Of a stretch of DNA of 64,000 nucleotides, positions 1 to 64,000 are shown piece after piece. This DNA is from Bradyrhizobium canariense (GTDB lineage: Bacteria > Pseudomonadota > Alphaproteobacteria > Rhizobiales > Xanthobacteraceae), in NCBI RefSeq assembly GCF_900105125.1, contig NZ_LT629750.1, positions 4,429,001-4,493,000 on the forward strand. Reading direction: 5' to 3'. The notes under the pieces were generated by a model. That model was given only the letters and a program-made list of their open reading frames with translations. It was not told where the DNA came from and did not search any database. The position numbers and the translations under genes were made by a program. The stretch's first letter is position 1. Each line of letters begins with the position of its first letter.

Positions 1-225
1 GGCGTACACCCGCCAAAAAGATGAAAATGAGACGACCTCATCAGGTGCCGCTTGCGATTCAAGCGCTTGCCGTCCTTACGATAGCGCGCAGCAGCGGGCA
101 TTCGAAAACTTCCGGACAGCAGCGGCGGAGAGAGAATTTTTCGGACTGTATTAGCGACGTCGAAGTATTCGCGCCGGCGCTATCGTATCCCATGCGATAC
201 GCTTAGAAGCGAGGCTGATCGACTA
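1..225. other. Non-coding stretch left of the first tRNA remnant
   Basis: I see no convincing gene here. The only open frame lacks a recognisable domain and a good ribosome site. The stretch is probably the right end of whatever segment lies left of the tRNA-Arg remnant at 226-279. Confidence 0.4.
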
Positions 226-279
226 AGCGTTGCCCTCCGAAGGCAAAGGTTCCACGTTCGAATCGTGTCGGGTGCGCCA
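226..279 (+). repeat. tRNA-Arg(CCG) 3' remnant, putative attachment site
   Basis: The sequence contains a complete anticodon arm (TTGCC stem, loop CTCCGAA with anticodon CCG, GGCAA stem), a T-arm around TTCGAAT and a 3' acceptor strand ending in GCGCCA. The 5' acceptor strand and a normal D-arm are absent upstream, so this is not a functional tRNA. The same 45 bases recur with a few mismatches at 25677-25722, next to an integrase, and in degraded form at 31622-31665. Tyrosine integrases commonly recombine in tRNA 3' halves, so I read it as an att site left by integration. Confidence 0.75.
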
Positions 280-454
280 GCTTTTTCTTTGTTTTACAAC
301 GCGATATGCAGCCGCACAGCCTGAGGCTTGAGTTCTGGTTCATTCGCGCGAGTAAGCAATTGGGAGAAAATTTCTAAACGCGCTTGAATTGGCGCTCGAA
401 ATGCAGGTCGGTCCGGCCCATCGAGAGGAAGTTGTTCGGGCTAGGTCGAGTTAG

Positions 455-886
455 CGGGAGGTAGCGAGACATCCACAACGTCCGCTTTGCGCTGGTCCAG
501 CGCGTCCCTCATGTCCAGCAAACCTGCGACCCCCCCAAGCCGCGACTTCGCCGACGCTGTGGCCGGCAACGATGAGCCGGTCGGGCATCCGGTCTCGCAG
601 TGCCGCCGCGGCGGCCAGCGCCTGCAGAGTATTTGACCGAGGCGATTGAGCGCCATGATCTCCATGATTGCGGTCTCGCGGCGCGAGCGGTGCCCGAAAT
701 CCGCGTTCAGTGCCTCCTCGATCTCGGCGCGATGCGCGACGACCGTCTCGCGCAGTTCCTGAGCGTCGCACGGCGGTGGGGGAGCGAGGGCGTGCCTTCG
801 CGCAGAATGGCGGCGCGCTGGCGACCGAGGATCTGGGAAAGCGGAGTGGAGTCGGCCTTGGTTTCAAATGGGATCATCGCGTTCAT
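455..886 (-). pseudogene. Chimeric remnant: coniferyl-aldehyde dehydrogenase N-terminus joined to an acyltransferase (FabD-like) fragment
   Basis: Reading leftward from an ATG at 884-886, with a GAGGA ribosome site, the first codons resemble the N-terminus of CalB-type aldehyde dehydrogenases (RQRAAILREG, then after a frameshift EIEEALNADFGHRSRRETAI). At about 635 the homology changes abruptly to a malonyl-CoA acyltransferase fragment with the nucleophile motif GHSVGEVAAWG, then another frame change and VAGLLDMRDAL. No full domain survives and three frames are needed. It is most likely a deletion scar joining two unrelated genes. The AraC gene just upstream may once have controlled the dehydrogenase. 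The assignments rest on remembered family motifs. Confidence 0.6.
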
Positions 887-935
887 GGTTCCTCAAAGTT
901 GACAGGAGAAACTTGAGAGGCAAACTGGCATGCGA

Positions 936-1940
936 TCATCGCAAGCAATGGCTCTGGCGCCATCGCAGCGGGGTCAGGCCCGAAAAACGTTTGAAGGCCA
1001 CCGTGAAGTGCGCCTGGGAACCGAATCCCACCGCCAAAGCCAGTTCGGCAATGGGCATGTCGGTCGTCGCGAGCATGGCCTGCGCTTTGGCGATGCGGCG
1101 GCGGACCAGATATTCATGCGGGCGAACGCCCGTGGCTGCGCGAAACTGCGCCGCGAAATGCATGCAGCTCAAGCCTGCGGCACCGGCGACATCGGCAAGC
1201 GCCACCGGAGAGTCGAGATGGGCCTCGATGAATTCGTTGACGCGCTTCAGTCGCCATCTGGGAAGCGCGGTGATCTTTCGAGCGGATGGCGGCGAGACCT
1301 CGCTATAGAGCCGGAGTAGGTGCGTCACGATCGCCAGGCCGAGGAAATCGGCAAAAAGGCAACCATCTGCACCGTCGATCGACAACAGGGTGGTGCCGAG
1401 TTTCTCCAGCAGCGCATCCCGGGCAGGCAGGGGATCTCGCAGAGCCACCCCATCGGTCGGCCACTTGCCATGCGACCAGTCGAAGCACTCCATGAGAAGC
1501 GCATTCGGAATGTGAAAGTGCAGAATGTCATAGGGCCGCGCATAGACGACATCTGCCGGCAGCCCCGGCGGCGTAATCTGGATGACGCCAGGAACGACGT
1601 CCTGGTGCTGAAACGATCTCGGTCCCACTCGCAGCGACAGCCTGGTGGGCTGTAGAATGACGGCGAGGATGTGATAATCGCCGGCGATTTCGAACGAATG
1701 CTGGTCGCGGTCCGCCCCCTGCCAGCGCGAGACCACCAGCCGCGGGACGCGCTGGTCCATGCCGTCCGGCTTGTCCGGCAGCCGCCACTTCCGCTCCTTG
1801 TAGATGACAGGACGATGTGGCCTGGGTCTTTCGAGCGAGATCAGCAGTCTGGGACTGTCCGCCCTGTCGTGGGCACCCGGCCCGGGCTCGAGCTCCTGCG
1901 GTTCATTGCCAAAGAATTCGAGAACGCTGCTGTCCGTCAT
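936..1940 (-). CDS. AraC family transcriptional regulator
   Basis: A 334-residue protein. The last 100 residues form a typical AraC double helix-turn-helix: one helix pair around LADVAGAAGLSCMHFAAQF and the second around IAELALAVGFGSQAHFTVAF, followed by the usual FSGLTPLRWR end. The N-terminal 200 residues would be the effector-binding half and show no motif I can name. I chose the ATG at 1938-1940 because the residues before it in the open frame are low-complexity and arginine/serine rich. It lies 96 bases downstream of the large LuxR-type regulator on the same strand and upstream of the broken calB fragment, which may have been its target. Confidence 0.85.
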   Translation of the reverse strand: MTDSSVLEFFGNEPQELEPGPGAHDRADSPRLLISLERPRPHRPVIYKERKWRLPDKPDGMDQRVPRLVVSRWQGADRDQHSFEIAGDYHILAVILQPTRLSLRVGPRSFQHQDVVPGVIQITPPGLPADVVYARPYDILHFHIPNALLMECFDWSHGKWPTDGVALRDPLPARDALLEKLGTTLLSIDGADGCLFADFLGLAIVTHLLRLYSEVSPPSARKITALPRWRLKRVNEFIEAHLDSPVALADVAGAAGLSCMHFAAQFRAATGVRPHEYLVRRRIAKAQAMLATTDMPIAELALAVGFGSQAHFTVAFKRFSGLTPLRWRQSHCLR

Positions 1941-2036
1941 GGCTGCCACCTGGCTGCTTCGTCGATCGGCCAAGGGTGGCAAGAGCCGGGATGCGCGGCT
2001 TCTGTCGAACGACTGGCCAGATGACTGGCCGGCCGA

Positions 2037-4847
2037 TCAGGCGATGGGTTGTGGGCGGTTCAGCGCCGTCCGCAAACCCGAGCGTGCGGTGATGCCGAGC
2101 TTCGGAAAGATCCGGTAGAGGTGATAGCCGACCGTCCGGTGGGACAGATAGAGCCGCGCCCCGATCTCCTTGTTTGAGAATCCGTCGGCCGCGAGTTCCG
2201 CGATCTGAAGCTCCTGCGGCGTCAGTGCATCAAGCACACGTCCTGCTCGAGGACGGCTGGCCTCGCCGGCAGCGCGCAATTCCCGTCTTGCCCGATTGCC
2301 CCAGGGCACCGCGCCCAGCGCATCAAGGATGTCGCGCGCTGTCCGCAGCGGCGCGCGCGCGTCCATGACGCGGCGCTGACGCCGCAACCATTCGCCATAG
2401 GCCAGGAGCAATCGCCCGCGCAGGAACGGCCAGTTCTGCGAGATAGTGCCAAGGCCGTCCTGAAAGAACGTCTCCGCGCGGGCTGGCGGAGCAAGCAAAG
2501 CCTTGCTGTAGGACAGCATAATCTGGACCCACGGCACGGCCATGGGCGCCGACCGCCGCTCGACATCGTCGATAGCCGCGGCCGCGACGGCTTCCTGACC
2601 GCAGGATACCGCAGCCTCGACGTAGTCCGCGAGACTGAAGAATTGAATATTCGTGTTGAATGCGGGATCGGCAGGCGCCTGGAGTCGCTGCAAATGCTCG
2701 TACGCCTCCAAAGATCGGCCCGCGCCGAGCGCAGCAATGCCCCGCGCGTTCTGCAGCAGCGCCAACAGAAAGTTGGTGTTTGGCGAAAGGACCAACCGCT
2801 CCACCTGGAGCGCATGGGCCTCGCAGGCGTCGAGATTTCCCCGCATGGCGGCCAGCTTCGCCTGCACGACAGTGGCCGCGGCGATCCACACCGTCGCTCC
2901 CACTTCTTCGGCTAACCGAAGCGACTCTCCCGCCGATCGCATGGCGCCCATCCAGTCGCCAGTCTCCATTTCCGCCCATCCCCGCGCGAACAGCACACGC
3001 GCCAGTTCGCCGAGTCGTCCCTGCTCGCGAAATGCCGTACTGACCGCAGTCAGCCAACTGAGGCCGAAGTCGAATGCACCGATGGTGTTGGCCGCTAGGC
3101 CCAGAGTCCATGCGATGCCCGGATCCGCGACACCTGGCGCAGCTTGCGCGGCAAGCTGCCGATGAATCTCACCCCCGTTCTTGAGCGGTTCGACATAGGC
3201 GGCGATGGCGATCAGACGCGCATCGGTCGCGGGCACTCGCATTTGACGGGCAGCGGCGTGGACGCTCGCGCGCACCGCGTCGCTTGCGTGGCCCCACCAG
3301 CAGCGCTGAGCCGCACGCCACAGCAGCTCCAATGCCAGATCGTCGTCGCCACCGGTTCGCGCATCGGCAGCGAAGCCGACGAGCGGGGATATGCGGGCAA
3401 GATCGATGACTGTCAGAGGCTCGCTGATTTCGCGTATCCAGGCAAAACGCGCCCGCAAATGCGGATGCGACTCATTTGGCGTCGCCTCACGCAACAGGCG
3501 CTCCACCGTCTCCGGTTGGCCCATGTCGGCGGCGAACCCCGCCGCGCGCAGTAGCCGTTCGCTCCTCGCCAGGGCCGTACGGCTCAGCCGCGCCGCGTTC
3601 TCCTCCGCAAAAATCGCCGTCACCAGCGCACCACGCCGCTGCGATCGCGAGGCGGCTTCGTCGAGTTCCGCGGCTAAAGCGTCATCCGGTCCGATGGTCG
3701 AGGCCATCCGATGCCAGACTGCGCGATCTGATTGATCCTTGATAACGCGGGCCAATGCCGCATGGACATCGTGGCGCATCATCGGGCTGGCCGCTTGATG
3801 TAGCGCCGATCGGACGAGAGGATGCCGAAACCGCACCTCTCCTCCGTCGACCTCGATCAGCATCGCCGACACCGCTGGCGTCAGTGCGTCAAGTCCCACT
3901 CTTTCGCCAAGCAGCACTTCGCCCGCGTCCAACGCCTCGCGAAGGGATTTGCTGTCATTCTCGGTGACGACGAGGAGCAGCGTGCGAGTTGCCGCGGGAA
4001 GGCCGGAGACCCGGCTAAAGAAGGCGCGCTCCAGGCGATCGGTCAGCGGCAGCCATTGCGCCTCGCCGGATTCCGTCCGGCTCTCGCCGCGCGGCAACTC
4101 GACCAGGGCCAGAGGATTGCCTGCCGCCTCGTCGAGGAAACGATGGCGCAGATTAGGCGAGAGTCCCGGCGCTTGGACGTTGAGCAGGCGTTCTGCCGCT
4201 GCCGCGCTGAGCCTTGATAGCCGATGTCGCAGGATGCCCGAATGAAGAAAGGATTGGTCCGAGCCTTCCCGGATTGCCATCAAAAGGACGATCGGATCTG
4301 AACTCAGCCGCCGCGAGATAAATGCGAGCACATCATGGCTGGGCTGGTCGAGCCATTGGACATCGTCGGCGATCAGCAGGATGGGTCTGCGCGCCGCGCT
4401 CGCGGTCAGAAGATTGAGTGTCGCCAAACCGACAAGAAAGATATCCGGCGCCGTCCTGCCGTCGCTCAGGCCGAAGGCAGCCAGCAGCGCCGAGCGCTGG
4501 CGTGCCGGCAGGGAAGCGACCTGCTTGAGCATCGGTCCTACAGCCTGGTGGAGCGCGCCGAACGGCAGGTGCGCCTCGGATGTCACGCCGGAGAGCCGAA
4601 GTACGCGCATTCCGCGCGCTCGGGAATGATCCTGCGCAGCGTCGAGCAAGGTCGATTTTCCGATGCCGGGTTCGCCGCTGACGACCAGTGCGGAGCCGGC
4701 GTCGCGGACGCGGTCAATCAGCTCGTTGATCAGGGTTATATCGTCGTCGCGCCCGTATAGAACAGGCGAAGCCGCGTGCAGCCGATCTCCGATCTCCCGC
4801 TGTTGTGGTCCTGACCGAGGCGCCTGTGCCAGTCGTCGTGTCATCAA
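2037..4847 (-). CDS. Large ATP-binding LuxR family regulator (LAL/MalT-like)
   Basis: A 936-residue protein with the STAND/LAL layout. A Walker A motif GEPGIGKST lies at about residues 58-66, a Walker B-like stretch LLIADDVQWLD at about 155, then a long alpha-helical, alanine- and leucine-rich TPR-like middle, and a C-terminal LuxR helix-turn-helix (LTPQELQIAELAADGFSNKE through LYLSHRTVGYHLYRIFPKLG). Such proteins act as ATP-dependent switches that activate catabolic or virulence operons after binding an inducer through the TPR part. Length is normal for the family. Two adjacent ATG codons at the start follow a GGGGA site. Its target is unknown; the AraC gene follows on the same strand, and the SDR gene lies upstream. 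Confidence 0.9.
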   Translation of the reverse strand: MMTRRLAQAPRSGPQQREIGDRLHAASPVLYGRDDDITLINELIDRVRDAGSALVVSGEPGIGKSTLLDAAQDHSRARGMRVLRLSGVTSEAHLPFGALHQAVGPMLKQVASLPARQRSALLAAFGLSDGRTAPDIFLVGLATLNLLTASAARRPILLIADDVQWLDQPSHDVLAFISRRLSSDPIVLLMAIREGSDQSFLHSGILRHRLSRLSAAAAERLLNVQAPGLSPNLRHRFLDEAAGNPLALVELPRGESRTESGEAQWLPLTDRLERAFFSRVSGLPAATRTLLLVVTENDSKSLREALDAGEVLLGERVGLDALTPAVSAMLIEVDGGEVRFRHPLVRSALHQAASPMMRHDVHAALARVIKDQSDRAVWHRMASTIGPDDALAAELDEAASRSQRRGALVTAIFAEENAARLSRTALARSERLLRAAGFAADMGQPETVERLLREATPNESHPHLRARFAWIREISEPLTVIDLARISPLVGFAADARTGGDDDLALELLWRAAQRCWWGHASDAVRASVHAAARQMRVPATDARLIAIAAYVEPLKNGGEIHRQLAAQAAPGVADPGIAWTLGLAANTIGAFDFGLSWLTAVSTAFREQGRLGELARVLFARGWAEMETGDWMGAMRSAGESLRLAEEVGATVWIAAATVVQAKLAAMRGNLDACEAHALQVERLVLSPNTNFLLALLQNARGIAALGAGRSLEAYEHLQRLQAPADPAFNTNIQFFSLADYVEAAVSCGQEAVAAAAIDDVERRSAPMAVPWVQIMLSYSKALLAPPARAETFFQDGLGTISQNWPFLRGRLLLAYGEWLRRQRRVMDARAPLRTARDILDALGAVPWGNRARRELRAAGEASRPRAGRVLDALTPQELQIAELAADGFSNKEIGARLYLSHRTVGYHLYRIFPKLGITARSGLRTALNRPQPIA

Positions 4848-5063
4848 TATCCCCGTTCAGTTCCGAGCAGCCCATCCAAGAACAATCCTGCCGAAGCTGC
4901 AGCACGCTCCTATGTAAACAGCGGACGCATCCGTACCTTCGTCGACGACGCCCAAAGCTCAAGCGCAGTCTCGATCGATGCCCCTCCATCCATCACCTCC
5001 GAATCGCGATGGTCGAAATACAAATGCAACTGTAGTTGCTAAGACGGATCGCAGAAGTCATTC

Positions 5064-5720
5064 TCAGCCGGCGGGCGTATATATGGTCTCCACCTGCCAC
5101 GAACCGGCAGGCTGGCTGTGCAGTTGCCAGAACTGTTCGGCGACGGCATTGGCGTCTTTGCTGTTCCTGACGAGGCCTGCGACGGTAACGGTCGCGACGT
5201 GGACGCCTTTTTCCCGGAACGGCTCGAAGATGCCTTGCGCCAGCGCGCGAATACCTGCCTTACCGATGCTCAGAGAGAGAAAATCCGGGTGCGGCTGAAC
5301 GCCGAAACCGCCGCCCGTGAGCAGGATGGAGCCTGAGCCGCGTGCAATCATGCGGGGCGCCGCAGCCTGCGCAGCGACCATTGCGCCACCAATATTAACG
5401 GCGAGATCATAGTTGAACGTATCGCGCGGCTGATCTGCCAACGTGGCCTTTCGCAGCGAGGCTGCATTGAAGTGCAGAACATCTATTCCGGCGAACTCGC
5501 TTTCAACCTGCGATACGAGCGCTGCGACGCTCGACGGTTCAGCCGCATCGACCGTCCGTACGCCGACCTTATGGCCCTTCGCCTCGAGCTGCCCCGCAAG
5601 CTCTTTTGTCTTGGTCTCGTTCCGAGCGCTCAAGATGACCCGGAATCCTTCGCCGGCAAACCGCTCGGCTGTTGCCAGACCCATACCCGGACCAGTGCCA
5701 ATGCTAAGAAACGTCTTCAT
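5064..5720 (-). CDS. Short-chain dehydrogenase/reductase-like protein, atypical active site
   Basis: A 218-residue Rossmann-fold protein. The nucleotide-binding motif appears as GTGPGMG near residue 8, and the structural NAA motif is present (HFNAAS). Where classical SDRs have a catalytic Tyr-x3-Lys the sequence reads SLSIGKAG, so the lysine is kept but the tyrosine is replaced by leucine. The upstream serine region is GGGFG rather than a clear catalytic serine. The protein may therefore bind NAD(P) without ordinary SDR chemistry, or use another residue. It is a single gene on the minus strand whose upstream region starts with a copy of the 240-bp repeat (5832-6072). Confidence 0.8.
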   Translation of the reverse strand: MKTFLSIGTGPGMGLATAERFAGEGFRVILSARNETKTKELAGQLEAKGHKVGVRTVDAAEPSSVAALVSQVESEFAGIDVLHFNAASLRKATLADQPRDTFNYDLAVNIGGAMVAAQAAAPRMIARGSGSILLTGGGFGVQPHPDFLSLSIGKAGIRALAQGIFEPFREKGVHVATVTVAGLVRNSKDANAVAEQFWQLHSQPAGSWQVETIYTPAG

Positions 5721-5831
5721 GATCTACCTCCTCGACAATGGGATAACCCCACGTGTTCACCTTCGGTCGACGCCAAGAAGCGCTCGAGATGCGACGCTCA
5801 ACTCGACCAGTGTCTGTTGACCAGCAATCTC

Positions 5832-6072
5832 CTGTGCGCCTAACCGAAATGCTGCGCTGCATCTATTCAAATCCCACGCGTGGTATTTCAAAATCTTGCT
5901 TTTTTGAACGTCGCCTTCGCACCGCATTCCTCCGCCTCGGACGTGCAATCGATCGCACATGCCCACCTCGTTTTTTACAGATTCTTGCTTTTCCGTTCCC
6001 TTCCACAGGAAAGCGGTCTCGACTAGCTGGCCGAGTCGCAAGCGCAACCATTGCCGGCTTGCCACCTCAGCA
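5832..6072 (+). repeat. Interspersed imperfect repeat, copy A (about 240 bp)
   Basis: This stretch matches 19716-19963 in the same orientation over its whole length, with scattered mismatches and small indels. Shared blocks include GGTATTTCAAAATCTTGC, CCTCCGCCTCGGACGTGC, TTTTTTACAGATTCTTGC and GCCGGCTTGCCACCTCAGCA. Both copies lie in intergenic DNA just upstream of a minus-strand gene. Open frames exist through it but none carries a domain. I could not identify a transposase or terminal repeats. Confidence 0.8.
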
Positions 6073-6232
6073 TGTCGTTGCGGGCGACGACGAAGTTGGT
6101 GGACTGCATTGGCTGGATCCCTGCTCATCACGTGGCCCGCGACCTTTGTCCGGTTCGATGACCGCTTTGCAACGGCGGATGCTGTTTAAGGCGTTGTTCG
6201 TTTCAACCGCTGTTAAATGTGCGAAGCCTCAT

Positions 6233-7765
6233 TTACGTCGCCGCGCGCAGGCCGCCTTCGGCATGGAGATCGCGCAGCTTGCGTTTGAAGATCTTGCCGC
6301 TGGCCTCGCGCGGCAGTGCGTCGAGAAACTGAATGTCCTTCGGCACCTTGAAGTTGGCGAGCCGGCCGCGCAGAAAGGTCTGCACCGCGCGAGACGTCAA
6401 CGTCGCATTGGCTTCGGGCTCGATGCAGGCGAACAGCCGCTCGCCGAACTCGTCGTCGGGGATGCCGAACACCGCGCAGTCGCGCACGCCGTCCATGCCG
6501 ATCAGCGCGTTCTCGATCTCCGCCGGATAGATGTTGACGCCGCCTGAGATCACCATGTCGCGCTTGCGGTCGCACAGGAACAGATAGCCGTCCGCATCGA
6601 GATAGCCGATGTCGCCGACGCTGATGAGGCCATCACGTCCGGCCTCGGCGCGCGCCTCGGCGTTGCCGTGATAGTCGAAATCCGATATCGCGACCTGGCG
6701 CATGAAGATTTCGCCGGGTTCGTTGACGTCGCACAATTCGCCGTCGGGACGGAAGATTTTCACGATACCGCCTTCGATGGCGCGGCCGACGGTGCCGGGT
6801 TTTGCCAATGCCTCTTCAGCGGAGTGCCACACTGGAATGCCGGTTTCGGTCGAGCCGAAATATTCGTGAACGACAGGGCCCCACCAGTCGATCATGGCGC
6901 GCTTGACCTGCGGCGGGCAAGGCGCAGCCCCATGCACGATGAAGCGCAGCGACGACAGAGCGTAACGGCGCTTCACCTCATCCGGTAGCCGCAGCAGGCG
7001 AACAAACATCGTCGGCACCATGTGCATGTGGGTGACGCGGTGGCGCGCGATCAGGTGCAGCATATCCTCGGGGTCGAAGCGGGGCTCCAGCACGATGGTG
7101 CAGCCGTTGCGGAACGCCAGCATGCCATAGGAATTCGGCGCCGAATGGTACATTGGGCCGTTCATCAGGATGACCTGGCTGTCGCCGGCCTTGATGCCGT
7201 AGGCAATGGTGCCGACCCGCGCGGATGCCGCCTGCTGTTCGGGCTGCATCGGCTTGCGGCGCACGCCCTTGGGCAGACCAGTGGTGCCTGACGTGTAGAA
7301 CATCGGCGCGCTGCCGATCGCGGGCGCCTGCGACGGGGCATGGCTGTCGCGCCAGTCGTCCCAGTCGGTCATGCCTTCGGGGACCCGCGTCAGCGGCATC
7401 GGGACGTTAAAGGCGGCGGCGATCTCCGGTGGGGTCGTCACCACGAACAGTTTTAGATGCTGGGGCAGGCCATCGCGGATCTGCGGTAATAAGTCTGCGT
7501 GGCAGACCAGGATCTCGGCGCCGCTGTCGGCGAGGATGTAGGCGACCTCTTCCGCCTTCAGATGCCAGTTGATCGGCACCACGGGGCTGCCGAGGGCGGC
7601 GGCAGCCCCGGAAACCTCGAACAACGCAAGGTCGTTACGCAGCATCATGGCGACGGGTGTGCCGCCGCCAAGGCCGAGCACCTTGAATCCGGCCGCTGCC
7701 CGCGCGATGCGGGCGTGCATCTCGGGATAGCTGATCGCGCGGTCGCCGCTGATGATCGATGTCAC
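6233..7765 (-). CDS. AMP-dependent acyl-CoA synthetase/ligase
   Basis: A 510-residue ANL-superfamily enzyme that would activate a carboxylic acid to its acyl-AMP and then acyl-CoA. The P-loop MFYTSGTTGLPKGVRR is at residues 155-170. The A5-type motif YFGSTETG lies near residue 304, the A7/A8 hinge region (GYLFLCDRKRDMVISGGVNI) near 400, and the C-terminal catalytic lysine in the motif ASGKIFKRKLRD near 493. Length and layout fit fatty-acid or aromatic-acid CoA ligases; the substrate cannot be read from the sequence. It is the last gene of a three-gene minus-strand run, 21 bases after a substrate-binding protein gene, which suggests that the imported ligand or a derivative is its substrate. 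Confidence 0.9.
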   Translation of the reverse strand: MTSIISGDRAISYPEMHARIARAAAGFKVLGLGGGTPVAMMLRNDLALFEVSGAAAALGSPVVPINWHLKAEEVAYILADSGAEILVCHADLLPQIRDGLPQHLKLFVVTTPPEIAAAFNVPMPLTRVPEGMTDWDDWRDSHAPSQAPAIGSAPMFYTSGTTGLPKGVRRKPMQPEQQAASARVGTIAYGIKAGDSQVILMNGPMYHSAPNSYGMLAFRNGCTIVLEPRFDPEDMLHLIARHRVTHMHMVPTMFVRLLRLPDEVKRRYALSSLRFIVHGAAPCPPQVKRAMIDWWGPVVHEYFGSTETGIPVWHSAEEALAKPGTVGRAIEGGIVKIFRPDGELCDVNEPGEIFMRQVAISDFDYHGNAEARAEAGRDGLISVGDIGYLDADGYLFLCDRKRDMVISGGVNIYPAEIENALIGMDGVRDCAVFGIPDDEFGERLFACIEPEANATLTSRAVQTFLRGRLANFKVPKDIQFLDALPREASGKIFKRKLRDLHAEGGLRAAT

Positions 7766-7786
7766 GTTGCTCTCCCCGGCCTTGGC

Positions 7787-8971
7787 TCAGCGGTCGTCCA
7801 GAATATCGCCGAATCCGACCCAGCTCTTGCCGTCGAAGCGGCGCAGCCGCAGTTGCTGGAACGGCAGATAGTCGTCGGCATCGGTCGACACCGTCATGCC
7901 CGGCAGCAGCAGCGGCAGCGGCACCTCGTGCAGCGACGCCGCCTGTTTCATGATGTTGTCGCGGCTGAAGTCGTCCTTGCACGCCGTCAGCACCTTCATC
8001 AGCAGGCTGGCATAGTGGTAGCCAGCGGCGTAGTTCGAATTGTTGAGGTCGGCGTTCGGCAGATACTGCTTCATGAAGACGAAGTACGCCTTGACGCCGG
8101 CATCGTCAGCCCATTGCATGTCCATCGGGTCCTTCAGGTTGCTCGACGAGATCAGGCCGACGGCGTTTTCGAGGCCGGCGGGCTCCAGGAACGAGATTGA
8201 CGACGCCGAGGTCGGCACGAAGAACAGGTCGGGCTTCCAGTTGATCTCGGCTGCGCCCTTGATCATCTGCGAGGTGAACTTTCCGAGCACGACGCCGAAC
8301 ACCACGTTGGCGCCGGAGGCCTTCAGCGTGGCGAGCTGCGAATTGATGGTCGGCGCGCTGGTCTCGTAGCTTGCTTCCGCCACGATCATGGTCGCTGCCT
8401 TGTCGCCGAGCGCGCGCTTGAAGCCGGCGACATAGTCGCGGCCAAAATCGTCGTTCTGCGAGAGAATTGCGATTTTGGCGTCGGGCTTGGTCTGCAGGAT
8501 ATGCTTGGCATAGACCACGCCCTCGGACTGGTAGGCCGCCATGCCCGGCATGGTCCACGGAAAGTGCTTCGGGTCGGCCCATTTGGTAGCGCCGCTCAGG
8601 ACGAACAGTTGCGGCACCTTCTTGCTGTTGAGATAGCGATGCACGGCGCTATTGGTCGCGGTCCCCAGCGAACCGAACATCATCAGCACTTCATCCTGTT
8701 CGACCAGTTTGCGAGTCTGCTCGACCGTCTTGGGCGGCGAGTAGGCGTCATCGAGGCTGATGAACTTGATCTTGCGGCCGTTGATGCCGCCTTCGGCGTT
8801 GACCTTCTCGAAATAGGCTTCCTGCGCCCGCCCGATGATGCCGAAGCCCGACACCGGACCGCTATAGGGCAGCGTCTGGCCGATGCGGATTTCGCCCTTG
8901 TCCTCGGCGTGTGCTGCGGCACCCGCCAGCAAGGCGAATGCGACCGTCACTATATGCCGTGAGATTTTCAT
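7787..8971 (-). CDS. Branched-chain amino-acid-type ABC transporter substrate-binding protein
   Basis: A 394-residue periplasmic protein of the type-I (LivJ/K, Peripla_BP_6) fold. It starts with a signal peptide (positively charged start, hydrophobic stretch VAFALLAGAAAHA, predicted cleavage after AHA). The family opening IRIGQTLPYSGPVSGFG is present, followed by the KVNAEGGINGRKI block. In rhizobia, such proteins with an adjacent CoA ligase often bind aromatic acids rather than amino acids. No permease or ATPase of the system is encoded nearby, so it is an orphan subunit here. It lies between the nitronate monooxygenase-type gene and the CoA ligase, all on the minus strand. Confidence 0.9.
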   Translation of the reverse strand: MKISRHIVTVAFALLAGAAAHAEDKGEIRIGQTLPYSGPVSGFGIIGRAQEAYFEKVNAEGGINGRKIKFISLDDAYSPPKTVEQTRKLVEQDEVLMMFGSLGTATNSAVHRYLNSKKVPQLFVLSGATKWADPKHFPWTMPGMAAYQSEGVVYAKHILQTKPDAKIAILSQNDDFGRDYVAGFKRALGDKAATMIVAEASYETSAPTINSQLATLKASGANVVFGVVLGKFTSQMIKGAAEINWKPDLFFVPTSASSISFLEPAGLENAVGLISSSNLKDPMDMQWADDAGVKAYFVFMKQYLPNADLNNSNYAAGYHYASLLMKVLTACKDDFSRDNIMKQAASLHEVPLPLLLPGMTVSTDADDYLPFQQLRLRRFDGKSWVGFGDILDDR

Positions 8972-9019
8972 CGTTGCCGTCCCTTTGTCAGATTTTTGTC
9001 TAAAGCAGTCACTCGGATT

Positions 9020-9994
9020 TTAAGCGCGCGCCCGCTTCAGAAATTCGCCGCTGGCGTCGGTAAATTCGGCCTTCAGGCGCTCGACCAGTTCGGAAACCGG
9101 CGGCGCGTCCGCGATCTGGCCGATGCCCTGACCCGAGCCCCAGATGTCACGCCACGCCTTGACCTTCATGTTGCCGCCGGAGCCGAAGTTCATCTTCGAC
9201 TTGTCAGCGACCGGCAGGTTGTCGGGATCGAGGCCCGCGGCCACGATCGAAGGCCCGAGATAATTGCCGTGCACGCCGGTGAACAGGTTGGAATAGACGA
9301 TGTCGTGTGCGGCGTGTTCGATCAGCGCGGTCTTGTAGGCCTGATCGGCGTTAGCTTCCGCGGTCGCGATGAAGCGGGTTCCGACATAGGCGAGGTCGGC
9401 GCCGAGCGCGAGTGCCGAGGCCACGCTCCAGCCGTCGGAGATCGCGCCCGACAGCAGGATGGTGCCCTTGAACCATTGCTTGACCTCACGCACCAGCGCG
9501 AACGGCGACAGCGTGCCGGCGTGGCCGCCGGCTCCGGCGCAAACCAGAATGAGTCCGTCGACGCCCTGTTCGGCGGCCTTGCGCGCGTGCTTGACGCTGA
9601 TGACGTCGTGGAACACCGCGCCACCATATGAATGCGCGGCCTCGACGATTTCCTGCGGCGGGCGCAGCGAGGTGATGATGATCGGAACCTGGTGCTTCAC
9701 GCAGATCTCCATGTCCTTCATCAGCCGGTCGTTGGAGGCGTGGCAGATCTGGTTGACTGCATAGGGCGCGACCTTCTTCTCCGGGTGCAGCGCCTGGTAT
9801 TCGCCGAGTTCGTTCTCGATCCGGTTCAGCCATTCGCCGAGCTTCTCGACCGGGCGCGCGTTCAGCGCCGGGAACGAGCCGACGATGCCGGCCTTGCACT
9901 GGGCGATCACGAGCTCGGGCCCGGAGACGATGAACAACGGCGATCCGACCACCGGCAGTTCGAGCGTATTCACAAGCGAGGCGGGCAATGGCAT
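9020..9994 (-). CDS. Nitronate monooxygenase (2-nitropropane dioxygenase family)
   Basis: A 324-residue FMN-dependent TIM-barrel protein. Family marks include the N-terminal PVVGSPLFIVSGPELVIAQC, the GAGGHAG phosphate-binding motif in the middle (after DGLILVCA), and the C-terminal WGSGQGIGQI motif. Members oxidise alkyl nitronates, but many paralogs act in aromatic or fatty-acid breakdown with unknown substrates. I chose the ATG at 9992-9994 because it follows a clear AGGAGAG site; the longer frame upstream has no such site. It is the first gene of the operon with the binding protein and the CoA ligase. A LysR regulator gene starts 153 bases away on the other strand and probably controls it. 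Confidence 0.9.
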   Translation of the reverse strand: MPLPASLVNTLELPVVGSPLFIVSGPELVIAQCKAGIVGSFPALNARPVEKLGEWLNRIENELGEYQALHPEKKVAPYAVNQICHASNDRLMKDMEICVKHQVPIIITSLRPPQEIVEAAHSYGGAVFHDVISVKHARKAAEQGVDGLILVCAGAGGHAGTLSPFALVREVKQWFKGTILLSGAISDGWSVASALALGADLAYVGTRFIATAEANADQAYKTALIEHAAHDIVYSNLFTGVHGNYLGPSIVAAGLDPDNLPVADKSKMNFGSGGNMKVKAWRDIWGSGQGIGQIADAPPVSELVERLKAEFTDASGEFLKRARA

Positions 9995-10147
9995 GCAGTC
10001 TCTCCTGGGAGCGCGGCCCGCGACGATCCGGAACGCGTCGGTCATGTTGATTGACGCAGCGCATTATAACGCTGGACGGCACGGCCTGGGTGTCCAATAT
10101 TGAACGGAAGACTATCCGGTTATGAACACCACCCGGGGGAGAAGGCG

Positions 10148-11035
10148 ATGGACTGGGACCTCTGCAGGACCTTCGTCGCGGTAGCGGAAACCCGCAGCTT
10201 TGCCGCAGCGGCGCGCCAGCTCCGCTCCAGCCATCCGACGGTCGGCCGCAAGGTCACTGAGCTGGAAAACCAGCTCGGCATCCCCTTGTTCGCGCGCTCC
10301 AACGACGGGCTGTCGCTGACCTCGCAGGGGCGCAAGTTTCGCGAGCATGTCGAGGCGATGGCGGCCGCCGCGTTGCGCGCCGAGGCCGCGGTGTCGGCGA
10401 CCGGCGCGCAGGCCCGCGGCGTCGTCAAACTGTCGATCGGGTCGACGCTGGCCTCGCACTGGCTGATGCCGCGGCTCGGACCGTTCCTGCGCGCGCACGA
10501 CCATATCCAGATCGAAATCATAACCCATCCGTTTCCGGCCAGCGTGCGCCGCCGTGAGGCCGACGTCGTGCTGCGCCCGGTCGACAGCGGTGAGGAGAAC
10601 CTGATCGGCCGCAGGATCGGCCGCCTCGGCACCGGCTTCTATGCCTCGCGCAGCTATGCGGCGAGGCGGCCGCTCCCCGAACGGCGCGACGAGTGGAAGG
10701 GCCACAGCGTCATCGGCTTTGCCGACCGGGCTTCGAACGAGAGGCTGGCACGCTGGAGCGATTTCATCACGCGGCAGGGATCGGTGGTGCTGCGCTGTTC
10801 GTCGCAGGGCGACATGCTGGCCGCCGCGCGGGCCGGCCTCGGGATTTCAGCGCTGTCCTGCTTCGTCGCCGCCGCCGATCCCGATCTGGTGCGCGTCGCG
10901 CCGCAAAAGCTCGTCAACGTGGCGGACCTCTGGCTCCTGGCCCATCCGGACCTCGTCGATCTCCCCGTGGTGCGCGCGGTGATCGACTTCGTCACCGCTT
11001 GTGCGCGCGAGGACCGGGTGACTTTGCGGGGGTGA
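10148..11035 (+). CDS. LysR family transcriptional regulator
   Basis: A 295-residue LysR-type protein. The N-terminal winged helix-turn-helix is clear (FVAVAETRSFAAAARQL through TVGRKVTELENQLG), and an effector-binding half follows. The ATG at 10148 follows a strong GGGGGAGAAGG site, so the longer upstream frame is not needed. It is divergent from the nitronate monooxygenase operon, the usual arrangement for a LysR activator and its target. The 153-base gap should hold its operator. Confidence 0.9.
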   Translation: MDWDLCRTFVAVAETRSFAAAARQLRSSHPTVGRKVTELENQLGIPLFARSNDGLSLTSQGRKFREHVEAMAAAALRAEAAVSATGAQARGVVKLSIGSTLASHWLMPRLGPFLRAHDHIQIEIITHPFPASVRRREADVVLRPVDSGEENLIGRRIGRLGTGFYASRSYAARRPLPERRDEWKGHSVIGFADRASNERLARWSDFITRQGSVVLRCSSQGDMLAAARAGLGISALSCFVAAADPDLVRVAPQKLVNVADLWLLAHPDLVDLPVVRAVIDFVTACAREDRVTLRG

Positions 11036-11109
11036 TTTTATCGCTAGGCATGTCCTCGCGTTTTTCCAAGACGCGGCAATAGCAGAACGCCGACCGAGCC
11101 TCCGCCACA

Positions 11110-12090
11110 TCAGGGAACAATGATGGCCGGACCGACGGTCATCCGGCTCTGCAGTTCTTCGTGAGCCCGACGTATGTCGCGCAAGGTATAGCTCCGGCTC
11201 ACTTCGGCACGCACTTTGCCGGACTTTATTGCGTCAAAGAACGCTGCTGCCGACGCCTCGTAGTCCGATGGCTTCGCGATCCAAGTCCGCAAAGTCGGCC
11301 GCGCAACTATAATTGACTTTGCGTGAAGGGCCTGCAGATCGAACATTCCGACATTGCCGGACGCGGTGCCGTAGCTGATCACCATTCCCATCGGACGTAC
11401 GCAGTCCAGGGACTGGAGAAAGGCTGCCTTGCCGACGCCGTCATAGACGACCTCGACGCCCGCTCCATCGGTCAATTCCATGACGCGGCTGACAAAATCT
11501 TCACGGGTGTAGACGATCACCTCACTGCAGCCGTGTTCCTTTGCGACACTGATTTTGGCGTCGGCACCCACAGTTCCTATAACCCGCGCACCCAGAGCGC
11601 TCGCCCACTGCCCCAAGATCAATCCCATGCCGCCGGCTGCGGCGTGCACGAGGATGGTGTCGCCGGCCTTTACCCTATAGAGCCGACGCACGAGATATTC
11701 GGCCGTGAGCCCACGCAGCAGTGTGGCGGCAGCGACCTTGTCGGATATGCCCGCCGGTAAATGCAGCAATCGCGCAGCCGGAACGGTGCGCCGTTCCGCA
11801 TAGGCGCCAGAATAAATATAGGCAACCATATCCCCGGGCTTGAAGTTAGCGACGCCCGGACCGACCGTTTCGACAACGCCGGCACCCTGCCCGCCTAGCA
11901 CGATCGGCATTGGTTGAGACTCGTGCGGCCCCGCCTCGCCTTCGCGTTGATAAATATCCGAAAAATTCAACCCTATCGCTGTTTGCCGCATCAACACTTC
12001 CCCGGGGCCGGGTTCATGCAGATCGACTTCTTCATATTGTAACACTTCTGGGCCGCCGTGGCGGTGAATGCGAACGACTGCAGTCTTCAT
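11110..12090 (-). CDS. NADPH:quinone oxidoreductase (zeta-crystallin type MDR)
   Basis: A 326-residue medium-chain dehydrogenase/reductase of the quinone reductase branch. The GroES-like N-terminal half has GLNFSDIYQREGE, and the Rossmann half has the nucleotide motif AAAGGMGLILGQW at about residues 150-162. The structural zinc cysteines of alcohol dehydrogenases are missing, as expected for this branch. It would use NADPH to reduce quinones or enones by one electron or hydride. It lies downstream of a hydrolase and a DJ-1 gene on the minus strand; together with the RND pump genes they look like a set for dealing with reactive or toxic organic compounds, which is inference. Confidence 0.9.
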   Translation of the reverse strand: MKTAVVRIHRHGGPEVLQYEEVDLHEPGPGEVLMRQTAIGLNFSDIYQREGEAGPHESQPMPIVLGGQGAGVVETVGPGVANFKPGDMVAYIYSGAYAERRTVPAARLLHLPAGISDKVAAATLLRGLTAEYLVRRLYRVKAGDTILVHAAAGGMGLILGQWASALGARVIGTVGADAKISVAKEHGCSEVIVYTREDFVSRVMELTDGAGVEVVYDGVGKAAFLQSLDCVRPMGMVISYGTASGNVGMFDLQALHAKSIIVARPTLRTWIAKPSDYEASAAAFFDAIKSGKVRAEVSRSYTLRDIRRAHEELQSRMTVGPAIIVP

Positions 12091-12241
12091 GGTCAGTTAC
12101 TTTCAGTGCTGGCGAGGTTTGCGATCACATCGTTCACTCCGGGTTCAGGAGGAACGGGTGCGGTGTAGGTCGATTTCTGGATCGGCCCACGGAGCGTCCA
12201 TTTCGTTCGCGCCTCGCTAGGCGCGCATTGCCGATTCCACC

Positions 12242-13135
12242 TCAAGCGGCGGAGCGGGCTGTTGATAGGGTCTCAATAAGAATTCGGGCGAATTCTTCCG
12301 GCCTCTCCAACGAAACAATGTGTCTGGCGTCCTTGAGGACAATCATCTTCGCATGCTTAATCTGAGCCCGGTTCGCTTCGCGTTCGGCCGGGCGCGACCA
12401 ATCATGATAGCCATAGACCAGGGTCACCGGGACATCGATCCGAGCGTAATACGATCTCGCCGCGACGTAGCTCGCAAGGCCTTTATAGACAGCACGCGCA
12501 ACGTTTGAGTAGCCCGGCCGTTTCCCGCCTTTCACCAACTCGTCGATGAAGTCCGGCGGCAAGCTCCGCGGATCGTGGAAACCGCCCTTCAAGATACCAG
12601 CGAGACTGGCCCGGCTTTCCATGGTGGCGAAAATCGGCCCGATGAGGGGTGCGCGAACGTTTTTGATAATGAAGGACGCAAGTAAGTTCGCCCGCTCGAC
12701 ACCTGGAAAATAGTCATAAGGATTGAACGCGACGACCTGTTTCACACGATCCCCAAGCACCGCTGCCGTCGTCAATGCCAATGTGGCGCCCATCGACTCG
12801 CCGGCCAGAGTGACGTCGCGCAAGTCGAGCCGTTCGATGAAATTAACGACATGCTCTCGCATCGCCGGTTCCCGATAGTCGGCGCCCGGAACGATTTCCG
12901 ACCAGCCAAATCCCGGATAGTCGAACGCGTATACGGTGAAGTGATCGGTGAGCTTTGGGATCACCCGTTGAAACAAGTCTAGCTGGGTACGGATTGAATG
13001 CAGCAGGACCAGCGCCGGGCCTTGGCCGGCCCGCAAATAGCGGACCTTTGGACCGCCGGGGGTTAACGACAGAAACTCCGGTTTCTGATCAGGCCACCAG
13101 CGGAGCGTATAGTCGAACGCATTTTGACTAACCAT
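12242..13135 (-). CDS. Alpha/beta hydrolase
   Basis: A 297-residue alpha/beta-hydrolase fold protein. The nucleophile elbow is GESMGAT (serine near residue 115). The acid is probably the aspartate in GYHDWSRP, and the histidine is in ARHIVSLERPEEF near the C-terminus. An oxyanion-hole HS motif occurs in LVLLHSIRTQ. There is no signal peptide, so it is probably cytoplasmic. The family covers esterases, C-C bond hydrolases and haloalkane dehalogenase-like enzymes; substrate cannot be assigned. It sits 151 bases upstream of the quinone reductase on the same strand. Confidence 0.85.
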   Translation of the reverse strand: MVSQNAFDYTLRWWPDQKPEFLSLTPGGPKVRYLRAGQGPALVLLHSIRTQLDLFQRVIPKLTDHFTVYAFDYPGFGWSEIVPGADYREPAMREHVVNFIERLDLRDVTLAGESMGATLALTTAAVLGDRVKQVVAFNPYDYFPGVERANLLASFIIKNVRAPLIGPIFATMESRASLAGILKGGFHDPRSLPPDFIDELVKGGKRPGYSNVARAVYKGLASYVAARSYYARIDVPVTLVYGYHDWSRPAEREANRAQIKHAKMIVLKDARHIVSLERPEEFARILIETLSTARSAA

Positions 13136-13195
13136 GATCTTCCTCGTTCATTATGTCTGAAAGTTTGGTTGAAGGTGCTGCATCATCGTGATCGG

Positions 13196-14059
13196 TCACG
13201 ATGCCTTCGCCTCGAGCACTTCGGCGAATGTGCGGGCAAAGCTATGGGTGTCGCCGGGCCAACGCGCCGAAACGTAATTCTCATCCCGCACCACCCAGGC
13301 GGGGCGATCATTCGTCACCGTGTCGCGCGCCGTGCCGCTCGTCTTGCGCTTGAACTCGGGGTTGCTCTCGGGAACGTCGATGAAATCCGCAGAGCTGGCG
13401 AGTGCGCGCGTGACCTCCTGCTGCACGGACATGTATCCCGCGGGTTGCCCCGTCGCCTCCGTGTAGGTGCGATAATAGTTGCGGTCCCAGAAACGCCCGA
13501 CATGAGCGAGAGCACTGCCCTTGCGCTCCAGCGCCCAAGGCAGCGCCGTGGTTTTTCTTCCGTACAGCACGGACCGGCCATCGACCCGCTTGCTGCGGGC
13601 GGCCAGCAGCACGCCATGACAGATCGCGGCCACCGGCTTGTCGTCCGCGAAGAACTCGGCGGTGATCCGCTGAAGAACAGTGCTTTCGAGATATTCACGC
13701 ATGCCACGCGCCCGATGCCCACCGCCGAGCAGCAGAGCGTCGAAGTCCTTTGATTCGATCCGGTCCCAGCGCATCGGGCTCTTGAAGGCTGGATCGCGCA
13801 GCATCTCGGTATAGGCATTCCGGGCGTCGGCATTGGCGCTCAGCAGGAGGCCCAGGACACGGATATTGCGGAGCACCGGGATGCCGCTCCAGGGGTCTAG
13901 TCCGATACCGGAGAGCATGATCGGGTCGCAGGCGCCCGGCTTGCCGTCGGGCGTCGCGAAAACGACCCGATGACCGTGCTGGGTCAGTATTTCCCAGCTC
14001 ACCGCGACTTCCGTGGGGTCGAAATCGCGGCTGGGGATCGGGAGTAGAACGCAGCTCAT
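13196..14059 (-). CDS. DJ-1/PfpI family protein
   Basis: A 287-residue protein of the class-I glutamine amidotransferase-like DJ-1/PfpI superfamily. The nucleophile-elbow cysteine is in VAAICHGVLLAARS. The conserved N-terminal part FDPTEVAVSWEILTQHG and the LLLGGGHRARGM segment also fit. Members include glyoxalase III, chaperone-like Hsp31 proteins and isocyanide hydratase. I chose the ATG at 14057-14059 because it is preceded by AAAGGA and because the 53 residues before it in the open frame are not family-like. Its neighbours suggest a role in reactive-carbonyl or toxic-compound defence. Confidence 0.85.
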   Translation of the reverse strand: MSCVLLPIPSRDFDPTEVAVSWEILTQHGHRVVFATPDGKPGACDPIMLSGIGLDPWSGIPVLRNIRVLGLLLSANADARNAYTEMLRDPAFKSPMRWDRIESKDFDALLLGGGHRARGMREYLESTVLQRITAEFFADDKPVAAICHGVLLAARSKRVDGRSVLYGRKTTALPWALERKGSALAHVGRFWDRNYYRTYTEATGQPAGYMSVQQEVTRALASSADFIDVPESNPEFKRKTSGTARDTVTNDRPAWVVRDENYVSARWPGDTHSFARTFAEVLEAKAS

Positions 14060-14219
14060 GACAAGAGTCCTTTCGATGGGAGACGGTTGGCCACCCGTGG
14101 CTCGATATCGAGCGCTCGCGCTACAAGACACGGCACGACGTCGACCTCGCGGCGCTGCGCCATCTCCCGGCGACGTTGCATGCCGTTGCGCGCGCCATCT
14201 TTTGCTCGTGTTGTCCAAT

Positions 14220-17200
14220 TCAAGAACGTTCTTCGGCTAATCCATTCAGACGCGGCGCACCGACGGCCCCTGCGGAATCAGATACAGGCCTTATCCCGTA
14301 GGCTGCGACATAGAGCGCCGGCAAAAAGATCAATGTCAGCATGGTGCCAACCAGGATGCCGCCGATCATGGCGTAGGCCATCGGTCCCCAGAAGATCTCC
14401 CGGGCTATCGGAACCATACCGAGACTGGCCGCCGCGGCCGTGAGAAGAATCGGCCGGACACGGTGACACGTCGCTTCGACGACCGCGTCCCAAGGCGCCC
14501 GGCCCTCATGGATATATTCGTCGATCTGGGTCACGAGGATCACGGAATTACGAATGATGATACCGATGAGCGCCAAAACGCCGAGCAGCGCGACGAAGCC
14601 GAGCGGTGCGCCGAATGAGAGCAACGCCGCGACCACGCCAATGATGCCGAGCGGCGCAACACTGACGACCAGTGCGAGCTTGCTGAAGCTCTGCAATTGA
14701 GCCATCAAAAGAAATGCCATGACGAGAAGCATGACCGGCACTACGTCAGCTATGGGTCCCTGAGACTTGGCGCTTTCTTCGACCGCTCCCCCGGTCGCGA
14801 GGCTGAACCCTGCGGGAAGAGCCGCGGCGAAAGCGCTGATTGACGGCTGCAGTTGATCGACAATGGTGGCCGGTTGCGTATCGTCGATGATGTTTGCGCG
14901 GACGGTGATCGTCGGCAGCCGATCACGGCGCCAGACGATCGGTTGCTCGATATCATAAGCAATGCGCGCGAAAGCGAGCAAAGGTACAATTCGGCCATTG
15001 GCGAGACCGACCTGCAGCGTCTGAAGGGTATCGAGCGAATGGCGGTCGGCGGACTGAGCACGGCCGATGATGTTGACGAGATAGATTGAGTCGCGCACCT
15101 GAGTAATGATCGAGCCGCCCACGACACCGTTGAGGAAGTTGGCAATATCCTGCGACGTGATGCCGAGCGCTCGTGCCTTATCTTGCAGGATTTCGACGCG
15201 CAGAACTTCACCCGGCTCGTTCCAGTCGAATGTCGGAACGTCGACGTGCGGATTGCTGGCTACGACGCTGCCTAGGCTCAAAGCCCGCTGGCGGACGGAC
15301 TGCAGATCCGGTCCGCTGAGTCGATACTGGATCGGACGCCCGACCGGTGGACCAAGGTCCAACGTGTGGACGAAAACGTCGATGCCGACGAAGCGGTCGC
15401 GAGCGAATTGCTTTAGCCTCGGGATGATGCGGTTGCGCGCTTCGAGCGATCTCGCCTTGATGACGAACTGGCCAAAGAACGCGTTATCGAGCTGCTGATC
15501 GAGCGGAAGATAGAAGCGGATCGCGCCTTGCCCGACATAGGAGCTCCATTGCGCAACATCAGGATCGTTTTTCAGTCGTTCCTCGAACCGGATCATCTGG
15601 CGGTTCGTCTCATCGATCGAGCTGGTCTGGGGTAGTGTCATGTCAACCAGGATTTCGGGCCGATCGGAGGATGGAAAGAACTGTTGTTGCACGTAGCGCG
15701 CACCGACAACCGCAAGACCGAGCGCAACCAGTGTTGTGCCGATCGTGATCCAGCGCCAGCCCATGGCGGCGACGAGCATGGTCCGGAACAGCCCCATCAG
15801 ACGCCGTGGTCGCGCGTCATGCTGCCGCAAGGTTGACGGCAGCATGACAACCCCGATGAGCGGCGCGAACAGAACCGCCACGATCCACGAGATGAGGAGT
15901 GCGATCGCAATGACGACGAAAAGGCTGAAGGTATATTCGCCGGCCGCACTGGCATTGAATCCGATCGGCAGAAAGCCGGCGATCGTGACCAGCGTACCTG
16001 TCAGCATCGGGAAAGCGGTGGACGTGTAGGCAAACGTCGCTGCGGCGGCCTTCGATTCTCCCGCTTCCAGCCGGGCCACCATCATTTCGACGGTGATCAT
16101 GGCGTCGTCGACAAGCAAACCCAGTGCAATGATGAGCGCGCCGAGCGAGATGCGCTGCAGCGATATCCCCCATACGTAGAGAATGACAAACGTTACGGCC
16201 AGAACGAGAGGGATCGAAATTGCAACCACGAGGCCGGCCCGCATGCCCAGACTCAAGATGCTGACCAGAAGGACGATTGCGATCGCCTCGAGGAACGCTT
16301 CGGTAAAGCCGCCAACAGCCTTTGCGACGACACCAGGCTGGTCGGAAACGAGATGCATGCCGACGCCGATTGGCAGCATCGCTTCGATCTCTCGCATCTT
16401 CGTTTTTAGCGCATCGCCGAACTTGAGGAGGTTACCGCCCTTTCGCATCGCTATCGCAAGGCCTATCGCCGGCTGGCCGTTGAAGCGGAACGCGGGCTGC
16501 GACGGGTCAACGTAGCCTCGGCGGATATCGGCAACGTCTGACAGCCTGAAGAACTGGTCGTTGATGCGAAGGTTGATCGCCTTCAGGCTCTCCTGTGAAA
16601 CGAATTGGCCGTCTATTCGTACGGACACCTGTTCTGCGCCCGCTTGGATGACCCCCGAAGGAGAGACCGCATTCTGCGCCCGCAAAGTCCTTATGAGAGA
16701 AACGATATCGATTTTGAGCCCAGCGAGCTTGCGCGCCGAGATATCGAGATAGATCGCCTCATCCTGAGTTCCGATGATCTCGGTCTTGCCAATGTCGTTG
16801 ACATGCAGCACGGCGGTGCGCACTCCTTCGACGTAGTCGCGCAGCTGCCGTTCCGACAGGCCGTCCGAAGTGAAGGCATAGACGTTTCCGAAGACGTCGC
16901 CGAATTGGTCGTTGAAACCGATACTTTGCAGGGTATCCGGAAAAGTGCCCCGGATGTCGTTGATGTGCTTGCGTACTTGATAAAACAGGTCGGGTAGCTT
17001 CTTCGGGTCGGTCGTGTCCCTGAACTGCACGAATACCGTCGCCTTGCCCGGAACGGTGTAGCTGCGCGTGTAGTCCAGCGAATCGATCTGCTGGATTTCC
17101 TTTTCAAGGCGGTCGGTGACCTGATCGAGGGTGTCGTCGATGCTTGCGCCCGGCCATACGGCGACGACCACCATGGTCTTGACCGCAAAGGATGGATCTT

Positions 17201-17315
17201 CCTCGCGACCGAGTTTGCGATAGGCCAACGCGCCCGCAATGACGGAAGCGATCATTAGAAATAAGACAAAAGCGCGGTGACCAAGCGCCCACTCCGACAG
17301 ATTGAAGCGGGTCAT
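14220..17315 (-). CDS. RND efflux pump inner-membrane permease (AcrB/HAE1 type)
   Basis: A 1031-residue resistance-nodulation-division transporter of full length. It has an N-terminal membrane helix (FVLFLMIASVIAGALAYRKL), the large periplasmic loops, and the TM4 proton-relay pair DD in the motif ALGLLVDDAMITVEMMV. The second half repeats the layout. It would export hydrophobic compounds by proton antiport as part of a tripartite pump. Its start overlaps the stop of the adaptor gene by four bases, so the three pump genes are translated together. No outer-membrane channel gene is present in the cluster; a TolC-like protein from elsewhere would be needed. Confidence 0.95.
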   Translation of the reverse strand: MTRFNLSEWALGHRAFVLFLMIASVIAGALAYRKLGREEDPSFAVKTMVVVAVWPGASIDDTLDQVTDRLEKEIQQIDSLDYTRSYTVPGKATVFVQFRDTTDPKKLPDLFYQVRKHINDIRGTFPDTLQSIGFNDQFGDVFGNVYAFTSDGLSERQLRDYVEGVRTAVLHVNDIGKTEIIGTQDEAIYLDISARKLAGLKIDIVSLIRTLRAQNAVSPSGVIQAGAEQVSVRIDGQFVSQESLKAINLRINDQFFRLSDVADIRRGYVDPSQPAFRFNGQPAIGLAIAMRKGGNLLKFGDALKTKMREIEAMLPIGVGMHLVSDQPGVVAKAVGGFTEAFLEAIAIVLLVSILSLGMRAGLVVAISIPLVLAVTFVILYVWGISLQRISLGALIIALGLLVDDAMITVEMMVARLEAGESKAAAATFAYTSTAFPMLTGTLVTIAGFLPIGFNASAAGEYTFSLFVVIAIALLISWIVAVLFAPLIGVVMLPSTLRQHDARPRRLMGLFRTMLVAAMGWRWITIGTTLVALGLAVVGARYVQQQFFPSSDRPEILVDMTLPQTSSIDETNRQMIRFEERLKNDPDVAQWSSYVGQGAIRFYLPLDQQLDNAFFGQFVIKARSLEARNRIIPRLKQFARDRFVGIDVFVHTLDLGPPVGRPIQYRLSGPDLQSVRQRALSLGSVVASNPHVDVPTFDWNEPGEVLRVEILQDKARALGITSQDIANFLNGVVGGSIITQVRDSIYLVNIIGRAQSADRHSLDTLQTLQVGLANGRIVPLLAFARIAYDIEQPIVWRRDRLPTITVRANIIDDTQPATIVDQLQPSISAFAAALPAGFSLATGGAVEESAKSQGPIADVVPVMLLVMAFLLMAQLQSFSKLALVVSVAPLGIIGVVAALLSFGAPLGFVALLGVLALIGIIIRNSVILVTQIDEYIHEGRAPWDAVVEATCHRVRPILLTAAAASLGMVPIAREIFWGPMAYAMIGGILVGTMLTLIFLPALYVAAYGIRPVSDSAGAVGAPRLNGLAEERS

Positions 17316-18403
17316 AGCGATGCTCCCCGATTCGGCCGGGCGGCCTCGCCGGCGACTGCTTCGCCGGAGTGGAGGCTGTGCACGCCTACGATGACCACTT
17401 TGTCGCCGGCCTCGAGTCCGGAGCTAACTGTAGCCATTTCGTCTTGACTGCTCGCGACGCGGACGGTTCGTGATGCGACGCTGCGACCGTCCGCAGAAAG
17501 CACCCATACGTATTGCTCGACGCCACGACGTAGCACTGCGGCGGCTGGCACGAGAATTTTCGGAGGTGTTGCGTGGTCCGCTGTCACGGTTATCGTGGAG
17601 CCCAACCGAAAAGCGGGGTCCGGGTTGACGAGGGTCAAGAGAACACGATGCGAACGAGTTTGCGGGTCGGCGAGCGGATCGAGCTCGCGCACGCGGGCCT
17701 TCGCTGTAATCTCCGGTGATGCCTCGAGCCGTACGTTGCACACCATTCCGGGCATGACGTGGCCTATCAGCTCGTCGGGGATATCAACGGCAGCCTCGCG
17801 TGTGTCCTCGCGGGCGATCGTCACCACCGCCTGGCCATCCTCGACGAACTGCCCGACCTCGGCCGACCACGCGGTAACGACGCCGTCGAAATTGGCATGC
17901 AGCTCCGTATAGCCAATTTGCTCTTGCGCGATGCGTATTGCGGCTCTGGCTTGGTCAAGCCGTGCTTTCGCAGTGTCTCGGGCGGCGATAGCGCTATCCA
18001 GCGCAGCTCGGCTGGAGCTGCCGCTGGCGCTGAGGGTGGTCTGCCGTTCTGTATTGCCTTCTGCATTCGTGAGCTGCGCATCGGCATCAGCCACATTGGC
18101 CTTGGCGCGTGCGAGTGCGAACTGCGGAATGGTCGGGTCAAGCGCCGCGAGCCGCTGTCCGTTTTTGACGATATCCCCAACATAGACGTCACGCGCGACG
18201 ATGCGGCCCGAGGCCCGGAAGCCCAGCTGGGTGCGATAGCGAGGTTCGACCGTGCCGGTGAACGGCCCGAAGGTTTCGGTCGCGATCGGCGCAACAGTGA
18301 TCGTCAGGACCGGACGCGGTGGCATTGGCGGTGTTTTCTCATCACTGCAGGCGGCCAGACCGATAGCAGCCGAGAGGAACAAGCCGAGGCGCAGGGACGT
18401 CAT
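17312..18403 (-). CDS. RND efflux periplasmic adaptor lipoprotein (second adaptor)
   Basis: A 363-residue membrane-fusion protein. It starts with a lipoprotein signal peptide whose lipobox is LAAC (cysteine at about residue 19). A barrel-sandwich half (FRASGRIVARDVYVGDIVKN), a long helical hairpin rich in alanine and arginine and a second sandwich half (GVVTAWSAEVGQFVEDGQAV) follow. It would link the RND permease to the outer-membrane channel. It overlaps the other adaptor gene upstream and the permease gene downstream by four bases each. Two different adaptors in one RND operon recall the TriABC layout of Pseudomonas. Confidence 0.95.
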   Translation of the reverse strand: MTSLRLGLFLSAAIGLAACSDEKTPPMPPRPVLTITVAPIATETFGPFTGTVEPRYRTQLGFRASGRIVARDVYVGDIVKNGQRLAALDPTIPQFALARAKANVADADAQLTNAEGNTERQTTLSASGSSSRAALDSAIAARDTAKARLDQARAAIRIAQEQIGYTELHANFDGVVTAWSAEVGQFVEDGQAVVTIAREDTREAAVDIPDELIGHVMPGMVCNVRLEASPEITAKARVRELDPLADPQTRSHRVLLTLVNPDPAFRLGSTITVTADHATPPKILVPAAAVLRRGVEQYVWVLSADGRSVASRTVRVASSQDEMATVSSGLEAGDKVVIVGVHSLHSGEAVAGEAARPNRGASL

Positions 18404-19494
18404 GGGGCCTGCTCTTCGGCACCGAGAAGGACGACCTGCCCGGGACGCAGAAACTGGATGCCGGCGGTCACGACGGAGTCACCGGACGCGACACCCTCCG
18501 ACAGAACGAGCTGTTCGCCGGCGTAACGATCGATCTTGATGACCCTTGGACTGACGGTCCGGGATTTCGAATCGAACAGCCAGACAGCCGGCTCGCCGTC
18601 CCAGCGGAACAACGCGCTGCGCGGGATCACGATCGCCGGACGCGGCCTAAATGCGCCGATACCGACGACGATCGCGCCGAGCGACATTTGCGGCGGAACG
18701 CTGTCCAGTCCAACCTTCAGTTTTACCGTTCCCGACGAGGGGTCGATCGTGGGCGAGATTTCGCGCACGGTTCCGGTCACCACGACGCTCGGATCGGCCT
18801 GGAGAAATACCTGCACGTTCGGGCTTGGTGGATCGGTCAGCAGGGCTTCGAAAACGTCGAATACGGCATCGCGCGGCCCGCCTTGAGCGATCGTGAAGAC
18901 TGTCTGGCCGGCTTGAACAACCTGGCCGGTCTCGGCGTTGCGCGCCGTAATAATTCCGGCTACGCCGGCCGTGAGTTCGGCGTAGCCGAGTTGCTCCTCG
19001 GCGATACCAACGGCAGCCTTGGCCGATTCGACTGCGGCCTGCTGCGTTCGTAATCCTTGCTGCGCTTCGTCATATGTTTGGCGAGTAGTAAAGCCGGTCT
19101 TCAAGAGTTCCGTTTGCCGATCGAACGTGGCACTGGCTTGTATCAGCAGGGCTTGTGCCGAACTGAGTCCAGCCCTGGCAGAGTCAAGATTGGCTTGCTG
19201 CACCTGAGGATCAAGCCGCGCCAAGACTTGGTCTGCCGTGATGTGGTCGCCGACCTCCACGAGGCGCTGCTCGATCTTGCCGCTGATTCGAAAGGCTATG
19301 TTGGTCGAGAATCTCGGCTCCAGTGAGCCCGTCAGCGAAACCTTTGGCGCATACTGTTGCGACTTGACGAGCTTAACTACGACCTGAACGCGACGCGATT
19401 CGGAAGGCCGCGCTGGATCCGTCTCAACGGCCTGTGAATGAGCCATCGCCGGCATAGCCGCCAGAGCCAGGCCAAGTCCGAGAGCAAAACGCAA
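18400..19494 (-). CDS. RND efflux periplasmic adaptor (first adaptor)
   Basis: A membrane-fusion protein with the same order of parts as its neighbour: sandwich half (FRISGKIEQRLVEVGDHITA), helical hairpin, second sandwich half (GIITARNAETGQVVQAGQTV) and beta-barrel domain. The open frame extends far upstream to 20088, but that part reads through the interspersed repeat and is not protein-like. I prefer a TTG start at 19492-19494. It follows a GGGGA site, gives a clean signal peptide (LRFALGLGLALAAMPAMA), and yields 364 residues, close to the 363 of the sister gene. It is the first gene of the efflux operon. Confidence 0.85.
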   Translation of the reverse strand: MRFALGLGLALAAMPAMAHSQAVETDPARPSESRRVQVVVKLVKSQQYAPKVSLTGSLEPRFSTNIAFRISGKIEQRLVEVGDHITADQVLARLDPQVQQANLDSARAGLSSAQALLIQASATFDRQTELLKTGFTTRQTYDEAQQGLRTQQAAVESAKAAVGIAEEQLGYAELTAGVAGIITARNAETGQVVQAGQTVFTIAQGGPRDAVFDVFEALLTDPPSPNVQVFLQADPSVVVTGTVREISPTIDPSSGTVKLKVGLDSVPPQMSLGAIVVGIGAFRPRPAIVIPRSALFRWDGEPAVWLFDSKSRTVSPRVIKIDRYAGEQLVLSEGVASGDSVVTAGIQFLRPGQVVLLGAEEQAP

Positions 19495-19715
19495 TCGTCC
19501 CCGACACGCCTGACCGATCGTTCCGTCGGGCTCGGTCGGCTGATCGTGGCTACCGATAGCTGTGAAGCTGTGGTGAAACCGTCGACCACCGCCGATAATT
19601 TCGCCGGGGGAAAGTTGCTCTCCAACAAAATCGCCTGGTGGTGAATTGACGGTCAGAGCATTCTCCATCGGTGGCAACTCGGCTACAGCTTCGGCCATCC
19701 AAGCGTTGGCGACCT

Positions 19716-19963
19716 CTGTGCACCTAAGCGAAATGCTGAAGCGGGTCTTTTGAAATCCCACGCCTGGTATTTCAAAATCTTGCTTTTTTGAACGTGGCCT
19801 TCGACAGGACCGCGCCGCATTCCTCCGCCTCGGACGTGCAATCGCACATGCGCGCCGCGGTTTTTTACAGATTCTTGCTTTTTCCGCTCCCTTCCACGGG
19901 AAGGCGGTCTCGACCCGCAGGCCGAGTCGCAAGCGCGACCGTTGCCGGCTTGCCACCTCAGCA
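19716..19963 (+). repeat. Interspersed imperfect repeat, copy B (about 245 bp)
   Basis: This is the direct-orientation partner of 5832-6072. It lies about 220 bases upstream of the proposed efflux-operon start. It is somewhat longer than copy A because of small insertions. The rest of 19495-20206, between the pump operon and the divergent AraC gene, has nothing else I can identify, although the operators of both should be there. Confidence 0.8.
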
Positions 19964-20206
19964 ATCAAATCCAGCGATGGCTCGAACACCCGCGAGGTGT
20001 TCCCGTCCGGCAATTCCTCACCAGAACGCCGACGCTGTTCCTCGACAGGGACATCGCCGTCGCTGTACGAGCCGGGCCGGCCAAACAACCAGCAAAGGAT
20101 CGTTCTTTGAAATCTTGGTCTGGGGGCCTTCAGTTCGATGAAGAATAACTATCTACGATAGGGGCACGCGTTAGCAAGCAATGCGTTGTGCAGAGGTGGT
20201 TGTCAC

Positions 20207-21181
20207 ATGCCGAACTACTCGTCGATCGATTACGATAATATGCTTGCAGCAGGCAGGCAGGGTCTCAGTTTCTGTAGCCCCGCAGTGTCGGATTTTACGC
20301 CGCGCTACCTCGAGAGCGATGTCATGGCGCCCGTCCGGACGATCGGTGTAGGTGCGAACAGCTCTTTGAAGGCGACATTCTGGCATTCCACGGTCGAGCA
20401 ATGTGATCATAACGGCGACCCCGACTTCGTCTGCATCGCATTGAATACGGGCGGCGGACCCATCTGGCGCAACAACGAGACGATACCGAGCCAGGTTGGA
20501 TCTGTGGCCATGCAACCCTTCGAGGGAGCGCGCTGGCGATTCGAGCATCCTGTCAGCTTCGTCCAGCTATATGTGCCTTTCACTCTCCTCCAAACCGTCT
20601 CGGAGAGCATCTTCAACCGGGAGCTTGCTCACGACAAGCTGCGGATGCCGTCTGGCGTTGGAGGCGATAGACTATGCGGTGCCGCGCGGTCCGTTCGATA
20701 TGCACTATCGTTGATCGAGCCGACAAACCTCATTCTCGATAGCTGGGCGCTGATCCTGTCGGAGATCCTGGTGCGCCAGTTCTCAAGCCATAGCGACAAG
20801 CATCCTCGCACTTCATTCGGAAAGATTCCCGCTCTCGGCGTCGCACGCGTGGTTGATTATATCGAAGCCAGTATTGATCGAGATCTTGATTTGGCCTCGC
20901 TTGCAAGCGTCGCCTCAATGAGCGTCTATCATTTCGCGCGCCGGTTCAGGGAGACGATTGGTATGAGCCCTCACGCTTACGTTCTGTGCCGCCGAATTCG
21001 CCGTGCGCAAGAGATGCTTAATCGTGGCCGAAGCAGTCTCACGCAGGTGTCCGCGGCCTGCGGCTTCTCTAGTCAGGCGCACCTTACAACGGTGTTTCGC
21101 CGTAGCCTCGGCGTAACACCAGGCGAATACCGGCGGACGATATTGCATGGTCGGCTTAGGTCGTCTCTTGATGACCGATGA
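20207..21181 (+). CDS. AraC family transcriptional regulator
   Basis: A 324-residue regulator. The last 100 residues form the AraC DNA-binding domain, with first helix pair LASLASVASMSVYHFARRF and second pair LTQVSAACGFSSQAHLTTVF, ending with the LGVTPGEYRR signature. The N-terminal part resembles the cupin-like AraC_binding_2 sensor. I chose the ATG at 20207-20209, which follows GAGGTGG, over a TTG 21 bases earlier. It is divergent from the RND efflux operon, so it is the best candidate for its regulator. Confidence 0.85.
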   Translation: MPNYSSIDYDNMLAAGRQGLSFCSPAVSDFTPRYLESDVMAPVRTIGVGANSSLKATFWHSTVEQCDHNGDPDFVCIALNTGGGPIWRNNETIPSQVGSVAMQPFEGARWRFEHPVSFVQLYVPFTLLQTVSESIFNRELAHDKLRMPSGVGGDRLCGAARSVRYALSLIEPTNLILDSWALILSEILVRQFSSHSDKHPRTSFGKIPALGVARVVDYIEASIDRDLDLASLASVASMSVYHFARRFRETIGMSPHAYVLCRRIRRAQEMLNRGRSSLTQVSAACGFSSQAHLTTVFRRSLGVTPGEYRRTILHGRLRSSLDDR

Positions 21182-21498
21182 GGCTCGTTTCGATTGGACG
21201 CTGCTTGCCAATCGACAGTTGAAAGTTCTCGTCTTTGCGCGAACGGATTGTGGTCCGAGCAAATGACCGTCTCGCCTTGAAAGGCGCCCGAGACAAGTCA
21301 ATCGAAGCGCTGGACTACGCCAAGAAATCGGGCCTCGTTCCGATCTGCGGGCGCGCCCCCGACAAGATCGTGCGAATTCTGGATTCTGCGTTGGGATTCG
21401 AAATCTCGAGGGCGGCGGCCGGTAGAGGCTCGGGCCAAAGCAATCCGCGCCGGGCCGCCAAGCTCGGCCGACACGGCGCGTATGACAAAGGAGGCAAT
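21182..21498. other. Intergenic stretch between AraC and DUF4331 genes
   Basis: Frames pass through this 317-base gap in both directions but none has a recognisable domain. Only the strong AAAGGAGG ribosome site at its right end, for the DUF4331 gene, is clear. Confidence 0.4.
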
Positions 21499-22533
21499 AT
21501 GTCCCACCACCTCGATTCGCCGCTTGCCCGCCAGGATATAAGGCTCGACATCACAGACCTTTATCTGTTCCGGGGCGAGATCGGCACGGTGTTCGTGATC
21601 AATGTCTGTCACTCGATCGCCGGCCCCGTTGCCGCCCCGGGCTATCATCCCGAAGGCATGTACGAGTTCAAGATCGATCGCGACGGCGACGCCGTCGAGG
21701 ATGTGACCTATCGCATCACGTTCGACGCGCGCGACGCGCAGGGCAACCAGGCCTTTGTCCTGCGCTGCCTTCGGGGGGCGGAGGCCGCCGATCCCGCTGC
21801 CCCGGGAAGCGTCATTGCGCGAGGAACGACCGGCGCGACGGCCACCACATCCGAGGACGTGCGCATCTGGGCCGGCCAGGCCGGCGATCCGTTCTGGATA
21901 GAACCGGATGTGCTTCACGCCGTCGGTCATGCCTTCCAGGACGGCACCATAGTCGATCTCACCGGATGGGATCCGGCCCGTGCCAGGAACCTGTTCGCCG
22001 GCCACACGGTCTATTCCATCGTGCTGGAGGTGCCGGATGCCGCGCTGCTCGTGGATGCGCCCGGCCGCCGCCGGATCGGCGTCTGGGCCGTCGCGACGCT
22101 CGCCACCGATGCGGGGGGATGGCGCCCGATCAACCGGGTCGGGCTGCCGATGATCCATCCGCTGTTTACGCAGTACAACGAGGATCTCGGCAACCGGCTC
22201 AATGCCGGCTGCCCCGCCGACGACTTCGCCACCTATGGCGAAGCCGTCGCCCAAGCGATCGCCGCCATGGTGGCCGCGACCGGAACAGCCGAGAGCCCGC
22301 GCGCGTATGCCGAGATGGTGGTCCAGCGCCTCTTCCCGAACATTCTTCCCTACGTCGTCGGAACGCCGGCGGTGTTCGGCTTCGCCGAATGGAACGGCCG
22401 CTCGCTCACGGACAACGCCCCTGACGTGATGTTCTCGATCGCGGCGAACGCGCCGGTCCGGCTCGGTATCGGCAAGGAGTCCGTCACATCCAAGCCGACG
22501 TCGACCTTCCCATACGTGCCAAAACCGGCCTGA
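21499..22533 (+). CDS. DUF4331 family protein
   Basis: A 344-residue protein that opens with MSHHLDSPLARQDIRLDITD, typical of DUF4331 members, and contains the family-like segments YEFKIDRDGDAVEDVTYRI and NRVGLPMIHPLF. The ATG at 21499 follows a near-perfect AAAGGAGG site; the longer upstream frame should be ignored. There is no signal peptide, although many family members are exported. The function of DUF4331 is unknown. It is followed by a secreted esterase gene and stands downstream of the AraC gene on the same strand. Confidence 0.85.
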   Translation: MSHHLDSPLARQDIRLDITDLYLFRGEIGTVFVINVCHSIAGPVAAPGYHPEGMYEFKIDRDGDAVEDVTYRITFDARDAQGNQAFVLRCLRGAEAADPAAPGSVIARGTTGATATTSEDVRIWAGQAGDPFWIEPDVLHAVGHAFQDGTIVDLTGWDPARARNLFAGHTVYSIVLEVPDAALLVDAPGRRRIGVWAVATLATDAGGWRPINRVGLPMIHPLFTQYNEDLGNRLNAGCPADDFATYGEAVAQAIAAMVAATGTAESPRAYAEMVVQRLFPNILPYVVGTPAVFGFAEWNGRSLTDNAPDVMFSIAANAPVRLGIGKESVTSKPTSTFPYVPKPA

Positions 22534-22561
22534 GCGGCTGAACGTTCTCTGCAATTACAGA

Positions 22562-22577
22562 CTTGCTCGCGAGCAAG
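22562..22577. promoter_or_regulatory. Perfect 16-bp palindrome
   Basis: The sequence CTTGCTCGCGAGCAAG is its own reverse complement. It lies 28 bases after the DUF4331 stop and about 150 bases before the esterase start. It could be a dimer-binding operator or the stem of a weak terminator; there is no T-tract next to it. Confidence 0.3.
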
Positions 22578-22725
22578 CGAAGCCCGGTTTCTCAGGACGA
22601 GGCGCCTCCGGCCGAATTGACGTGCAAACACTAAAAATTCCTCGCCTTAATCGAAATACCGATTCCGACCGGACAGCTACATTGGCCTCGCATCGCCAAC
22701 AATGACTGTCCAGAAGGAGTCTGCA

Positions 22726-23829
22726 ATGGTTCGACTGAAGCATCTGTTGATCGGGACGTGCGTGCTGCACGCCCTGACGCCGACCAGCGCGTTTGCCCAG
22801 GATGAGGGCAAGGCCACCATCCCGTTCAAGCCGAAGGCCTGCACCGAACGCGTGACCCCGGCGACGTCGGACGTCGCCGACGATCCCGACATCGGACCCG
22901 CGGTCCGCCAATTCCTGGTCAAGCTCGACAAGAACTCTTCGCCGTTCTGGAAGCTGCCGCAGCCCAAGCCGCAGGACACTCTAACGGCGCTGCAGAACGA
23001 GACCAAGGTCGACATGTCCGGCGTGACCACGACCGAACAGTCGCTCACGGTCGACGGCCGCGACGTCAAGCTGTTCGTCATGAAGCCCGACCACGTCGAG
23101 GGGCGTCCCGGCGTAATACTCTTCTTGCACGGCGGCGTATGGATCGTCGGCAATTTCGACAACCATAAGCGTCTGGTCCGCGACATCGTCGTCGAATCCG
23201 GACAACCAGCGGTCTTCCTGCAATACAGCAGCCTGCCGGAGGCGAGATACCCGGTCCAGATGAACCAGGCCTACGCCGCCCTCGAATGGACCGCCAAGCA
23301 TGCGGAGGAGTTCGGCGCCGATCCCAGCCGCATAGCCGTCGTCGGCAATTCGGTCGGCGGCGACATGACGGCGGCGCTCACTCTGATGGCCAAGGATCGC
23401 AATGGGCCGAAGATCAGCTACCAGGCGCTGCTGTGGCCGGCGACCGATGCGGGCGTCGATACCTGCTCCTACGAGAAGTTCGCGAACGATCGCTTCCTCA
23501 CCCGCGCCTTTATGAAGTACGGCTGGGATCTCTACGCGACGACCAAGGCCGAACGGGACAATCCCTATGTCTCGCCGCTACGGGCCAGCCTCGACCACCT
23601 CAACGGACTTCCGCCCGCTCTGGTGATCACCGACGAGAACGACGTGCTGCGTGACGAAGGCGAGGCCTATGCGCATCGTCTTCAGGATGCGGGCGTACCC
23701 ACGGTCTCCACGCGCTACGACGGCACCATCCATGACTTCGGCGTGCTGAATGCGATTGCGGATCTGCCGACGACCCGGGCGGCCATCCGCCAGGTCGCGG
23801 ACGGCATCCGCAGTCACATCGGCCACTGA
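22726..23829 (+). CDS. Secreted alpha/beta hydrolase, hormone-sensitive-lipase/acetyl-hydrolase type
   Basis: A 367-residue protein with an N-terminal signal peptide (charged start, hydrophobic LLIGTCVLHALTPTSAFA, cleavage after FAQ likely), so it should be periplasmic. The HSL-family oxyanion motif is LFLHGGVW, the nucleophile elbow is GNSVGGD, the acid is in VITDENDVLRDEG and the histidine in DGTIHDFG. It would hydrolyse small acyl esters. The ATG at 22726 follows AGAAGGAG, so the earlier in-frame ATG at 22702 is less likely. It follows the DUF4331 gene. Confidence 0.9.
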   Translation: MVRLKHLLIGTCVLHALTPTSAFAQDEGKATIPFKPKACTERVTPATSDVADDPDIGPAVRQFLVKLDKNSSPFWKLPQPKPQDTLTALQNETKVDMSGVTTTEQSLTVDGRDVKLFVMKPDHVEGRPGVILFLHGGVWIVGNFDNHKRLVRDIVVESGQPAVFLQYSSLPEARYPVQMNQAYAALEWTAKHAEEFGADPSRIAVVGNSVGGDMTAALTLMAKDRNGPKISYQALLWPATDAGVDTCSYEKFANDRFLTRAFMKYGWDLYATTKAERDNPYVSPLRASLDHLNGLPPALVITDENDVLRDEGEAYAHRLQDAGVPTVSTRYDGTIHDFGVLNAIADLPTTRAAIRQVADGIRSHIGH

Positions 23830-24144
23830 GACCGCAGGATAGCAGCGCGAGGCGGATGTATCCGCTTCGCGCTTCTGATCTAACATGGACTGGGAGATCT
23901 TCACGCAGTGGTCGTCCTCTGAGTTCACCCACGCTCACGATGAGCGCGGGTATCTCCTCCCGGCGTAAAGTCGCCATTCAGTCGAGTTTCGTGTCCCATC
24001 AAAGAAAAAATATTTAGGTATTTCAATAATATAAGAGCTATCGAATAGCGATATAATTTGGTCTCGCCCCATCGCAAAGCTCTATGAGTGCCCGCTTTGC
24101 GCCCATGAGCGGCCGCTCCACAAACAGTACATTGCGACTCGGGA
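23830..24144. other. AT-rich intergenic stretch
   Basis: This 315-base gap between the esterase and the convergent integrase contains an unusually AT-rich core (about 24000-24060, with runs of A and TATT/AATA steps) compared with the GC-rich surroundings. I see no gene. Such low-GC patches are common near the ends of integrative elements. Confidence 0.5.
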
Positions 24145-25497
24145 TTATGCAGCCAAGCGACGCTCCTCTTCGCCCTCCTCCGGCTCGTCGCCTGACGCCC
24201 TTTTCAGGAAGCGGGCAAGGGTGGCCTTTCGTGAATCGCGATCCAGCGCGTAGGCGGTCTGCTTGAACTCAATGCCGTCGAGGAGCCCTTGAATGTAGCC
24301 GGAGATCGTGTCCGCAGCCATGATGAGCGCGGTGTCAAGCGTATGGATGTACTTGCTGGTCACCGAACCTTTGGCATGACCGACCAGAGCCGCGATGGTG
24401 ACCTCGGTAAAGCCGGGGTCGTTGCTCGCGAAGCTATGACGTAGGACATGCGGTGTCACATCCGACAGGGGGGAGTCCTCGAAGATGTGCTTCCAATGGC
24501 TCCGGAAGCTGCCGAACGCGTTGTCCTCACACTGACCCGGGAAAACGTATGTGCCAACATCGTCAGTACGCCGTCGCTCGAGATATTCGACGACAGGCAG
24601 CCCAATGGGACAGATGGATTCACCCTCCTTACTGTCCTCCAACCGCAGGCAGCTCGCCTCGGTATCCGCCTCCGTCCATTTCAAGCCGATCATCTCGCTT
24701 CGCCGGGAGCCGGTCGGTGCAATTTGACGGACAACGTCTACGATCATGGCGTATTTCTCCTGCTTGGCGGCCGCGCGGAGCATCCCACCCAAAATTCGAT
24801 ACTCCGCCTCTGACAGTCGACGCTTTCGCACGTTGTCCTTTGGCTTGCGGATGCCATGTGCCGGGTTGCTCTCGATGATCCCTGCCTCGACGGCGTAGGT
24901 AAGAATGCCGCCGAGAAGACCAACGGTACGCGTGGCCGTTCCAGCGCCGCCTCGGACGATGGCCTTTCCGCGCAGCTTCTTGATCTTGACCGAAACCCGC
25001 GTTTTTCCGGCCATGATGTCCTTGAGGACCTTGTTGATGTCAGTCTTCGCCAGATCCTTGACCCGCCGGATCTCTATGAGGGGAATGATGTGACGCTCGA
25101 TACGGCCAGTATCGGTGACGATCGTTGAGGCCTTCTTCGGTCGCCCTCCCTTTCCCAGGATGAGGCCGGCCTGGAGGTCGGCGAGATGGCGGGCGCACAG
25201 TTCCTTCACGGTGATCGCCTTGTGATCGAGCTGGCGATCTTCGACGGGATCATCACCCCCAGCGACGCGCCCCAATTGCACCCTTGCCTCTCGGCGTGCA
25301 GTCTCTGGTGCCCAGGCTCCGTGAAGCCCAATTGTGTATCGACGAGACCGACCTCTCGTTCGATACTGGATGACGTAGCCGCGCTTTCCAGAACTAAAAA
25401 CCCGGAGTCCAAAGCCCGGCAGTTCGTCGTCCCAGATTAGGTAGTCCTTCTCTCGGGCATCCGCCGCCTCGACAACCCTCTTCGTGATCTTGACCAT
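24145..25497 (-). CDS. Tyrosine recombinase (DUF4102-type phage/island integrase)
   Basis: A 450-residue integrase. The N-terminus is the DUF4102 arm-binding type (DELPGFGLRVFSSGKRGYVI). The catalytic set is complete: Arg265 in PTGSRRSEM, His350 and Arg353 in HVLRHSFA, His374 in LVGHAKGS and the nucleophile Tyr383 in SKYIHTLD. Length is slightly over the usual 400-420 residues because of a charged C-terminal tail. It is transcribed away from the tRNA-Arg remnant that lies 180 bases upstream of its start (25677-25722), the expected place for the attachment site. It is probably responsible for insertion of the segment that starts at 226. Confidence 0.95.
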   Translation of the reverse strand: MVKITKRVVEAADAREKDYLIWDDELPGFGLRVFSSGKRGYVIQYRTRGRSRRYTIGLHGAWAPETARREARVQLGRVAGGDDPVEDRQLDHKAITVKELCARHLADLQAGLILGKGGRPKKASTIVTDTGRIERHIIPLIEIRRVKDLAKTDINKVLKDIMAGKTRVSVKIKKLRGKAIVRGGAGTATRTVGLLGGILTYAVEAGIIESNPAHGIRKPKDNVRKRRLSEAEYRILGGMLRAAAKQEKYAMIVDVVRQIAPTGSRRSEMIGLKWTEADTEASCLRLEDSKEGESICPIGLPVVEYLERRRTDDVGTYVFPGQCEDNAFGSFRSHWKHIFEDSPLSDVTPHVLRHSFASNDPGFTEVTIAALVGHAKGSVTSKYIHTLDTALIMAADTISGYIQGLLDGIEFKQTAYALDRDSRKATLARFLKRASGDEPEEGEEERRLAA

Positions 25498-25676
25498 GAC
25501 GTTCCTTCGTTCCGGGCGCGATCTCCCAAGTAAGCAACGCGTAAGCAGGCGGGAGAAAATCGGTGCGGGTTTTCGGATAGGAAAGTCGCTGTTGTTGTCG
25601 AGAATATCCAGTTGCTTTAGGTGGATAGCGTAGCATAGCGTGCCCTATCGCATTTTTCGGATGGGTACGTTATCTT

Positions 25677-25722
25677 GCTCCGAAGGCAAAGGTCCCACGT
25701 TCGAGTCGTGTCGGGTGCACCC
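25677..25722 (+). repeat. tRNA-Arg(CCG) 3' remnant, putative attachment site next to integrase
   Basis: The sequence from GCTCCGAAGGCAAAGG to TCGTGTCGGGTGCACC matches 226-279 with only a few mismatches. The 5' strand of the anticodon stem and everything upstream of it is missing. Its orientation is the same as that of the left copy, so the two would bound an element of about 25.4 kb that carries the integrase at its right end. Confidence 0.8.
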
Positions 25723-26005
25723 CTCCATAATCTCAATGGCTTAATCAATGCGTCTGCTGTGAGTGAAATTGAGACCCACTTTAAAATTTCGTGGGGCAGT
25801 CCGGCGAGCGACCGTGACGCGATTTGCACCAGTCACTGGGGAGGGCTGCGCCTGCAGCCCAGCTCAAGTACTACGAAAAGGCCTGCAGCACGTTGGGCGA
25901 AGTTGCTCCACAGCAAAACGAAATGACCGATGCCCCCGCCTGCAGGACGACCGGTCATCGTAAAGGCTCGGTAATATCTAAGCCGATCCCGCCGTCACCC
26001 CAAGA
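25723..26005. other. Intergenic stretch between attachment site and leader-peptide gene
   Basis: No gene is supported. The three open frames here are short, mutually overlapping and lack domains. Confidence 0.4.
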
Positions 26006-26197
26006 TCAGATGGTTGGAGAGACCTGAGCGGAGCGCAAGGTTGCGTACGGCCAACTGCCGCCTGACACATCGTCCAGCGAGCTGTCGCTGAGTGCATCAG
26101 ACGTCGAGATTTGGGATGCTTTGCTCTGAGCGCTGTCCTTGAGGTTTTCGCCAGGCACGGCGTCCCCTTGATTATTCGCATCCTGCGTATTGGTCAT
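26006..26197 (-). CDS. Double-glycine leader peptide, candidate RiPP/bacteriocin precursor
   Basis: A 63-residue peptide too short for most gene finders. The ATG at 26195-26197 follows a TGGAG site. Residues 1-47 are a polar, acidic leader ending in a canonical double-glycine motif (LSDSSLDDVSGG, Gly46-Gly47). Residues 48-63 are a 16-residue core SWPYATLRSAQVSPTI, rich in Ser and Thr and without Cys. The L-x4-LD-x-VSGG pattern is typical of leaders cut by C39 peptidase-ABC exporters. No such exporter or modification enzyme is encoded nearby. The gene is preceded by an operator-like motif (26350-26371) that is also found before the adjacent two-component operon. Product class is inferred from the leader only. 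Confidence 0.6.
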   Translation of the reverse strand: MTNTQDANNQGDAVPGENLKDSAQSKASQISTSDALSDSSLDDVSGGSWPYATLRSAQVSPTI

Positions 26198-26344
26198 TTC
26201 AATCTCCAGTTTCATCAATGCCAAGCGTTATACCCGGCGTTCGAACTTTGCGCTCAACTCCCTCTTTATTTACCGTCCACTCACGCGAATGCTCGAGACG
26301 AAATTCGCCCAATGACCAAGCTTCATATCTTTATCTCCGTCGCT

Positions 26345-26728
26345 GGGCGATACGGCAGATGTCGTATTTCGTCGTCGGTGAGGGGCTAATGTCGAAAGGC
26401 CCTGCGCCGCCGCCGCAGGTGGCGGCGTGGTGTGAGATCAGCGCCGAGATACAATCTCAACCGTGGCCGGGTGATCGCCAATCTGGGGCGGCTACACATC
26501 CTTTTAGCAACCAATATTGATTGATTCCTTGCCGCCAACACAGGCCGCCACGATCGCCTCGCGCGATCCCTCGCCGGATTCTGCAATTGCACGAATTCCT
26601 CGAAGACCGTTGCTTGCTGATCTGCGGGGATGCCAGGGCCGGTATCCCAGATCTGGATTTCCACCGAAGCGCCGCGCCTGCGGCAGCCGAGCAGAACTCG
26701 GCGACCTCATCGTATGAAAAGGCTACTC
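26345..26728 (-). pseudogene. Internally deleted copy of the hybrid histidine kinase gene
   Basis: This block duplicates the 3' region of the kinase gene at 28122-29891 plus its downstream flank to about 27967. About 540 bases are missing. Codons for the N-terminal half of the ATPase domain (IWDTGPGIPADQQ, FEEFVQLQNPARD) are joined directly to the last codons of the receiver domain. The break lies at a short repeat (TCCTCGCCG / TCCCTCGCCG) present at both ends of the missing piece, so slippage deletion is likely. The 5' half, with the membrane domain and histidine, is absent. It cannot make a working kinase. Confidence 0.85.
26350..26371 (-). promoter_or_regulatory. Operator-like 22-bp motif, site 1 (leader-peptide side)
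   Basis: Read on the minus strand the site is CGAAATACG-ACAT-CTGCCGTAT. It differs from site 2 by one base and shares the nine-base halves with site 3 at 30702-30723. ATACG and CGTAT form an inverted repeat separated by eight bases. It lies 152 bases upstream of the leader-peptide start. It belongs to the duplicated block, so sites 1 and 2 are not independent. Confidence 0.6.
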
Positions 26729-26788
26729 TCGCGCTCTCAGATGATGTTCAGCCCGAAACCACTCACACCTTTCCACGAAGACCCCCTT

Positions 26789-27520
26789 CTAGATCACAAG
26801 GCAAAGTCCCGAAAACAGCAACAAGCCCAGGATAATTCGTTTGAAGGCCGATTCGTTGATCCGTCCGAACAGGACGATACCTACAGCCGTTCCAGCAGCT
26901 AAGGCGGGCAGAGAAATGCCAAAGTCGATCAAAACCTGCAGCGAGAGGCTGTGGTGCGAAAGCATGAGAGCGAGCGCGAAAAGCTGCATGACCCCGATGT
27001 AGGGTTGAACCAGGCCGCGCTGCTGAGTTTTCGGGAGACCATGGATGTCGCACCAGATCGCAGGAAGTGCGCCGGGCATCGCGGTCAACCCGCCGACCAG
27101 CCCCCCACCAAACCCTACCAGCGCGTTCCTGCTTCGGCTGTCCATCTGACGCAAGTAAGCAGCCGTTGGCCGCAACAAGGCATATGCCGCGTAAAGCGAT
27201 ACGAGCGTTCCAAAACCTAGCCTGAAAATCGCCGTATCCACATTCTGCAGGAGATAGATCGCGATCGGAATGCCTAACAGTCCACCAGCGATGAAAACGA
27301 GGCTGGTTTTCCATTGCATGCTCTTGCGTAGCGCAAACAGATTGGCCGCTTGTACGGTGATGCTGCAAGCCATCATCAATGGCACAGCTTCTATCGGCGG
27401 AAAAACGTGCAGCAGGATAGCGCCGGCGACCGCCGAGAACGCAAACCCGGAAAGGCCGGAAACGAGCGCGCCGGCAAAAACTGCCCCGCTCAGCACCAAA
27501 TAAACCGCTATGTCTGACAT
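26789..27520 (-). CDS. TauE/SafE family membrane transporter
   Basis: A 243-residue protein with about seven or eight membrane segments and the TauE/SafE N-terminal pattern (VFAGALVSGLSGFAFSAVAGAILL). The second repeat shows NALVGFGGGLVGGLTAMPGALPAIW. Members export or import small anions such as sulfite or sulfoacetate, or unidentified metabolites. It follows the small membrane-protein frame (27611-27784) by 90 bases and may be co-transcribed with it from the promoter region that holds operator-like site 2. The substrate is unknown. Confidence 0.9.
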   Translation of the reverse strand: MSDIAVYLVLSGAVFAGALVSGLSGFAFSAVAGAILLHVFPPIEAVPLMMACSITVQAANLFALRKSMQWKTSLVFIAGGLLGIPIAIYLLQNVDTAIFRLGFGTLVSLYAAYALLRPTAAYLRQMDSRSRNALVGFGGGLVGGLTAMPGALPAIWCDIHGLPKTQQRGLVQPYIGVMQLFALALMLSHHSLSLQVLIDFGISLPALAAGTAVGIVLFGRINESAFKRIILGLLLFSGLCLVI

Positions 27521-27610
27521 GGCAGCGCGTCCTCTAGAACGTTGATCGTCGTCGATGGCGGGACAGCGTGGGGTCGTCCGAACTCACTCAAGTGACAACA
27601 ATCAATCCAT

Positions 27611-27784
27611 TTAGTCGCCGTGGATCGCCGTTGTTGCCGTTTCGATGGGTCGGATACTCGGCGCGTGATGCAGCATGTATCCTCCGACGACGTGCAAAAT
27701 GCCGAAGCCAGCCAGGACAGCGATTGCCCGCGCCTTGAGAGGTGGCGATGGTCGCCGGGCGTGGGAACTATCGGTAATTGCCAT
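27611..27784 (-). CDS. Small single-pass membrane protein (hypothetical)
   Basis: A 57-residue frame from the ATG at 27782-27784. It has a basic, proline-rich start (HARRPSPPLKARA), one hydrophobic helix (AIAVLAGFGILHVVGGYML) and a short tail. The frame stays open upstream to a TTG at 27889, giving up to 92 residues, and a GTG in between is also possible; no start has a strong ribosome site. Another frame overlaps it. I prefer this one because of its clean membrane helix and its place between operator-like site 2 and the TauE/SafE gene. Function unknown. Confidence 0.4.
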   Translation of the reverse strand: MAITDSSHARRPSPPLKARAIAVLAGFGILHVVGGYMLHHAPSIRPIETATTAIHGD

Positions 27785-27966
27785 ATCCAAATTGCTTTCT
27801 TGTACGCGTTCGGAAAATTCCACTGCCACTTTGAAAGCGCACTCCTTCGCAATCAAATAGCCCCGTTGATGGCGCACTGCTGCGACCAACTGCCGAACTC
27901 AGGATCGACTGCTGTTCAAGCGTGTCCAGTTGGGGTGAAAGATATCGCTGGGTTCATTCGCAAGCG

Positions 27967-27988
27967 ATACGGCAGATATCGTATTTCG
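27967..27988 (-). promoter_or_regulatory. Operator-like 22-bp motif, site 2
   Basis: On the minus strand the site is CGAAATACG-ATAT-CTGCCGTAT. It lies 77 bases upstream of the longest start of the small membrane protein and between it and the kinase gene's stop. It matches site 3 in 18 of 22 positions, with nearly all differences in the central four bases. Confidence 0.65.
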
Positions 27989-28007
27989 CCGTCAGTTAAG
28001 GAGGCTA

Positions 28008-28091
28008 ATGTCGAAAGGCCCCGCGCCGCCGCAGGTGGTGGAGCCGAGGGAGATCAGCGCCGAGACACAATCTCAACCGTGGCCGGGATGA
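28008..28091 (+). CDS. Possible 27-residue peptide with a strong ribosome site
   Basis: On the plus strand, AAGGAGG lies four bases before an ATG that opens a 27-codon frame (MSKGPAPPQVVEPREISAET and seven more residues). It runs antisense to the space after the kinase gene and starts 20 bases after operator-like site 2. The duplicated block at 26345-26728 holds a homologous but extended frame (43 codons). It may be chance; only the ribosome site argues for it. Confidence 0.25.
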   Translation: MSKGPAPPQVVEPREISAETQSQPWPG

Positions 28092-28121
28092 TCGCCGACC
28101 TGTGGGCAGCTACACATTCTT

Positions 28122-29891
28122 TTAGCAACCACCATTGATTGAATCCTTGCCGTCAACACAGGCTGCAACGATCGCTTCGTGTAATTCCTCGCCGGTGATC
28201 GGCTTGTGCAGAATACGATGGCCGCTGGCGGTGGCTTCCTTGATGCGCGACGGCGAGGTATCGCCCGTCACGATAACGGCAGGGACCGAGCGGCCGATAT
28301 GGGCGCAAAGAGCCTCGATTGCGTCCACGCCCGTAGCACCATCTCCGAGCCGGTAGTCGGCGATGATCAGATCGACCGGTGCATCGCCGGCCATTATCGC
28401 CTTTGCATGAACCTGTTGCACCTCGGCGGCAGATCGGCCGGCATAGACGCGATGCCCCTGCAGCGTGAGCAACTGCACCATGATATCGAGAACATCCCCC
28501 TCGTCTTCCACCACCATGATGCTAACGGCGATGCCTGCTGGTGATGCCCTGTTATCGGGCGAAAGAGTTTCCACCGCACTGGCTTTCGGAACCGTAACGG
28601 AAAACATCGAGCCGCGCCCGGTGACGGAGACCAGCTTCAGCGGATGCTGCAGCAGTACGGCGGTGCGGCGAACGATGGCGAGGCCGAGGCCAAGGCCTTG
28701 CGCGCGATCCCTCGCCGGGTTCTGCAATTGCACGAATTCCTCGAAGACTATTGTTTGCTGATCTGCGGGGATGCCCGGGCCGGTATCCCATATCTGGATT
28801 TCCACCGAAGCGCCGCGTCTGCGGCAGCCGAGCAGAACGCCGCCGGACCTCGTGTATCGAAAGGCGTTCGACAGCAGATTGCCCAAGATCCGTTTCAGCA
28901 TCATGGGATCGCTGTCCACCTGCAGACGGCATTCAACGACACGCCAATCAAGGCCGCGATCGTCCGCGGCTGCAGCGAATTCGTTGCTGAGATGGTAGAA
29001 AAGTTGGGACAGATTCACCGTCTCCCTCGCAACGGTAACGACGCCGGCATCAAGCCGGGAGATGTCGAGCAGTCCATTCAGAAGGGCGCTGAGGTTGCCG
29101 ACAATGGATTTTGCCTTGCCGGCCAGATCGCGTGCATCGCTGGATTGGACAGCGCCGCGCTGACCCAGCATCGCGAGCGTGGCGATCAGCAGACTCAAAG
29201 CATGGATCGGCTGGCGCAGGTCATGACTGGCGGCCGCAAGGAAGCGCGTTTTCGCACGATCGGCGGCTTGCGCGCGGTCGCGTTCTTCCTGCAGGTGACT
29301 GACCAACTCGACATTTTCCAAGCGCAACCTGATGGTCTCTCGCAGCATGTGGTACGTCGTGCGGCAGTAATAGAGATTGATGGCCACAAGCCCCGCGAGC
29401 AGGGAGAGATATGCGCCGGAGATATCACCCCCATTGGTAATGGAGCGTACCGTGATCGGCAGCACCGTTGCGACGATCGAGCCGACCAGAGCAGGCGGAA
29501 AGGCCGAGAGCGACGGAACCGTGCCGCAGATCAGACCGGTCAAGACGATGACGGTGAATGAGAAAAGAATGGGCTCCTGAGGAAGGAACCCAACCCAGCC
29601 GAGCATTCCCCACAGCAGGCCCGACACGCAAGAAAACGCAGCCGCAAGCCAGCCCCATCGCAACGCGGACGCAGGCTCTCTATCCCGGCTGAAGAACCGG
29701 CGAGCCGCCAAGACGCGTAGGGCGGTGAGCAGATACAACGCACCGAGCCATCCGATCAACCAGTTCGTCGATACGGTGCTCCTTAGTACGTACGCTGCCG
29801 CGAGGGAGATTAGGATGTTGGCGACCACCACCCCATAGGAATTGCGATACAAGAGCTCGACGAGCGCCTCGCGTATCCTGTCTTCTTGCAT
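28122..29891 (-). CDS. Membrane-bound hybrid histidine kinase
   Basis: A 589-residue sensor kinase. About six or seven membrane helices fill residues 20-180. A short coiled coil (ENVELVSHLQEERDRAQAAD) leads to the dimerisation domain with the phospho-acceptor His223 in ASHDLRQPIHALSLL. The ATPase domain has the N-box NLLSNAFRYT (near 342), the G1 box DTGPGIP (369) and the G2 box GLGLGLAIV. A receiver domain with Asp512 (LIIADYRLGDG) and Lys563 closes the protein. The HDLRQP-type H-box is typical of hybrid kinases paired with LuxR-type response regulators. It lies 56 bases after such a gene. The signal is unknown; the membrane domain lacks a periplasmic sensor. Confidence 0.95.
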   Translation of the reverse strand: MQEDRIREALVELLYRNSYGVVVANILISLAAAYVLRSTVSTNWLIGWLGALYLLTALRVLAARRFFSRDREPASALRWGWLAAAFSCVSGLLWGMLGWVGFLPQEPILFSFTVIVLTGLICGTVPSLSAFPPALVGSIVATVLPITVRSITNGGDISGAYLSLLAGLVAINLYYCRTTYHMLRETIRLRLENVELVSHLQEERDRAQAADRAKTRFLAAASHDLRQPIHALSLLIATLAMLGQRGAVQSSDARDLAGKAKSIVGNLSALLNGLLDISRLDAGVVTVARETVNLSQLFYHLSNEFAAAADDRGLDWRVVECRLQVDSDPMMLKRILGNLLSNAFRYTRSGGVLLGCRRRGASVEIQIWDTGPGIPADQQTIVFEEFVQLQNPARDRAQGLGLGLAIVRRTAVLLQHPLKLVSVTGRGSMFSVTVPKASAVETLSPDNRASPAGIAVSIMVVEDEGDVLDIMVQLLTLQGHRVYAGRSAAEVQQVHAKAIMAGDAPVDLIIADYRLGDGATGVDAIEALCAHIGRSVPAVIVTGDTSPSRIKEATASGHRILHKPITGEELHEAIVAACVDGKDSINGGC

Positions 29892-29947
29892 CGAAACCTC
29901 TCCGCGCGCCGGTCGGTGCGGCGGCTTCGTTCGCGAGTTGCGCTGCG

Positions 29948-30610
29948 CTAGCCCGCTGGAAGGCCAAGACGAATTGCGTAGGCTGTCAATTCTGCACCAC
30001 TGTGCAGATCAAGCTTCCGCATAAGATTCTCGCGATGCTTCCTGGCGGTAAGCGGGCTAATGCCGAGGCGGATGGCGATGTCGCGGCTGCTGGCACCGTG
30101 AGGGATCATCCCCAGGATTTGCCGCTCACGCCTCGTAAGCGTGACCGGAGACATTATCGCAGCCGTGGGCTCCGGGGTCCCGTTCGGGCCGTCATGCCGG
30201 TCCACCGCAAAGCGAACCTCCTCCGCGACATAGGCGTTGCCTTTTCTGATGGCATCGATTGCAGCGATGAGTTCGGATGGATCGCCGCCCTTGGTCAAAT
30301 AGCCATTTGCGCCCGCGGAAAAAGCTGCCCGGACGGAACGTGGGTCAACATTGGCGGTGAGGACAAGAACTCGTAGCTCCGGCCATTCGGTTCTCAGGTT
30401 CGCTATGAACTGAAACCCGCTCACACCCGGCATGCCGAGATCGAGTATGAGAAGATCGGCGGAACTTTCGTTCAGCAGCCGGTGAACGGCTTCACCGTCC
30501 GCCGCTTCTCCACTGACCGTAAGCTCGTCCACGGTCGACAGAAGCTGTTTGAGACCTTCCCGAATGATGGCGTGATCGTCAGCAATGATCGTTCGCACGA
30601 GTCCACACAT
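29948..30610 (-). CDS. LuxR/NarL family response regulator
   Basis: A 220-residue response regulator. The receiver domain has the acidic pair at residues 10-11 (IIADDHA), the phospho-acceptor Asp57 in LLILDLGMPG and the lysine in GYLTKGGDP. The C-terminal GerE helix-turn-helix reads LTRRERQILGMIPHGASSRD, followed by a second helix in LGISPLTARKHRENLMRKL. It is the first gene of the operon with the hybrid kinase. Operator-like site 3 lies 91 bases upstream, so the regulator may control its own operon as well as the transporter and leader-peptide units. Confidence 0.95.
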   Translation of the reverse strand: MCGLVRTIIADDHAIIREGLKQLLSTVDELTVSGEAADGEAVHRLLNESSADLLILDLGMPGVSGFQFIANLRTEWPELRVLVLTANVDPRSVRAAFSAGANGYLTKGGDPSELIAAIDAIRKGNAYVAEEVRFAVDRHDGPNGTPEPTAAIMSPVTLTRRERQILGMIPHGASSRDIAIRLGISPLTARKHRENLMRKLDLHSGAELTAYAIRLGLPAG

Positions 30611-30701
30611 GTATCGCCCCGGCCTATAACGTTGTTAGGATATCAATCAACTCCAATCAAGGATTTGGATCCACTAAACCATCAGCCAGATGATCTTGAT
30701 A

Positions 30702-30723
30702 CGAAATACGCCAACTGCCGTAT
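30702..30723 (+). promoter_or_regulatory. Operator-like 22-bp motif, site 3 (response-regulator promoter)
   Basis: The plus strand reads CGAAATACG-CCAA-CTGCCGTAT. Relative to its gene it has the opposite orientation to sites 1 and 2, as would suit a near-symmetric site. ATACG-N8-CGTAT is the inverted-repeat core. The 91-base distance to the response-regulator start is compatible with an activator or autoregulatory site. Confidence 0.65.
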
Positions 30724-31107
30724 TTTTACATGTGGTCGCCTAAGGTAAAATTTTGTGCTGGATGTCTGAATGCTCCGCTGCCGTGTTGCGCGGCTGGCGC
30801 CGAGTGAACGCTGACCCTGGTGGTCCACCGGCGGATTTGAATCTCTATGTGGCGGCTGACGCCCGCGTTCTGATTTTCCGTGAGCGGGCCCGTGACCACC
30901 TCGACACGGGTTATCTGTGCCAGCGAACGGTGACGACGACCGGCCCGATATTCGCAGCCTCTCCCACCTTGATAAACGAGACACAGCGCCGCCTTCGTTC
31001 GAAGGAGCACAATCGCGCAGATTGGTGTAGTACGCTGCGCGACGCGCGAGTGACCCAATGCACACCAAATTGCGACATCAATCGCCTGCGTACGCCTCAA
31101 ACGAGAT

Positions 31108-31202
31108 CGGTACTGCATTTGGTACTGCACGCTTCATTTGGCCGTCGCTAAGTGCTGATGATCCTTCACTTTTCCGGAGAGTCCGTCCAATCCATCATGG
31201 GT
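31108..31202 (+). repeat. Element-end repeat R1
   Basis: It starts with the short tandem CGGTACTGCATTTGGTACTGC and ends with TCCAATCCATCATGGG. The same start and end, with a diverged middle of the same length, occur at 40944-41040. Both copies lie a few hundred bases before a tRNA 3' fragment in the same orientation, which suggests they are the ends of related integrative elements. Confidence 0.65.
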
Positions 31203-31621
31203 GCAATGCAAAATCGATGCGCTAACATGTTGATGTTATTTCGCTTTATCGTCTCGTTTGGCGCAGTTGATTTTTGGGTCGACAGAAATCGCAGGCTGAC
31301 AGTTGAGGCATTTTCCTTTCAGTTCAAGTGCCTATCAGGAAGGCTTCTCACCCCTAGAACACGGCTCCCCTTCTCGGTACGGCGCCCAGTACCGGATGAG
31401 CTCCCGCAGTACCGTCTGGTTTGGACCCTCCTTACAGATCCGGTTCGCTTCGGCCGCAAAGTAACGCGCCGCTCTGGCCACGCCTAGCGTAGAACAAGTG
31501 CAGTCGTAGTTTTGGCGGCGATAGAGCAAGAAAACTTGGGGGCTGCGGTCCGCAAGTGGGCGCTTTCGTTACGAGAACCGCGGGCTGGCGAAAGCTTCGG
31601 CCAATATTGGGCCCGAAGAAT

Positions 31622-31665
31622 GAGCGTTGCCCGAAGGTCACACGTCGAATCGTGTCGGGCGCGCC
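31622..31665 (+). repeat. Degenerate tRNA-Arg 3' remnant
   Basis: The sequence GAGCGTTGCCCGAAGGTCAC followed by ACGTCGAATCGTGTCGGGCG reads as a tRNA-Arg 3' half from which about ten bases of the anticodon arm and one T-loop base are lost. It keeps the arm sequence AGGTCACACG that the other two copies have changed. It is the third tRNA-Arg fragment in the window in the same orientation. Confidence 0.65.
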
Positions 31666-31881
31666 CGTGCGCAGATAGAGTAATTCCTTTCTATCGAACT
31701 CTCTGGTCGGGGGTTCGAGTCACTGGAGCGCCGCCGCCTTTCACCAACCAAACCTACGACATCTCATCCAATCCCTCGCATGAGGCAGTTCGTGAGGGCC
31801 GCAGCGAGCTCGGCTCTTACGCTCTAAAAGACATACGTCGAAGGGCTACGAACCTTAGTATCGGGCGAAAGCCGCCGAGTT

Positions 31882-32133
31882 CTAAGCGCGCTCTGACGCC
31901 TTTCCCATTTGGGATACGCGAGCCTCGTAGATCAGTCGCGGCTCGGTTTGACTGGAGGAGACCCTACCCTTCTCAGACTGCGGGCTCGGTCCGGCCTGGA
32001 GCATTCCATCGTAGCGCACGGCTACTTCGGAATATGGAGAGGCGGCTGAGCGATCGAGCAATTCGCGGAGCTTCGGATGGAGACCCTCACCACGCGAGGC
32101 CGCAATCGCATTGAAATTGCCTAGAGACATCAT
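31882..32133 (-). CDS. Small orphan protein under an Ada-box promoter
   Basis: An 83-residue protein starting at one of two adjacent ATGs (32128-32133), preceded by GGGAG. I do not recognise a domain. Its first half (FNAIAASRGEGLHPKLRELL) resembles that of the 86-residue protein at 32812 (LYTFAAARGQFLRPGVQALL), so the two appear to be distant paralogs. The spacing from the Ada-like box (32193-32216) to the start is 59 bases, the same as for the DNA-repair genes of the island. The polar second half looks disordered. Function unknown. Confidence 0.55.
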   Translation of the reverse strand: MMSLGNFNAIAASRGEGLHPKLRELLDRSAASPYSEVAVRYDGMLQAGPSPQSEKGRVSSSQTEPRLIYEARVSQMGKASERA

Positions 32134-32192
32134 TCCTGCACTCCCGAGTCCTCTTACATGTCGGGTAGCTTGCATCGGCGGAGGTCGGTCGC

Positions 32193-32216
32193 CACTCCGG
32201 ATCTTGCTTTCAAATC
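32193..32216 (-). promoter_or_regulatory. Ada-box-like promoter element 1
   Basis: Minus strand: GAT-TTGAAA-GCAA, four bases, then CGGAGTG (last base of the element at 32193). The A-box/B-box arrangement AAT-N6-GCAA is the known binding site of methylated Ada in E. coli. It points at the gene at 31882-32133 from 59 bases. Confidence 0.7.
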
Positions 32217-32240
32217 TAAGTCGTCATTCGGAGCGGCTGG

Positions 32241-32264
32241 AGTTTGGAGCGAAGAAGCGGAGTG
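32241..32264 (+). promoter_or_regulatory. Ada-box-like promoter element 2 (weak)
   Basis: Plus strand: AGT-TTGGAG-CGAA, four bases, CGGAGTG. The B-box is imperfect, but the CGGAGTG part is complete and the distance to the ATG at 32312 is 47 bases. With element 1 it forms a divergent pair in a 178-base gap. Confidence 0.45.
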
Positions 32265-32311
32265 TCGGTACCACGCCGATGCGCTAGGTGCCCGAAAGGA
32301 AAGGGCGCACG

Positions 32312-32689
32312 ATGACAAACGAAATCGAGGTTGAGAGATTGATCAACTTCGAGACTGCGACCGATGGCACCGCGGTCAAGCTTGTCGTCTGCGACGTCGC
32401 GAACCGCAAGATCGGCATCATCCTGACGATCGAGACGCTGTCGGCGCTGCTGATGACACTGCCGGCGATCGCATCGAGCGCCGTCAAGCGTGCGCACAAC
32501 GATCCCAGCATGAGGATCACATATCCTCTCCGGGAATTTGAGATCGAGCTTGGTCCCGACAATCTTCGTATTCCGACGATCGGGACACCGGACGGATTCA
32601 CGGTCTCCTTCAGCCTCACCGAGGAACTCTCGCAAGAACTGGGCGAGGCACATCTCGAAGGCGGTGGACATCGCGCCAAAACGCACTAG
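32312..32689 (+). CDS. Hypothetical protein (125 residues)
   Basis: A 125-residue protein without a signal peptide or membrane segment. The sequence alternates beta-like and helical stretches (VKLVVCDVANRKIGIILTIE; FEIELGPDNLRIPTI; FTVSFSLTEELSQELG) and looks like a folded single domain. I do not recognise the family. The ATG at 32312 is preceded by AGGAAAGGG at slightly long spacing; an ATG 24 bases earlier is possible. A weak Ada-like box lies upstream, so it may belong to the alkylation regulon. Confidence 0.65.
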   Translation: MTNEIEVERLINFETATDGTAVKLVVCDVANRKIGIILTIETLSALLMTLPAIASSAVKRAHNDPSMRITYPLREFEIELGPDNLRIPTIGTPDGFTVSFSLTEELSQELGEAHLEGGGHRAKTH

Positions 32690-32732
32690 CCGTGAGGCTC
32701 CGCCCCCGCGAGTACGCCCTCAGCAAAACGCG

Positions 32733-32756
32733 AATATCAGAGCAAGGATCGGAGTG
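32733..32756 (+). promoter_or_regulatory. Ada-box-like promoter element 3
   Basis: Plus strand: AAT-ATCAGA-GCAA-GGAT-CGGAGTG, a perfect A-box and B-box. The gap to the ATG at 32812 is 55 bases. Confidence 0.75.
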
Positions 32757-32811
32757 CCGCGACCCTGACGCCATGCAAACTGGAAGCTCCTTGGCGGTAG
32801 GAGACCGCGAA

Positions 32812-33072
32812 ATGAGCTTTCCTCCCCTCAATCTCTACACGTTTGCGGCCGCGCGCGGGCAATTCTTGCGGCCGGGTGTCCAGGCCCTTCTCAAGAGCGC
32901 GTCGGTCGGCCTTTATTTCGATTTCGCCAATCCACATGCCCCCGTTTTGCGCCGAGAGGCCGCAGCTCTCCGGAAGCAACTGGATGCCCTGCTCTTTGGC
33001 GAGCCATCGCGCCCGGCCCAGACCGAACGCCCCGCCCTGACGATCGTTCGCCGGCGTCGTAGCATCGCTTGA
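32812..33072 (+). CDS. Small orphan protein under an Ada-box promoter
   Basis: An 86-residue protein whose ATG follows TAGGAGA. The N-terminal part (NLYTFAAARGQFLRPGVQAL) resembles the 83-residue protein at 31882; the rest has a helical, arginine-rich end. No known domain. A minus-strand frame overlaps it completely, but the ribosome site, the paralogy and the Ada-like box 55 bases upstream all favour this strand. Function unknown. Confidence 0.55.
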   Translation: MSFPPLNLYTFAAARGQFLRPGVQALLKSASVGLYFDFANPHAPVLRREAAALRKQLDALLFGEPSRPAQTERPALTIVRRRRSIA

Positions 33073-33328
33073 CGTTCGCTTACCCGCCAAGAGGGATGCA
33101 ATCGCGAGTGTCGCCAGAAGTCGCCAAGCCGGCGCGACATTACGCGGTAAAGCGCTTGCAGTGCGGCGATCGCTTATAGCTCGCTTGTGCATCAAACTGA
33201 ACGAGATCAAGGAGTCCCGGATCTGGCCGGTGATGCGCGCTGTACTCGATTTCCGCTACCGCGAGCCGCGGTCGTGAACCACTTCGTCAGCAACCCTGGC
33301 AGCCGGGGCAGACCTCGAGATCGATTAG
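33073..33328. other. Intergenic stretch
   Basis: Between two small plus-strand genes. A minus-strand frame enters from the right with a signal-peptide-like start but overlaps the better supported gene at 32812. I see no other structure. Confidence 0.35.
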
Positions 33329-33352
33329 AATTCGAAAGCAAGAAACGGAGTG
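33329..33352 (+). promoter_or_regulatory. Ada-box-like promoter element 4
   Basis: Plus strand: AAT-TCGAAA-GCAA-GAAA-CGGAGTG, an exact match to AAT-N6-GCAA. The gap to the ATG at 33411 is 58 bases. Confidence 0.75.
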
Positions 33353-33410
33353 TCGAAACCTTGGCCCACGCCCAGTCTTCGCCTGATCACCTAACGATCA
33401 GGAAGCTCAC

Positions 33411-33773
33411 ATGAGCGACATTCGTGCTGCCAGAAGTGATGTCGAGGAACTCGCTCACCGGCGCGGGCTCGCGGCTGCCCGTCGATCGAGGAATACCGAG
33501 CGGGAAGCTCTGCTGCAAAAGCTCATCGAAACCGAGCGGAAAGCGCTTGAGTTGCGCGGGTGGGTTGCGCAATGGGAGATGAACGGAGAGGCAGCCTCAC
33601 CGGAAATTCGACGCCTGATAAAGTGGGCGAGAGAAACCCTGTTGGACATGGAACGCTTCCTCCTGCCCACGGAACTTACAAAGCTATTGGAGACACGCGA
33701 TCTGTTTCCCGACGTCGATGATCTTGCGGATCCGCTGGGCGATCCGCCACCGCTTCGTCCGTGGGGTCGCTGA
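33411..33773 (+). CDS. Hypothetical helical protein under an Ada-box promoter
   Basis: A 120-residue, highly charged protein that should be mostly alpha-helical (SRNTEREALLQKLIETERKA; IRRLIKWARETLLDMERFLL). There is no signal peptide, membrane segment or known domain. The ATG follows CAGGAAG. It is transcribed toward the methyltransferase gene at 33867. The exact Ada-box upstream makes it a likely regulon member of unknown role. Confidence 0.65.
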   Translation: MSDIRAARSDVEELAHRRGLAAARRSRNTEREALLQKLIETERKALELRGWVAQWEMNGEAASPEIRRLIKWARETLLDMERFLLPTELTKLLETRDLFPDVDDLADPLGDPPPLRPWGR

Positions 33774-33866
33774 CGGGAAATAACGGCAATGGAAGACCGG
33801 CTATGCCGGTGGCAGGGTCGGATCACTGCCGGTTGCCGGCCTGCAAAGATAGACTCGAATGACTTT

Positions 33867-34394
33867 TCATCCATCTCCCTCCGAAGTCGGGAGAGGTTTG
33901 GCCCGTTGCTCGCGCGCCAGCAGTTCGCGCTTGCGCTTGACGCCCCAGCGATAGCCCGAGATCGATCCGTCCTTCTTGATGACACGATGGCATGGCACAA
34001 GCACGGCGATCGGGTTGGAAGCGATTGCCTTGGTCACGTCTCGGGCGTCGCGCGTACCGAGTTTGGCCGCGAACGCGCCGTAGCTGATCGTCTCGCCGAC
34101 GGGTAGCACGCGCAGCATCGACCAGACCTCGATCTCGTAAGCCGTTCCACGCATATCGAGCGGGAGTTCCGGATTGAACCTCGGCTCTTCGATGACGCGC
34201 GTGATCTTGTCGAGAATATCGATCAGTTCAAGCTGTCTGCTGACGACTTCAGCGCCCGGGAAACGGATTCGCAGCGCCTCTTCCACCAAGTCACGACCCG
34301 AGCCGAGCTCTAAGGCCACGAGGCCCTTATCCGACATCGCCACCATGAACTCGCCGAGAGAACTATTCCCCCAGGCGAAACGGATTACCTCGCG
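33867..34394 (-). CDS. ogt: Methylated-DNA--protein-cysteine methyltransferase (Ogt paralog 1)
   Basis: A 175-residue suicide enzyme that removes alkyl groups from O6-alkylguanine in DNA. The acceptor is Cys136 in the signature VPCHRVI. The N-terminal ribonuclease-like domain (RFAWGNSSLGEFMVAMSDKG) and the DNA-binding helix region (LPVGETISYGAFAAKLG) are present. The open frame extends upstream to 34586, but I chose the ATG at 34392-34394 because it follows AAGGAG and because this start puts the Ada-like box (34452-34475) at 57 bases, the spacing seen for other genes. It is the first of three methyltransferases within 5 kb. Its surface closely resembles the C-terminal part of Ada. Confidence 0.9.
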   Translation of the reverse strand, partial: REVIRFAWGNSSLGEFMVAMSDKGLVALELGSGRDLVEEALRIRFPGAEVVSRQLELIDILDKITRVIEEPRFNPELPLDMRGTAYEIEVWSMLRVLPVGETISYGAFAAKLGTRDARDVTKAIASNPIAVLVPCHRVIKKDGSISGYRWGVKRKRELLAREQRAKPLPTSEGDG

Positions 34395-34451
34395 CATCTT
34401 TCGCTCCTTCGCATCGTCTGTACCGAAGATACGAAGTGACATCGGCGGAGC

Positions 34452-34475
34452 CGATCCGATCCTTGCTTTCAAATC
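34452..34475 (-). promoter_or_regulatory. Ada-box-like promoter element 5
   Basis: Minus strand: GAT-TTGAAA-GCAA-GGAT-CGGATCG. It differs from the consensus only in the last bases. It lies 57 bases before the chosen start of Ogt paralog 1. Confidence 0.75.
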
Positions 34476-34603
34476 GGAAAGAAGCGAAGCCGACCGACAG
34501 TAAACTTCGAAGCGAACGCAAATGGCGGCGCCGCTCGAGCCGAGCGTCGTCGCCAACGCGTCTTTGTATCGATCCAGCGAGACCACTGCCGATGCGGGCT
34601 TCG

Positions 34604-35086
34604 CTACCTCCGAGAGGAATCGCCTCTAATAGAAGAGAAGTCGATCACCTGCGCAGTTTCTGTCGCCGTCGAGCCGCGTGGCGAATTGCTCTCCGGAGGC
34701 GGCATGAACTGCCGCTCCATTGCGCGCCGACCCGTCGGATCTTGCTCCTCGAAGGTCTCGATGTCCGTAATTTCGATGGCGATGATCGGATCGCCGACAC
34801 TGGCGGCGGGCGGGCCGCTCGTGAGGGGCTGCAAGACCAGGCTCGGATGATCCGGACTTCGCAGCGCGATATTTTGCAGCCTCTTGAGGGGCGAGCGCAA
34901 GTGGGCCCAGTGGTTTACCAGGAGCGACCAGTGATGGCCGTCCTTCAGTACGCCGTTGAGGAGACCGTTTGACAGCGGGTCGTGGGAGAAGACGCCCAAG
35001 CTGCTCGCGATATCGATCGCGTAGGCTCCCTTGGGCAACAGCACTAAGAGCCCAATCTTTCCATCGGCCATTCTGACGAGTTTCAT
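34604..35086 (-). CDS. Hypothetical protein (160 residues)
   Basis: The frame opens at 35197, but the protein-like part starts at the ATG 35084-35086 (MKLVRMADGKIGLLVLLPKG). The first 40 residues vaguely recall the N-terminal domain of fumarylacetoacetate-hydrolase-type proteins; the rest does not, and the C-terminal 60 residues look disordered. No catalytic motif is visible. It lies 117 bases after the oxygenase gene on the same strand and has no clear Ada-like box of its own, so it may be read from the ogt/oxygenase promoter. Confidence 0.5.
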   Translation of the reverse strand: MKLVRMADGKIGLLVLLPKGAYAIDIASSLGVFSHDPLSNGLLNGVLKDGHHWSLLVNHWAHLRSPLKRLQNIALRSPDHPSLVLQPLTSGPPAASVGDPIIAIEITDIETFEEQDPTGRRAMERQFMPPPESNSPRGSTATETAQVIDFSSIRGDSSRR

Positions 35087-35203
35087 GACGTTCACCGTTC
35101 GAAAAGAGAATTGCCTCTCCGCGCATGAGTCATGAGGAGCCTGCGGTCGGGTTGACAGGTCGTTGAATCTGGAGCGGGGCGACGGCGCGCCGCCCAAGCT
35201 TTG

Positions 35204-35953
35204 CTATTTCGCGTCGTGAAAGATGATGCCGACGGTATGACGCATGCCGGAGCGCAAGCGGCTGACGCCGTGCCGGAGGTTCACGCGGTAATTGCCCTTC
35301 GTCCCTCGCACCGGTCGGTTATGAACCGCGAAGGCCACCGCATCACCCTGTCGAAGCGGGACGACCTCGGCGCGACTTTGCATCCGCGGCCGTTGTTCTG
35401 TCAGGACAAACTCTCCGCCGGTGAAATCAGCGCCGGGCTCCGAGAGAAGGATCGCGACCTGAACTGGAAAGAAAAGATCGCCATAGAGGTCCTGATGCAG
35501 ACAGTTGAAGTCGCCGGGCACGTACTGCAGCAACAGCGGCGTCGGCCGCGCCTGGCCGGCCTCATGGCATTGCTTCAGAAACGAAGCGTGCTCGACGGGA
35601 TACCGCTCGTCGATTGCCATGCGATCGTTCCACTCGTTGGCGACGTCCACGAGGCCCGGATAGAGCGCCGTGCGCAAGCCGCCGAGTAGGTCGGGCAGCG
35701 GATACTTGAAGTAGCGGTACTCGCCTTTGCCGAAGCCATGCCGCGCCATGTGGACGTGGCTGCGAAAATGCTCCTCCTCGGAATAAAGGCTCGAGATGGC
35801 GCGACACTCGACGGGCGACAGGAGCTTCGGCAGGACGGCACAGCCGAAGCCGTCGAGATCCTGCGCGAGCACCTGCCAGTCGTAGGCCGCGACCCGGGCT
35901 TCCGCGGGCACGCCCGCGAAAGCCGTCGTGACGATGGAAGTGTTCGGCCTCAT
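35204..35953 (-). CDS. 2OG-Fe(II) oxygenase, AlkB-like alkylation-repair candidate
   Basis: A 249-residue dioxygenase. The iron ligands fit the HxD...H pattern: His153 and Asp155 in NCLHQDLYGDLFFP and His228 in NLRHGVSRLRSGMR, with Arg238 ten residues later to hold 2-oxoglutarate. Position next to a methyltransferase suggests oxidative dealkylation of DNA or RNA bases, although the sequence is not a classical AlkB and resembles the prolyl-hydroxylase-like branch. The ATG at 35951-35953 overlaps the stop of Ogt paralog 2 by four bases, so the two are translationally coupled. Function as a repair enzyme is inferred from context. Confidence 0.85.
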   Translation of the reverse strand: MRPNTSIVTTAFAGVPAEARVAAYDWQVLAQDLDGFGCAVLPKLLSPVECRAISSLYSEEEHFRSHVHMARHGFGKGEYRYFKYPLPDLLGGLRTALYPGLVDVANEWNDRMAIDERYPVEHASFLKQCHEAGQARPTPLLLQYVPGDFNCLHQDLYGDLFFPVQVAILLSEPGADFTGGEFVLTEQRPRMQSRAEVVPLRQGDAVAFAVHNRPVRGTKGNYRVNLRHGVSRLRSGMRHTVGIIFHDAK

Positions 35954-36525
35954 GCCAGCGCCTCCTTCTCGATCAAGTCGCGCTTGCGCTCGATGCCCCA
36001 ACGGTAGCCTGCGAGCTCGCCATCCGTGCGGATGACGCGGTGGCAAGGAACGGCGAGCGCGATCATATTGGCGGCGCAAGCGTTCGCCACCACGCGAGCG
36101 GCGACCTTCGGATAGACGTTGTTGATCAACCGAGCCAGGTGCATGTAGCTCATCGTATTGCCCACGGGGATCGCACAGATCTGCCGCCAGATCCGGCGCT
36201 GAAGCGGCGTCCCGCGCATGTCGAGCGCGAGGTCGAGTCCCTCGGAGGGCTTTTCCGCGTAGCGGACCACCTTCGCCAGGTCGTCGCGGACCATGACCTC
36301 GTTCGCGACGAGAGTGGCTTCGGGAAAACGACCCGCGAGGTCCGCTTCCAGCTCGCCGGCGTCGTCGCCGAGCAGGATCGCGCAGACGCCCTTGGCGCTG
36401 CGGGCGAGCAGAACCTTGCCCAACGCGCTGTCACCGACCCCGAAGAGGAGGACGTCGGTCGCCGTGTTGGCGGGCTCGGCCGCGGGTAGCAGCCGCAAGG
36501 CGGCTTCGGATGTCATGAGGTTCAT
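35950..36525 (-). CDS. ogt: Methylated-DNA--protein-cysteine methyltransferase (Ogt paralog 2)
   Basis: A 191-residue methyltransferase with the acceptor Cys161 in AVPCHRVIRTDGELAGYRWG. The helix-turn-helix side has AIPVGNTMSYMHLARLINNV, and the N-terminal half-domain has GKVLLARSAKGVCAILLGDD, which is nearly the same as in Ada ([10 protein letters not shown]). The start follows AAGGAGTG. It is the first gene of a coupled pair with the oxygenase. Ada-like element 6 lies 56 bases upstream. Confidence 0.92.
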   Translation of the reverse strand: MNLMTSEAALRLLPAAEPANTATDVLLFGVGDSALGKVLLARSAKGVCAILLGDDAGELEADLAGRFPEATLVANEVMVRDDLAKVVRYAEKPSEGLDLALDMRGTPLQRRIWRQICAIPVGNTMSYMHLARLINNVYPKVAARVVANACAANMIALAVPCHRVIRTDGELAGYRWGIERKRDLIEKEALA

Positions 36526-36581
36526 GGTGTCACTCCTTCGTTGTCCTCATGATCGAAGCTACGCGCACGCGCTCTTACCCA

Positions 36582-36605
36582 AACTCCGATGTTTGCTTTC
36601 AAACC
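36582..36605 (-). promoter_or_regulatory. Ada-box-like promoter element 6
   Basis: Minus strand: GGT-TTGAAA-GCAA-ACAT-CGGAGTT. The gap to the ATG of Ogt paralog 2 is 56 bases. Confidence 0.7.
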
Positions 36606-36635
36606 GAGAAAATCTCCGAAGACCTTCCGCGCGAA

Positions 36636-36675
36636 TCAAACGCGGCCGGACGCGATGGCATCCGGCCGCGTTTGA
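36636..36675 (-). terminator. 15-bp perfect hairpin after the 83-residue gene
   Basis: TCAAACGCGGCCGGA and its exact reverse complement are separated by ten bases. The hairpin starts 21 bases after the stop of the minus-strand gene at 36697-36948 and just before promoter element 6. It lacks a long T-tract, so it may stop transcription only partly, or protect the 3' end. Confidence 0.55.
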
Positions 36676-36696
36676 CGGCCTAAAGGTCCGGTAAAG

Positions 36697-36948
36697 TCAC
36701 GCGAAGCGCGTGACGGTCGTCTTCCTGAGAAGGTAGGTTTCGCCGGAGCTGAGACAGAGCCGGATGGTTCCGTCATCGAGCGTCTGCCACTCGGCCAGTC
36801 CGTCGGCGACTAGCCCCCGGAAATGAGCCATGACGCGAGCCTTGTCGGAATCTGCCTCGACGCCATCTACGAGCGCGGCGGGCCTCGCCTGGGCGCGAAC
36901 ACGTTTCCCGTGTCTTTTCTTCGCCTTCAATGCGCGCCATGCCGTCAT
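36697..36948 (-). CDS. Small hypothetical protein (83 residues)
   Basis: An 83-residue protein with a strongly basic start (MTAWRALKAKKRHGKRVRAQ) and a C-terminal beta-rich stretch (LDDGTIRLCLSSGETYLLRK). No domain recognised. A poor Ada-like element (37068-37092; GAT-TTTGAC-GACA... CGGAGTG) lies 119 bases upstream, further than for the other genes. It is followed by the 15-bp hairpin. Confidence 0.5.
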   Translation of the reverse strand: MTAWRALKAKKRHGKRVRAQARPAALVDGVEADSDKARVMAHFRGLVADGLAEWQTLDDGTIRLCLSSGETYLLRKTTVTRFA

Positions 36949-37099
36949 GATCGGAGCAGGTTCCTTGCGCCCGTCGATTCGCGGGGGCGATCAACAGCGA
37001 CTTCGGTACCGACGCCCGCCCGGATCACCGCGATCCATATCCTAGTAGCCGCGAGAGAGCGACCCGACACTCCGATTAATGTCGTCAAAATCCATGGAA

Positions 37100-37783
37100 T
37101 TACCCGGTTTGCGTCCCCCGCTCGACCAGCGCGAAGCGCAAGCGATTCCAAATGGTGATGACCGGCCCAAGGCAGAGCGCCGGCACGACGAGCCACGCGC
37201 CTTCGGGAAGCCGGCCACACGCGGCGATCGCTATCGCGACAAGCGCGAGCACGATCGATCGATCTACTTTTCCAAGCGGGCCTTCGAGCCGGCGGGTGCC
37301 GCTCAGCATCGTCCCGGCCACACCGACGAACTCGGACATGGCCGCAAAGCAGACGACCAACGCAATCGAGGCGCCCGAAAACGGAGGAACAAACGCAAGC
37401 GGCGAGAAGAGAGCGATATCCGAAACGACATCGCCTACCTCGTTCAAGACGCCGCCGAGGCGGCTCTTTTGCCCGAATTCGATGGCGAGCGTTCCATCGA
37501 CGGCCGCGAATGCGGTACGCGCCACGAGCCAGGCCGGAAGCATCGCGAACAACGAGGAATAGTCCGCAAAGCGGCAAAGGAGCGCGCCAACCAGGACGGA
37601 GCCGATGAGGGACGTCGACGTTACTTGATTGGCGGTGACGCCCGCTTCGTACAGACGGCCGGCGATGGGCCGCAACGCCCTTCGAAGCAGAGGCTTCAGC
37701 AGGGTTAGCGAGGTTGCCGCGAGGAACGCGTAGCGCGGTCCGGCGCGTGAAACCTCTCGGGACGCGCATGGCGAACTCGTCAT
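37100..37783 (-). CDS. CDP-alcohol phosphatidyltransferase family membrane protein (YnjF-like)
   Basis: A 227-residue membrane protein with about six helices. The family signature region is AAVDGTLAIEFGQKSRLGGV followed by LNEVGDVVSD (Asp118, Asp122). The first aspartate of the classical D-x2-D-G motif is replaced by alanine, and the AR pair is AI; this looks like the YnjF branch rather than PgsA or Pss. It would transfer a phospho-alcohol from CDP-alcohol or CDP-diacylglycerol at the inner membrane. The ATG at 37781-37783 lies 28 bases after the ada stop, so it is read from the ada promoter. A link between alkylation damage and this lipid chemistry is unexpected. Confidence 0.85.
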   Translation of the reverse strand: MTSSPCASREVSRAGPRYAFLAATSLTLLKPLLRRALRPIAGRLYEAGVTANQVTSTSLIGSVLVGALLCRFADYSSLFAMLPAWLVARTAFAAVDGTLAIEFGQKSRLGGVLNEVGDVVSDIALFSPLAFVPPFSGASIALVVCFAAMSEFVGVAGTMLSGTRRLEGPLGKVDRSIVLALVAIAIAACGRLPEGAWLVVPALCLGPVITIWNRLRFALVERGTQTG

Positions 37784-37811
37784 CGGGGCTCGGGGTCGTT
37801 TGCGGCGCGGT

Positions 37812-38903
37812 TCAGCTGGCTTGCGAGGCTTCCCTGTCCAACAGGGCGCGCTTGCGTTCCACTCCCCAGGCATATCCGGATGCCGACCCGTCGTTGCGGA
37901 TCACGCGGTGGCACGGAATGGCGACCGCGAGCTTGTTCGCCGCACAAGCGCCGGCGACCGCGCGCACCGCTTTGGGAGCCCCGATCCGCCGCGCGAGATC
38001 GGCATAGGAGACCGTCGCGCCGACGGGAATTTCCTGAAGCGCCTGCCAGACCCGCTGCTGGAACGCAGTGCCGCGAATGTCGAGCGGCAGATCGAGACCG
38101 ATCTCCGGCGCTTCCACGAAGCCGACCACCCGCGCGACCATCGCCTCATAGTCACGGTCGGCGCCGATCAGACGCGCCTTGGGGAAGCGATCCTGAAGGT
38201 CGTGGACGAGCTCCTCCGCGTCGTCCCCGAGAAGGATAGCGGCGACGCCCTTCTTGCTCGATGCGACCAGAATGGCGCCGAGAGAAGTTTGACCGACCGC
38301 GAACCTGATCTCCTCGTTCGCCCCTCCGGCGCGATACTGCGATGGCGTCATGCCGAGCATGTCGGTCGATTTCTCATAGAACCGCCCGCTCGAATTGAAG
38401 CCGGCGTCGTACATCGCCTCGGTGACGGAATTGCCGGAAACCAGACCTTCGCGGACCTTCTTGGCACGGTGCGCGGCGGCATAGCTCTTCGGCGTGAGTC
38501 CAGTTGCGGCCTTGAACATGCGATGAAAGTAGCCAGAGCTCATGCCAACTGCCTCAGCCAGATCCTCCAGAGAAGGCTCCTCCTCGCTCGTCTCGATGAT
38601 GCGGCACGCCTTGGCGACCGAGGTGGCATTCTCGGCTTCGACAGAGGGCCCGTCCGGATTGCAACGCCTGCAGGGGCGAAAGCCCGTCGCCTTGGCGCTT
38701 GCCAGGCTGTCGTGAAGCTGTACGTTTGTCGGGTTTGCCGTCCGCGAGGGGCACGACGGACGACAATAGACCCCCGTCGTCGAAACCGAATACCAGAAGT
38801 GACCATCGGCCGTCTTGTCGCGCGCGAGGACGCGGGCCCATCGAGGATCATCCGCGACCGGTAGGGGCATCTGTTTCCGGAATTGAACGAGCGCTGCGGT
38901 CAT
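37812..38903 (-). CDS. ada: Ada: bifunctional methyltransferase and transcriptional activator
   Basis: A 363-residue Ada with all parts. The N-terminal zinc domain has Cys47, Cys51, Cys78 and Cys81 ([15 protein letters not shown]); Cys47 corresponds to the residue that takes methyl from phosphotriesters and switches on DNA binding. An AraC-type helix-turn-helix follows at about 100-190 ([20 protein letters not shown]). The C-terminal methyltransferase has Cys331 in [12 protein letters not shown]. The ATG at 38901-38903 follows GGAGA; the frame upstream of it is non-family sequence that includes the promoter. Element 7 lies 53 bases upstream, consistent with autoregulation. It is the presumed regulator of all Ada-box genes in this island. 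Confidence 0.95.
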
Positions 38904-38956
38904 CGGTTTCCAGTCTCCACGATACCAGAGACGTTGCCACCCGATTTCCGAGGGCG

Positions 38957-38980
38957 CACTCCGGTCCTTGCCTTCAAATC
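38957..38980 (-). promoter_or_regulatory. Ada-box-like promoter element 7 (ada)
   Basis: Minus strand: GAT-TTGAAG-GCAA-GGAC-CGGAGTG. The gap to the ada start is 53 bases. In E. coli, methylated Ada activates its own promoter from such a box. Confidence 0.8.
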
Positions 38981-39252
38981 GAAGGCGCCGGCGACGATTC
39001 AGGTCGCGGGCCGAGAACGACGCGTCGCCGAGTCGTTCCAAGCGGCGCGTCTCGGCGAGGCGATGCGTGTGGCGGCCCCCCCGACACGCGTTCCCCTCCT
39101 CGCTGGCGGATACGAACGACATCGGCGCGCTTGGTGGCGCTAATCGCGCGGATCTTGCTCAGAAAAGCCCATGAACGGCGGCTTCGGACAGGCGCGTCCA
39201 CTCCCAATGCTGACATGGCGAGTGTCCTCCTTTGCTGGGGTTGGCGAGCCGC
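38981..39252. other. Intergenic stretch upstream of ada
   Basis: Only the ada promoter element at the left edge is recognisable. Frames on both strands lack domains. Confidence 0.4.
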
Positions 39253-39717
39253 TCAGGCCGCGCGCTCAAGATCGGGGCCACTGGACGAATGGCCGGCCAG
39301 AGCGTCGATGTTCTGCAGGGTGCGACGAAGCGCACTGCTCGACGTGGAAAGCGTGTAGGGAAAGTAGACGACCTCGACGCCGAGCGCCGCGAAGTCGCGC
39401 TCGAGCTTGTTGCCCTTTTCGGTACCCTGCCAGTCGTTTCCCTTGAACAGAACATTGAAGCGAAGATCCTTCCAGATGCCGACCTTGTCGTTCGTCAGCG
39501 CCGGGACCGCGGCGTCGACGAAACGAACGTTGCGGACGATCTCGACCCGTTCGGCGAGGGGAATCACCGGCGCCACCCCCTTGTGCCGGATCAGCACTTC
39601 GTCTGCCACGACGCCAGCGATCAGATATTCGCAGTGCTCCCTGGCGCGACGGAGCAAATTGAGATGGCCGATGTGAAAGAGATCGTATGCGCCCGGCGCG
39701 TAACCAATGCGGATCAT
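39253..39717 (-). CDS. Cytidylyltransferase-like protein (TagD/glycerol-3-phosphate cytidylyltransferase type)
   Basis: A 154-residue nucleotidyltransferase. The HxGH motif is FHIGHLNLL (His15, His18), the middle motif is KGNDW (92-96) and the C-terminal motif is STSSSALRR (124-132), in the usual order for CTP:phosphoalcohol cytidylyltransferases. It would make a CDP-alcohol such as CDP-glycerol or an ADP/CDP-linked sugar. It has its own promoter region with a weak Ada-like box and is shielded from the upstream gene by a strong terminator. A CDP-alcohol enzyme here and a CDP-alcohol phosphotransferase behind ada may work in one pathway; this is inference. Confidence 0.85.
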   Translation of the reverse strand: MIRIGYAPGAYDLFHIGHLNLLRRAREHCEYLIAGVVADEVLIRHKGVAPVIPLAERVEIVRNVRFVDAAVPALTNDKVGIWKDLRFNVLFKGNDWQGTEKGNKLERDFAALGVEVVYFPYTLSTSSSALRRTLQNIDALAGHSSSGPDLERAA

Positions 39718-39782
39718 GTGAGTGGTCCTGTTCTTATCGGGACTTCAGCGCGGCAGACGCTACCGTGACGATGGCAGCGGCA

Positions 39783-39806
39783 CGCTCCGCTTCCTGCGAT
39801 GCAATC
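39783..39806 (-). promoter_or_regulatory. Ada-box-like promoter element 8 (weak)
   Basis: Minus strand: GAT-TGCATC-GCAG-GAAG-CGGAGCG, 16 of 24 positions as in the consensus. It lies 65 bases before the cytidylyltransferase start. Confidence 0.5.
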
Positions 39807-39852
39807 CAACATCGCTCGCCGAGATGCTCGTTGCGGCCGGTCCAAAAGCAGA

Positions 39853-39879
39853 CGAGGCTCGCACAACGTGCGAGCCTCG
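39853..39879 (-). terminator. Rho-independent terminator after the SnoaL-like gene
   Basis: A perfect 12-bp stem (CGAGGCTCGCAC with GTGCGAGCCTCG) and a three-base loop. On the minus strand it is followed by TCTGCTTTT. It lies 42 bases after the stop of the gene at 39922-40374. Confidence 0.85.
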
Positions 39880-39921
39880 CTCAAAGACATCGGATGTACC
39901 GATGGTGAGGATGCGTTCCGA

Positions 39922-40374
39922 TCAGGCCGCCGCCTTGAGCAACCCGAGCTGGGTCAGCGCGGTGACGCCGTCATCGAGACCGATCTCCTCGACGATCTTG
40001 CCGTTGACGACCTTGAGCACCGTCGTGCCCGTGAAGTGCATCTTGCGGCCAGTCGCAGCCGGAAGGCTGCCGATCAGGAAATCGTTGAATGCCGGGCCTG
40101 TGTGAGTACCGCCGCCTTCCCATTGACCGACGACATAGTCGCCCTCGGCGATCAGATCCGCGGTGCCCCAGAAGTTCAGATCGGGAAACGCGGCGCGGAA
40201 GTCGGTCATGAACGCCTTGATGTCGGCGCGGCCGCGCCGGGGCTCATGCAGCGAATATTTCAGCAGCATTTCGGGGGCCGCGATCTCGTCGATGACACCA
40301 AGATTGACGGTCTTGCCCCAGAATTCCGTGAACCAACGACCAACGACGGCCTTGTTATCATCTTGTTTGCTCAT
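39922..40374 (-). CDS. SnoaL/ester-cyclase-like protein of the NTF2 fold
   Basis: A 150-residue protein of the SnoaL-like polyketide-cyclase/ester-cyclase family. Family-like segments are VGRWFTEFWGKTVNLGVIDE, RGRADIKAFMTDFRAAFPDL and VVGQWEGGGTHTGPAFNDF. Members are small cone-shaped barrels with varied, mostly unknown roles. The ATG at 40372-40374 follows AAAGGTG; the frame upstream of it contains the promoter. Element 9 lies 79 bases upstream and a strong terminator follows, so it is a single-gene transcription unit, probably of the Ada regulon. Confidence 0.85.
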   Translation of the reverse strand: MSKQDDNKAVVGRWFTEFWGKTVNLGVIDEIAAPEMLLKYSLHEPRRGRADIKAFMTDFRAAFPDLNFWGTADLIAEGDYVVGQWEGGGTHTGPAFNDFLIGSLPAATGRKMHFTGTTVLKVVNGKIVEEIGLDDGVTALTQLGLLKAAA

Positions 40375-40453
40375 TGAAAGACACCTTTGTTTTGCAGGAA
40401 CTACAGATCGACTGGCGATCGCTGCAATCACTAGGCATCGTCCCCCCGAGCAG

Positions 40454-40477
40454 AACTCCGGTTCTTGTCTTGAAATT
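40454..40477 (-). promoter_or_regulatory. Ada-box-like promoter element 9
   Basis: Minus strand: AAT-TTCAAG-ACAA-GAAC-CGGAGTT. The A-box is exact, the B-box has one change. The gap to the SnoaL-like gene is 79 bases, longer than for the others. Confidence 0.65.
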
Positions 40478-40943
40478 GAAAGAAGCGGCTTCACGCGGTC
40501 CGTCGAACCGCCGACGGCCGCTCGGCAGTAAAGCGATCTCTGGATCACTTGCCTCTCGTCCCTGGTAGATTACGATGTTGCCTAACGAGCAGACTTTCTC
40601 GCCATCTGAACGACCATTGATGCCGCGCGTGGCGATGTGGCCGAGCGGGGGGGGGCCGCAAGCATTCCATAACCGCTCATTCCACGAAATCTAACGCGCT
40701 GTTAGACGCTGCCATCAGGCGCGCAAAATCGCGAAAAATCGTAGTTTGGCATAGAAGTTAGTGGGATGGCGTAGCGGGATTCCGCTACCAACCCACGCCG
40801 GCTGAGCCCGCAACGTCTCTGTCAATCTTGAGGATGAAGTTGCGACAAGCGTATGAGGGCCGGAGATGAAATCGCGCGCTCTGCAGCCGCCGAGCGCAGC
40901 AGGAAGCCGAATTTTGTTCGCTACATGGCACTCATCAATGGAG
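40478..40943. other. Non-coding stretch at the right end of the alkylation island
   Basis: No gene is supported. A run of ten G residues occurs near 40650. A minus-strand frame (40715-40966) has no domain and starts inside repeat R2. Confidence 0.4.
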
Positions 40944-41040
40944 CGGTACTGCGTTTGGTACTGCACGGCGAGCGACGACCGCTCTTAAGTACTGATTGTA
41001 CTTTTGCTTTTTGAGATGTCCCGGTCCAATCCATCATGGG
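40944..41040 (+). repeat. Element-end repeat R2
   Basis: Partner of 31108-31202: CGGTACTGCGTTTGGTACTGC at the left end and TCCAATCCATCATGGG at the right end, with a diverged middle. It lies 180 bases before a tRNA 3' fragment. Confidence 0.65.
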
Positions 41041-41221
41041 ACCGACTCACACCCCCGACATGCAGTCCTCCGAACGGTCGGTGCTAGCCGCGTGAAACGG
41101 CTCCGCCCCGAGGTTCGCTAACCGCACCAGTTTCGCACCAGAAACAACCTCGACAAAGCACAACGAACGCAATCGAAATCAAACAAAACCGTATTAAAAA
41201 CAACAAAGCTGATCGATATTC

Positions 41222-41271
41222 TGTCGCTCATAACGGTCTGATTGCAGGTTCGAATCCTGCCGAGCGCACCA
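41222..41271 (+). repeat. 3' remnant of a tRNA with anticodon CAT, putative attachment site
   Basis: The loop CTCATAA (anticodon CAT: tRNA-Met or lysidine-type tRNA-Ile2), a perfect T-arm (GCAGG-TTCGAAT-CCTGC) and an acceptor strand CGAGCGC-ACCA are visible. No matching 5' acceptor strand (GCGCTCG) lies upstream, and the anticodon stem is imperfect. I read it as the end of the alkylation island, where it was inserted into a tRNA gene. Confidence 0.65.
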
Positions 41272-41485
41272 GTGAAATCAGTGGGTTATTAGCCGCTGTT
41301 TTCTCGCGGGCCCGATCGCCGCACCGGAAACTCTCGCCGGTTCCCAAGCATCGACTTGCTTCAACAGCAAACAAGCTGCGGCTTCACTTCAAACTGGACG
41401 AGACCTTTCGCCCATTGATCGTAGGACAGGCAAGTCTATCGTACAAAAAGGTGTCCATCAGCCGGCGCATCGACCGCTTCCGGCG

Positions 41486-42481
41486 CTAACCCGATGAGCC
41501 ATCGGCGGGTCGAGCCTCGTTGCCGTCGGCCTGCCCCACGAAGGTGCGACGCTCCATGGCCGGCGCCACCATGCCGGGTATACTCGCATCGGACACGAGC
41601 AGGCGGCAATGTTGTGCGAAGGCGTCGAGCAGGAGCGACTTGCGGCGCTGCGCCAATGTCAGCACGCCGATCACCATCGGCCTGTGATCGCCGGACAAGC
41701 GAATCCGCGAGACGCGTCGTCCGTCCAGCGCGAGCTCGCAACGCGGGCGAACGTTCGCGAGCGTGTAGCCGTAGCCATTGGCTACCATCGTCCGGATCAC
41801 GTCCTGATGCGTCGATCGCGCCGCGATGTTGGGCTCGATCCCCTCCTTGAGGAACATGCTGAGGAAATATTCGCGGCTGATCGGCAGGTCCAGAAGGATC
41901 AGCGGCTCGCGCGCCAGTTCCTTAAGGCTGACGGCGGAATGACGCGCCAAGGACCCCCCCTCGCTGACGACGACGTGCGGCGGCAGGCTCGCCAACGGCA
42001 GAAATTCGAACTCGTCGGGAATCAGCAGGTCATATGTGATCGCAACGTCGAGCTCGGCATTCAGCAGGCGCTCCAGAAGCTGCTCATGGTCGGCGACCGT
42101 CTGTATGATGCGTGTCTCCGGATAGGACGACGTGAACGAATGCGAAAGCTCCGGCATCACCATTGGCGCAAGCGTGATGAAACACCCCAGCGACAGTTGC
42201 CCGCGGACCCGCTCTCCGACCTCGCTGGCGACCGAATAGATGTACTCGGCCTGCTCGACCAGCCGCTTCGCCTCGACCAGCAGGAGCCGCCCAGCCGAAG
42301 TGAGCGAAAGTCCTTGCGCATGGCGGCGGACGAAAAGCTGGGTTCCGAGCTCCTCCTCCAGATGCGCGATCGCCGTCGAGATCGAAGGTTGCGATATGTT
42401 AACTCGCTCGGACGCCAGAGTGATACTTCCGGTCTCGGCTGTCGCAATGAAATATTCGATCTGGCGTAGCGTGTATCGCAT
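41486..42481 (-). CDS. LysR family transcriptional regulator
   Basis: A 331-residue LysR-type regulator. The N-terminal helix-turn-helix is clear (FIATAETGSITLASERVNIS, then ISTAIAHLEEELGTQLFVRR). A periplasmic-binding-protein-like effector half follows; the C-terminal 30 residues are extra to the normal 300. It is the last gene of a minus-strand group with DUF1028, RidA and class II aldolase genes and probably regulates them or the divergent transporter. Confidence 0.9.
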   Translation of the reverse strand: MRYTLRQIEYFIATAETGSITLASERVNISQPSISTAIAHLEEELGTQLFVRRHAQGLSLTSAGRLLLVEAKRLVEQAEYIYSVASEVGERVRGQLSLGCFITLAPMVMPELSHSFTSSYPETRIIQTVADHEQLLERLLNAELDVAITYDLLIPDEFEFLPLASLPPHVVVSEGGSLARHSAVSLKELAREPLILLDLPISREYFLSMFLKEGIEPNIAARSTHQDVIRTMVANGYGYTLANVRPRCELALDGRRVSRIRLSGDHRPMVIGVLTLAQRRKSLLLDAFAQHCRLLVSDASIPGMVAPAMERRTFVGQADGNEARPADGSSG

Positions 42482-42611
42482 GTGGCGTTATCGACCCTCG
42501 CTGCAAGGATGGCTGATAGCGACCACACCGTGTCTCCTGGAAGATGCCGATCGCAAAGCGTCGGCCCGGAATATAGCAGGATTGACGGCAACAGAATCGA
42601 GCCCTTGCCGC

Positions 42612-43292
42612 TCAGACCCGGCTGTCGCCGGGCACGCCAAAGCCGGGCGCCGCTGAGGGATTCCTCGCGCGCCTGACATAGTCCTCGACTTGGGGCTCGT
42701 AGGCAGCCCAGACTTCCTCGAGCGCTGCGATAGGCCTGTCGCTCCAGTCGACTCTCAAATCGACGATCGCCCAGGACACCTCTCGCACGACGCAAAGACC
42801 GGCGGAATGGACCGGGCCGGCCTCCCCGCCCTGGTCGAGCCCCGCCCGCAAGGCAGCAACCAGTCGCGTCGCGAACGGTTTGCCGGCGTTGTCCTGGTAG
42901 CTTCGGACCATCGCTGCCGGCACCTGGTCGCTGGACAGCAGGTTGCCCGCCGCAATCACGCCCTCGCCGCTATGGACGGCGTGGATACCGAGCGTGTTGC
43001 TGCCGGAATATGACGCCACGCGCCCGAATGCGTCGACTAGCGCAAGCTGACGGTACGCCATGAACGGGGTCGATGCGACGAGTGCGGCGCACACTTCGTG
43101 CGCACCCAGGCCCCGCGCGAGCAGGTCGAGGCCGATCTGGCCTAGCGCAGGATCGGTGACGTTCTGGCTCGCGACCGCACCGGCCTTGGCGCGCAGATGA
43201 ACGCAGCGTGCCGCGACCGCCGGGGAGGAGGACGAGATCACCATGCCGAACATCCCGGTCTCCGGGCACCGGGCAGTTAGGGAGAAGGTCAT
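42612..43292 (-). CDS. DUF1028 family protein
   Basis: A 226-residue protein with the DUF1028 opening (TFSLTARCPETGMFGMVISS) and the segments GAVASQNVTDPALGQIGLDL and GIHAVHSGEGVIAAGNLLSS. DUF1028 belongs to the Ntn-hydrolase-like fold, so amidase activity is plausible. In many proteobacteria it lies beside RidA and amide-hydrolysing genes, as here: it starts seven bases after the RidA stop. Function not established. Confidence 0.88.
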   Translation of the reverse strand: MTFSLTARCPETGMFGMVISSSSPAVAARCVHLRAKAGAVASQNVTDPALGQIGLDLLARGLGAHEVCAALVASTPFMAYRQLALVDAFGRVASYSGSNTLGIHAVHSGEGVIAAGNLLSSDQVPAAMVRSYQDNAGKPFATRLVAALRAGLDQGGEAGPVHSAGLCVVREVSWAIVDLRVDWSDRPIAALEEVWAAYEPQVEDYVRRARNPSAAPGFGVPGDSRV

Positions 43293-43299
43293 GCCGGCC

Positions 43300-43719
43300 T
43301 CATCGGTTGTCGGGGATGACGGCGGTAGCGTCGATCTCGACCAGCCATTCCGGCCGCGCCAGCGCCGACACGACGAGCCCGGTCGAGACCGGAAAGACGC
43401 CCCTCAGGTACTCCCCAACCTTGCGATAGACCGGCTCGCGATAGCGTGGATCAATGATGTAGATGGTGATCTTGCAGATGTCCTCGAGGCGCGCACCGGC
43501 CTCTTCCAGGAGCGTCTTGATGTTGGCCATCGCCCGGTCGGCTTGCGCGGCGGGATCGCCGATGGCGATGCTTGCCGCGGTGTCGAGATCCTGCCCGACC
43601 TGCCCACGAACGAAGACGATGCTTCCTCTCGCCACCACGGCCTGGCACAGATCATTGTCGAGTTTCTGCTCGGGATAGGTATTCTTGGTGTTGAACTTGC
43701 GGATGCGCGTGTGAGTCAT
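43300..43719 (-). CDS. RidA/YjgF/Rid family protein
   Basis: A 139-residue Rid-family protein. It has the typical segments VFVRGQVGQDLD, QADRAMANIKTLLEEAGA, ITIYIIDPRYREPVYRKV and the C-terminal ALARPEWLVEIDATAV with its conserved arginine. Rid proteins hydrolyse reactive enamines/imines to carbonyl compounds and ammonia. It is probably co-transcribed with the DUF1028 gene and the aldolase gene. Confidence 0.92.
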   Translation of the reverse strand: MTHTRIRKFNTKNTYPEQKLDNDLCQAVVARGSIVFVRGQVGQDLDTAASIAIGDPAAQADRAMANIKTLLEEAGARLEDICKITIYIIDPRYREPVYRKVGEYLRGVFPVSTGLVVSALARPEWLVEIDATAVIPDNR

Positions 43720-43866
43720 TGGCTTTCCAGATCGTTCGGGAAGATAGGCTTGACCGCGGCGGCCTTTCCGCCTCGGTTATTGTAGTCATTTTGGCTCGGG
43801 ACGTCACTTTCCGGCGCTTTGCCTCGCGGCGGCCGAAGGATATGGACGTCGCATGCCCAAGCGCCA

Positions 43867-44613
43867 TCAGTGCGCGTAGGACGGATCGTCGGCGTCGAGG
43901 ACGCGTTTCATCTCCTCGAAATGCGCGATCGAGAAGTCGGTAATCTGCTCCCAATCCTGCGCGGTGTTTTCCGCGACCTCGTCGGGGAGCACCTTCAACG
44001 GCTGGCCGGTCGCATAGGCTTGCACCAGCACCTGACAGGCCCGCTCGAGCGTATAGATGTCGTCGAAGGCTTCGCCGACCGTACTGGCTGTGACGAGCAC
44101 GCCGTGATTTCCCATCATCAGACGCGACTTGTTGTCCAGCAGGCGGGCCAGGCGCGCCCCCTCCTGCTCGCTGTCGGCCATGCCAGCATAGCTCTTATCG
44201 ATGGCAAGCCGGTTGAAATAGCGCGCCGTATTCTGATCGATCGGCTTGACGCTTGGATCGGCCAGCGAGGCTATCGTCGTCGCGAAGGGCGGATGCAGAT
44301 GCATCACCACCCGGGCCCGGGGCAAGCGCTTGTGCACTTGGCCATGGATGGCCCACGCCGTCGGATCGACGTCGGGCCTGTTCTTGACGCTTGTCGCATC
44401 ATCGAGGTCGAACAGAATCAGGTCGCTGGCCTTGATCCGGGAGAAGTGGCGCCATTTGGGGTTCATCAGAAACTTGCGGCCATCCGCCGAAACGGCGGCG
44501 CTGAAGTGGTTCGCGACGGCCTCATGCATGCCGAGCTTGGCAACCGCACGGAACGCCGCGGCGAGATCAATGCGAAGCTGGCGTTCATCCGGTGCCACTG
44601 TAGAATGGTTCAT
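43867..44613 (-). CDS. Class II aldolase/adducin family protein
   Basis: A 248-residue zinc-dependent aldolase-like protein. The zinc site includes VVMHLHPPFAT and the later histidine in LMMGNHGVLVTA; the N-terminal part has MHEAVANHFSAAV. Family members are fuculose/ribulose phosphate aldolases or decarboxylases; here the substrate is unknown. It is the first gene of the minus-strand operon and is divergent from the ABC transporter at 44896. Confidence 0.9.
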   Translation of the reverse strand: MNHSTVAPDERQLRIDLAAAFRAVAKLGMHEAVANHFSAAVSADGRKFLMNPKWRHFSRIKASDLILFDLDDATSVKNRPDVDPTAWAIHGQVHKRLPRARVVMHLHPPFATTIASLADPSVKPIDQNTARYFNRLAIDKSYAGMADSEQEGARLARLLDNKSRLMMGNHGVLVTASTVGEAFDDIYTLERACQVLVQAYATGQPLKVLPDEVAENTAQDWEQITDFSIAHFEEMKRVLDADDPSYAH

Positions 44614-44895
44614 CAGTTGTCCCCGGCTTCTCGATTGTCCAAATGACGTAGCCGAGATTATGAATTCCGGTGGCGAGGGGACAATAGGAAAATCGTGGCC
44701 GGTGATTATTGGGAATCTATAGCGGGAGGTTGCCGTTGCATCGGGCGCAAAGATCGATGCATAGCCACTGCTTGCTCACTATTTGCGCACTCGGGCCGAT
44801 TAGCTCTCGCCTAAGCAAAGGGCCCGCATTTTGTAATTTACACCTCGCAGCTCAGGGAGGCTTACTTCCCGGGCCGAGACCCGACAGGACCTATA

Positions 44896-46107
44896 ATGGA
44901 CGCGATCCGCGCCTCACCACTACTTCGAAACCGCGGCAGCGAAGCGTTTCGTAAGATGTGGCGGTCCAGCGAACCCGGCCCGTGCGCGGACGATGTTGCC
45001 CTGGACCAAGGATCGGTAACCGAGCCGCGGCAGCAACCCTCGGAGATGAAACTGCACGTCCGCGGCATCTCGAAGAGTTACGGCACCTCCATGGTGCTCA
45101 AGCCGCTAGAATTGAAAGTCTTCGCCGGCGAGTTGTTGGCCATTCTCGGCCCTTCGGGCTCAGGAAAGACAACGCTGCTGCAGATCATCTGCGGACTTGT
45201 CGAGCCTTCCGGCGGCCGGCTCATGATCGACGGCAATGATGAGACCGACAATCCCGCCGATAAGCGCGACATCGGCGTGGTGTTCCAGAATTATGCGCTG
45301 TTCCCCCATCTCACCGTCCGCGAGAATGTCGCGTTTCCGCTGCAGATGCGACGAACGTCGAAGGGTGAGATCCGCGCCAGGGTCGAGGCGGCGCTCGCAA
45401 TGGTCGGCCTGTCGAATTTCGCCGAGCGCTTTCCCCTCGAGCTGTCAGGCGGACAGCAGCAGCGCGTGGCGCTTGCCCGGTGCTTCGTCTACCGGCCGTC
45501 TTTAATTCTGATGGATGAATCGCTGTCCGCGCTCGACAAGAAGCTCAGGGACAGCATGCGGATCGAGATCAAACGGCTGCACCGGGAGACCGGCGCGACC
45601 ATCATCTTCGTCACCCACGACCAGGAAGAGGCGCTGGCGCTGTCCGATCGCATCTGCCTCATGAACGATGGCTATATCGAGCAGCTCGGGACCCCCGAAG
45701 ACATCTATGAGCGGCCGGCCAACACGTTCGTTGCCGATTTCATCGGCGCGTCCAACCTGATCTTTGGAACCATCACTGCCGACGGCCGCATCGAGAGCGC
45801 CGAGGGTGCCCTGCCGCTGCCCGCCAACTGCGCCGCGCGGGCGGGCCAGCAAGTCGCGCTGCTTGTCCGCCCTGAAAAGCTGCTGCTTTGCAACAGCGAC
45901 GATGGCACCCTGTCTGGCCGGGTCGAGGAAAGCATCTACGCCGGCGCGGAAACGAGGCTTCTGGTCAGGCTTTCCGGGGGCACCTTGATGACCGTTCGCC
46001 GTGCCACCGGCCTGCCGCCGGTCGCGATCGGCGAGCGCGTTTTCATGTGCTGGGACCAGAACCAGGCCCGCCTGCTCGAAGGCCGCACGACCGCCGCGGT
46101 GGTGTGA
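44896..46107 (+). CDS. Spermidine/putrescine-type ABC transporter ATP-binding protein
   Basis: A 403-residue PotA-like ATPase. Walker A is GPSGSGKTT, the signature is [13 protein letters not shown], Walker B LILMDESLSALDK and the switch histidine is in FVTHDQEEALALSD. A C-terminal TOBE domain follows (LLVRPEKLLLC). The ATG at 44896 follows AGGA; an ATG at 45046 gives the more usual N-terminus without the 50-residue arginine-rich extension, so the start is uncertain. Walker B has DES where most have DEP. It is the first gene of a four-gene operon. Confidence 0.92.
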   Translation: MDAIRASPLLRNRGSEAFRKMWRSSEPGPCADDVALDQGSVTEPRQQPSEMKLHVRGISKSYGTSMVLKPLELKVFAGELLAILGPSGSGKTTLLQIICGLVEPSGGRLMIDGNDETDNPADKRDIGVVFQNYALFPHLTVRENVAFPLQMRRTSKGEIRARVEAALAMVGLSNFAERFPLELSGGQQQRVALARCFVYRPSLILMDESLSALDKKLRDSMRIEIKRLHRETGATIIFVTHDQEEALALSDRICLMNDGYIEQLGTPEDIYERPANTFVADFIGASNLIFGTITADGRIESAEGALPLPANCAARAGQQVALLVRPEKLLLCNSDDGTLSGRVEESIYAGAETRLLVRLSGGTLMTVRRATGLPPVAIGERVFMCWDQNQARLLEGRTTAAVV

Positions 46108-46176
46108 AGATGGTCCGCGCCCGCCGCCCCCTTCCATCCATTTGCCGTACCGACCGGTGCCTCACGGAGAAAGACA

Positions 46177-47256
46177 ATGTCTGTGACGACGACGATCACG
46201 CGACGTAGGCTTTTGCAAGCGGCCGGCGCGGCCGCGACAGGCGTAGCGCTCCCAGCCGTCTGGAGCGAGCGCGCTCGCGCGGCCGAACAGATCACCGTCG
46301 CCGACGTCGGTGGCGCGCCGGGGCAGGCGTTGCGCACCGCGTTCTACGATCCCTTCGAGAAGGCAACCGGCATTCGCGTCGAAAACGTCGCCCATGAATC
46401 CGATCCGGTGACCCAGTTCAAGCTGGTCGTCGATACCGGCAGCAATATCTGGGACGTCTGCATGGTGACGCCTGACGACGTGGCCCGCCTCACGCAACAA
46501 AAGAATTATCTCGAATCGCTCGAAATCTCCAAGGGGCCGGATGATGACTTGATCCCCGGCGCGCTGATGCCGAACTGGTTCGGCTTCTCCGCCTATGGCA
46601 TCGTCATGGCCTACCGCACGGATGTCTATAAGAAGGAAGCCCCGAAGGGCTGGGCCGACTTCTGGAACACGGCCAAGTTTCCGGGACGCAGGGGCCTGTA
46701 TCGCAACCCCAAAGGCGTGCTCGAATCCGCCCTGCTTGCCGATGGCGTCGCGCCCAAGGACCTCTATCCGCTCGACGTCGACCGGGCGTTCACGATGCTT
46801 GACAAGATCCGATCGGATGTTGCCGTGTGGTGGACTGCCGGCGCACAGAACACCCAGATCCTGCAGAGCGGCGAAGTCGACATGGCCGATACCTGGTCGG
46901 CGCGTGCCTTTGCCGCCATTGACTCCGGCGCGCCGGTCGACATCGTCTGGAAGGGCCTATACTCGATCGACGGCTGGTCGATTCCGCTCGGAACGCCAAA
47001 GCTGAAGCAGGCGCGCGACTTCGTGCGTTTCTGCATGCAGCCCGAATGGCAGGCGGCCTATTCCGGCCTCGTCGCGAATGGCCCAAGCAATTTGAAGGCG
47101 TACAAGTTCATCGCACCGGAACGCGCGAAGATACTGCCGACATTTCCGGACAATATCGCCGGCCTCACCGTGCGCGACTACGCCTACTGGGGCAAGAACT
47201 ACGCGGCCATTTCCGATCGCTTCCAGGAGTGGCTGCTGATGGGTGGGAAACGCTGA
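46177..47256 (+). CDS. Spermidine/putrescine-type ABC substrate-binding protein (Tat-exported)
   Basis: A 359-residue PotD-like protein. The signal peptide carries a twin-arginine motif (TRRRLLQAAG) and ends with RARA, so it should be exported folded. The binding-protein part shows GQALRTAFYDPFEKATGI and VAWWTAGAQ-like segments typical of iron/polyamine/thiosulfate-type binding proteins. It would deliver a small organic ligand to the fused permease encoded two genes later. Confidence 0.9.
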   Translation: MSVTTTITRRRLLQAAGAAATGVALPAVWSERARAAEQITVADVGGAPGQALRTAFYDPFEKATGIRVENVAHESDPVTQFKLVVDTGSNIWDVCMVTPDDVARLTQQKNYLESLEISKGPDDDLIPGALMPNWFGFSAYGIVMAYRTDVYKKEAPKGWADFWNTAKFPGRRGLYRNPKGVLESALLADGVAPKDLYPLDVDRAFTMLDKIRSDVAVWWTAGAQNTQILQSGEVDMADTWSARAFAAIDSGAPVDIVWKGLYSIDGWSIPLGTPKLKQARDFVRFCMQPEWQAAYSGLVANGPSNLKAYKFIAPERAKILPTFPDNIAGLTVRDYAYWGKNYAAISDRFQEWLLMGGKR

Positions 47257-47300
47257 GCCAGCAACGAATTGGACAGATTCAAAAACACCGAGGGATGGTC

Positions 47301-48665
47301 ATGAGCGGGAAGAAGCAAATGGTAATCGGCGCGCTGATCCACGCCAATGGATCGCATGCGGCATCCTGGCTGATGGACGAAGCGCGGCCACACGCATCCA
47401 CCGATATCGACTACTACCGTGAGATGGCCCAGTTGGCGGAACGCGGCAAGTTTGACTTCTTCTTCATCGCCGACACGCCGGCCGCGCGCACCGAGAACCT
47501 CAAGGTCTGGAGCCGCTCTCCCCTTTTCATGAACGTGCTGGAACCGATCACGCTGCTGTCGGCGATCGCCGGCGCGACCAGCCGCATCGGCCTCGGCGCG
47601 ACCGCCTCCACGAGCTTCTTCGAACCCTACAACCTCGCCCGTCAATTCGCCTCACTGGACCACATCTCGCATGGCCGGGCCGCCTGGAACGTGGTGACTT
47701 CAGCCAACGACTACGCGGCCCGCAATTTCGGCCTCGACCGCCTGCCGCCGCACGCCGATCGTTATGCCAAGGCGAAGGAATTCGTCGATATCGTCGAAGC
47801 GCTATGGGACACGTGGGAAGACGGCGCCTTCGTCTACGACAAGACGAGCTGCCTGAGCTTCCTGCCTGAGAAGCAGCATCTGCTCGACCACAAGGGCAAA
47901 TATTTCACCTTGCACGGCGCTCTCAACATTGAACGGCCGCCGCAGGGACGGCCGGTCATCATCCAGGCCGGCGCGTCGGATACGGGGCGAGACTTCGCGG
48001 CCGAATATGCCGAAGTGGTGTTCGGCTCGAGCGGCAATCTCGACGGCGCCAAAGCGTTCTATAGCGACCTGAAGGAGCGCATGGGGAAGTTCGGCCGCCG
48101 GCCGAGCGATATGAAGATCGCCTCGGGCATTTCGGTCGTGATCGGGGAAACCGAGCAGGAAGCTCGCGACAAGCTCGAGAGCTGGCAGGACCTCATTCAT
48201 CCCGACGTCGGCGTGATGCGGCTGGGAATGGACCTCGAGACGGATCTGTCGGACTTGCCGCTGGATGAGCCGGTGCCGGAACATCGAATTCCGAGGTCGT
48301 CCAATCATCACCAGGCCTATTTCGACGAGATCGCCGGCATGATTCGCGAGGGCCTGACCTTGCGTGAGGTTGCGAAACGCTACAACCGCAACAAGGCAAC
48401 CTTCTGCGGCACCATCAAGCAGATCGCCGATCACATGGAGCACTGGATGGAGGCCGGCGCGTGCGACGGTTTCATGATCTCGTTCGTCGCCCTGCCGAGC
48501 ACGCTCTCCGATTTCGTCGAGAAGGTGGTGCCGGAGCTGCAGCGCCGCGGCGTCTTCCGCCACGATTACACAGGACGCACGCTGCGGGAACATTTGGGCT
48601 TGTCACGTCCGGAAAACCGCAACGTCGCATCCGAGCTCACGCCCCCGGTCGCGAAGCGCGCCTAG
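47301..48665 (+). CDS. FMN-dependent monooxygenase (NtaA/SnaA/DszA luciferase-like family)
   Basis: A 454-residue flavin monooxygenase of the luciferase-like class that uses reduced FMN supplied by a separate reductase. Family segments are DYYREMAQLAERGKFDFFFI, RIGLGATASTSFFEPYNLAR, FASLDHISHGRAAWNVVTS and PVIIQAGASDTGRDFAAEYA. The ATG at 47301 follows GAGGG; the frame open from 47046 overlaps the binding-protein gene and is not used. Members oxidise nitrilotriacetate, EDTA, dibenzothiophene sulfones or alkyl sulfonates. Its place inside a transporter operon suggests that it attacks the imported ligand. Confidence 0.92.
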   Translation: MSGKKQMVIGALIHANGSHAASWLMDEARPHASTDIDYYREMAQLAERGKFDFFFIADTPAARTENLKVWSRSPLFMNVLEPITLLSAIAGATSRIGLGATASTSFFEPYNLARQFASLDHISHGRAAWNVVTSANDYAARNFGLDRLPPHADRYAKAKEFVDIVEALWDTWEDGAFVYDKTSCLSFLPEKQHLLDHKGKYFTLHGALNIERPPQGRPVIIQAGASDTGRDFAAEYAEVVFGSSGNLDGAKAFYSDLKERMGKFGRRPSDMKIASGISVVIGETEQEARDKLESWQDLIHPDVGVMRLGMDLETDLSDLPLDEPVPEHRIPRSSNHHQAYFDEIAGMIREGLTLREVAKRYNRNKATFCGTIKQIADHMEHWMEAGACDGFMISFVALPSTLSDFVEKVVPELQRRGVFRHDYTGRTLREHLGLSRPENRNVASELTPPVAKRA

Positions 48666-48700
48666 CTTCGGCGATCGTAGCGGAACGAACGGCAGGCGCG

Positions 48701-50506
48701 ATGGCTCAGATCGCTTCTTTCGGACCTGCCGAGCGGCCAGGGCGTCGCAAGATCAAGCTCGATCCGTTGTGGCTGGCGCTGCCCGGCCTCGGATTCCTGA
48801 CGGTATTTCTGATCCTGCCGACGGCGCAGATGCTGTCCGTGGGCTTCTTCGACAGAACCACCGGCGCGCTCACCGTCTCGGCCTTCGTCAGGATCTGGAA
48901 CGGCGGACCCTACCTGGCCGTACTGTCGACGACCTTCGCGGTCGCGATCTGGACCACGATGCTGTGCGTTGGGCTCGGCTATCCCCTTGCTTATTGGCTC
49001 TCGCGCAAGCCGCCGCGGCAGCAGCGCATCGCCGCGCTGTTCGTGCTGTTGCCGTTCTGGACCAGCGCGCTGATCAAGAACTTTTCCTGGCTGGTCCTGC
49101 TCGGACGCAACGGGATCATGGCCAAGATCATGGCCGCGATCGGCATGAAAGGCGGCGACCAGCTACTGTTCAGCCGCACGACCGTGGTGTTCGCGATGGT
49201 TCATACCTTGCTGCCGCTCGCGGTCGTGACAATGCTGCCAGTCATGAACCAGATCGACCGGCGTTTGACGATGGCGGCATCGACGCTGGGCGCCAACAGC
49301 GCGCGGGCGTTCTGGCAGGTGTTTTTCCCGCTCTCGATGCGCGGCGTCGCTGCGGCGGGTCTCCTCGTCCTGGTCACCTCGCTCGGCTTCTTCATAACGC
49401 CGGCGTTGGTGGGTGGCGCAAAGGACACGATGATCGGCCAGTTGATCATCCTGCAGATCAATGAGTTGCAGAACTGGCAGCTCGGCAGTGCGCTGGCCGC
49501 AATTCTGCTGATCTCCACGATCGCCATGTGTTTCGCCTACGACAGAATCTTCGGCCTTTCGTCGGTCGCGAACGACGGGGACCGGCCAACGCGTCCGGGT
49601 GGCGCGGTGCGCCGCGCGGGCCTCGCTATCATTGGTCTCGGCGGGCTGATCTGCGGGCTGCTCGAGGCGACCTGGACACGCAATGTTCGCGGTCTCCACG
49701 GCAGTGCACTGCTCGCGGTCTATGTCTGGACGCTGATCGCAATCCTGCTGGTTCCGATCATCGCCTTCGTTCCGATGGCATTCACCGGTTCGTCCTTTCT
49801 GTCTTTTCCGCCGCCAAGCTTGAGCCTGCGCTGGTTCGAGCAGTTTGCCGCTTCGCCGCTGTGGCTCGGCGCCATGATCCGCTCCTTCGGCATCGGCTTC
49901 GCAACCGCTGCGATTACATTGCTGATCGCGGCGATGGCAGCGTTTGGCGTCGCGCGGACACGCAGCCGTCTCGGCGGTGTGGCTTTCCTGCTCTGCCTCT
50001 CCCCGATGATGGTTCCATCGATCGTGATTGCGATCGCCCTGTTCTACCTATTCGCCAGGATATCGCTGGTGGCGAGCGACCTCGGCATCATCATCGGCCA
50101 CACCGTCATCGCAATGCCGGTCGTATTCATGGTGATGCTGGCCACCTTCAAGGGCTATGACTGGAGGCTGGATGCCGCCGCCTCGACGCTCGGCGCGGGG
50201 CGTCTGCGCAAGTTATGGCGTGTCACACTTCCCCTGGTTGCGAGCGGGCTGGCAGTAGGCTTCGTGACTGGATTCCTGCAGTCCTTCGAGGAATTGACGG
50301 TTGCGCTCTTCATCGGCGGTGGGGTCAAGACGACCTTGCCCAAGCAGATGTGGGAGGGGATTCTTCTTCAAGTCAGCCCGGTCATCGCCGCGGCCTCAGT
50401 CGTAGTCCTCATCGTCGTGATCGTGATGTTTGCCATCATCGAGTTCGTCCAGGACCGGCGTCCGACTTCCGCCGTCGACTCCAAACACGTCGAGGGGCGT
50501 TATTGA
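48701..50506 (+). CDS. Fused spermidine/putrescine-type ABC permease (PotB-PotC in one chain)
   Basis: A 601-residue protein that contains two complete permease domains, each with about six membrane helices and an EAA loop (AASTLGANSARAFWQVFFPL in the first half, AASTLGAGRLRKLWRVTLPL in the second). In most systems these are two genes. The joint lies at about residues 280-330, around a charged stretch (NDGDRPTRPGGAVRRAG). The open frame from 48461 starts inside the monooxygenase gene; the ATG at 48701 is right. It completes the transporter. It is convergent with the next transporter operon. Confidence 0.92.
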   Translation: MAQIASFGPAERPGRRKIKLDPLWLALPGLGFLTVFLILPTAQMLSVGFFDRTTGALTVSAFVRIWNGGPYLAVLSTTFAVAIWTTMLCVGLGYPLAYWLSRKPPRQQRIAALFVLLPFWTSALIKNFSWLVLLGRNGIMAKIMAAIGMKGGDQLLFSRTTVVFAMVHTLLPLAVVTMLPVMNQIDRRLTMAASTLGANSARAFWQVFFPLSMRGVAAAGLLVLVTSLGFFITPALVGGAKDTMIGQLIILQINELQNWQLGSALAAILLISTIAMCFAYDRIFGLSSVANDGDRPTRPGGAVRRAGLAIIGLGGLICGLLEATWTRNVRGLHGSALLAVYVWTLIAILLVPIIAFVPMAFTGSSFLSFPPPSLSLRWFEQFAASPLWLGAMIRSFGIGFATAAITLLIAAMAAFGVARTRSRLGGVAFLLCLSPMMVPSIVIAIALFYLFARISLVASDLGIIIGHTVIAMPVVFMVMLATFKGYDWRLDAAASTLGAGRLRKLWRVTLPLVASGLAVGFVTGFLQSFEELTVALFIGGGVKTTLPKQMWEGILLQVSPVIAAASVVVLIVVIVMFAIIEFVQDRRPTSAVDSKHVEGRY

Positions 50507-50615
50507 CGGAAACAACATATGCAACCGCATTTGTTGTCCCTTCTGGACTATAACGGCAGTCCGGCCTTCCGTGGCGCGGGATAAATCTCCGCCGGCTCGA
50601 TCGGACTTTTTCGAG

Positions 50616-51368
50616 CTATAGAACCTTGGAGAGAAAGTTCTCGAGCCTCGGCTCCGAGGGCGCGTTGAAAAACTGTTCGGGCGGCGCCTCGACCGCGATC
50701 GATCCTTCGATCATGAAAACGACACGGGAAGAGATCTCCCTGGCGAAGCCCATTTCGTGAGTGACGATTATCATCGTCATTCCACTGCCGGCCAGTTCCC
50801 GGACCACCTCGAGCACCTCCTTCACCATTTCCGGATCAAGCGCAGAGGTCGGCTCGTCGAAGAGCATGACCTTCGGTTCCATGGCCAGCGCACGTGCGAT
50901 CGCCACACGCTGCTGCTGCCCGCCGGAAAGCTGGTCAGGGTACTTGTCAATCTGACTCGCGATACCGACCCGTTTGAGCAACCGTTCGGTACGCTCGTTT
51001 GCCTCGGCATGGCTGAGCCCGCGTGCGCGCACCGGAGCAAGGATCAGATTCTTGCGAACCGTCATGTGCGGGAACAGATTGAAACTCTGGAACACCATCC
51101 CTGCTTCACGCCGGATGAGAGCAACGTTGCGCGCCGGCCCCGGGAGCGTGATCCCATCGAACCGGATTGTGCCGCTATCGATCGACTCCAGCCCATTGAT
51201 CGTGCGCAGAAAGGTCGATTTGCCGCCGCCGGACGGTCCGACGATGCAAACGACCTCCCCTTTGGATACTTCGAGGTTCACGTCCTTGAGCGCAACAAAC
51301 GAACCGTAGCGCTTGCAGACATTCGTGCAGGTTACGATCGGCGCGAGCTTCTGACCACTTTTTATCAC
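50616..51368 (-). CDS. Polar amino-acid ABC transporter ATP-binding protein
   Basis: A 250-residue GlnQ/HisP-like ATPase. Walker A is GPSGGGKST, the signature [13 protein letters not shown], Walker [14 protein letters not shown] and the switch [13 protein letters not shown]. All residues are intact. Its start overlaps the stop of a permease gene by four bases. It is the last gene of the operon with two permeases and a binding protein. Confidence 0.95.
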
Positions 51369-52030
51369 CGTCGCCTCATCGTAAGCTTGCGTTCATATCC
51401 CTTCGCAACCATGCTCATCGGGAAAAGAATGAGAAAATAGAACGCGCCGACTGCCGTGAACATTTCGAAATACCGGTAGCTTTGCCCTGCGACGATGTTT
51501 GCCTGGAAGACCAACTCCGTGACGCCGATGGTCGATGCGATCCCCGAAATCTTGACCGTCAGCGCGGCGGCGCCGATCAGCGCCGGAATCACGATTCGAA
51601 ATGCCTGCGGCAATATCACGCTGGTCCAGACCCAGAATTCCGGGACACCAAGAGATCGCGCCGCCTCCGCCTGGCCTCGCGGCACTGCAAGTATGCCACC
51701 GCGAAAGATTTCGGACAGCAAGGCTCCGACGTAAAGGGACATCGCGACGAGGGCTGCCGACAGAGACGACGCCCGGACGCCCCCGAGAAGCGGGCCGCAA
51801 TAGTAGATCCAGAACATCAAGACCACTTCCGGGATGCCGCGGAAAATCGTGGTGTAAGTTACGCAAAGCCCAACGAGCAGATCACGGCCCAAGAGCCGCC
51901 CGAGACATACGAGCAGCCCGATGACAGTACCCATCGCAAGCGACGTGAATACGAGCAGCAACGTGAACCTCAGCCCAACCCAGAGCTCGGGCAGGCTTCG
52001 AACCACTTCCGAGATTTCGAACAGCTTCAT
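51365..52030 (-). CDS. Polar amino-acid ABC transporter permease (second)
   Basis: A 221-residue HisQ/HisM-type permease with about five helices. Family parts are [20 protein letters not shown] near the middle and the EAA loop [20 protein letters not shown] followed by [13 protein letters not shown]. The ATG at 52028-52030 overlaps the stop of the preceding permease gene by four bases; the very long upstream frame is a shadow of that gene. Confidence 0.93.
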
Positions 52031-52857
52031 CGCGGCACCCCGACGAAACGCTCGAGCCTGCTCGTGAGGTAGGTCGTGGCCACATTGATCGCGAGATAGA
52101 GCGATGCGACCACGGTCATGATCTCGATCGGCTTCGAGGTGTAATCGCTGATACGAGCCGAGACGGTCATGAGTTCCCCGACGTTGAGCACGCCGAGCAG
52201 CGCACTGCCGTTCAGGAAGCTGACCGCGAGGTTGCCGAGCGGAGGGATCATGATCTTCAGCGCTTGCGGGAGAATGACCTCGAGCCACTTCGTTCGCGCT
52301 GGCAGCGACAGTGCCATTGCCGCGTCCCACTGGCCTCTGGGCACCGCCTGGATGCCCGCGCGCGCGACGTCTGTCAGATAGGCGCTCGACTGGAGGGTCA
52401 GCGCCAACAAGCCGCTTTCGAGGGCCGTCGTCGAGATTCCGGTCAGCACGGGAACCCCGAAATGAACCCAGAACAATTGTACAATCAGCGGCGTATTCCG
52501 CCATATCTCAATGTAGGTAATCAGGACGTAGCGAAAAAAGCCGATCGGCAGCTCGAGCAGGATCGCGAGCAAGACACCGATCACGAGTCCACACGCCAGC
52601 GCGGCCGCCGTGATTGCAACCGTCATGCCCGCTGCCGTGGCAAGGGGGCGCCAGAACTTGACTGTCACGCCGAAATCAAGCGTGCTAATCTGCGACCAGT
52701 CGATGAAGTTGCAGGCCGCTATTCCGATTGCAACGAGCAAAATGACAGAGCCGAGATCGAGCGACTGTCTCATCCGTTGCAACGCAACGCGTGCCATCTT
52801 CGGCACGACGTCAACAATCGAGGAATCGCGGTCCTCGATTGTTGGCGTGGTTTCCAT
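52027..52857 (-). CDS. Polar amino-acid ABC transporter permease (first)
   Basis: A 276-residue permease of the same family, with an N-terminal cytoplasmic extension of about 35 residues. It shows YIEIWRNTPLIVQLFWVHFG and the EAA loop RGQWDAAMALSLPARTKWLE, VILPQALKIMIPPL. It pairs with the 221-residue permease to form the heterodimeric channel. It follows the binding-protein gene by 15 bases. Confidence 0.93.
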   Translation of the reverse strand: METTPTIEDRDSSIVDVVPKMARVALQRMRQSLDLGSVILLVAIGIAACNFIDWSQISTLDFGVTVKFWRPLATAAGMTVAITAAALACGLVIGVLLAILLELPIGFFRYVLITYIEIWRNTPLIVQLFWVHFGVPVLTGISTTALESGLLALTLQSSAYLTDVARAGIQAVPRGQWDAAMALSLPARTKWLEVILPQALKIMIPPLGNLAVSFLNGSALLGVLNVGELMTVSARISDYTSKPIEIMTVVASLYLAINVATTYLTSRLERFVGVPR

Positions 52858-52872
52858 CTGGTTCCCGACAGG

Positions 52873-53655
52873 TCAGTTGAGCCAACGGCTCGTGATCTCC
52901 TGAAGCTTCTCGGAATCGCTCAGCGCCTGCAGACAGACGTTCAGGTATTGTTGTAGCTGGTATTCGCCAGCCGGCACCATGAGAGCGAACCGGGACGGGT
53001 CCAGTTGCTTGTCCTCGATCAGGCGCAGCTTCAGGTTCGGGTTCTGCTTCAGGAACATCGTGCCTCCGGTACGGCCGGCGAACGCTGCGTCGGAGCGCCC
53101 TGCGGCAACATCGAGCATATGAGCCTGCGTGGCATCGGAAGTCGTCAGTTTGATCTTGGCCTGCTTGAAGAAGCGCTTCGCAAAGACTTCCTCGGCAGTG
53201 CCCGAGCGCGTCACGATCGTTACATTCGGCTTGTCCAACTCTTCATAGTTGTGGATCGGGGAATCGACCGGGACAAAAGCGACCTTGGTGTCGGAAGCGT
53301 ATGATGTTGAAAAAAGAACCTGCTCGGCCCGAGCTGGAGTGACATAAGTTGCCGCGGCGGAAATATCGCACTTTCGCGTCAATAGAGAGGGAATAAGCGT
53401 CGAGAACGAGCTGTCGATGTTCTCGATCTTGACGGAGAGGAAAGCTGCGATCTCGTTGACGATATCGACGTTCAACCCTTCCCACTCCCCGGTTTGAGGA
53501 TTCTTGGTGTTGTAAGGCGGGTACGACGCCTGGCACACCCGGATCACGCCGTTCTTCTTGACCTGTTGCAGGAGCGTGTCTTGCTCCGCATGGCCAGGAC
53601 CAAACGACGTGATCAACATGGCACCGGCGGCGAGAGCACCCGCGAGACTGCGCAT
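52873..53655 (-). CDS. Polar amino-acid ABC transporter substrate-binding protein
   Basis: A 260-residue periplasmic binding protein of family 3 (SBP_bac_3). The signal peptide is MRSLAGALAAGAMLITSFGP ending near GHA. The family opening GVIRVCQASYPPYNTKNPQT, the central GLNVDIVNEIAAFL and the ligand region ISAAATYVTPARAEQVLFS are present. The aromatic and arginine contacts for an amino-acid ligand cannot be fixed by eye. It is the first gene of the operon. Confidence 0.93.
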   Translation of the reverse strand: MRSLAGALAAGAMLITSFGPGHAEQDTLLQQVKKNGVIRVCQASYPPYNTKNPQTGEWEGLNVDIVNEIAAFLSVKIENIDSSFSTLIPSLLTRKCDISAAATYVTPARAEQVLFSTSYASDTKVAFVPVDSPIHNYEELDKPNVTIVTRSGTAEEVFAKRFFKQAKIKLTTSDATQAHMLDVAAGRSDAAFAGRTGGTMFLKQNPNLKLRLIEDKQLDPSRFALMVPAGEYQLQQYLNVCLQALSDSEKLQEITSRWLN

Positions 53656-53838
53656 TGTCCAGTTTCCTCAGTAAACAGACACACCCGGCTAACGGCCATC
53701 GCACTGGGCTACCGGGATGTAAACAAGGGTTTTCCGTTGCCAAAAATAGAAAAAACCGAAGTGGCCGTGCAAGTCGCGAATTGCCATTTGCCGCAAACCC
53801 GACGACGGCCGAAGAACGCTGACGCCACCGATGTCGAA

Positions 53839-54339
53839 TCAATTGGGCCGGATTGCCTGCAGTCTCGCGACAAGGGCGATGACATAGGCGGTCGGGAAGA
53901 CCTGACCAACGAGAGTTGCATATAATTCGACGTTCGAACTGGCCGTGGCGGCTCGATCGGACGCAGGTGAGCCGATTTCCCCGAACTTTGCCTCCATGAG
54001 CGACTGCTGCAGGCGTTCCGCCTCCAGCTCCTGCTTCTTTACGGCCTCGCGAAGGTCCACGATCGACTCAAGTGCCAGATCGAGGGCAAATTGCTTCAAA
54101 TTGCGGCGTACGCCCCGAAGCGGCCTTACGACCTCATTCTGCCAGCCGGAGACGGAGGCAACGACACGTCCCAGTTCGTGCGGAGACAACCTTCTGTGTC
54201 GAGATGCGCACCAGAGAACGAACAGGAGGATGTTCACGTCGGACGAATGCCGATCCTGCAAATCGACGCAAATCCCGGCAACCGAGGGATCCGCATAGAA
54301 CTCCAGGGAAAATGTCCAAAACGACCCTTTTTTATCCAT
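53839..54339 (-). CDS. TIGR02444 family protein
   Basis: A 166-residue alpha-helical protein. The N-terminal part FWTFSLEFYADPSVAGICVD and VNILLFVLWCA fits TIGR02444 (DUF2390), a family of unknown function, usually about 160 residues. It starts with MDKKGS and lacks a signal peptide. It appears to be a single gene on the minus strand. Confidence 0.8.
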   Translation of the reverse strand: MDKKGSFWTFSLEFYADPSVAGICVDLQDRHSSDVNILLFVLWCASRHRRLSPHELGRVVASVSGWQNEVVRPLRGVRRNLKQFALDLALESIVDLREAVKKQELEAERLQQSLMEAKFGEIGSPASDRAATASSNVELYATLVGQVFPTAYVIALVARLQAIRPN

Positions 54340-54413
54340 CTCGCTACGGCTGCTTGCCTCCTTCAGGTTGCTTTCGTGCTCTTAATCGAGCATCAATCGC
54401 GCCGATGTCCGCA

Positions 54414-54512
54414 ACTAGAGCGTGATGACTTTTCTTCGAATCGTCATCTCACTCTCTTTTGTTTGAGCATGATCTTTTCGGAAAACTGCTGCACACTTTT
54501 CCGGATCACGCA
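54414..54512 (+). repeat. Bradyrhizobial-type palindromic intergenic element
   Basis: Two neighbouring hairpins. The first pairs GAGCGTGATGAC with GTCATCTCACTC around TTTTCTTCGAATC. The second pairs GCATGATC...GGAAAA with TTTTCC..GATCACGC around CTGCTGCACAC. I recognise this double hairpin as a common intergenic repeat of rhizobial genomes. It lies between the TIGR02444 gene and the UbiX gene and may stabilise or end the transcript of the latter. Confidence 0.75.
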
Positions 54513-55100
54513 CTATCGCTCGATGCCGGCTTCCTCGCCCCACCTGCTGACCAGTTGCGAATTCAAGCCGAACAGGTCTAGCGCCCGTCCGACGGAGTGA
54601 TTGACGATGTCATCAATACACGTCGGACGAGTATAGAAAGCCGGAACTGGCGGCATGACGATGGCCCCCATCTCCGTAACCTGCGCCATGGCTCGAAGAT
54701 GCCCCAGGTGAAGGGGCGTTTCTCGCACCATCAAAACAAGCCTGCGCCGCTCCTTCAGGACGACGTCTGCCGCTCGGCTGAGAAGGCTGGAGGTCACTCC
54801 GCTGGCAATCTCCGAAAGTGATCGAATTGAGCAAGGCGCAACAAGCATCCCGAGCGTCTTGAAGGATCCACTGGAAATCGCCGCCGCGATGTCATCGATC
54901 TTGTAGACGACGTCCGCCAATGCTGTGAGTTCGGAAAACTTCAGCCCGAGCTCGTGTGCGGCGGTGATCTGCCCCGATCGCGAAATTAAGAGATGCGTCT
55001 CGACATTCTCGCTCCGCAAGGCATTGAGCGCCGCCAGGCCATAGGCCGCGCCAGAAGCTCCCGTAATACCGACGATCAATCGCTGCCTTGCCGTTGCCAT
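54513..55100 (-). CDS. ubiX: Flavin prenyltransferase (UbiX/Pad1 family)
   Basis: A 195-residue flavoprotein with the UbiX signature VGITGASGAAYGLAALNAL at the start and the conserved central part MLVAPCSIRSLSEIASGVTS, followed by ERRRLVLMVRETPLHLGHLR. It makes prenylated FMN, the cofactor of UbiD decarboxylases. The ATG at 55098-55100 is preferred over one 42 bases earlier. It lies 54 bases after the UbiD-family gene, so it probably serves that enzyme rather than ubiquinone synthesis. Confidence 0.93.
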   Translation of the reverse strand: MATARQRLIVGITGASGAAYGLAALNALRSENVETHLLISRSGQITAAHELGLKFSELTALADVVYKIDDIAAAISSGSFKTLGMLVAPCSIRSLSEIASGVTSSLLSRAADVVLKERRRLVLMVRETPLHLGHLRAMAQVTEMGAIVMPPVPAFYTRPTCIDDIVNHSVGRALDLFGLNSQLVSRWGEEAGIER

Positions 55101-55154
55101 CCAAGCCGCCAGATAGGTGTCCGCGGGCCGGTCGCCTTGCAACCGGAACCGTCT

Positions 55155-56519
55155 CTAGATGCGGGTCATCAGCTCGCGCGCGCGAGCTACCGCTTGCGCA
55201 GGGAATGTATGTCGCTGAGGGAAATGTCCCGCAGGTCTGGTCGCATCCACGATCATCTTTGCAGTCAAGCCGCCGCGATTGGAGGGATCCAGAATCGCGC
55301 CCATCGCATTCCGGATCACGCTGATATCGTCATCCGCCTGCATTCTCGTGCACATGGCCCACAGCACGTCGCTGTCATCGAGAACCTCCACGTCGTCATC
55401 GACGACGACCACCATCTTGAGGCTCAGATCGTCACCCAGCGCGACAGCAGCCGCATTCTTCGCCTGTCCAGGCGCGGGATTCTTCATCGCGATATAAGCG
55501 TGCATGCGGCAGGTGCCCGATTTGGGATAAGCGACCTTCGTCACGTTCTGGTAGTGCTGCCGAAGCGTACGGAGCAGGCGCGCCTCCTGCGGCACCGCGA
55601 GCAGGAGCGTGTGCTCCTCTGAAATACCGGGCACGATGTCATGATAAATCGCATCTCGCCGATGGGTGATCGCCGTCACCTCGATGACGTGCTGGGTAGA
55701 TCGCTCCGAGGCATATCCTGTAAACTCCGCGAACGGTCCTTCGGGCTCTCGGAGTTTGGGCAGGATATGCCCCTCGATGACGATCTCTGCATGCGCGGGC
55801 GCTTCCAGCGGAACCGTCAGCGCCGGGACCATGTCCAGGCCCCTCCCCATCAGCCCCCCGATTACCGCGTATTCATCGACATTGATGGGGCCCTTCCAGA
55901 GACCGCCGAAGGTGAAGAGGGGATGAGCTCCAATGACGATCAAGATGGGTGTCGGCTGGTCCTTCGCGTCGTTACGTTCGACATAGTTCCAAAGATGTCG
56001 CCGACTGTGCAGGCTGGTGCCCAGACGCCGGGGGCCTTTGACCTGCATGCGATGGAAACTGGCATTGCGAACTCCGCTATCCGGATCTTTGGCAATAACG
56101 ATCGCATTCGTGATGTAGCGGCCGGCATCCTCTGCGAAATGCACCATGATGGGCAGTTTACCGAGGTCGGCGGCATCGTTCCTGTGAACGACTTCCTGGA
56201 CGGCTCCGGTCTTGGACAAGACGGGCTCGATCACCTGATCGCTGCGCCGAGCCAGATCCTCGATCAAAACCTCCTCTCCAATGCCAAGTGCGGCAGCAAA
56301 ATTCCTGCGCGACGCAAACAGGTTCGCAAGAACCGGAAACGAGCTGCCCTGAACATTATCAAACAAAAGGACGGGTGATCGCTTGCGGCGATCCATTTCC
56401 ATGGCGAGAGCGCTGATCTCATAGTCCAACGCAACAGGCTCTCTTATCCGCAAGAACTCGGTCGGATTGTTCTTCTCAAGTTCCGCGAGGAACGTTCTGA
56501 GAGACATTTCTCCACCCAT
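55155..56519 (-). CDS. UbiD family (de)carboxylase
   Basis: A 454-residue prenyl-FMN-dependent decarboxylase. The family segments are DYEISALAMEMDRRKRSPVL near the start, RMQVKGPRRLGTSLHSRRHL (metal and cofactor site), EGPFAEFTGYASERSTQHVI (conserved glutamate) and IYHDIVPGISEEHTLLL. Members decarboxylate phenolic, cinnamic or heteroaromatic acids, or carboxylate phenols. The ATG at 56517-56519 follows GAAGGAGG; another ATG 15 bases on is possible. Context with its own UbiX and catabolic genes suggests a dedicated catabolic step. Confidence 0.92.
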   Translation of the reverse strand: MGGEMSLRTFLAELEKNNPTEFLRIREPVALDYEISALAMEMDRRKRSPVLLFDNVQGSSFPVLANLFASRRNFAAALGIGEEVLIEDLARRSDQVIEPVLSKTGAVQEVVHRNDAADLGKLPIMVHFAEDAGRYITNAIVIAKDPDSGVRNASFHRMQVKGPRRLGTSLHSRRHLWNYVERNDAKDQPTPILIVIGAHPLFTFGGLWKGPINVDEYAVIGGLMGRGLDMVPALTVPLEAPAHAEIVIEGHILPKLREPEGPFAEFTGYASERSTQHVIEVTAITHRRDAIYHDIVPGISEEHTLLLAVPQEARLLRTLRQHYQNVTKVAYPKSGTCRMHAYIAMKNPAPGQAKNAAAVALGDDLSLKMVVVVDDDVEVLDDSDVLWAMCTRMQADDDISVIRNAMGAILDPSNRGGLTAKMIVDATRPAGHFPQRHTFPAQAVARARELMTRI

Positions 56520-56612
56520 GGCGGCTTGACCTCCTTCACTCGGCTTTGGCGTTCCTACATTCATCGCATCTCAATCCGGCCGTCCATTCATGAAGCGCCT
56601 GTCCGATTGCAT

Positions 56613-57758
56613 TCAGCGGCACTCATCGAGCAACCGATCCATCATGCGATCGCAGGCCTCGATCTGACTCAGCGCGACGAACTCATCCGGCTTGTGTCCC
56701 TGATCCATCGAGCCAGGACCGCACACGACTGCCGGTACGCCAAGCCGGCTTGAGAATAATCCTGCTTCCGTCCCAAACGCGACGTTGAAAGGATTCGGAT
56801 GGTCGACGATTCTCCTGGCAAAACGCACCACTTCCGAATCCAATGGCGTCGTCAATCCGGGGTATTCGTTCATGACATCGACGCGAATGTCGGCCTGAGG
56901 AAAAACGGACCTTCGCTTCATGGCGATCCGCGTGGCTCCCTCCACGAGACGATCAAGGATTGCCGTCCCATCGTCTCGGCCGATGTTGCGGATCTCGAAG
57001 TCCACCGTGCACTTGCCCGGGACAATGTTCAGAGCCGTGCCACCTTCAATTTGACCCACGTGCAAGGTGGTATAGGGCACGTCGTAGCTTTCGTCCCACG
57101 AGCCCGCTTCGACGATCTCTTTCTGACTCTGCCGAATGAATCCCACGAAGTCACAAGCGAGATGAATGGCGTTGAGGGCTTTTGGGGCAAGCGCGGAATG
57201 GCCTTCGACGCCACAACAGGTCGCCCGGGCAGCAATCTTGCCCTTGTGCCCGGTCGCAAGGCGCATCAGCGTCGGCTCGCCGACGATGACAAAGCGCGGC
57301 TTGACGGGGCGCTTTTCCAACTCGTCAATCAGGGAGCGTACACCGATGCAACCGACCTCCTCATCATGGCTGAAAGCAAGATGGATAGGCTTGCTCAGCG
57401 TCGTGCCGGCCATCCGGCCCACAAGAGAGAGAACGCACGCGAGAAAGCCCTTCATATCCGCCGTCCCGCGTCCATAGATACGTCCGCTCAACAGCTGCAT
57501 TCGAAACGGATCGATGGACCAGTTCTGGTCGTCCACGGGGACGACATCGGTATGGCCGGACAGCATCACTCCGGGAACGTTCTTCGAGCCCACCGTGGCG
57601 AAAAGATTCGCCTTCCGGCCATCGGCTGTGCAAATCAGCTCGGCTTCGATGTTCCGCTCGGCCAGGAAAGAGCGGATGAACTCGATGAGATCGCGGTTCG
57701 AATCGCGGCTCACCGTCGGAAAGGCAACGAGCTTGTCGAGAATTTCAAGCGTGGTCAT
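56613..57758 (-). CDS. M20 family acylase, acetylornithine deacetylase (ArgE)-like
   Basis: A 381-residue M20 metallopeptidase. The first zinc motif is MLSGHTDVVPVD, the next GRGTADMKGFLA, then FSHDEEVGCIGVRSL with the catalytic Glu pair, and AGLFSSRLGVPAVVCGPGSM near the end. It would remove an acyl group from an N-acyl amino acid. ArgE-type enzymes outside arginine operons often act on other N-acyl substrates; the context is catabolic. Start at the second in-frame ATG (57758). Confidence 0.92.
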   Translation of the reverse strand: MTTLEILDKLVAFPTVSRDSNRDLIEFIRSFLAERNIEAELICTADGRKANLFATVGSKNVPGVMLSGHTDVVPVDDQNWSIDPFRMQLLSGRIYGRGTADMKGFLACVLSLVGRMAGTTLSKPIHLAFSHDEEVGCIGVRSLIDELEKRPVKPRFVIVGEPTLMRLATGHKGKIAARATCCGVEGHSALAPKALNAIHLACDFVGFIRQSQKEIVEAGSWDESYDVPYTTLHVGQIEGGTALNIVPGKCTVDFEIRNIGRDDGTAILDRLVEGATRIAMKRRSVFPQADIRVDVMNEYPGLTTPLDSEVVRFARRIVDHPNPFNVAFGTEAGLFSSRLGVPAVVCGPGSMDQGHKPDEFVALSQIEACDRMMDRLLDECR

Positions 57759-57793
57759 TGGCGCAAGCATTGCTCGTACTCATCGACGAAATG

Positions 57794-59110
57794 TCAGCCC
57801 CTCGCTTTGTCGGCGCGAAGCGACGCCTGTTCCGCAGCCGCCGTTATTTCAACGTTTGTTCGCTGAGCATGATACTCCATGTATCTGCGCCGGGTGGCAA
57901 TGCGGTCCGCGAGATGCTTGGCATCGTGCCAGACCCCCCAAATGAAGGCCGACCCTCGTCGCGACTGCCATGGAAGGCCAAGGAAATAGATTCCGGGCTC
58001 GGAAGACACGCCCCGTTGATGCCTCGGACGACCTTCCTCGTCGAAGGCGTCTACTTTCAGCCAGCTATAGTCCGACGTAAAACCGGTTGCCCAGATTATC
58101 GACGTGATTCCGGCCTCGGCCAGGTTCAGCTCCAAGATCGGACTGGTCATGCACGCCGGATCAGGTTTGAGTTTTCTGGCCTCCGGCTCTGCTGGAAGGT
58201 CAAGGCCATTGCGGACTACATAAGCGTCTGCCTCGTCCAGCAGCGCGAGATAGTTGGCATCTCCGTGCGCAATGTTGTCCGACAGATCCGCCGCGAAGGT
58301 CAACGTGCCATTGTTGAATGATTGCGCCATGCCCAGCAGTATCGCTCCCTGCGCGGCAAGAACCCGAAAGTCGACCGTATGCCCGCCTCCGGCGCCGCTC
58401 ACGGCAATGGTGATATGACTTGTGCCAGCCGGCCGCGTTTCGGCATCCCACTTGCCGAGAACGCCGAGCCACCAGCAGTAGTCGCGCTCGCGATAGGCCC
58501 GGGGAGGACGTTCGTGCGGGCCGACCGACAGATAGACGCGCTTTCCCGCTGCCAGCAGCTCTTCGGCGATCTGCACCCCCGAAGAGCCCGCGCCGATAAC
58601 CAGAGCCGCACCCTTAGGCAATTGATCGGGCCTGCGATAGGCCGTTGAATGAATTTGCAGAAGGCTCACGTCCCCGGGGATGAGATTCGGAACGAGGGGA
58701 CGCTGGAAAGCGCCGGTCGCGGCAACGACACTGTCGGCTTCGATCGGGCCTTGCGAGGTTTCGACCAGGAAACCGAGTCTGTGTTCGAGCTTCCGAACGC
58801 TCTTTACCTCAACACCGCAGCGAATAGGCGCCGCTATCCTTTTTGCATAGGCAACAAAATATTCCTCAACCTGCTCCTTGGTCGGAAACCCGTCAGGATC
58901 GACATTCGGAAATTCCATGCCGGGAAATCGATCATGCCAGGCCGGACCATTGGCCGCCAGCGAGTCCCATCTCTCGGAGCGCCAGCGTTCCGCGATGCGG
59001 TGCCGCTCCAACACGACATGAGGCACGCCGCATGCGGTCAGATGCTCGCTCATGGCCACCCCGGCTTGGCCAGCGCCGACAACGACTGTATGCACTTTCT
59101 CGATTGACAT
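57794..59110 (-). CDS. Flavin-containing monooxygenase-like protein (CzcO/BVMO type)
   Basis: A 438-residue FAD- and NAD(P)H-binding protein with two Rossmann motifs: VVVGAGQAGVAMSEHL at residue 9 for FAD and ALVIGAGSSGVQIAEEL near 165 for NADPH. The FMO-like segment WATGFTSDYSW near 355 is also present. Members hydroxylate N or S atoms or carry out Baeyer-Villiger oxidation. It starts 35 bases after the ArgE-like gene's upstream boundary on the same strand, so it is read before that gene in the same transcript. Confidence 0.9.
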   Translation of the reverse strand: MSIEKVHTVVVGAGQAGVAMSEHLTACGVPHVVLERHRIAERWRSERWDSLAANGPAWHDRFPGMEFPNVDPDGFPTKEQVEEYFVAYAKRIAAPIRCGVEVKSVRKLEHRLGFLVETSQGPIEADSVVAATGAFQRPLVPNLIPGDVSLLQIHSTAYRRPDQLPKGAALVIGAGSSGVQIAEELLAAGKRVYLSVGPHERPPRAYRERDYCWWLGVLGKWDAETRPAGTSHITIAVSGAGGGHTVDFRVLAAQGAILLGMAQSFNNGTLTFAADLSDNIAHGDANYLALLDEADAYVVRNGLDLPAEPEARKLKPDPACMTSPILELNLAEAGITSIIWATGFTSDYSWLKVDAFDEEGRPRHQRGVSSEPGIYFLGLPWQSRRGSAFIWGVWHDAKHLADRIATRRRYMEYHAQRTNVEITAAAEQASLRADKARG

Positions 59111-59287
59111 TTCCGGACCCTTCTTCCTCCTCCGAGACCTCCAGAAAGGTCCGATGGTCAGCTTATTAGAGCTGTCAGGTCGGGAAAATTATGTTTTCAG
59201 GTGGCAATGCTTAGCTTGCCCCTAATGCTCGGCGGCGGGCGCGCCGGCCGGCCCTTTCGCCGTTGATCGGCATTGTCGTCAGATAAC

Positions 59288-59440
59288 CTATGCCGGATCG
59301 TTTGGCCCGGAGCCCTTGTTCTGGCGCTTCCTGCCAGCCCACAGCAAGCCAATGAGTCTGCGCAATCGACCACTCCATGCCTTGAGGCGGAACGATTGGA
59401 GATCATCATAGAGTTCCGGTGGTAGATGAATCTGGTCCAT
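59288..59440 (-). CDS. Small basic protein (50 residues), hypothetical
   Basis: From an ATG at 59438-59440, preceded by GGGAGAAGACAGG, a 50-residue frame runs to a TAG. It starts MDQIHLPPELYDDLQSFRLK, followed by a basic amphipathic stretch (RLRRLIGLLWAGRKRQNKG). Its composition resembles small regulatory proteins such as the DUF1127 group, but I cannot place it. It lies in the 419-base gap between the ThDP enzyme and the flavin monooxygenase, on the same strand as both. Nothing else is visible in that gap. Confidence 0.4.
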   Translation of the reverse strand: MDQIHLPPELYDDLQSFRLKAWSGRLRRLIGLLWAGRKRQNKGSGPNDPA

Positions 59441-59529
59441 CCTGTCTTCTCCCAATCGCGTTCGTATTCTGCCGCTCGATGAGGACTAGGGGGAAATCGT
59501 TTCGTATGGATCGCTTGCCATGATCGTCC

Positions 59530-61224
59530 TCAACTGCCGCAGATGACGTTCAAAAGCGCCTGGCGGCGCTCGTTCCGCACGATCTCGAGGGCGCGATCAA
59601 TCGCGGCCGGCAGCTCCGCCGGATCTTCCACCCGCTCACCATAGCCCCCGGCCGCCTCGCAGATGCGTTCGAATGCCGGCAAATCGTCCAGGCGGGTGAA
59701 CGGAGCCTCATTGCCGCGCGCTGCGAGTCCTTGCGGATACATCTGCAAAGTGGAGCGTCGTACAGCGTTCCACATGCTGTTGTTCATGATCACAAACAGG
59801 ATCGGCAATCCATGCAGCGCCGCGGCGTGATGGACCGCGACGGGATTGCTGAAAAGATACGCGCCGTCGCCGCTGACGGATATCACCTGCCGTTCTTGAG
59901 CCGCAAGCTTCGCTCCGAGCGCCGCGCCCGGTCCCCAACCGAGCCCCGACGCGGAGCTCGAGCCGAAGTAGCTGTCGGGAAACTCGAAGCCGCAATGGTC
60001 GAGCTGCAGGGTGTATTCGTTGACGACGATCGCATCCGGTCGCTTGGCTGCGCCCAGGCAGTGGCTGACCCAGGCGGCATGCATCGGCACTTCACGTGCG
60101 CTCCGCTCAAGCTGGGCCCGCCGCTCTTCGGAAAGCTTTGCGTGCTCGCCGGATATCCAGTTGCGCCTCGCGTCGATCGATCCGCCGTCCCCTCTCGCAT
60201 CGAGCGCTCCCGCAAGCGCGGCAAGGATGGCGGGGCATCCGCCCGCGATCCCGATGTCGCTGGGAAAGCCCCGGATCGGGATGTGAGTATGCAGCGGGTC
60301 GAAACCGCACTGTATCACCCGACAATCCGGCCGCGGCCGCGCCTGCATCGGCAGCCATGGCACATCGCTTTCCAGTACCAGGATGACGTCCGCCTCCGCC
60401 ACATGGCGGTGCGGATCGTAGCCGAGATTCATCGGATGGGACGACGGGAGCGCGAGATAGCGCGGCTTGTGCTGTGTCACCGGGATGGCGAAGCGCTGAG
60501 CGAATGCGGCAAGCGCCGCAAACGTTGCAGCATCACGCCCGGCGTTGGCGCTGATGATCAGCGGCCGCTTGGCCCCTGCGAGCAGATCGGCGGCATTGGC
60601 GACCGCTTCGGGGTCCGGCGCGGCGGGAGCCGCGGCGCGAAGACGCGGCTGCCGCGACTGCAACGGTGCGGCGGACTCTGCCAACACCTCCCGAGGCAGC
60701 GAGAGATAGACCGGCCCACGCGGCTCGCTGGCGGCAATCGCAAGCGCTCGATCAACGACGGTTTCGAGCTGGCTCGCATTGCGCAACTCGTATTCCCACT
60801 TCACGATCTCGCGCAGCATTCCCGCCTGGTCATACATTTCCTGCGCCCAGTGAATGTAGCCGTCGCGCGATCCATGCTGACCAAACTCCGTGATGGGCGA
60901 TCGCCCGGCGGTCAGCAGCATGCCCACGTTCTCCCGTGCGACGTTCATGGCGGCGCATACCATGTTCGCGGTCCCGACGCTGACATGGACCATGACCGCC
61001 GGGATCCGGCGCGACACCATCGCGTAGCCATGCGCCATCGATACCGCCAGGTTTTCGTGCGTGGCGAGCAGCGGTTGCGGCACAGCGGCGCCGGATTTTG
61101 CTGCTTCGGCATATGCCTCCACAATCGGAGCGAAATCCGTGCCGGGATTGCCAAACAGGTATGGCACGCCGCGTTCCGCAAGCAACGCGAGATACGCCGT
61201 AGCGACGCTGGGTTTCGTGGTCAT
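59530..61224 (-). CDS. Thiamine-diphosphate-dependent enzyme (acetolactate synthase/benzoylformate decarboxylase-like)
   Basis: A 564-residue ThDP enzyme. The activating glutamate is in LLATHENLAVSMAHGYAMVS, the middle domain shows AKRPLIISANAGRDAATFAA, and the ThDP/metal motif starts at SGDGAYLFSNPVAVHHAA and ends at IMNNSMW. The sequence is of the type usually annotated as benzoylformate or 2-oxo-acid decarboxylase. I chose the ATG at 61222-61224, after CAGGTG; the 36 residues before it are not family-like. It lies 32 bases after the ornithine cyclodeaminase-like gene. Confidence 0.92.
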   Translation of the reverse strand: MTTKPSVATAYLALLAERGVPYLFGNPGTDFAPIVEAYAEAAKSGAAVPQPLLATHENLAVSMAHGYAMVSRRIPAVMVHVSVGTANMVCAAMNVARENVGMLLTAGRSPITEFGQHGSRDGYIHWAQEMYDQAGMLREIVKWEYELRNASQLETVVDRALAIAASEPRGPVYLSLPREVLAESAAPLQSRQPRLRAAAPAAPDPEAVANAADLLAGAKRPLIISANAGRDAATFAALAAFAQRFAIPVTQHKPRYLALPSSHPMNLGYDPHRHVAEADVILVLESDVPWLPMQARPRPDCRVIQCGFDPLHTHIPIRGFPSDIGIAGGCPAILAALAGALDARGDGGSIDARRNWISGEHAKLSEERRAQLERSAREVPMHAAWVSHCLGAAKRPDAIVVNEYTLQLDHCGFEFPDSYFGSSSASGLGWGPGAALGAKLAAQERQVISVSGDGAYLFSNPVAVHHAAALHGLPILFVIMNNSMWNAVRRSTLQMYPQGLAARGNEAPFTRLDDLPAFERICEAAGGYGERVEDPAELPAAIDRALEIVRNERRQALLNVICGS

Positions 61225-61256
61225 GGTTGCTGCACCTGATATCCCCGAGCCGAGCC

Positions 61257-62267
61257 TCATTCGTCGGGCTCGTCGAAGAGCGTGAGTGCCTGGCCTCTTC
61301 CCTCGGCGATCGCCCGATCGAAGATGTGGCATCCAAGCATGAGATCGCTGATGGCAAAGCCTCGATGCCAGAAGACGATCCGCCCGTCAGATCCGCGACG
61401 GCCCTGCTTCCGTCCGGCGACGATTTCGCCGATCTCCGCGTAGATGCGCGAGGCCGTGAGCTGTCCGCTCTGGATCATGGGGAACAACTGGCCACCCTTC
61501 TGGCATTGCTCCCAATCATCAACGACGATCTTGTCGGCGGTCAGCACGGTTTTCGGATCGATTGCCATGATCCAACCGTAGGTAACGACGAGGCAGTCTG
61601 GCTTCAGCCATTCGTCGCGGATCAACAACGCCGGCCGTTCGAGCCGCGTCGCCTCGACGACGATATCGGCACCCCGGACCGCCTCTTCCGGCTCGGCGAC
61701 TGCGCGCGCCATGATCCCGAGCTTGTCGTGCACCTTTCGGCAGAGCGCCTCCCGGGTTTCGGCACGCTTGCTATTGATGCGGACCTCTTCAAGCTCGAAC
61801 ATTCCGGCAAGTGCCTCGATGTTCGAGAATGCGGTGCCGCGCGCACCGATATGTCCAACGATCTTGGAATTGGATCCAGCAAGATGGCGCGCACCGGCTC
61901 CGGTGACGGCGCCTGTGCGGGCAGTTGTCAAATCGGTCGCGTCCATGATGGCACGGGGCGTCCCATGGCGGGGGTCGTACAACGTAAGCAGCGCGACCTC
62001 CGAGGGAAGGCCGCTGTGGTAGTTATCGACATAGTCGCCGATCACCTTCACTGCGGCGGTGTCGTTCGGTTTCGCCCATCCCATCAGGATGTTGAAATGG
62101 CCGTTGTAGCGGTCATCCAGTTGAATGTGGGCTTTGGGCGGCAGCACGACCTCGCGACGGCCATGAGCCGCGAGCCCCTCTTCGATGATTTCGACGACCT
62201 TCGACATATCGGGCATCAGCGCCCGTACATCGCTTCGGTTCAAGAACCGGAACTCGACACGCGCCAC
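61257..62267 (-). CDS. Ornithine cyclodeaminase/mu-crystallin family protein
   Basis: A 336-residue NAD(P)-binding protein. Family parts are HFNILMGWAKPNDTAAVKVI, ALLTLYDPRHGTPRAIMDAT, LTTARTGAVTGAGARHLA and VGHIGARGTAFSNIEALAGM, where the usual GxGxQA nucleotide motif is GARGTA. Members deaminate ornithine or reduce cyclic imines. The likely start is a GTG at 62265-62267, which overlaps the stop of the binding-protein gene; the frame upstream of it is that gene's shadow. Confidence 0.9.
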   Translation of the reverse strand: MARVEFRFLNRSDVRALMPDMSKVVEIIEEGLAAHGRREVVLPPKAHIQLDDRYNGHFNILMGWAKPNDTAAVKVIGDYVDNYHSGLPSEVALLTLYDPRHGTPRAIMDATDLTTARTGAVTGAGARHLAGSNSKIVGHIGARGTAFSNIEALAGMFELEEVRINSKRAETREALCRKVHDKLGIMARAVAEPEEAVRGADIVVEATRLERPALLIRDEWLKPDCLVVTYGWIMAIDPKTVLTADKIVVDDWEQCQKGGQLFPMIQSGQLTASRIYAEIGEIVAGRKQGRRGSDGRIVFWHRGFAISDLMLGCHIFDRAIAEGRGQALTLFDEPDE

Positions 62268-62271
62268 GGGC

Positions 62272-63330
62272 TCACCAAGCCGACTTCTTCGCGAGCTCTT
62301 CGATTTTGTGCGCATCGAAATCGTTTATCTTGTCGATGTACTCGTTGGTATAGGCGGATTTAACGTCGAAGTCCTTCGGCAACAGCCCCTCTTCTATGGT
62401 TGCGTCGGCCAGATCCTTCCATTTGGCATCGATGTTCATGCCCCATTTGGTCACGCCAGGCGGCAGCTTCATCAGGTCAAAACGCGCGTCGAAGATGTGC
62501 TCCGACTGCTTGAGCGCCTTTTCCGAATCCTCGCCCTGCGGCGCGGTCGACGGATATAGCTTCCAATGGTTCCGTACCGATCCTTCGGGATTCGCGAAGC
62601 CGAAGATCGTCGCTTCGGCGACGCCGCGCGCGATCATGATCGCGCGCTCCGGGTTCGCCGTAATTGTCTCTTCCTTGGCGATCAATACATTGCCTGGCAT
62701 CTCATTGGCCCAATCCGGTGCGACCTGGACGAACTCGAAGCCGTTATTTTCCAGTGCCGCAACCGCCGTATCCCACGCTGCCCATACATCGATGGCCTTC
62801 TGCCGGAGGGCATTGGCCGCCGGGGCGCCCAGACCGACCGACAGCCATTTGACGTCCCGATCGGGATCGATGTTGCTGCGCTTCAGAATGCTGCGGAGGA
62901 ACGGCACCGATCCCGCGCTCATATCCGGTACGCCGATCGTCTTGCCCTTCAGGTCGTCGGCTGTCGTGATGCCGCTGCCCTTCAGCGCGACGACCTGGTA
63001 GATCGGCCGCTGCGCATAGGTGTAGAACGCCTTCACCTTGATTCCCTTCGAGCGCGCAATCATCAGCGCATCGGTGCCGACAGTGGCGTAGTCGACCTGT
63101 CCGCTCGCGACTTGCTGAATGCCTGCGGTCGCGCCGGACAAGCCGATGACCTCGACATCGAGGCCATGCTCCTTCCAAAGCCCCAGGCCGTTGGGAATGG
63201 ACGATTGGGCAGCATGTCCCACCGTGATGCTCGAGGTGGTGACCGCGTAAATCACCTTGTCATTGGCTTGCGCCGCCGTAGCGGACACGGCGGCGAGGGC
63301 CGCCAGCAGCGAGATTATTCGACGTCGCAT
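62272..63330 (-). CDS. NMT1/SsuA/TauA-type ABC transporter substrate-binding protein
   Basis: A 352-residue periplasmic protein with a signal peptide (RRRIISLLAALAAVSATAAQA). Family parts are GLWKEHGLDVEVIGLSGATA, QVASGQVDYATVGTDALMIA and DDLKGKTIGVPDMSAGSVPF. Such proteins bind sulfonates, nitrate, pyrimidine precursors or aromatic acids. It starts 56 bases after the permease gene, which is read first. Its ligand is probably the compound broken down by the following genes. Confidence 0.92.
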   Translation of the reverse strand: MRRRIISLLAALAAVSATAAQANDKVIYAVTTSSITVGHAAQSSIPNGLGLWKEHGLDVEVIGLSGATAGIQQVASGQVDYATVGTDALMIARSKGIKVKAFYTYAQRPIYQVVALKGSGITTADDLKGKTIGVPDMSAGSVPFLRSILKRSNIDPDRDVKWLSVGLGAPAANALRQKAIDVWAAWDTAVAALENNGFEFVQVAPDWANEMPGNVLIAKEETITANPERAIMIARGVAEATIFGFANPEGSVRNHWKLYPSTAPQGEDSEKALKQSEHIFDARFDLMKLPPGVTKWGMNIDAKWKDLADATIEEGLLPKDFDVKSAYTNEYIDKINDFDAHKIEELAKKSAW

Positions 63331-63386
63331 TTTGACACCTCAAACGATGGTTGATTGGTTCGACGATCGGCAACGCGCATTCGAAA

Positions 63387-64000
63387 TCAGATCGACTGCG
63401 AGAAGCCGGCATTCCAGAACATCAGGCGTGATTGCACGAAGCGTACGGCCATGCTCAGGGCGACGCCGAACAGGCCAAGGATGACGAGGATCGCGAACAT
63501 CTGCGCAACATTGAACTGGAAATTGGCTTCCAGAATGAGGTTGCCAAGGCCAGCCTTCGAACCGACGAACTCGCCCACGATGGAGCCAAGGATCGCGAGC
63601 ACAATCGCGACGTTCAGCCCGGCGAATATGAAAGGCAACGCATTGGGCAACCGCACGAGGCGAAATGTTTCCCAACCGGACGCTCCAAGCGAACTCATCA
63701 GATCAAGCTTGCCCTGATCGCATGATTTGAGACCGACGATGGTATTGACCAGGATCGGGAACAGCGCCACGAGCGCGACGATCACGATCTTCGACTCGAT
63801 GCCATAGCCCGCCCAGACGATGATGAGCGGAGCGATCGCAATCTTCGGCAAAGCCTGCAGCGCGATCAGCCAGGGATAGATGGTCCGCTCCACAATGCGA
63901 AACTGTGCGATCAACGCTCCCAGGCCGATACCGAAGAGCGCCGCCAGGAAAAATCCCAAAATGGTCTGCAGCGCCGTAACGTAGAAATGCTGCACGAACA
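63387..64000 (-). CDS. SsuC/TauC-type ABC transporter permease (5' end beyond the window)
   Basis: About 200 residues of a binding-protein-dependent permease are inside the window; the coding frame reaches the right edge and the true start probably lies beyond it. The EAA-type loop is visible as MSSLGASGWETFRLVRLPNA, followed by LPFIFAGLNVAIVLAILGSI. About five helices can be seen. The ATPase of this transporter is not in the window and is expected just to the right. Confidence 0.88.
   Translation of the reverse strand, partial: FVQHFYVTALQTILGFFLAALFGIGLGALIAQFRIVERTIYPWLIALQALPKIAIAPLIIVWAGYGIESKIVIVALVALFPILVNTIVGLKSCDQGKLDLMSSLGASGWETFRLVRLPNALPFIFAGLNVAIVLAILGSIVGEFVGSKAGLGNLILEANFQFNVAQMFAILVILGLFGVALSMAVRFVQSRLMFWNAGFSQSI

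Follow-up and report, generated by a model that had tools for sequence, protein, structure and literature searches.

The ten sites described here are very probably promoters activated by a methylated full-length Ada encoded among them, and the genes behind them would form one alkylation-response regulon on a mobile block of 9.9 kb. The block (31149..41040) lies in a 64 kb stretch of Bradyrhizobium canariense DNA, and by the window we mean the whole of this stretch. In the proposed mechanism, the island Ada would take a methyl group from DNA and then activate the ten sites, its Zn domain probably reading the A-box, its first helix-turn-helix the B-box and its second the X-box via Arg174. The regulon would comprise ada, two ogt genes, a PF09859 oxygenase, a SnoaL-like protein, a cytidylyltransferase-like protein and several small conserved proteins. 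The block, which has passed from one soil bacterium to another, carries an Ada sensor of its own, and most of its genes are preceded by the same three-part switch. This suggests that the methylation-damage response has new members and also that there is an Ada switch built unlike the textbook case of E. coli. The original prediction of one Ada-type regulon with a common promoter, which takes in genes with no known role in repair, finds support at the sequence level.

Promoter sites in the island

All nine motif sequences reported earlier are present at the positions and on the strands claimed, and their distances to the start codons, given here site by site, are also as claimed. The strong sites precede the small ORF hyp97, read as 31882-32133 from an inner ATG (site 32193..32216, minus strand, 37.9 bits, 59 nt to the ATG at 32133); gene 32812-33072 (32733..32756, plus strand, 29.2 bits, 55 nt); gene 33411-33773 (33329..33352, plus strand, 37.4 bits, 58 nt); the ogt gene 33867-34397 (34452..34475, minus strand, 27.3 bits, 54 nt); an apparent operon of ogt, oxygenase and a 160 aa protein running from 36525 down to 34604 (36582..36605, minus strand, 26.7 bits, 56 nt); ada with a downstream CDP-alcohol phosphatidyltransferase-like gene (38957..38980, minus strand, 36.2 bits, 53 nt); and the SnoaL-like gene 39922-40374 (40454..40477, minus strand, 28.8 bits, 79 nt). 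Weak sites precede gene 32312-32689 (32241..32264, plus strand, 13.3 bits, 47 nt), the cytidylyltransferase-like gene 39253-39717 (39783..39806, minus strand, 12.1 bits, 65 nt) and gene 36697-36948 of an 83 aa family (37068..37091, minus strand, 10.9 bits, 119 nt), the last being a tenth site that had been missed. These three are weak alone but are better kept in relatives or recur before the same family. With a matrix from all loci, the 32241 site scores 14.0 bits here and 22.0 bits at the same place in the relative genome G002, and the 37068 site scores less than 12 bits here, 19.1 in G024 and 23.8 in G004; the cytidylyltransferase-like family has sites of 18-21 bits in four other loci and a box before 4 of its 7 occurrences. 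The gene behind the strong 36582 site likewise has boxes of 37.1 (G002) and 37.4 bits (G004).

Literal scans were too weak to judge the claim. CGGAGTG by itself was about as frequent in the window as chance would give (14 copies, 11.7 expected), and allowing up to three mismatches to the literal pattern yielded a weak enrichment only (17 against 12.8 expected); thus, a better test was needed. A seed-free motif was derived from 54 ada upstream regions outside the Bradyrhizobium group, the matrix being built from the instances of the commonest spaced word pair. This pair, CAAG-N4-GGAG, was found in 31 of the 54 foreign upstream regions, against at most 7 for the best pair in 20 shuffled sets. 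With the resulting matrix, the seven strong sites took ranks 1-7 in the window (20.4-37.5 bits, with the hyp97 site third), followed by 32241 (8th), 37068 (9th), 12233 (10th) and 39783 (11th). The match at 12233 (17.6 bits) was rejected as chance, since no ORF of at least 80 aa begins downstream of it on the same strand before 12700, its sequence overlaps the 3' end of an opposite-strand ORF, and 17.6 bits is also the top score among 100 shuffled windows. An earlier foreign matrix, from 40 promoters outside the Bradyrhizobium/Xanthobacteraceae group, gave nearly the same order of sites. It scored 11 places in the window at 10 bits or more, where 100 block-shuffled windows averaged 0.18 such places. 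That matrix is not fully independent, as a seed taken from the seven strong window sites guided the choice of its promoters (52 of 85 scanned loci were kept by hand for a clear seed match, and some near-duplicates were dropped); however, the seed-free rerun agrees with it. Enrichment in the island was also borne out across the genome: the foreign-trained model R2 (81 of 97 listed sites) gave ten matches at E<=1 in 7.84 Mb, nine of them inside the island, with none at the 37068 site at this threshold. The pattern GAAAGCAANNNNCGGAGTG has 19 genomic copies with at most two mismatches, against 3 for the reversed pattern; all four copies with at most one mismatch lie in the island, as do 2 of the other 15.

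The sites all have the layout of a promoter: an A-box (RAT) is followed after six bases by a B-box (GCAA or near) and this after four bases by an X-box (CGGAG), with a -10 beyond it at fixed spacing. RAT-N6-GCAA, with G or A as its first base, is present in most sites, before ada and repair genes; in the 40 foreign promoters G is favoured over A (64%) at that base, unlike the AAT of E. coli. All seven strong sites have CGG four bases after the B-box, which is GCAA in six of them and ACAA at 40454. The description of CGGAGTG as invariant was overstated, for the 34452 site reads CGGATCG, the 36582 and 40454 sites CGGAGTT and the 39783 site CGGAGCG. The related idea of CGGAGTG as a constant second element of the promoter can be kept in a sharper form: it is best taken as the X-box known from Cada2, running into a weak -35 (GTG), and a -10 (Y-A-N-N-N-T) starts 21 nt past CGGAGTG. 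Among 213 nonredundant sites not selected for a -10, A occurs at position 22 in 85% and T at position 26 in 60%, while A at the other positions from 1 to 33 ranges from 7 to 24%. In the ten window sites, A is found at 22 in all ten, a pyrimidine at 21 in nine and T at 26 in six.

Genes, relatives and mobility of the block

As predicted, the segment encodes a complete Ada (37812..38903, minus strand), with a Zn domain (PF02805, E 1.4e-28), AraC-type helix-turn-helices (PF12833) and an O6-methylguanine methyltransferase domain (PF01035), as well as two further Ogt-type methyltransferases, both PF01035 (33867..34397 and 35950..36525, minus strand), and a 2OG-Fe(II) oxygenase of family PF09859 (35217..35953, minus strand; E 5e-85 for 35207-35953). 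The CDP-alcohol phosphatidyltransferase-like gene (37100..37783, minus strand) is without a box of its own, and its PF01066 match (E 0.003) is below the Pfam cut-off. The 160 aa conserved protein (34604..35086, minus strand) has no Pfam or NCBIfam match, and no small protein received a name when 10 proteins were scanned with NCBIfam. The cytidylyltransferase-like protein (39253..39717, minus strand) belongs to PF01467 and the SnoaL-like protein (39922..40374, minus strand) to PF07366 (E 1.8e-28); the latter is predicted to adopt a SnoaL/ketosteroid isomerase fold (pLDDT 92.9), and a fold search with it picked out no single substrate.

The 80 ada loci cover 1.48 Mb and contain 216 sites of at least 12 bits, against 2 in the reversed sequence, by a matrix built from 46 of these sites. 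An A-B-X box lies before 60 of the 81 ada occurrences in these loci, 36 of 38 SnoaL occurrences and 29 of 31 Ogt2 occurrences, and directly in front of 5 of the 10 homologues of the 160 aa protein; no homologue of gene 33411-33773 was reported in them. Among 60 genomes, matches better than E 0.005, a limit set after seeing the list, occurred in all six with an Ada at least 63% identical and in none of the 54 others, including the relatives G043 and G058, where a distant (34%) full-length Ada match is accompanied by no strong site. Two distal A-B-X sites in G026 (L186 and L187) have no clear gene behind them as judged by eye, and the ogt pair at 2.96 Mb (L185) has no A-B-X site of at least 10 bits.

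Horizontal acquisition is supported by the sequence comparison with G024, a genome of another species, in which the block is 98.3% identical against a background of 81-84% in the two chromosomal regions tested, and in which some 0.37 Mb separates the block from the counterpart of the window's right flank. The left end (31105..31201, plus strand) and the right end (40941..41040, plus strand) are imperfect direct repeats of each other (72.5% identity, E 2e-7), and the block ends in G024 show 71% identity over 306 columns. The segment had been said to lie between tRNA fragments. ARAGORN found no tRNA in the window (noise only at a relaxed threshold); the stretch 31634..31665 (plus strand) matches, at 93.9% over 33 columns, the 3' end of a tRNA-Arg(CCG) gene at another place in this genome (L262, with an ARAGORN tRNA-Arg call at 1500-1576). 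Rfam gave three matches on 30600-41500, all below gathering scores, and the base composition (GC 57-65%) does not clearly set the island off.

The Ada protein and the resident Cada2-type regulator

Cys47, 51, 78 and 81 of the island Ada align with the Zn-domain cysteines of E. coli Ada and Cys331 with its C-terminal acceptor (Cys47 = Cys38, Cys331 = Cys321), and E. coli C38, C42, R45, C69, R71, C72, C321 and R118 are all kept in the alignment. In E. coli Ada, R45 and R71 are A-box contacts (passages of PMC3788762), and F114, H115 and R118 are B-box contacts. The former correspond to R54 and R80 here; of the latter, R118 is kept as R128 and F114 and H115 are replaced by Gly124 and Tyr125, while GCAA is conserved. 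Arg174 occupies the alignment column of the arginine in the Cada2 motif RLHD, the LHD of which reads FYE in the island Ada; the second helix-turn-helix (HTH2) of E. coli Ada has a serine there. In a survey of 149 Ada proteins, 130 had the HTH2 arginine. A CGG exactly 3 nt after GCAAG was present in 64 of 76 distinct A+B sites with this arginine and in 1 of 8 without it, though few independent lineages are represented, and when the phylum draw was taken by itself, with the window's genome left out, the counts were 19 of 21 and 1 of 9, respectively. Twelve survey sites of the arginine type lack the exact CGG, and 59 of the 149 surveyed ada upstream regions have no A+B site at the cut-off. Judged from its sequence, one full-length Ada here faces all three boxes, A, B and X.

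The alternative that the resident Cada2-type regulator controls the island genes, with the A-box being incidental, is unlikely. The genome does encode a Cada2-type protein with RLHD (G000:C1:5366836-5367666), and Cada2 in Caulobacter reads GCAA plus CGG according to the passages of PMC10957082. However, the A-box half is conserved as well as the rest in the 40 promoters (positions 2-4: A 88%, T 96%, T 93%), and among the 54 relatives that have no strong A-B-X site, 21 or more encode a protein with the RLHD motif. In addition, same-genus Cada2-type promoters carry a different box, CGGAAATCGGGTGG, within two mismatches at 17 of 17 loci, against 1 of 5 outside the genus. This is likely the box of the resident Cada2-type regulator. 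It has four exact copies in the genome, one in the ada promoter (38937..38950, minus strand) and the others before a PF09859 oxygenase homologue, the Cada2-type gene and a SnoaL paralogue. Both kinds of box have a SnoaL-like protein behind them, and the 7 homologues that lie elsewhere or belong to genomes lacking a close Ada all have the CGGAAATCGGGTGG box within two mismatches. No A-B-X box of at least 10 bits was found in eight of 17 Bradyrhizobium-group ada promoters, and in seven of these eight the second box, with 0-1 mismatch, lies 32-34 nt ahead of the ATG. The regulon had been regarded as self-contained, which is not supported, since this box of its ada promoter also precedes the host's Cada2-type gene and further genes of the likely alkylation response; the second box suggests that the acquired regulon was wired to the host's own response.

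A reading of the motif as an alternative sigma factor's promoter, or as a binding site of some other regulator that simply has ada among its targets, is quite unlikely. The fixed spacing of the -35/-10-like elements is in keeping with such a promoter, as is the retention of CGGAG and the -10 in weak sites with a poor Ada half, but the half further upstream is similar to AAT-N6-GCAA, the Ada consensus of E. coli, the motif co-occurs with a close Ada and has ada as a frequent target, and no sigma-factor Pfam match (E<=0.01) was found among 13 island proteins scanned. That the boxes are genuine and the island is silent or decaying, its Ada being without working transcription control as in Brucella, is very improbable: passages of PMC6813329 report no MMS induction of the Brucella abortus ada genes and the X-box end is damaged at the 34452 site, but boxes are retained in most of the 80 loci, and E. 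coli Asp107, which adjoins the acidic position 106 discussed in that source, is Glu117 here.

The three-box switch among known Ada systems

A broader reading may well be correct. The three-box switch would be the usual form of full-length Ada in Proteobacteria, with the two-box E. coli form as the exception; Ada (A-B-X) and Cada2 (CGGAAATCGGGTGG) would each, independently, have brought the same families under their control (PF09859 oxygenase, SnoaL-like, flavin-reductase-like and hyp97), forming an unrecognised alkylation-response core, perhaps of enzymes that destroy the alkylating chemical itself; and the Bradyrhizobium Cada2 would switch on the acquired ada in a cascade. The island offers a testable correction to the picture of two classes of Ada switches (A+B or B+X), with Arg174 as the predicted X-box reader, and it presents recurrent gene families, the SnoaL-like one foremost, as candidate new members of the alkylation response. 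It also shows a damage-response regulon passing from one species to another, and there are signs that it becomes wired into the network of the recipient.

The E. coli Ada regulon (ada-alkB, alkA, aidB) shares with the island the domain order of full-length Ada, the methyl-acceptor cysteines and the A-box AAT-N6-B-box GCAA arrangement, but differs in having no CGG at the X position (GCAAGATTGTTGG). To our knowledge, it has no SnoaL, cytidylyltransferase or 83 aa member. The members named in the passages of PMC6505713 are ada, alkB, alkA and aidB. The Pseudomonas putida Ada regulon likewise has Ada boxes of AAT/ATT plus GCAA, and the passages of PMC3788762 mention neither an X-box nor an island. 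The Caulobacter Cada2 response (Kamat et al. 2024, passages of PMC10957082) shares the B-box GCAA, the X-box CGG and the HTH2 arginine, and its targets, like those of the island, include an AlkB-like oxygenase and methyltransferases; in contrast, Cada2 is without the Zn/A-box domain, and those passages report no A-box in its promoters. The island Ada was not classed as Cada2 because PF02805 is present. The same passages assign A+B to E. coli-type Ada and B+X to Caulobacter-type Cada2, as sets of different proteins, whereas in the island A, B and X appear to be joined in one protein and one promoter.

A-B-X sites and their promoter context

The nine motifs of the original prediction, all within the mobile block at 31149-41040, were recovered at the coordinates, on the strands and at the distances from start codons that it had described. 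Seven sites combining the A-box RAT, the B-box GCAA and the X-box CGGAG(TG) are strong (32193, 32733, 33329, 34452, 36582, 38957 and 40454), and three are weak (32241, 37068 and 39783). Simple consensus counting makes no case for them: 14 copies of CGGAGTG are present in the window, where 11.7 would be expected. A first matrix of 24 positions was trained on 40 ada promoters from outside the Bradyrhizobium group, selected with a window-derived seed; it ranked the strong sites 1 to 7 in the window, position 12233 eighth, and 32241, 39783 and 37068 ninth to eleventh. Because of its seed, this test was partly circular and was therefore repeated seed-free. The commonest fixed-spacing pair of 4-base words was CAAG-N4-GGAG, present in 31 of 54 ada upstream regions outside the group (20 shuffled sets gave no pair in more than 7), and the matrix derived from its instances again placed the strong sites at ranks 1 to 7, followed by 32241, 37068, 12233 and 39783.

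The anticipated enrichment in the island was also evident when the whole genome (G000; 7,841,944 bases, a single contig, with the window at C1:4429001-4493000) was scanned with R2, a model built from 81 foreign sites out of 97 candidates: nine of the ten matches at E ≤ 1 are island sites, with E from 1.3e-6 to 0.41, and the sole match outside it scores 0.91. Site 37068 is absent from these ten matches; it is supported by the seed-free ranking and by conservation before the same gene in the relatives' genomes G024 (19.1 bits) and G004 (23.8 bits). Allowing two mismatches, GAAAGCAANNNNCGGAGTG matches the genome 19 times and its reversed form 3 times; the island contains every match with no more than one mismatch (four) and two of the remaining 15. 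Two strong boxes far from ada in another relative, G026 (L186, 40.0 bits; L187, 32.0 bits), share the same 30 bases downstream, with no clear gene behind either.

Among 213 nonredundant sites from the named loci, chosen without regard to the region downstream of CGGAGTG, A occupies position 22 of that region in 85% and T position 26 in 60%; elsewhere between positions 1 and 33, the frequency of A is 7-24%. The window's ten sites have A at 22 in all ten, a pyrimidine at 21 in nine and T at 26 in six. A 17-base spacer would put the terminal GTG of CGGAGTG in a poor -35 element, which together with the downstream A22 and T26 points to a promoter composed of A-box, six bases, B-box, four bases, X-box/-35 and -10.

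Acquisition of the island and the genes behind the sites

The 9.9 kb block is 98.3% identical in G024, where its flanks (6.0 and 4.1 kb) have no match to the window except a 69-base end repeat. Between the same two genomes, identity is 81-82% in the Cada2-type region and 83-84% in the window's right flank, which in G024 lies about 0.37 Mb away from the block. Both block ends carry imperfect direct repeats, about 100 bases long here and longer in G024, and a 3' fragment of tRNA-Arg lies at 31634-31665; Pfam scans of 13 island proteins revealed no mobility gene. A short repeat adjoining the right end (41114-41338) has several partial copies, 73-95% identical, in this genome and G024. The main reading of the original prediction, that an Ada regulon was acquired as an island, is well supported by the sequence.

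A-B-X sites of at least 12 bits numbered 216 across 80 ada loci (1.48 Mb) and 2 in the reversed sequence, with a matrix built from 46 of the 216. Directly behind such sites, the window's nine sites of at least 12 bits included, are Ada/Ogt genes (104 sites in 65 loci), the SnoaL/hyp97 cluster (40 sites in 36 loci), the PF09859 oxygenase and an 83 aa family (8 sites each), flavin-reductase-like genes (7), a 160 aa family (6), and cytidylyltransferase-like, ChaC-like and unnamed 102 aa families (5 each); smaller groups include AlkB-like, short-chain dehydrogenase, DJ-1/PfpI and TMEM175 genes. When all family occurrences in the ada loci were counted and a box was sought within 170 nt upstream, one preceded 36 of 38 SnoaL, 29 of 31 Ogt2, 60 of 81 Ada and 14 of 23 Ogt1 genes, every hyp97 and 125 aa family member (3/3 each), 4/7 cytidylyltransferases, 5/10 of the 160 aa, 1/2 of the 86 aa and 5/20 of the 83 aa families, 6/45 oxygenases and 0/2 CDP-alcohol transferases. 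The low oxygenase figure may be explained by a position inside operons, as in the window. No occurrence of the 120 aa protein (33411-33773) was reported in this count.

The predicted structure of the SnoaL-like protein (pLDDT 92.9) has the SnoaL/ketosteroid-isomerase fold, and limonene-epoxide hydrolases were among the lower matches of a search with this model. Among open-licence PMC papers, none was found on SnoaL together with the Ada regulon or with methyl methanesulfonate.

A second box and the Cada2-type regulator

Seven SnoaL homologues lack an A-B-X site but carry CGGAAATCGGGTGG upstream with 0-2 mismatches; they come from genomes that have no close Ada or, where there is one, from another part of the genome. 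Its four exact copies in the window's genome (G000:C1:2656354, 4467937, 5367751 and 7298182; L276-L279) precede a PF09859 oxygenase homologue, the island ada (38937-38950), the Cada2-type gene and a SnoaL paralogue; of 12 one-mismatch copies, one precedes an AlkA-type glycosylase (read by eye) and one a hyp97 homologue. The exact 14-mer has 115 copies across all 36 same-genus genomes, against 1 for the reversed pattern; these genomes are taken as Bradyrhizobium, the genus indicated for the window's genome by its nearest named Ada relatives. For 73 examined copies, the next gene was an oxygenase (21), a transporter (14, EamA-like by eye), the Cada2-type gene (13), SRPBCC-like (9, by eye), SnoaL (3), flavin-reductase-like (2, by eye), hyp97 (2), ada (1) or another (7), with one copy having no gene in reach. 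SnoaL paralogues at two loci (L271 in G010, L273 in G004) lie about 0.8 kb from an AdaA-like gene, whose match to Ada is confined to the Zn and helix-turn-helix part, and these neighbours are a third link between SnoaL and an Ada-type regulator.

The -10 of the second box has the same geometry as that of the A-B-X sites (A22 78%, T26 53%). With up to two mismatches, the box is present in 17 of 17 Cada2-type promoters within the genus and in 1 of 5 outside it. From this autoregulatory position and the targets, the second box probably belongs to the genus's own Cada2-type protein, and the genes behind it would form a likely Cada2 regulon. The distance to the ATG is 32-33 nt in at least 12 of the 21 oxygenase copies and 33 nt in at least 10 of 14 in the Cada2/ada group; with an ATG at about 33 nt and the -10 at 20-26, the oxygenase and Cada2-type transcripts may be leaderless.

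At the same tolerance, the box also occurs in 14 of 17 ada promoters of the Bradyrhizobium group, 9 of 66 others and none of 1660 shuffled upstream regions. In 12 of those 14 it is 32-34 nt from the ATG, similar to the distances in the oxygenase and Cada2/ada copies. An A-B-X box of at least 10 bits is absent from eight of the 17, and seven of these eight have the second box at 32-34 nt. In six ada upstream regions (L085, L106, L083, L079, L080 and L098), it lies 9-11 bases upstream of the A-box (0-2 mismatches), with apparently fixed spacing. That Cada2 activates ada can be proposed only as a hypothesis, because the -10 expected from the second box of the window's ada is poor (G at 22).

Comparison with known Ada and Cada2 systems

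E. coli Ada recognises the A-box AAT and the B-box GCAA, and Caulobacter Cada2, which has no Zn domain, recognises GCAA and the X-box CGG, for which the arginine of its RLHD motif is required (PMC10957082). In the second helix-turn-helix, the island Ada aligns as GRFYE, Cada2-type proteins as GRLHD and E. coli Ada as SSYYR. We surveyed 155 loci, comprising the 80 named loci, E. coli with four relatives, and 70 of the 82 matching genomes in a phylum-wide draw. From these, 149 full-length Ada proteins could be aligned, 130 of them with the arginine. Sites were located by the A+B half alone (at least 13 bits, half-matrix from the named loci, six duplicates removed), and 59 of the 149 had none. 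In 64 of the 76 distinct sites whose Ada has the arginine, and in 1 of the 8 whose Ada lacks it, CGG follows GCAAG by exactly 3 nt (Fisher p 8e-5); in the phylum draw alone, with the window's genome excluded and duplicates kept, the counts were 19 of 21 and 1 of 9. The proteins lacking the arginine represent few lineages, so this link is suggestive and does not amount to independent replication. In some of the closest relatives of E. coli Ada, CGG lies at least 1 base further along. Seven Ada proteins with TRALY have an arginine one residue earlier; CGG is 3 nt on in five of them and the B-box is mostly degraded.

In 60 relatives, R2 matches better than E 0.005, a limit set after the list was seen, occur only in the six genomes (G000, G002, G004, G024, G026 and G039) whose Ada is at least 63% identical; the other 54 have none (best 0.009), and among them at least 21 have an RLHD-motif protein and two a distant (34%) full-length Ada match. 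Brucella abortus was reported without Ada induction (PMC6813329), and Bll0687 of B. diazoefficiens, described as an AraC domain with a methyltransferase (PMC8585493), fits the Cada2 type. Among the open-licence PMC matches listed, Cada2 in this sense appeared, by titles and abstract starts, only in PMC10957082.

That report pairs proteins and features by type, E. coli-like with E. coli-like and Cada2-like with Cada2-like (Kamat et al. 2024, PMC10957082), and mentions cross-regulation for genomes having both regulators. The island departs from this pairing: its Ada is complete, with the Zn domain and both acceptor cysteines, yet its putative promoters combine A-, B- and X-boxes. Judged from sequence, what is new relative to these systems would be the three-box architecture and the second regulon interlocked with it.
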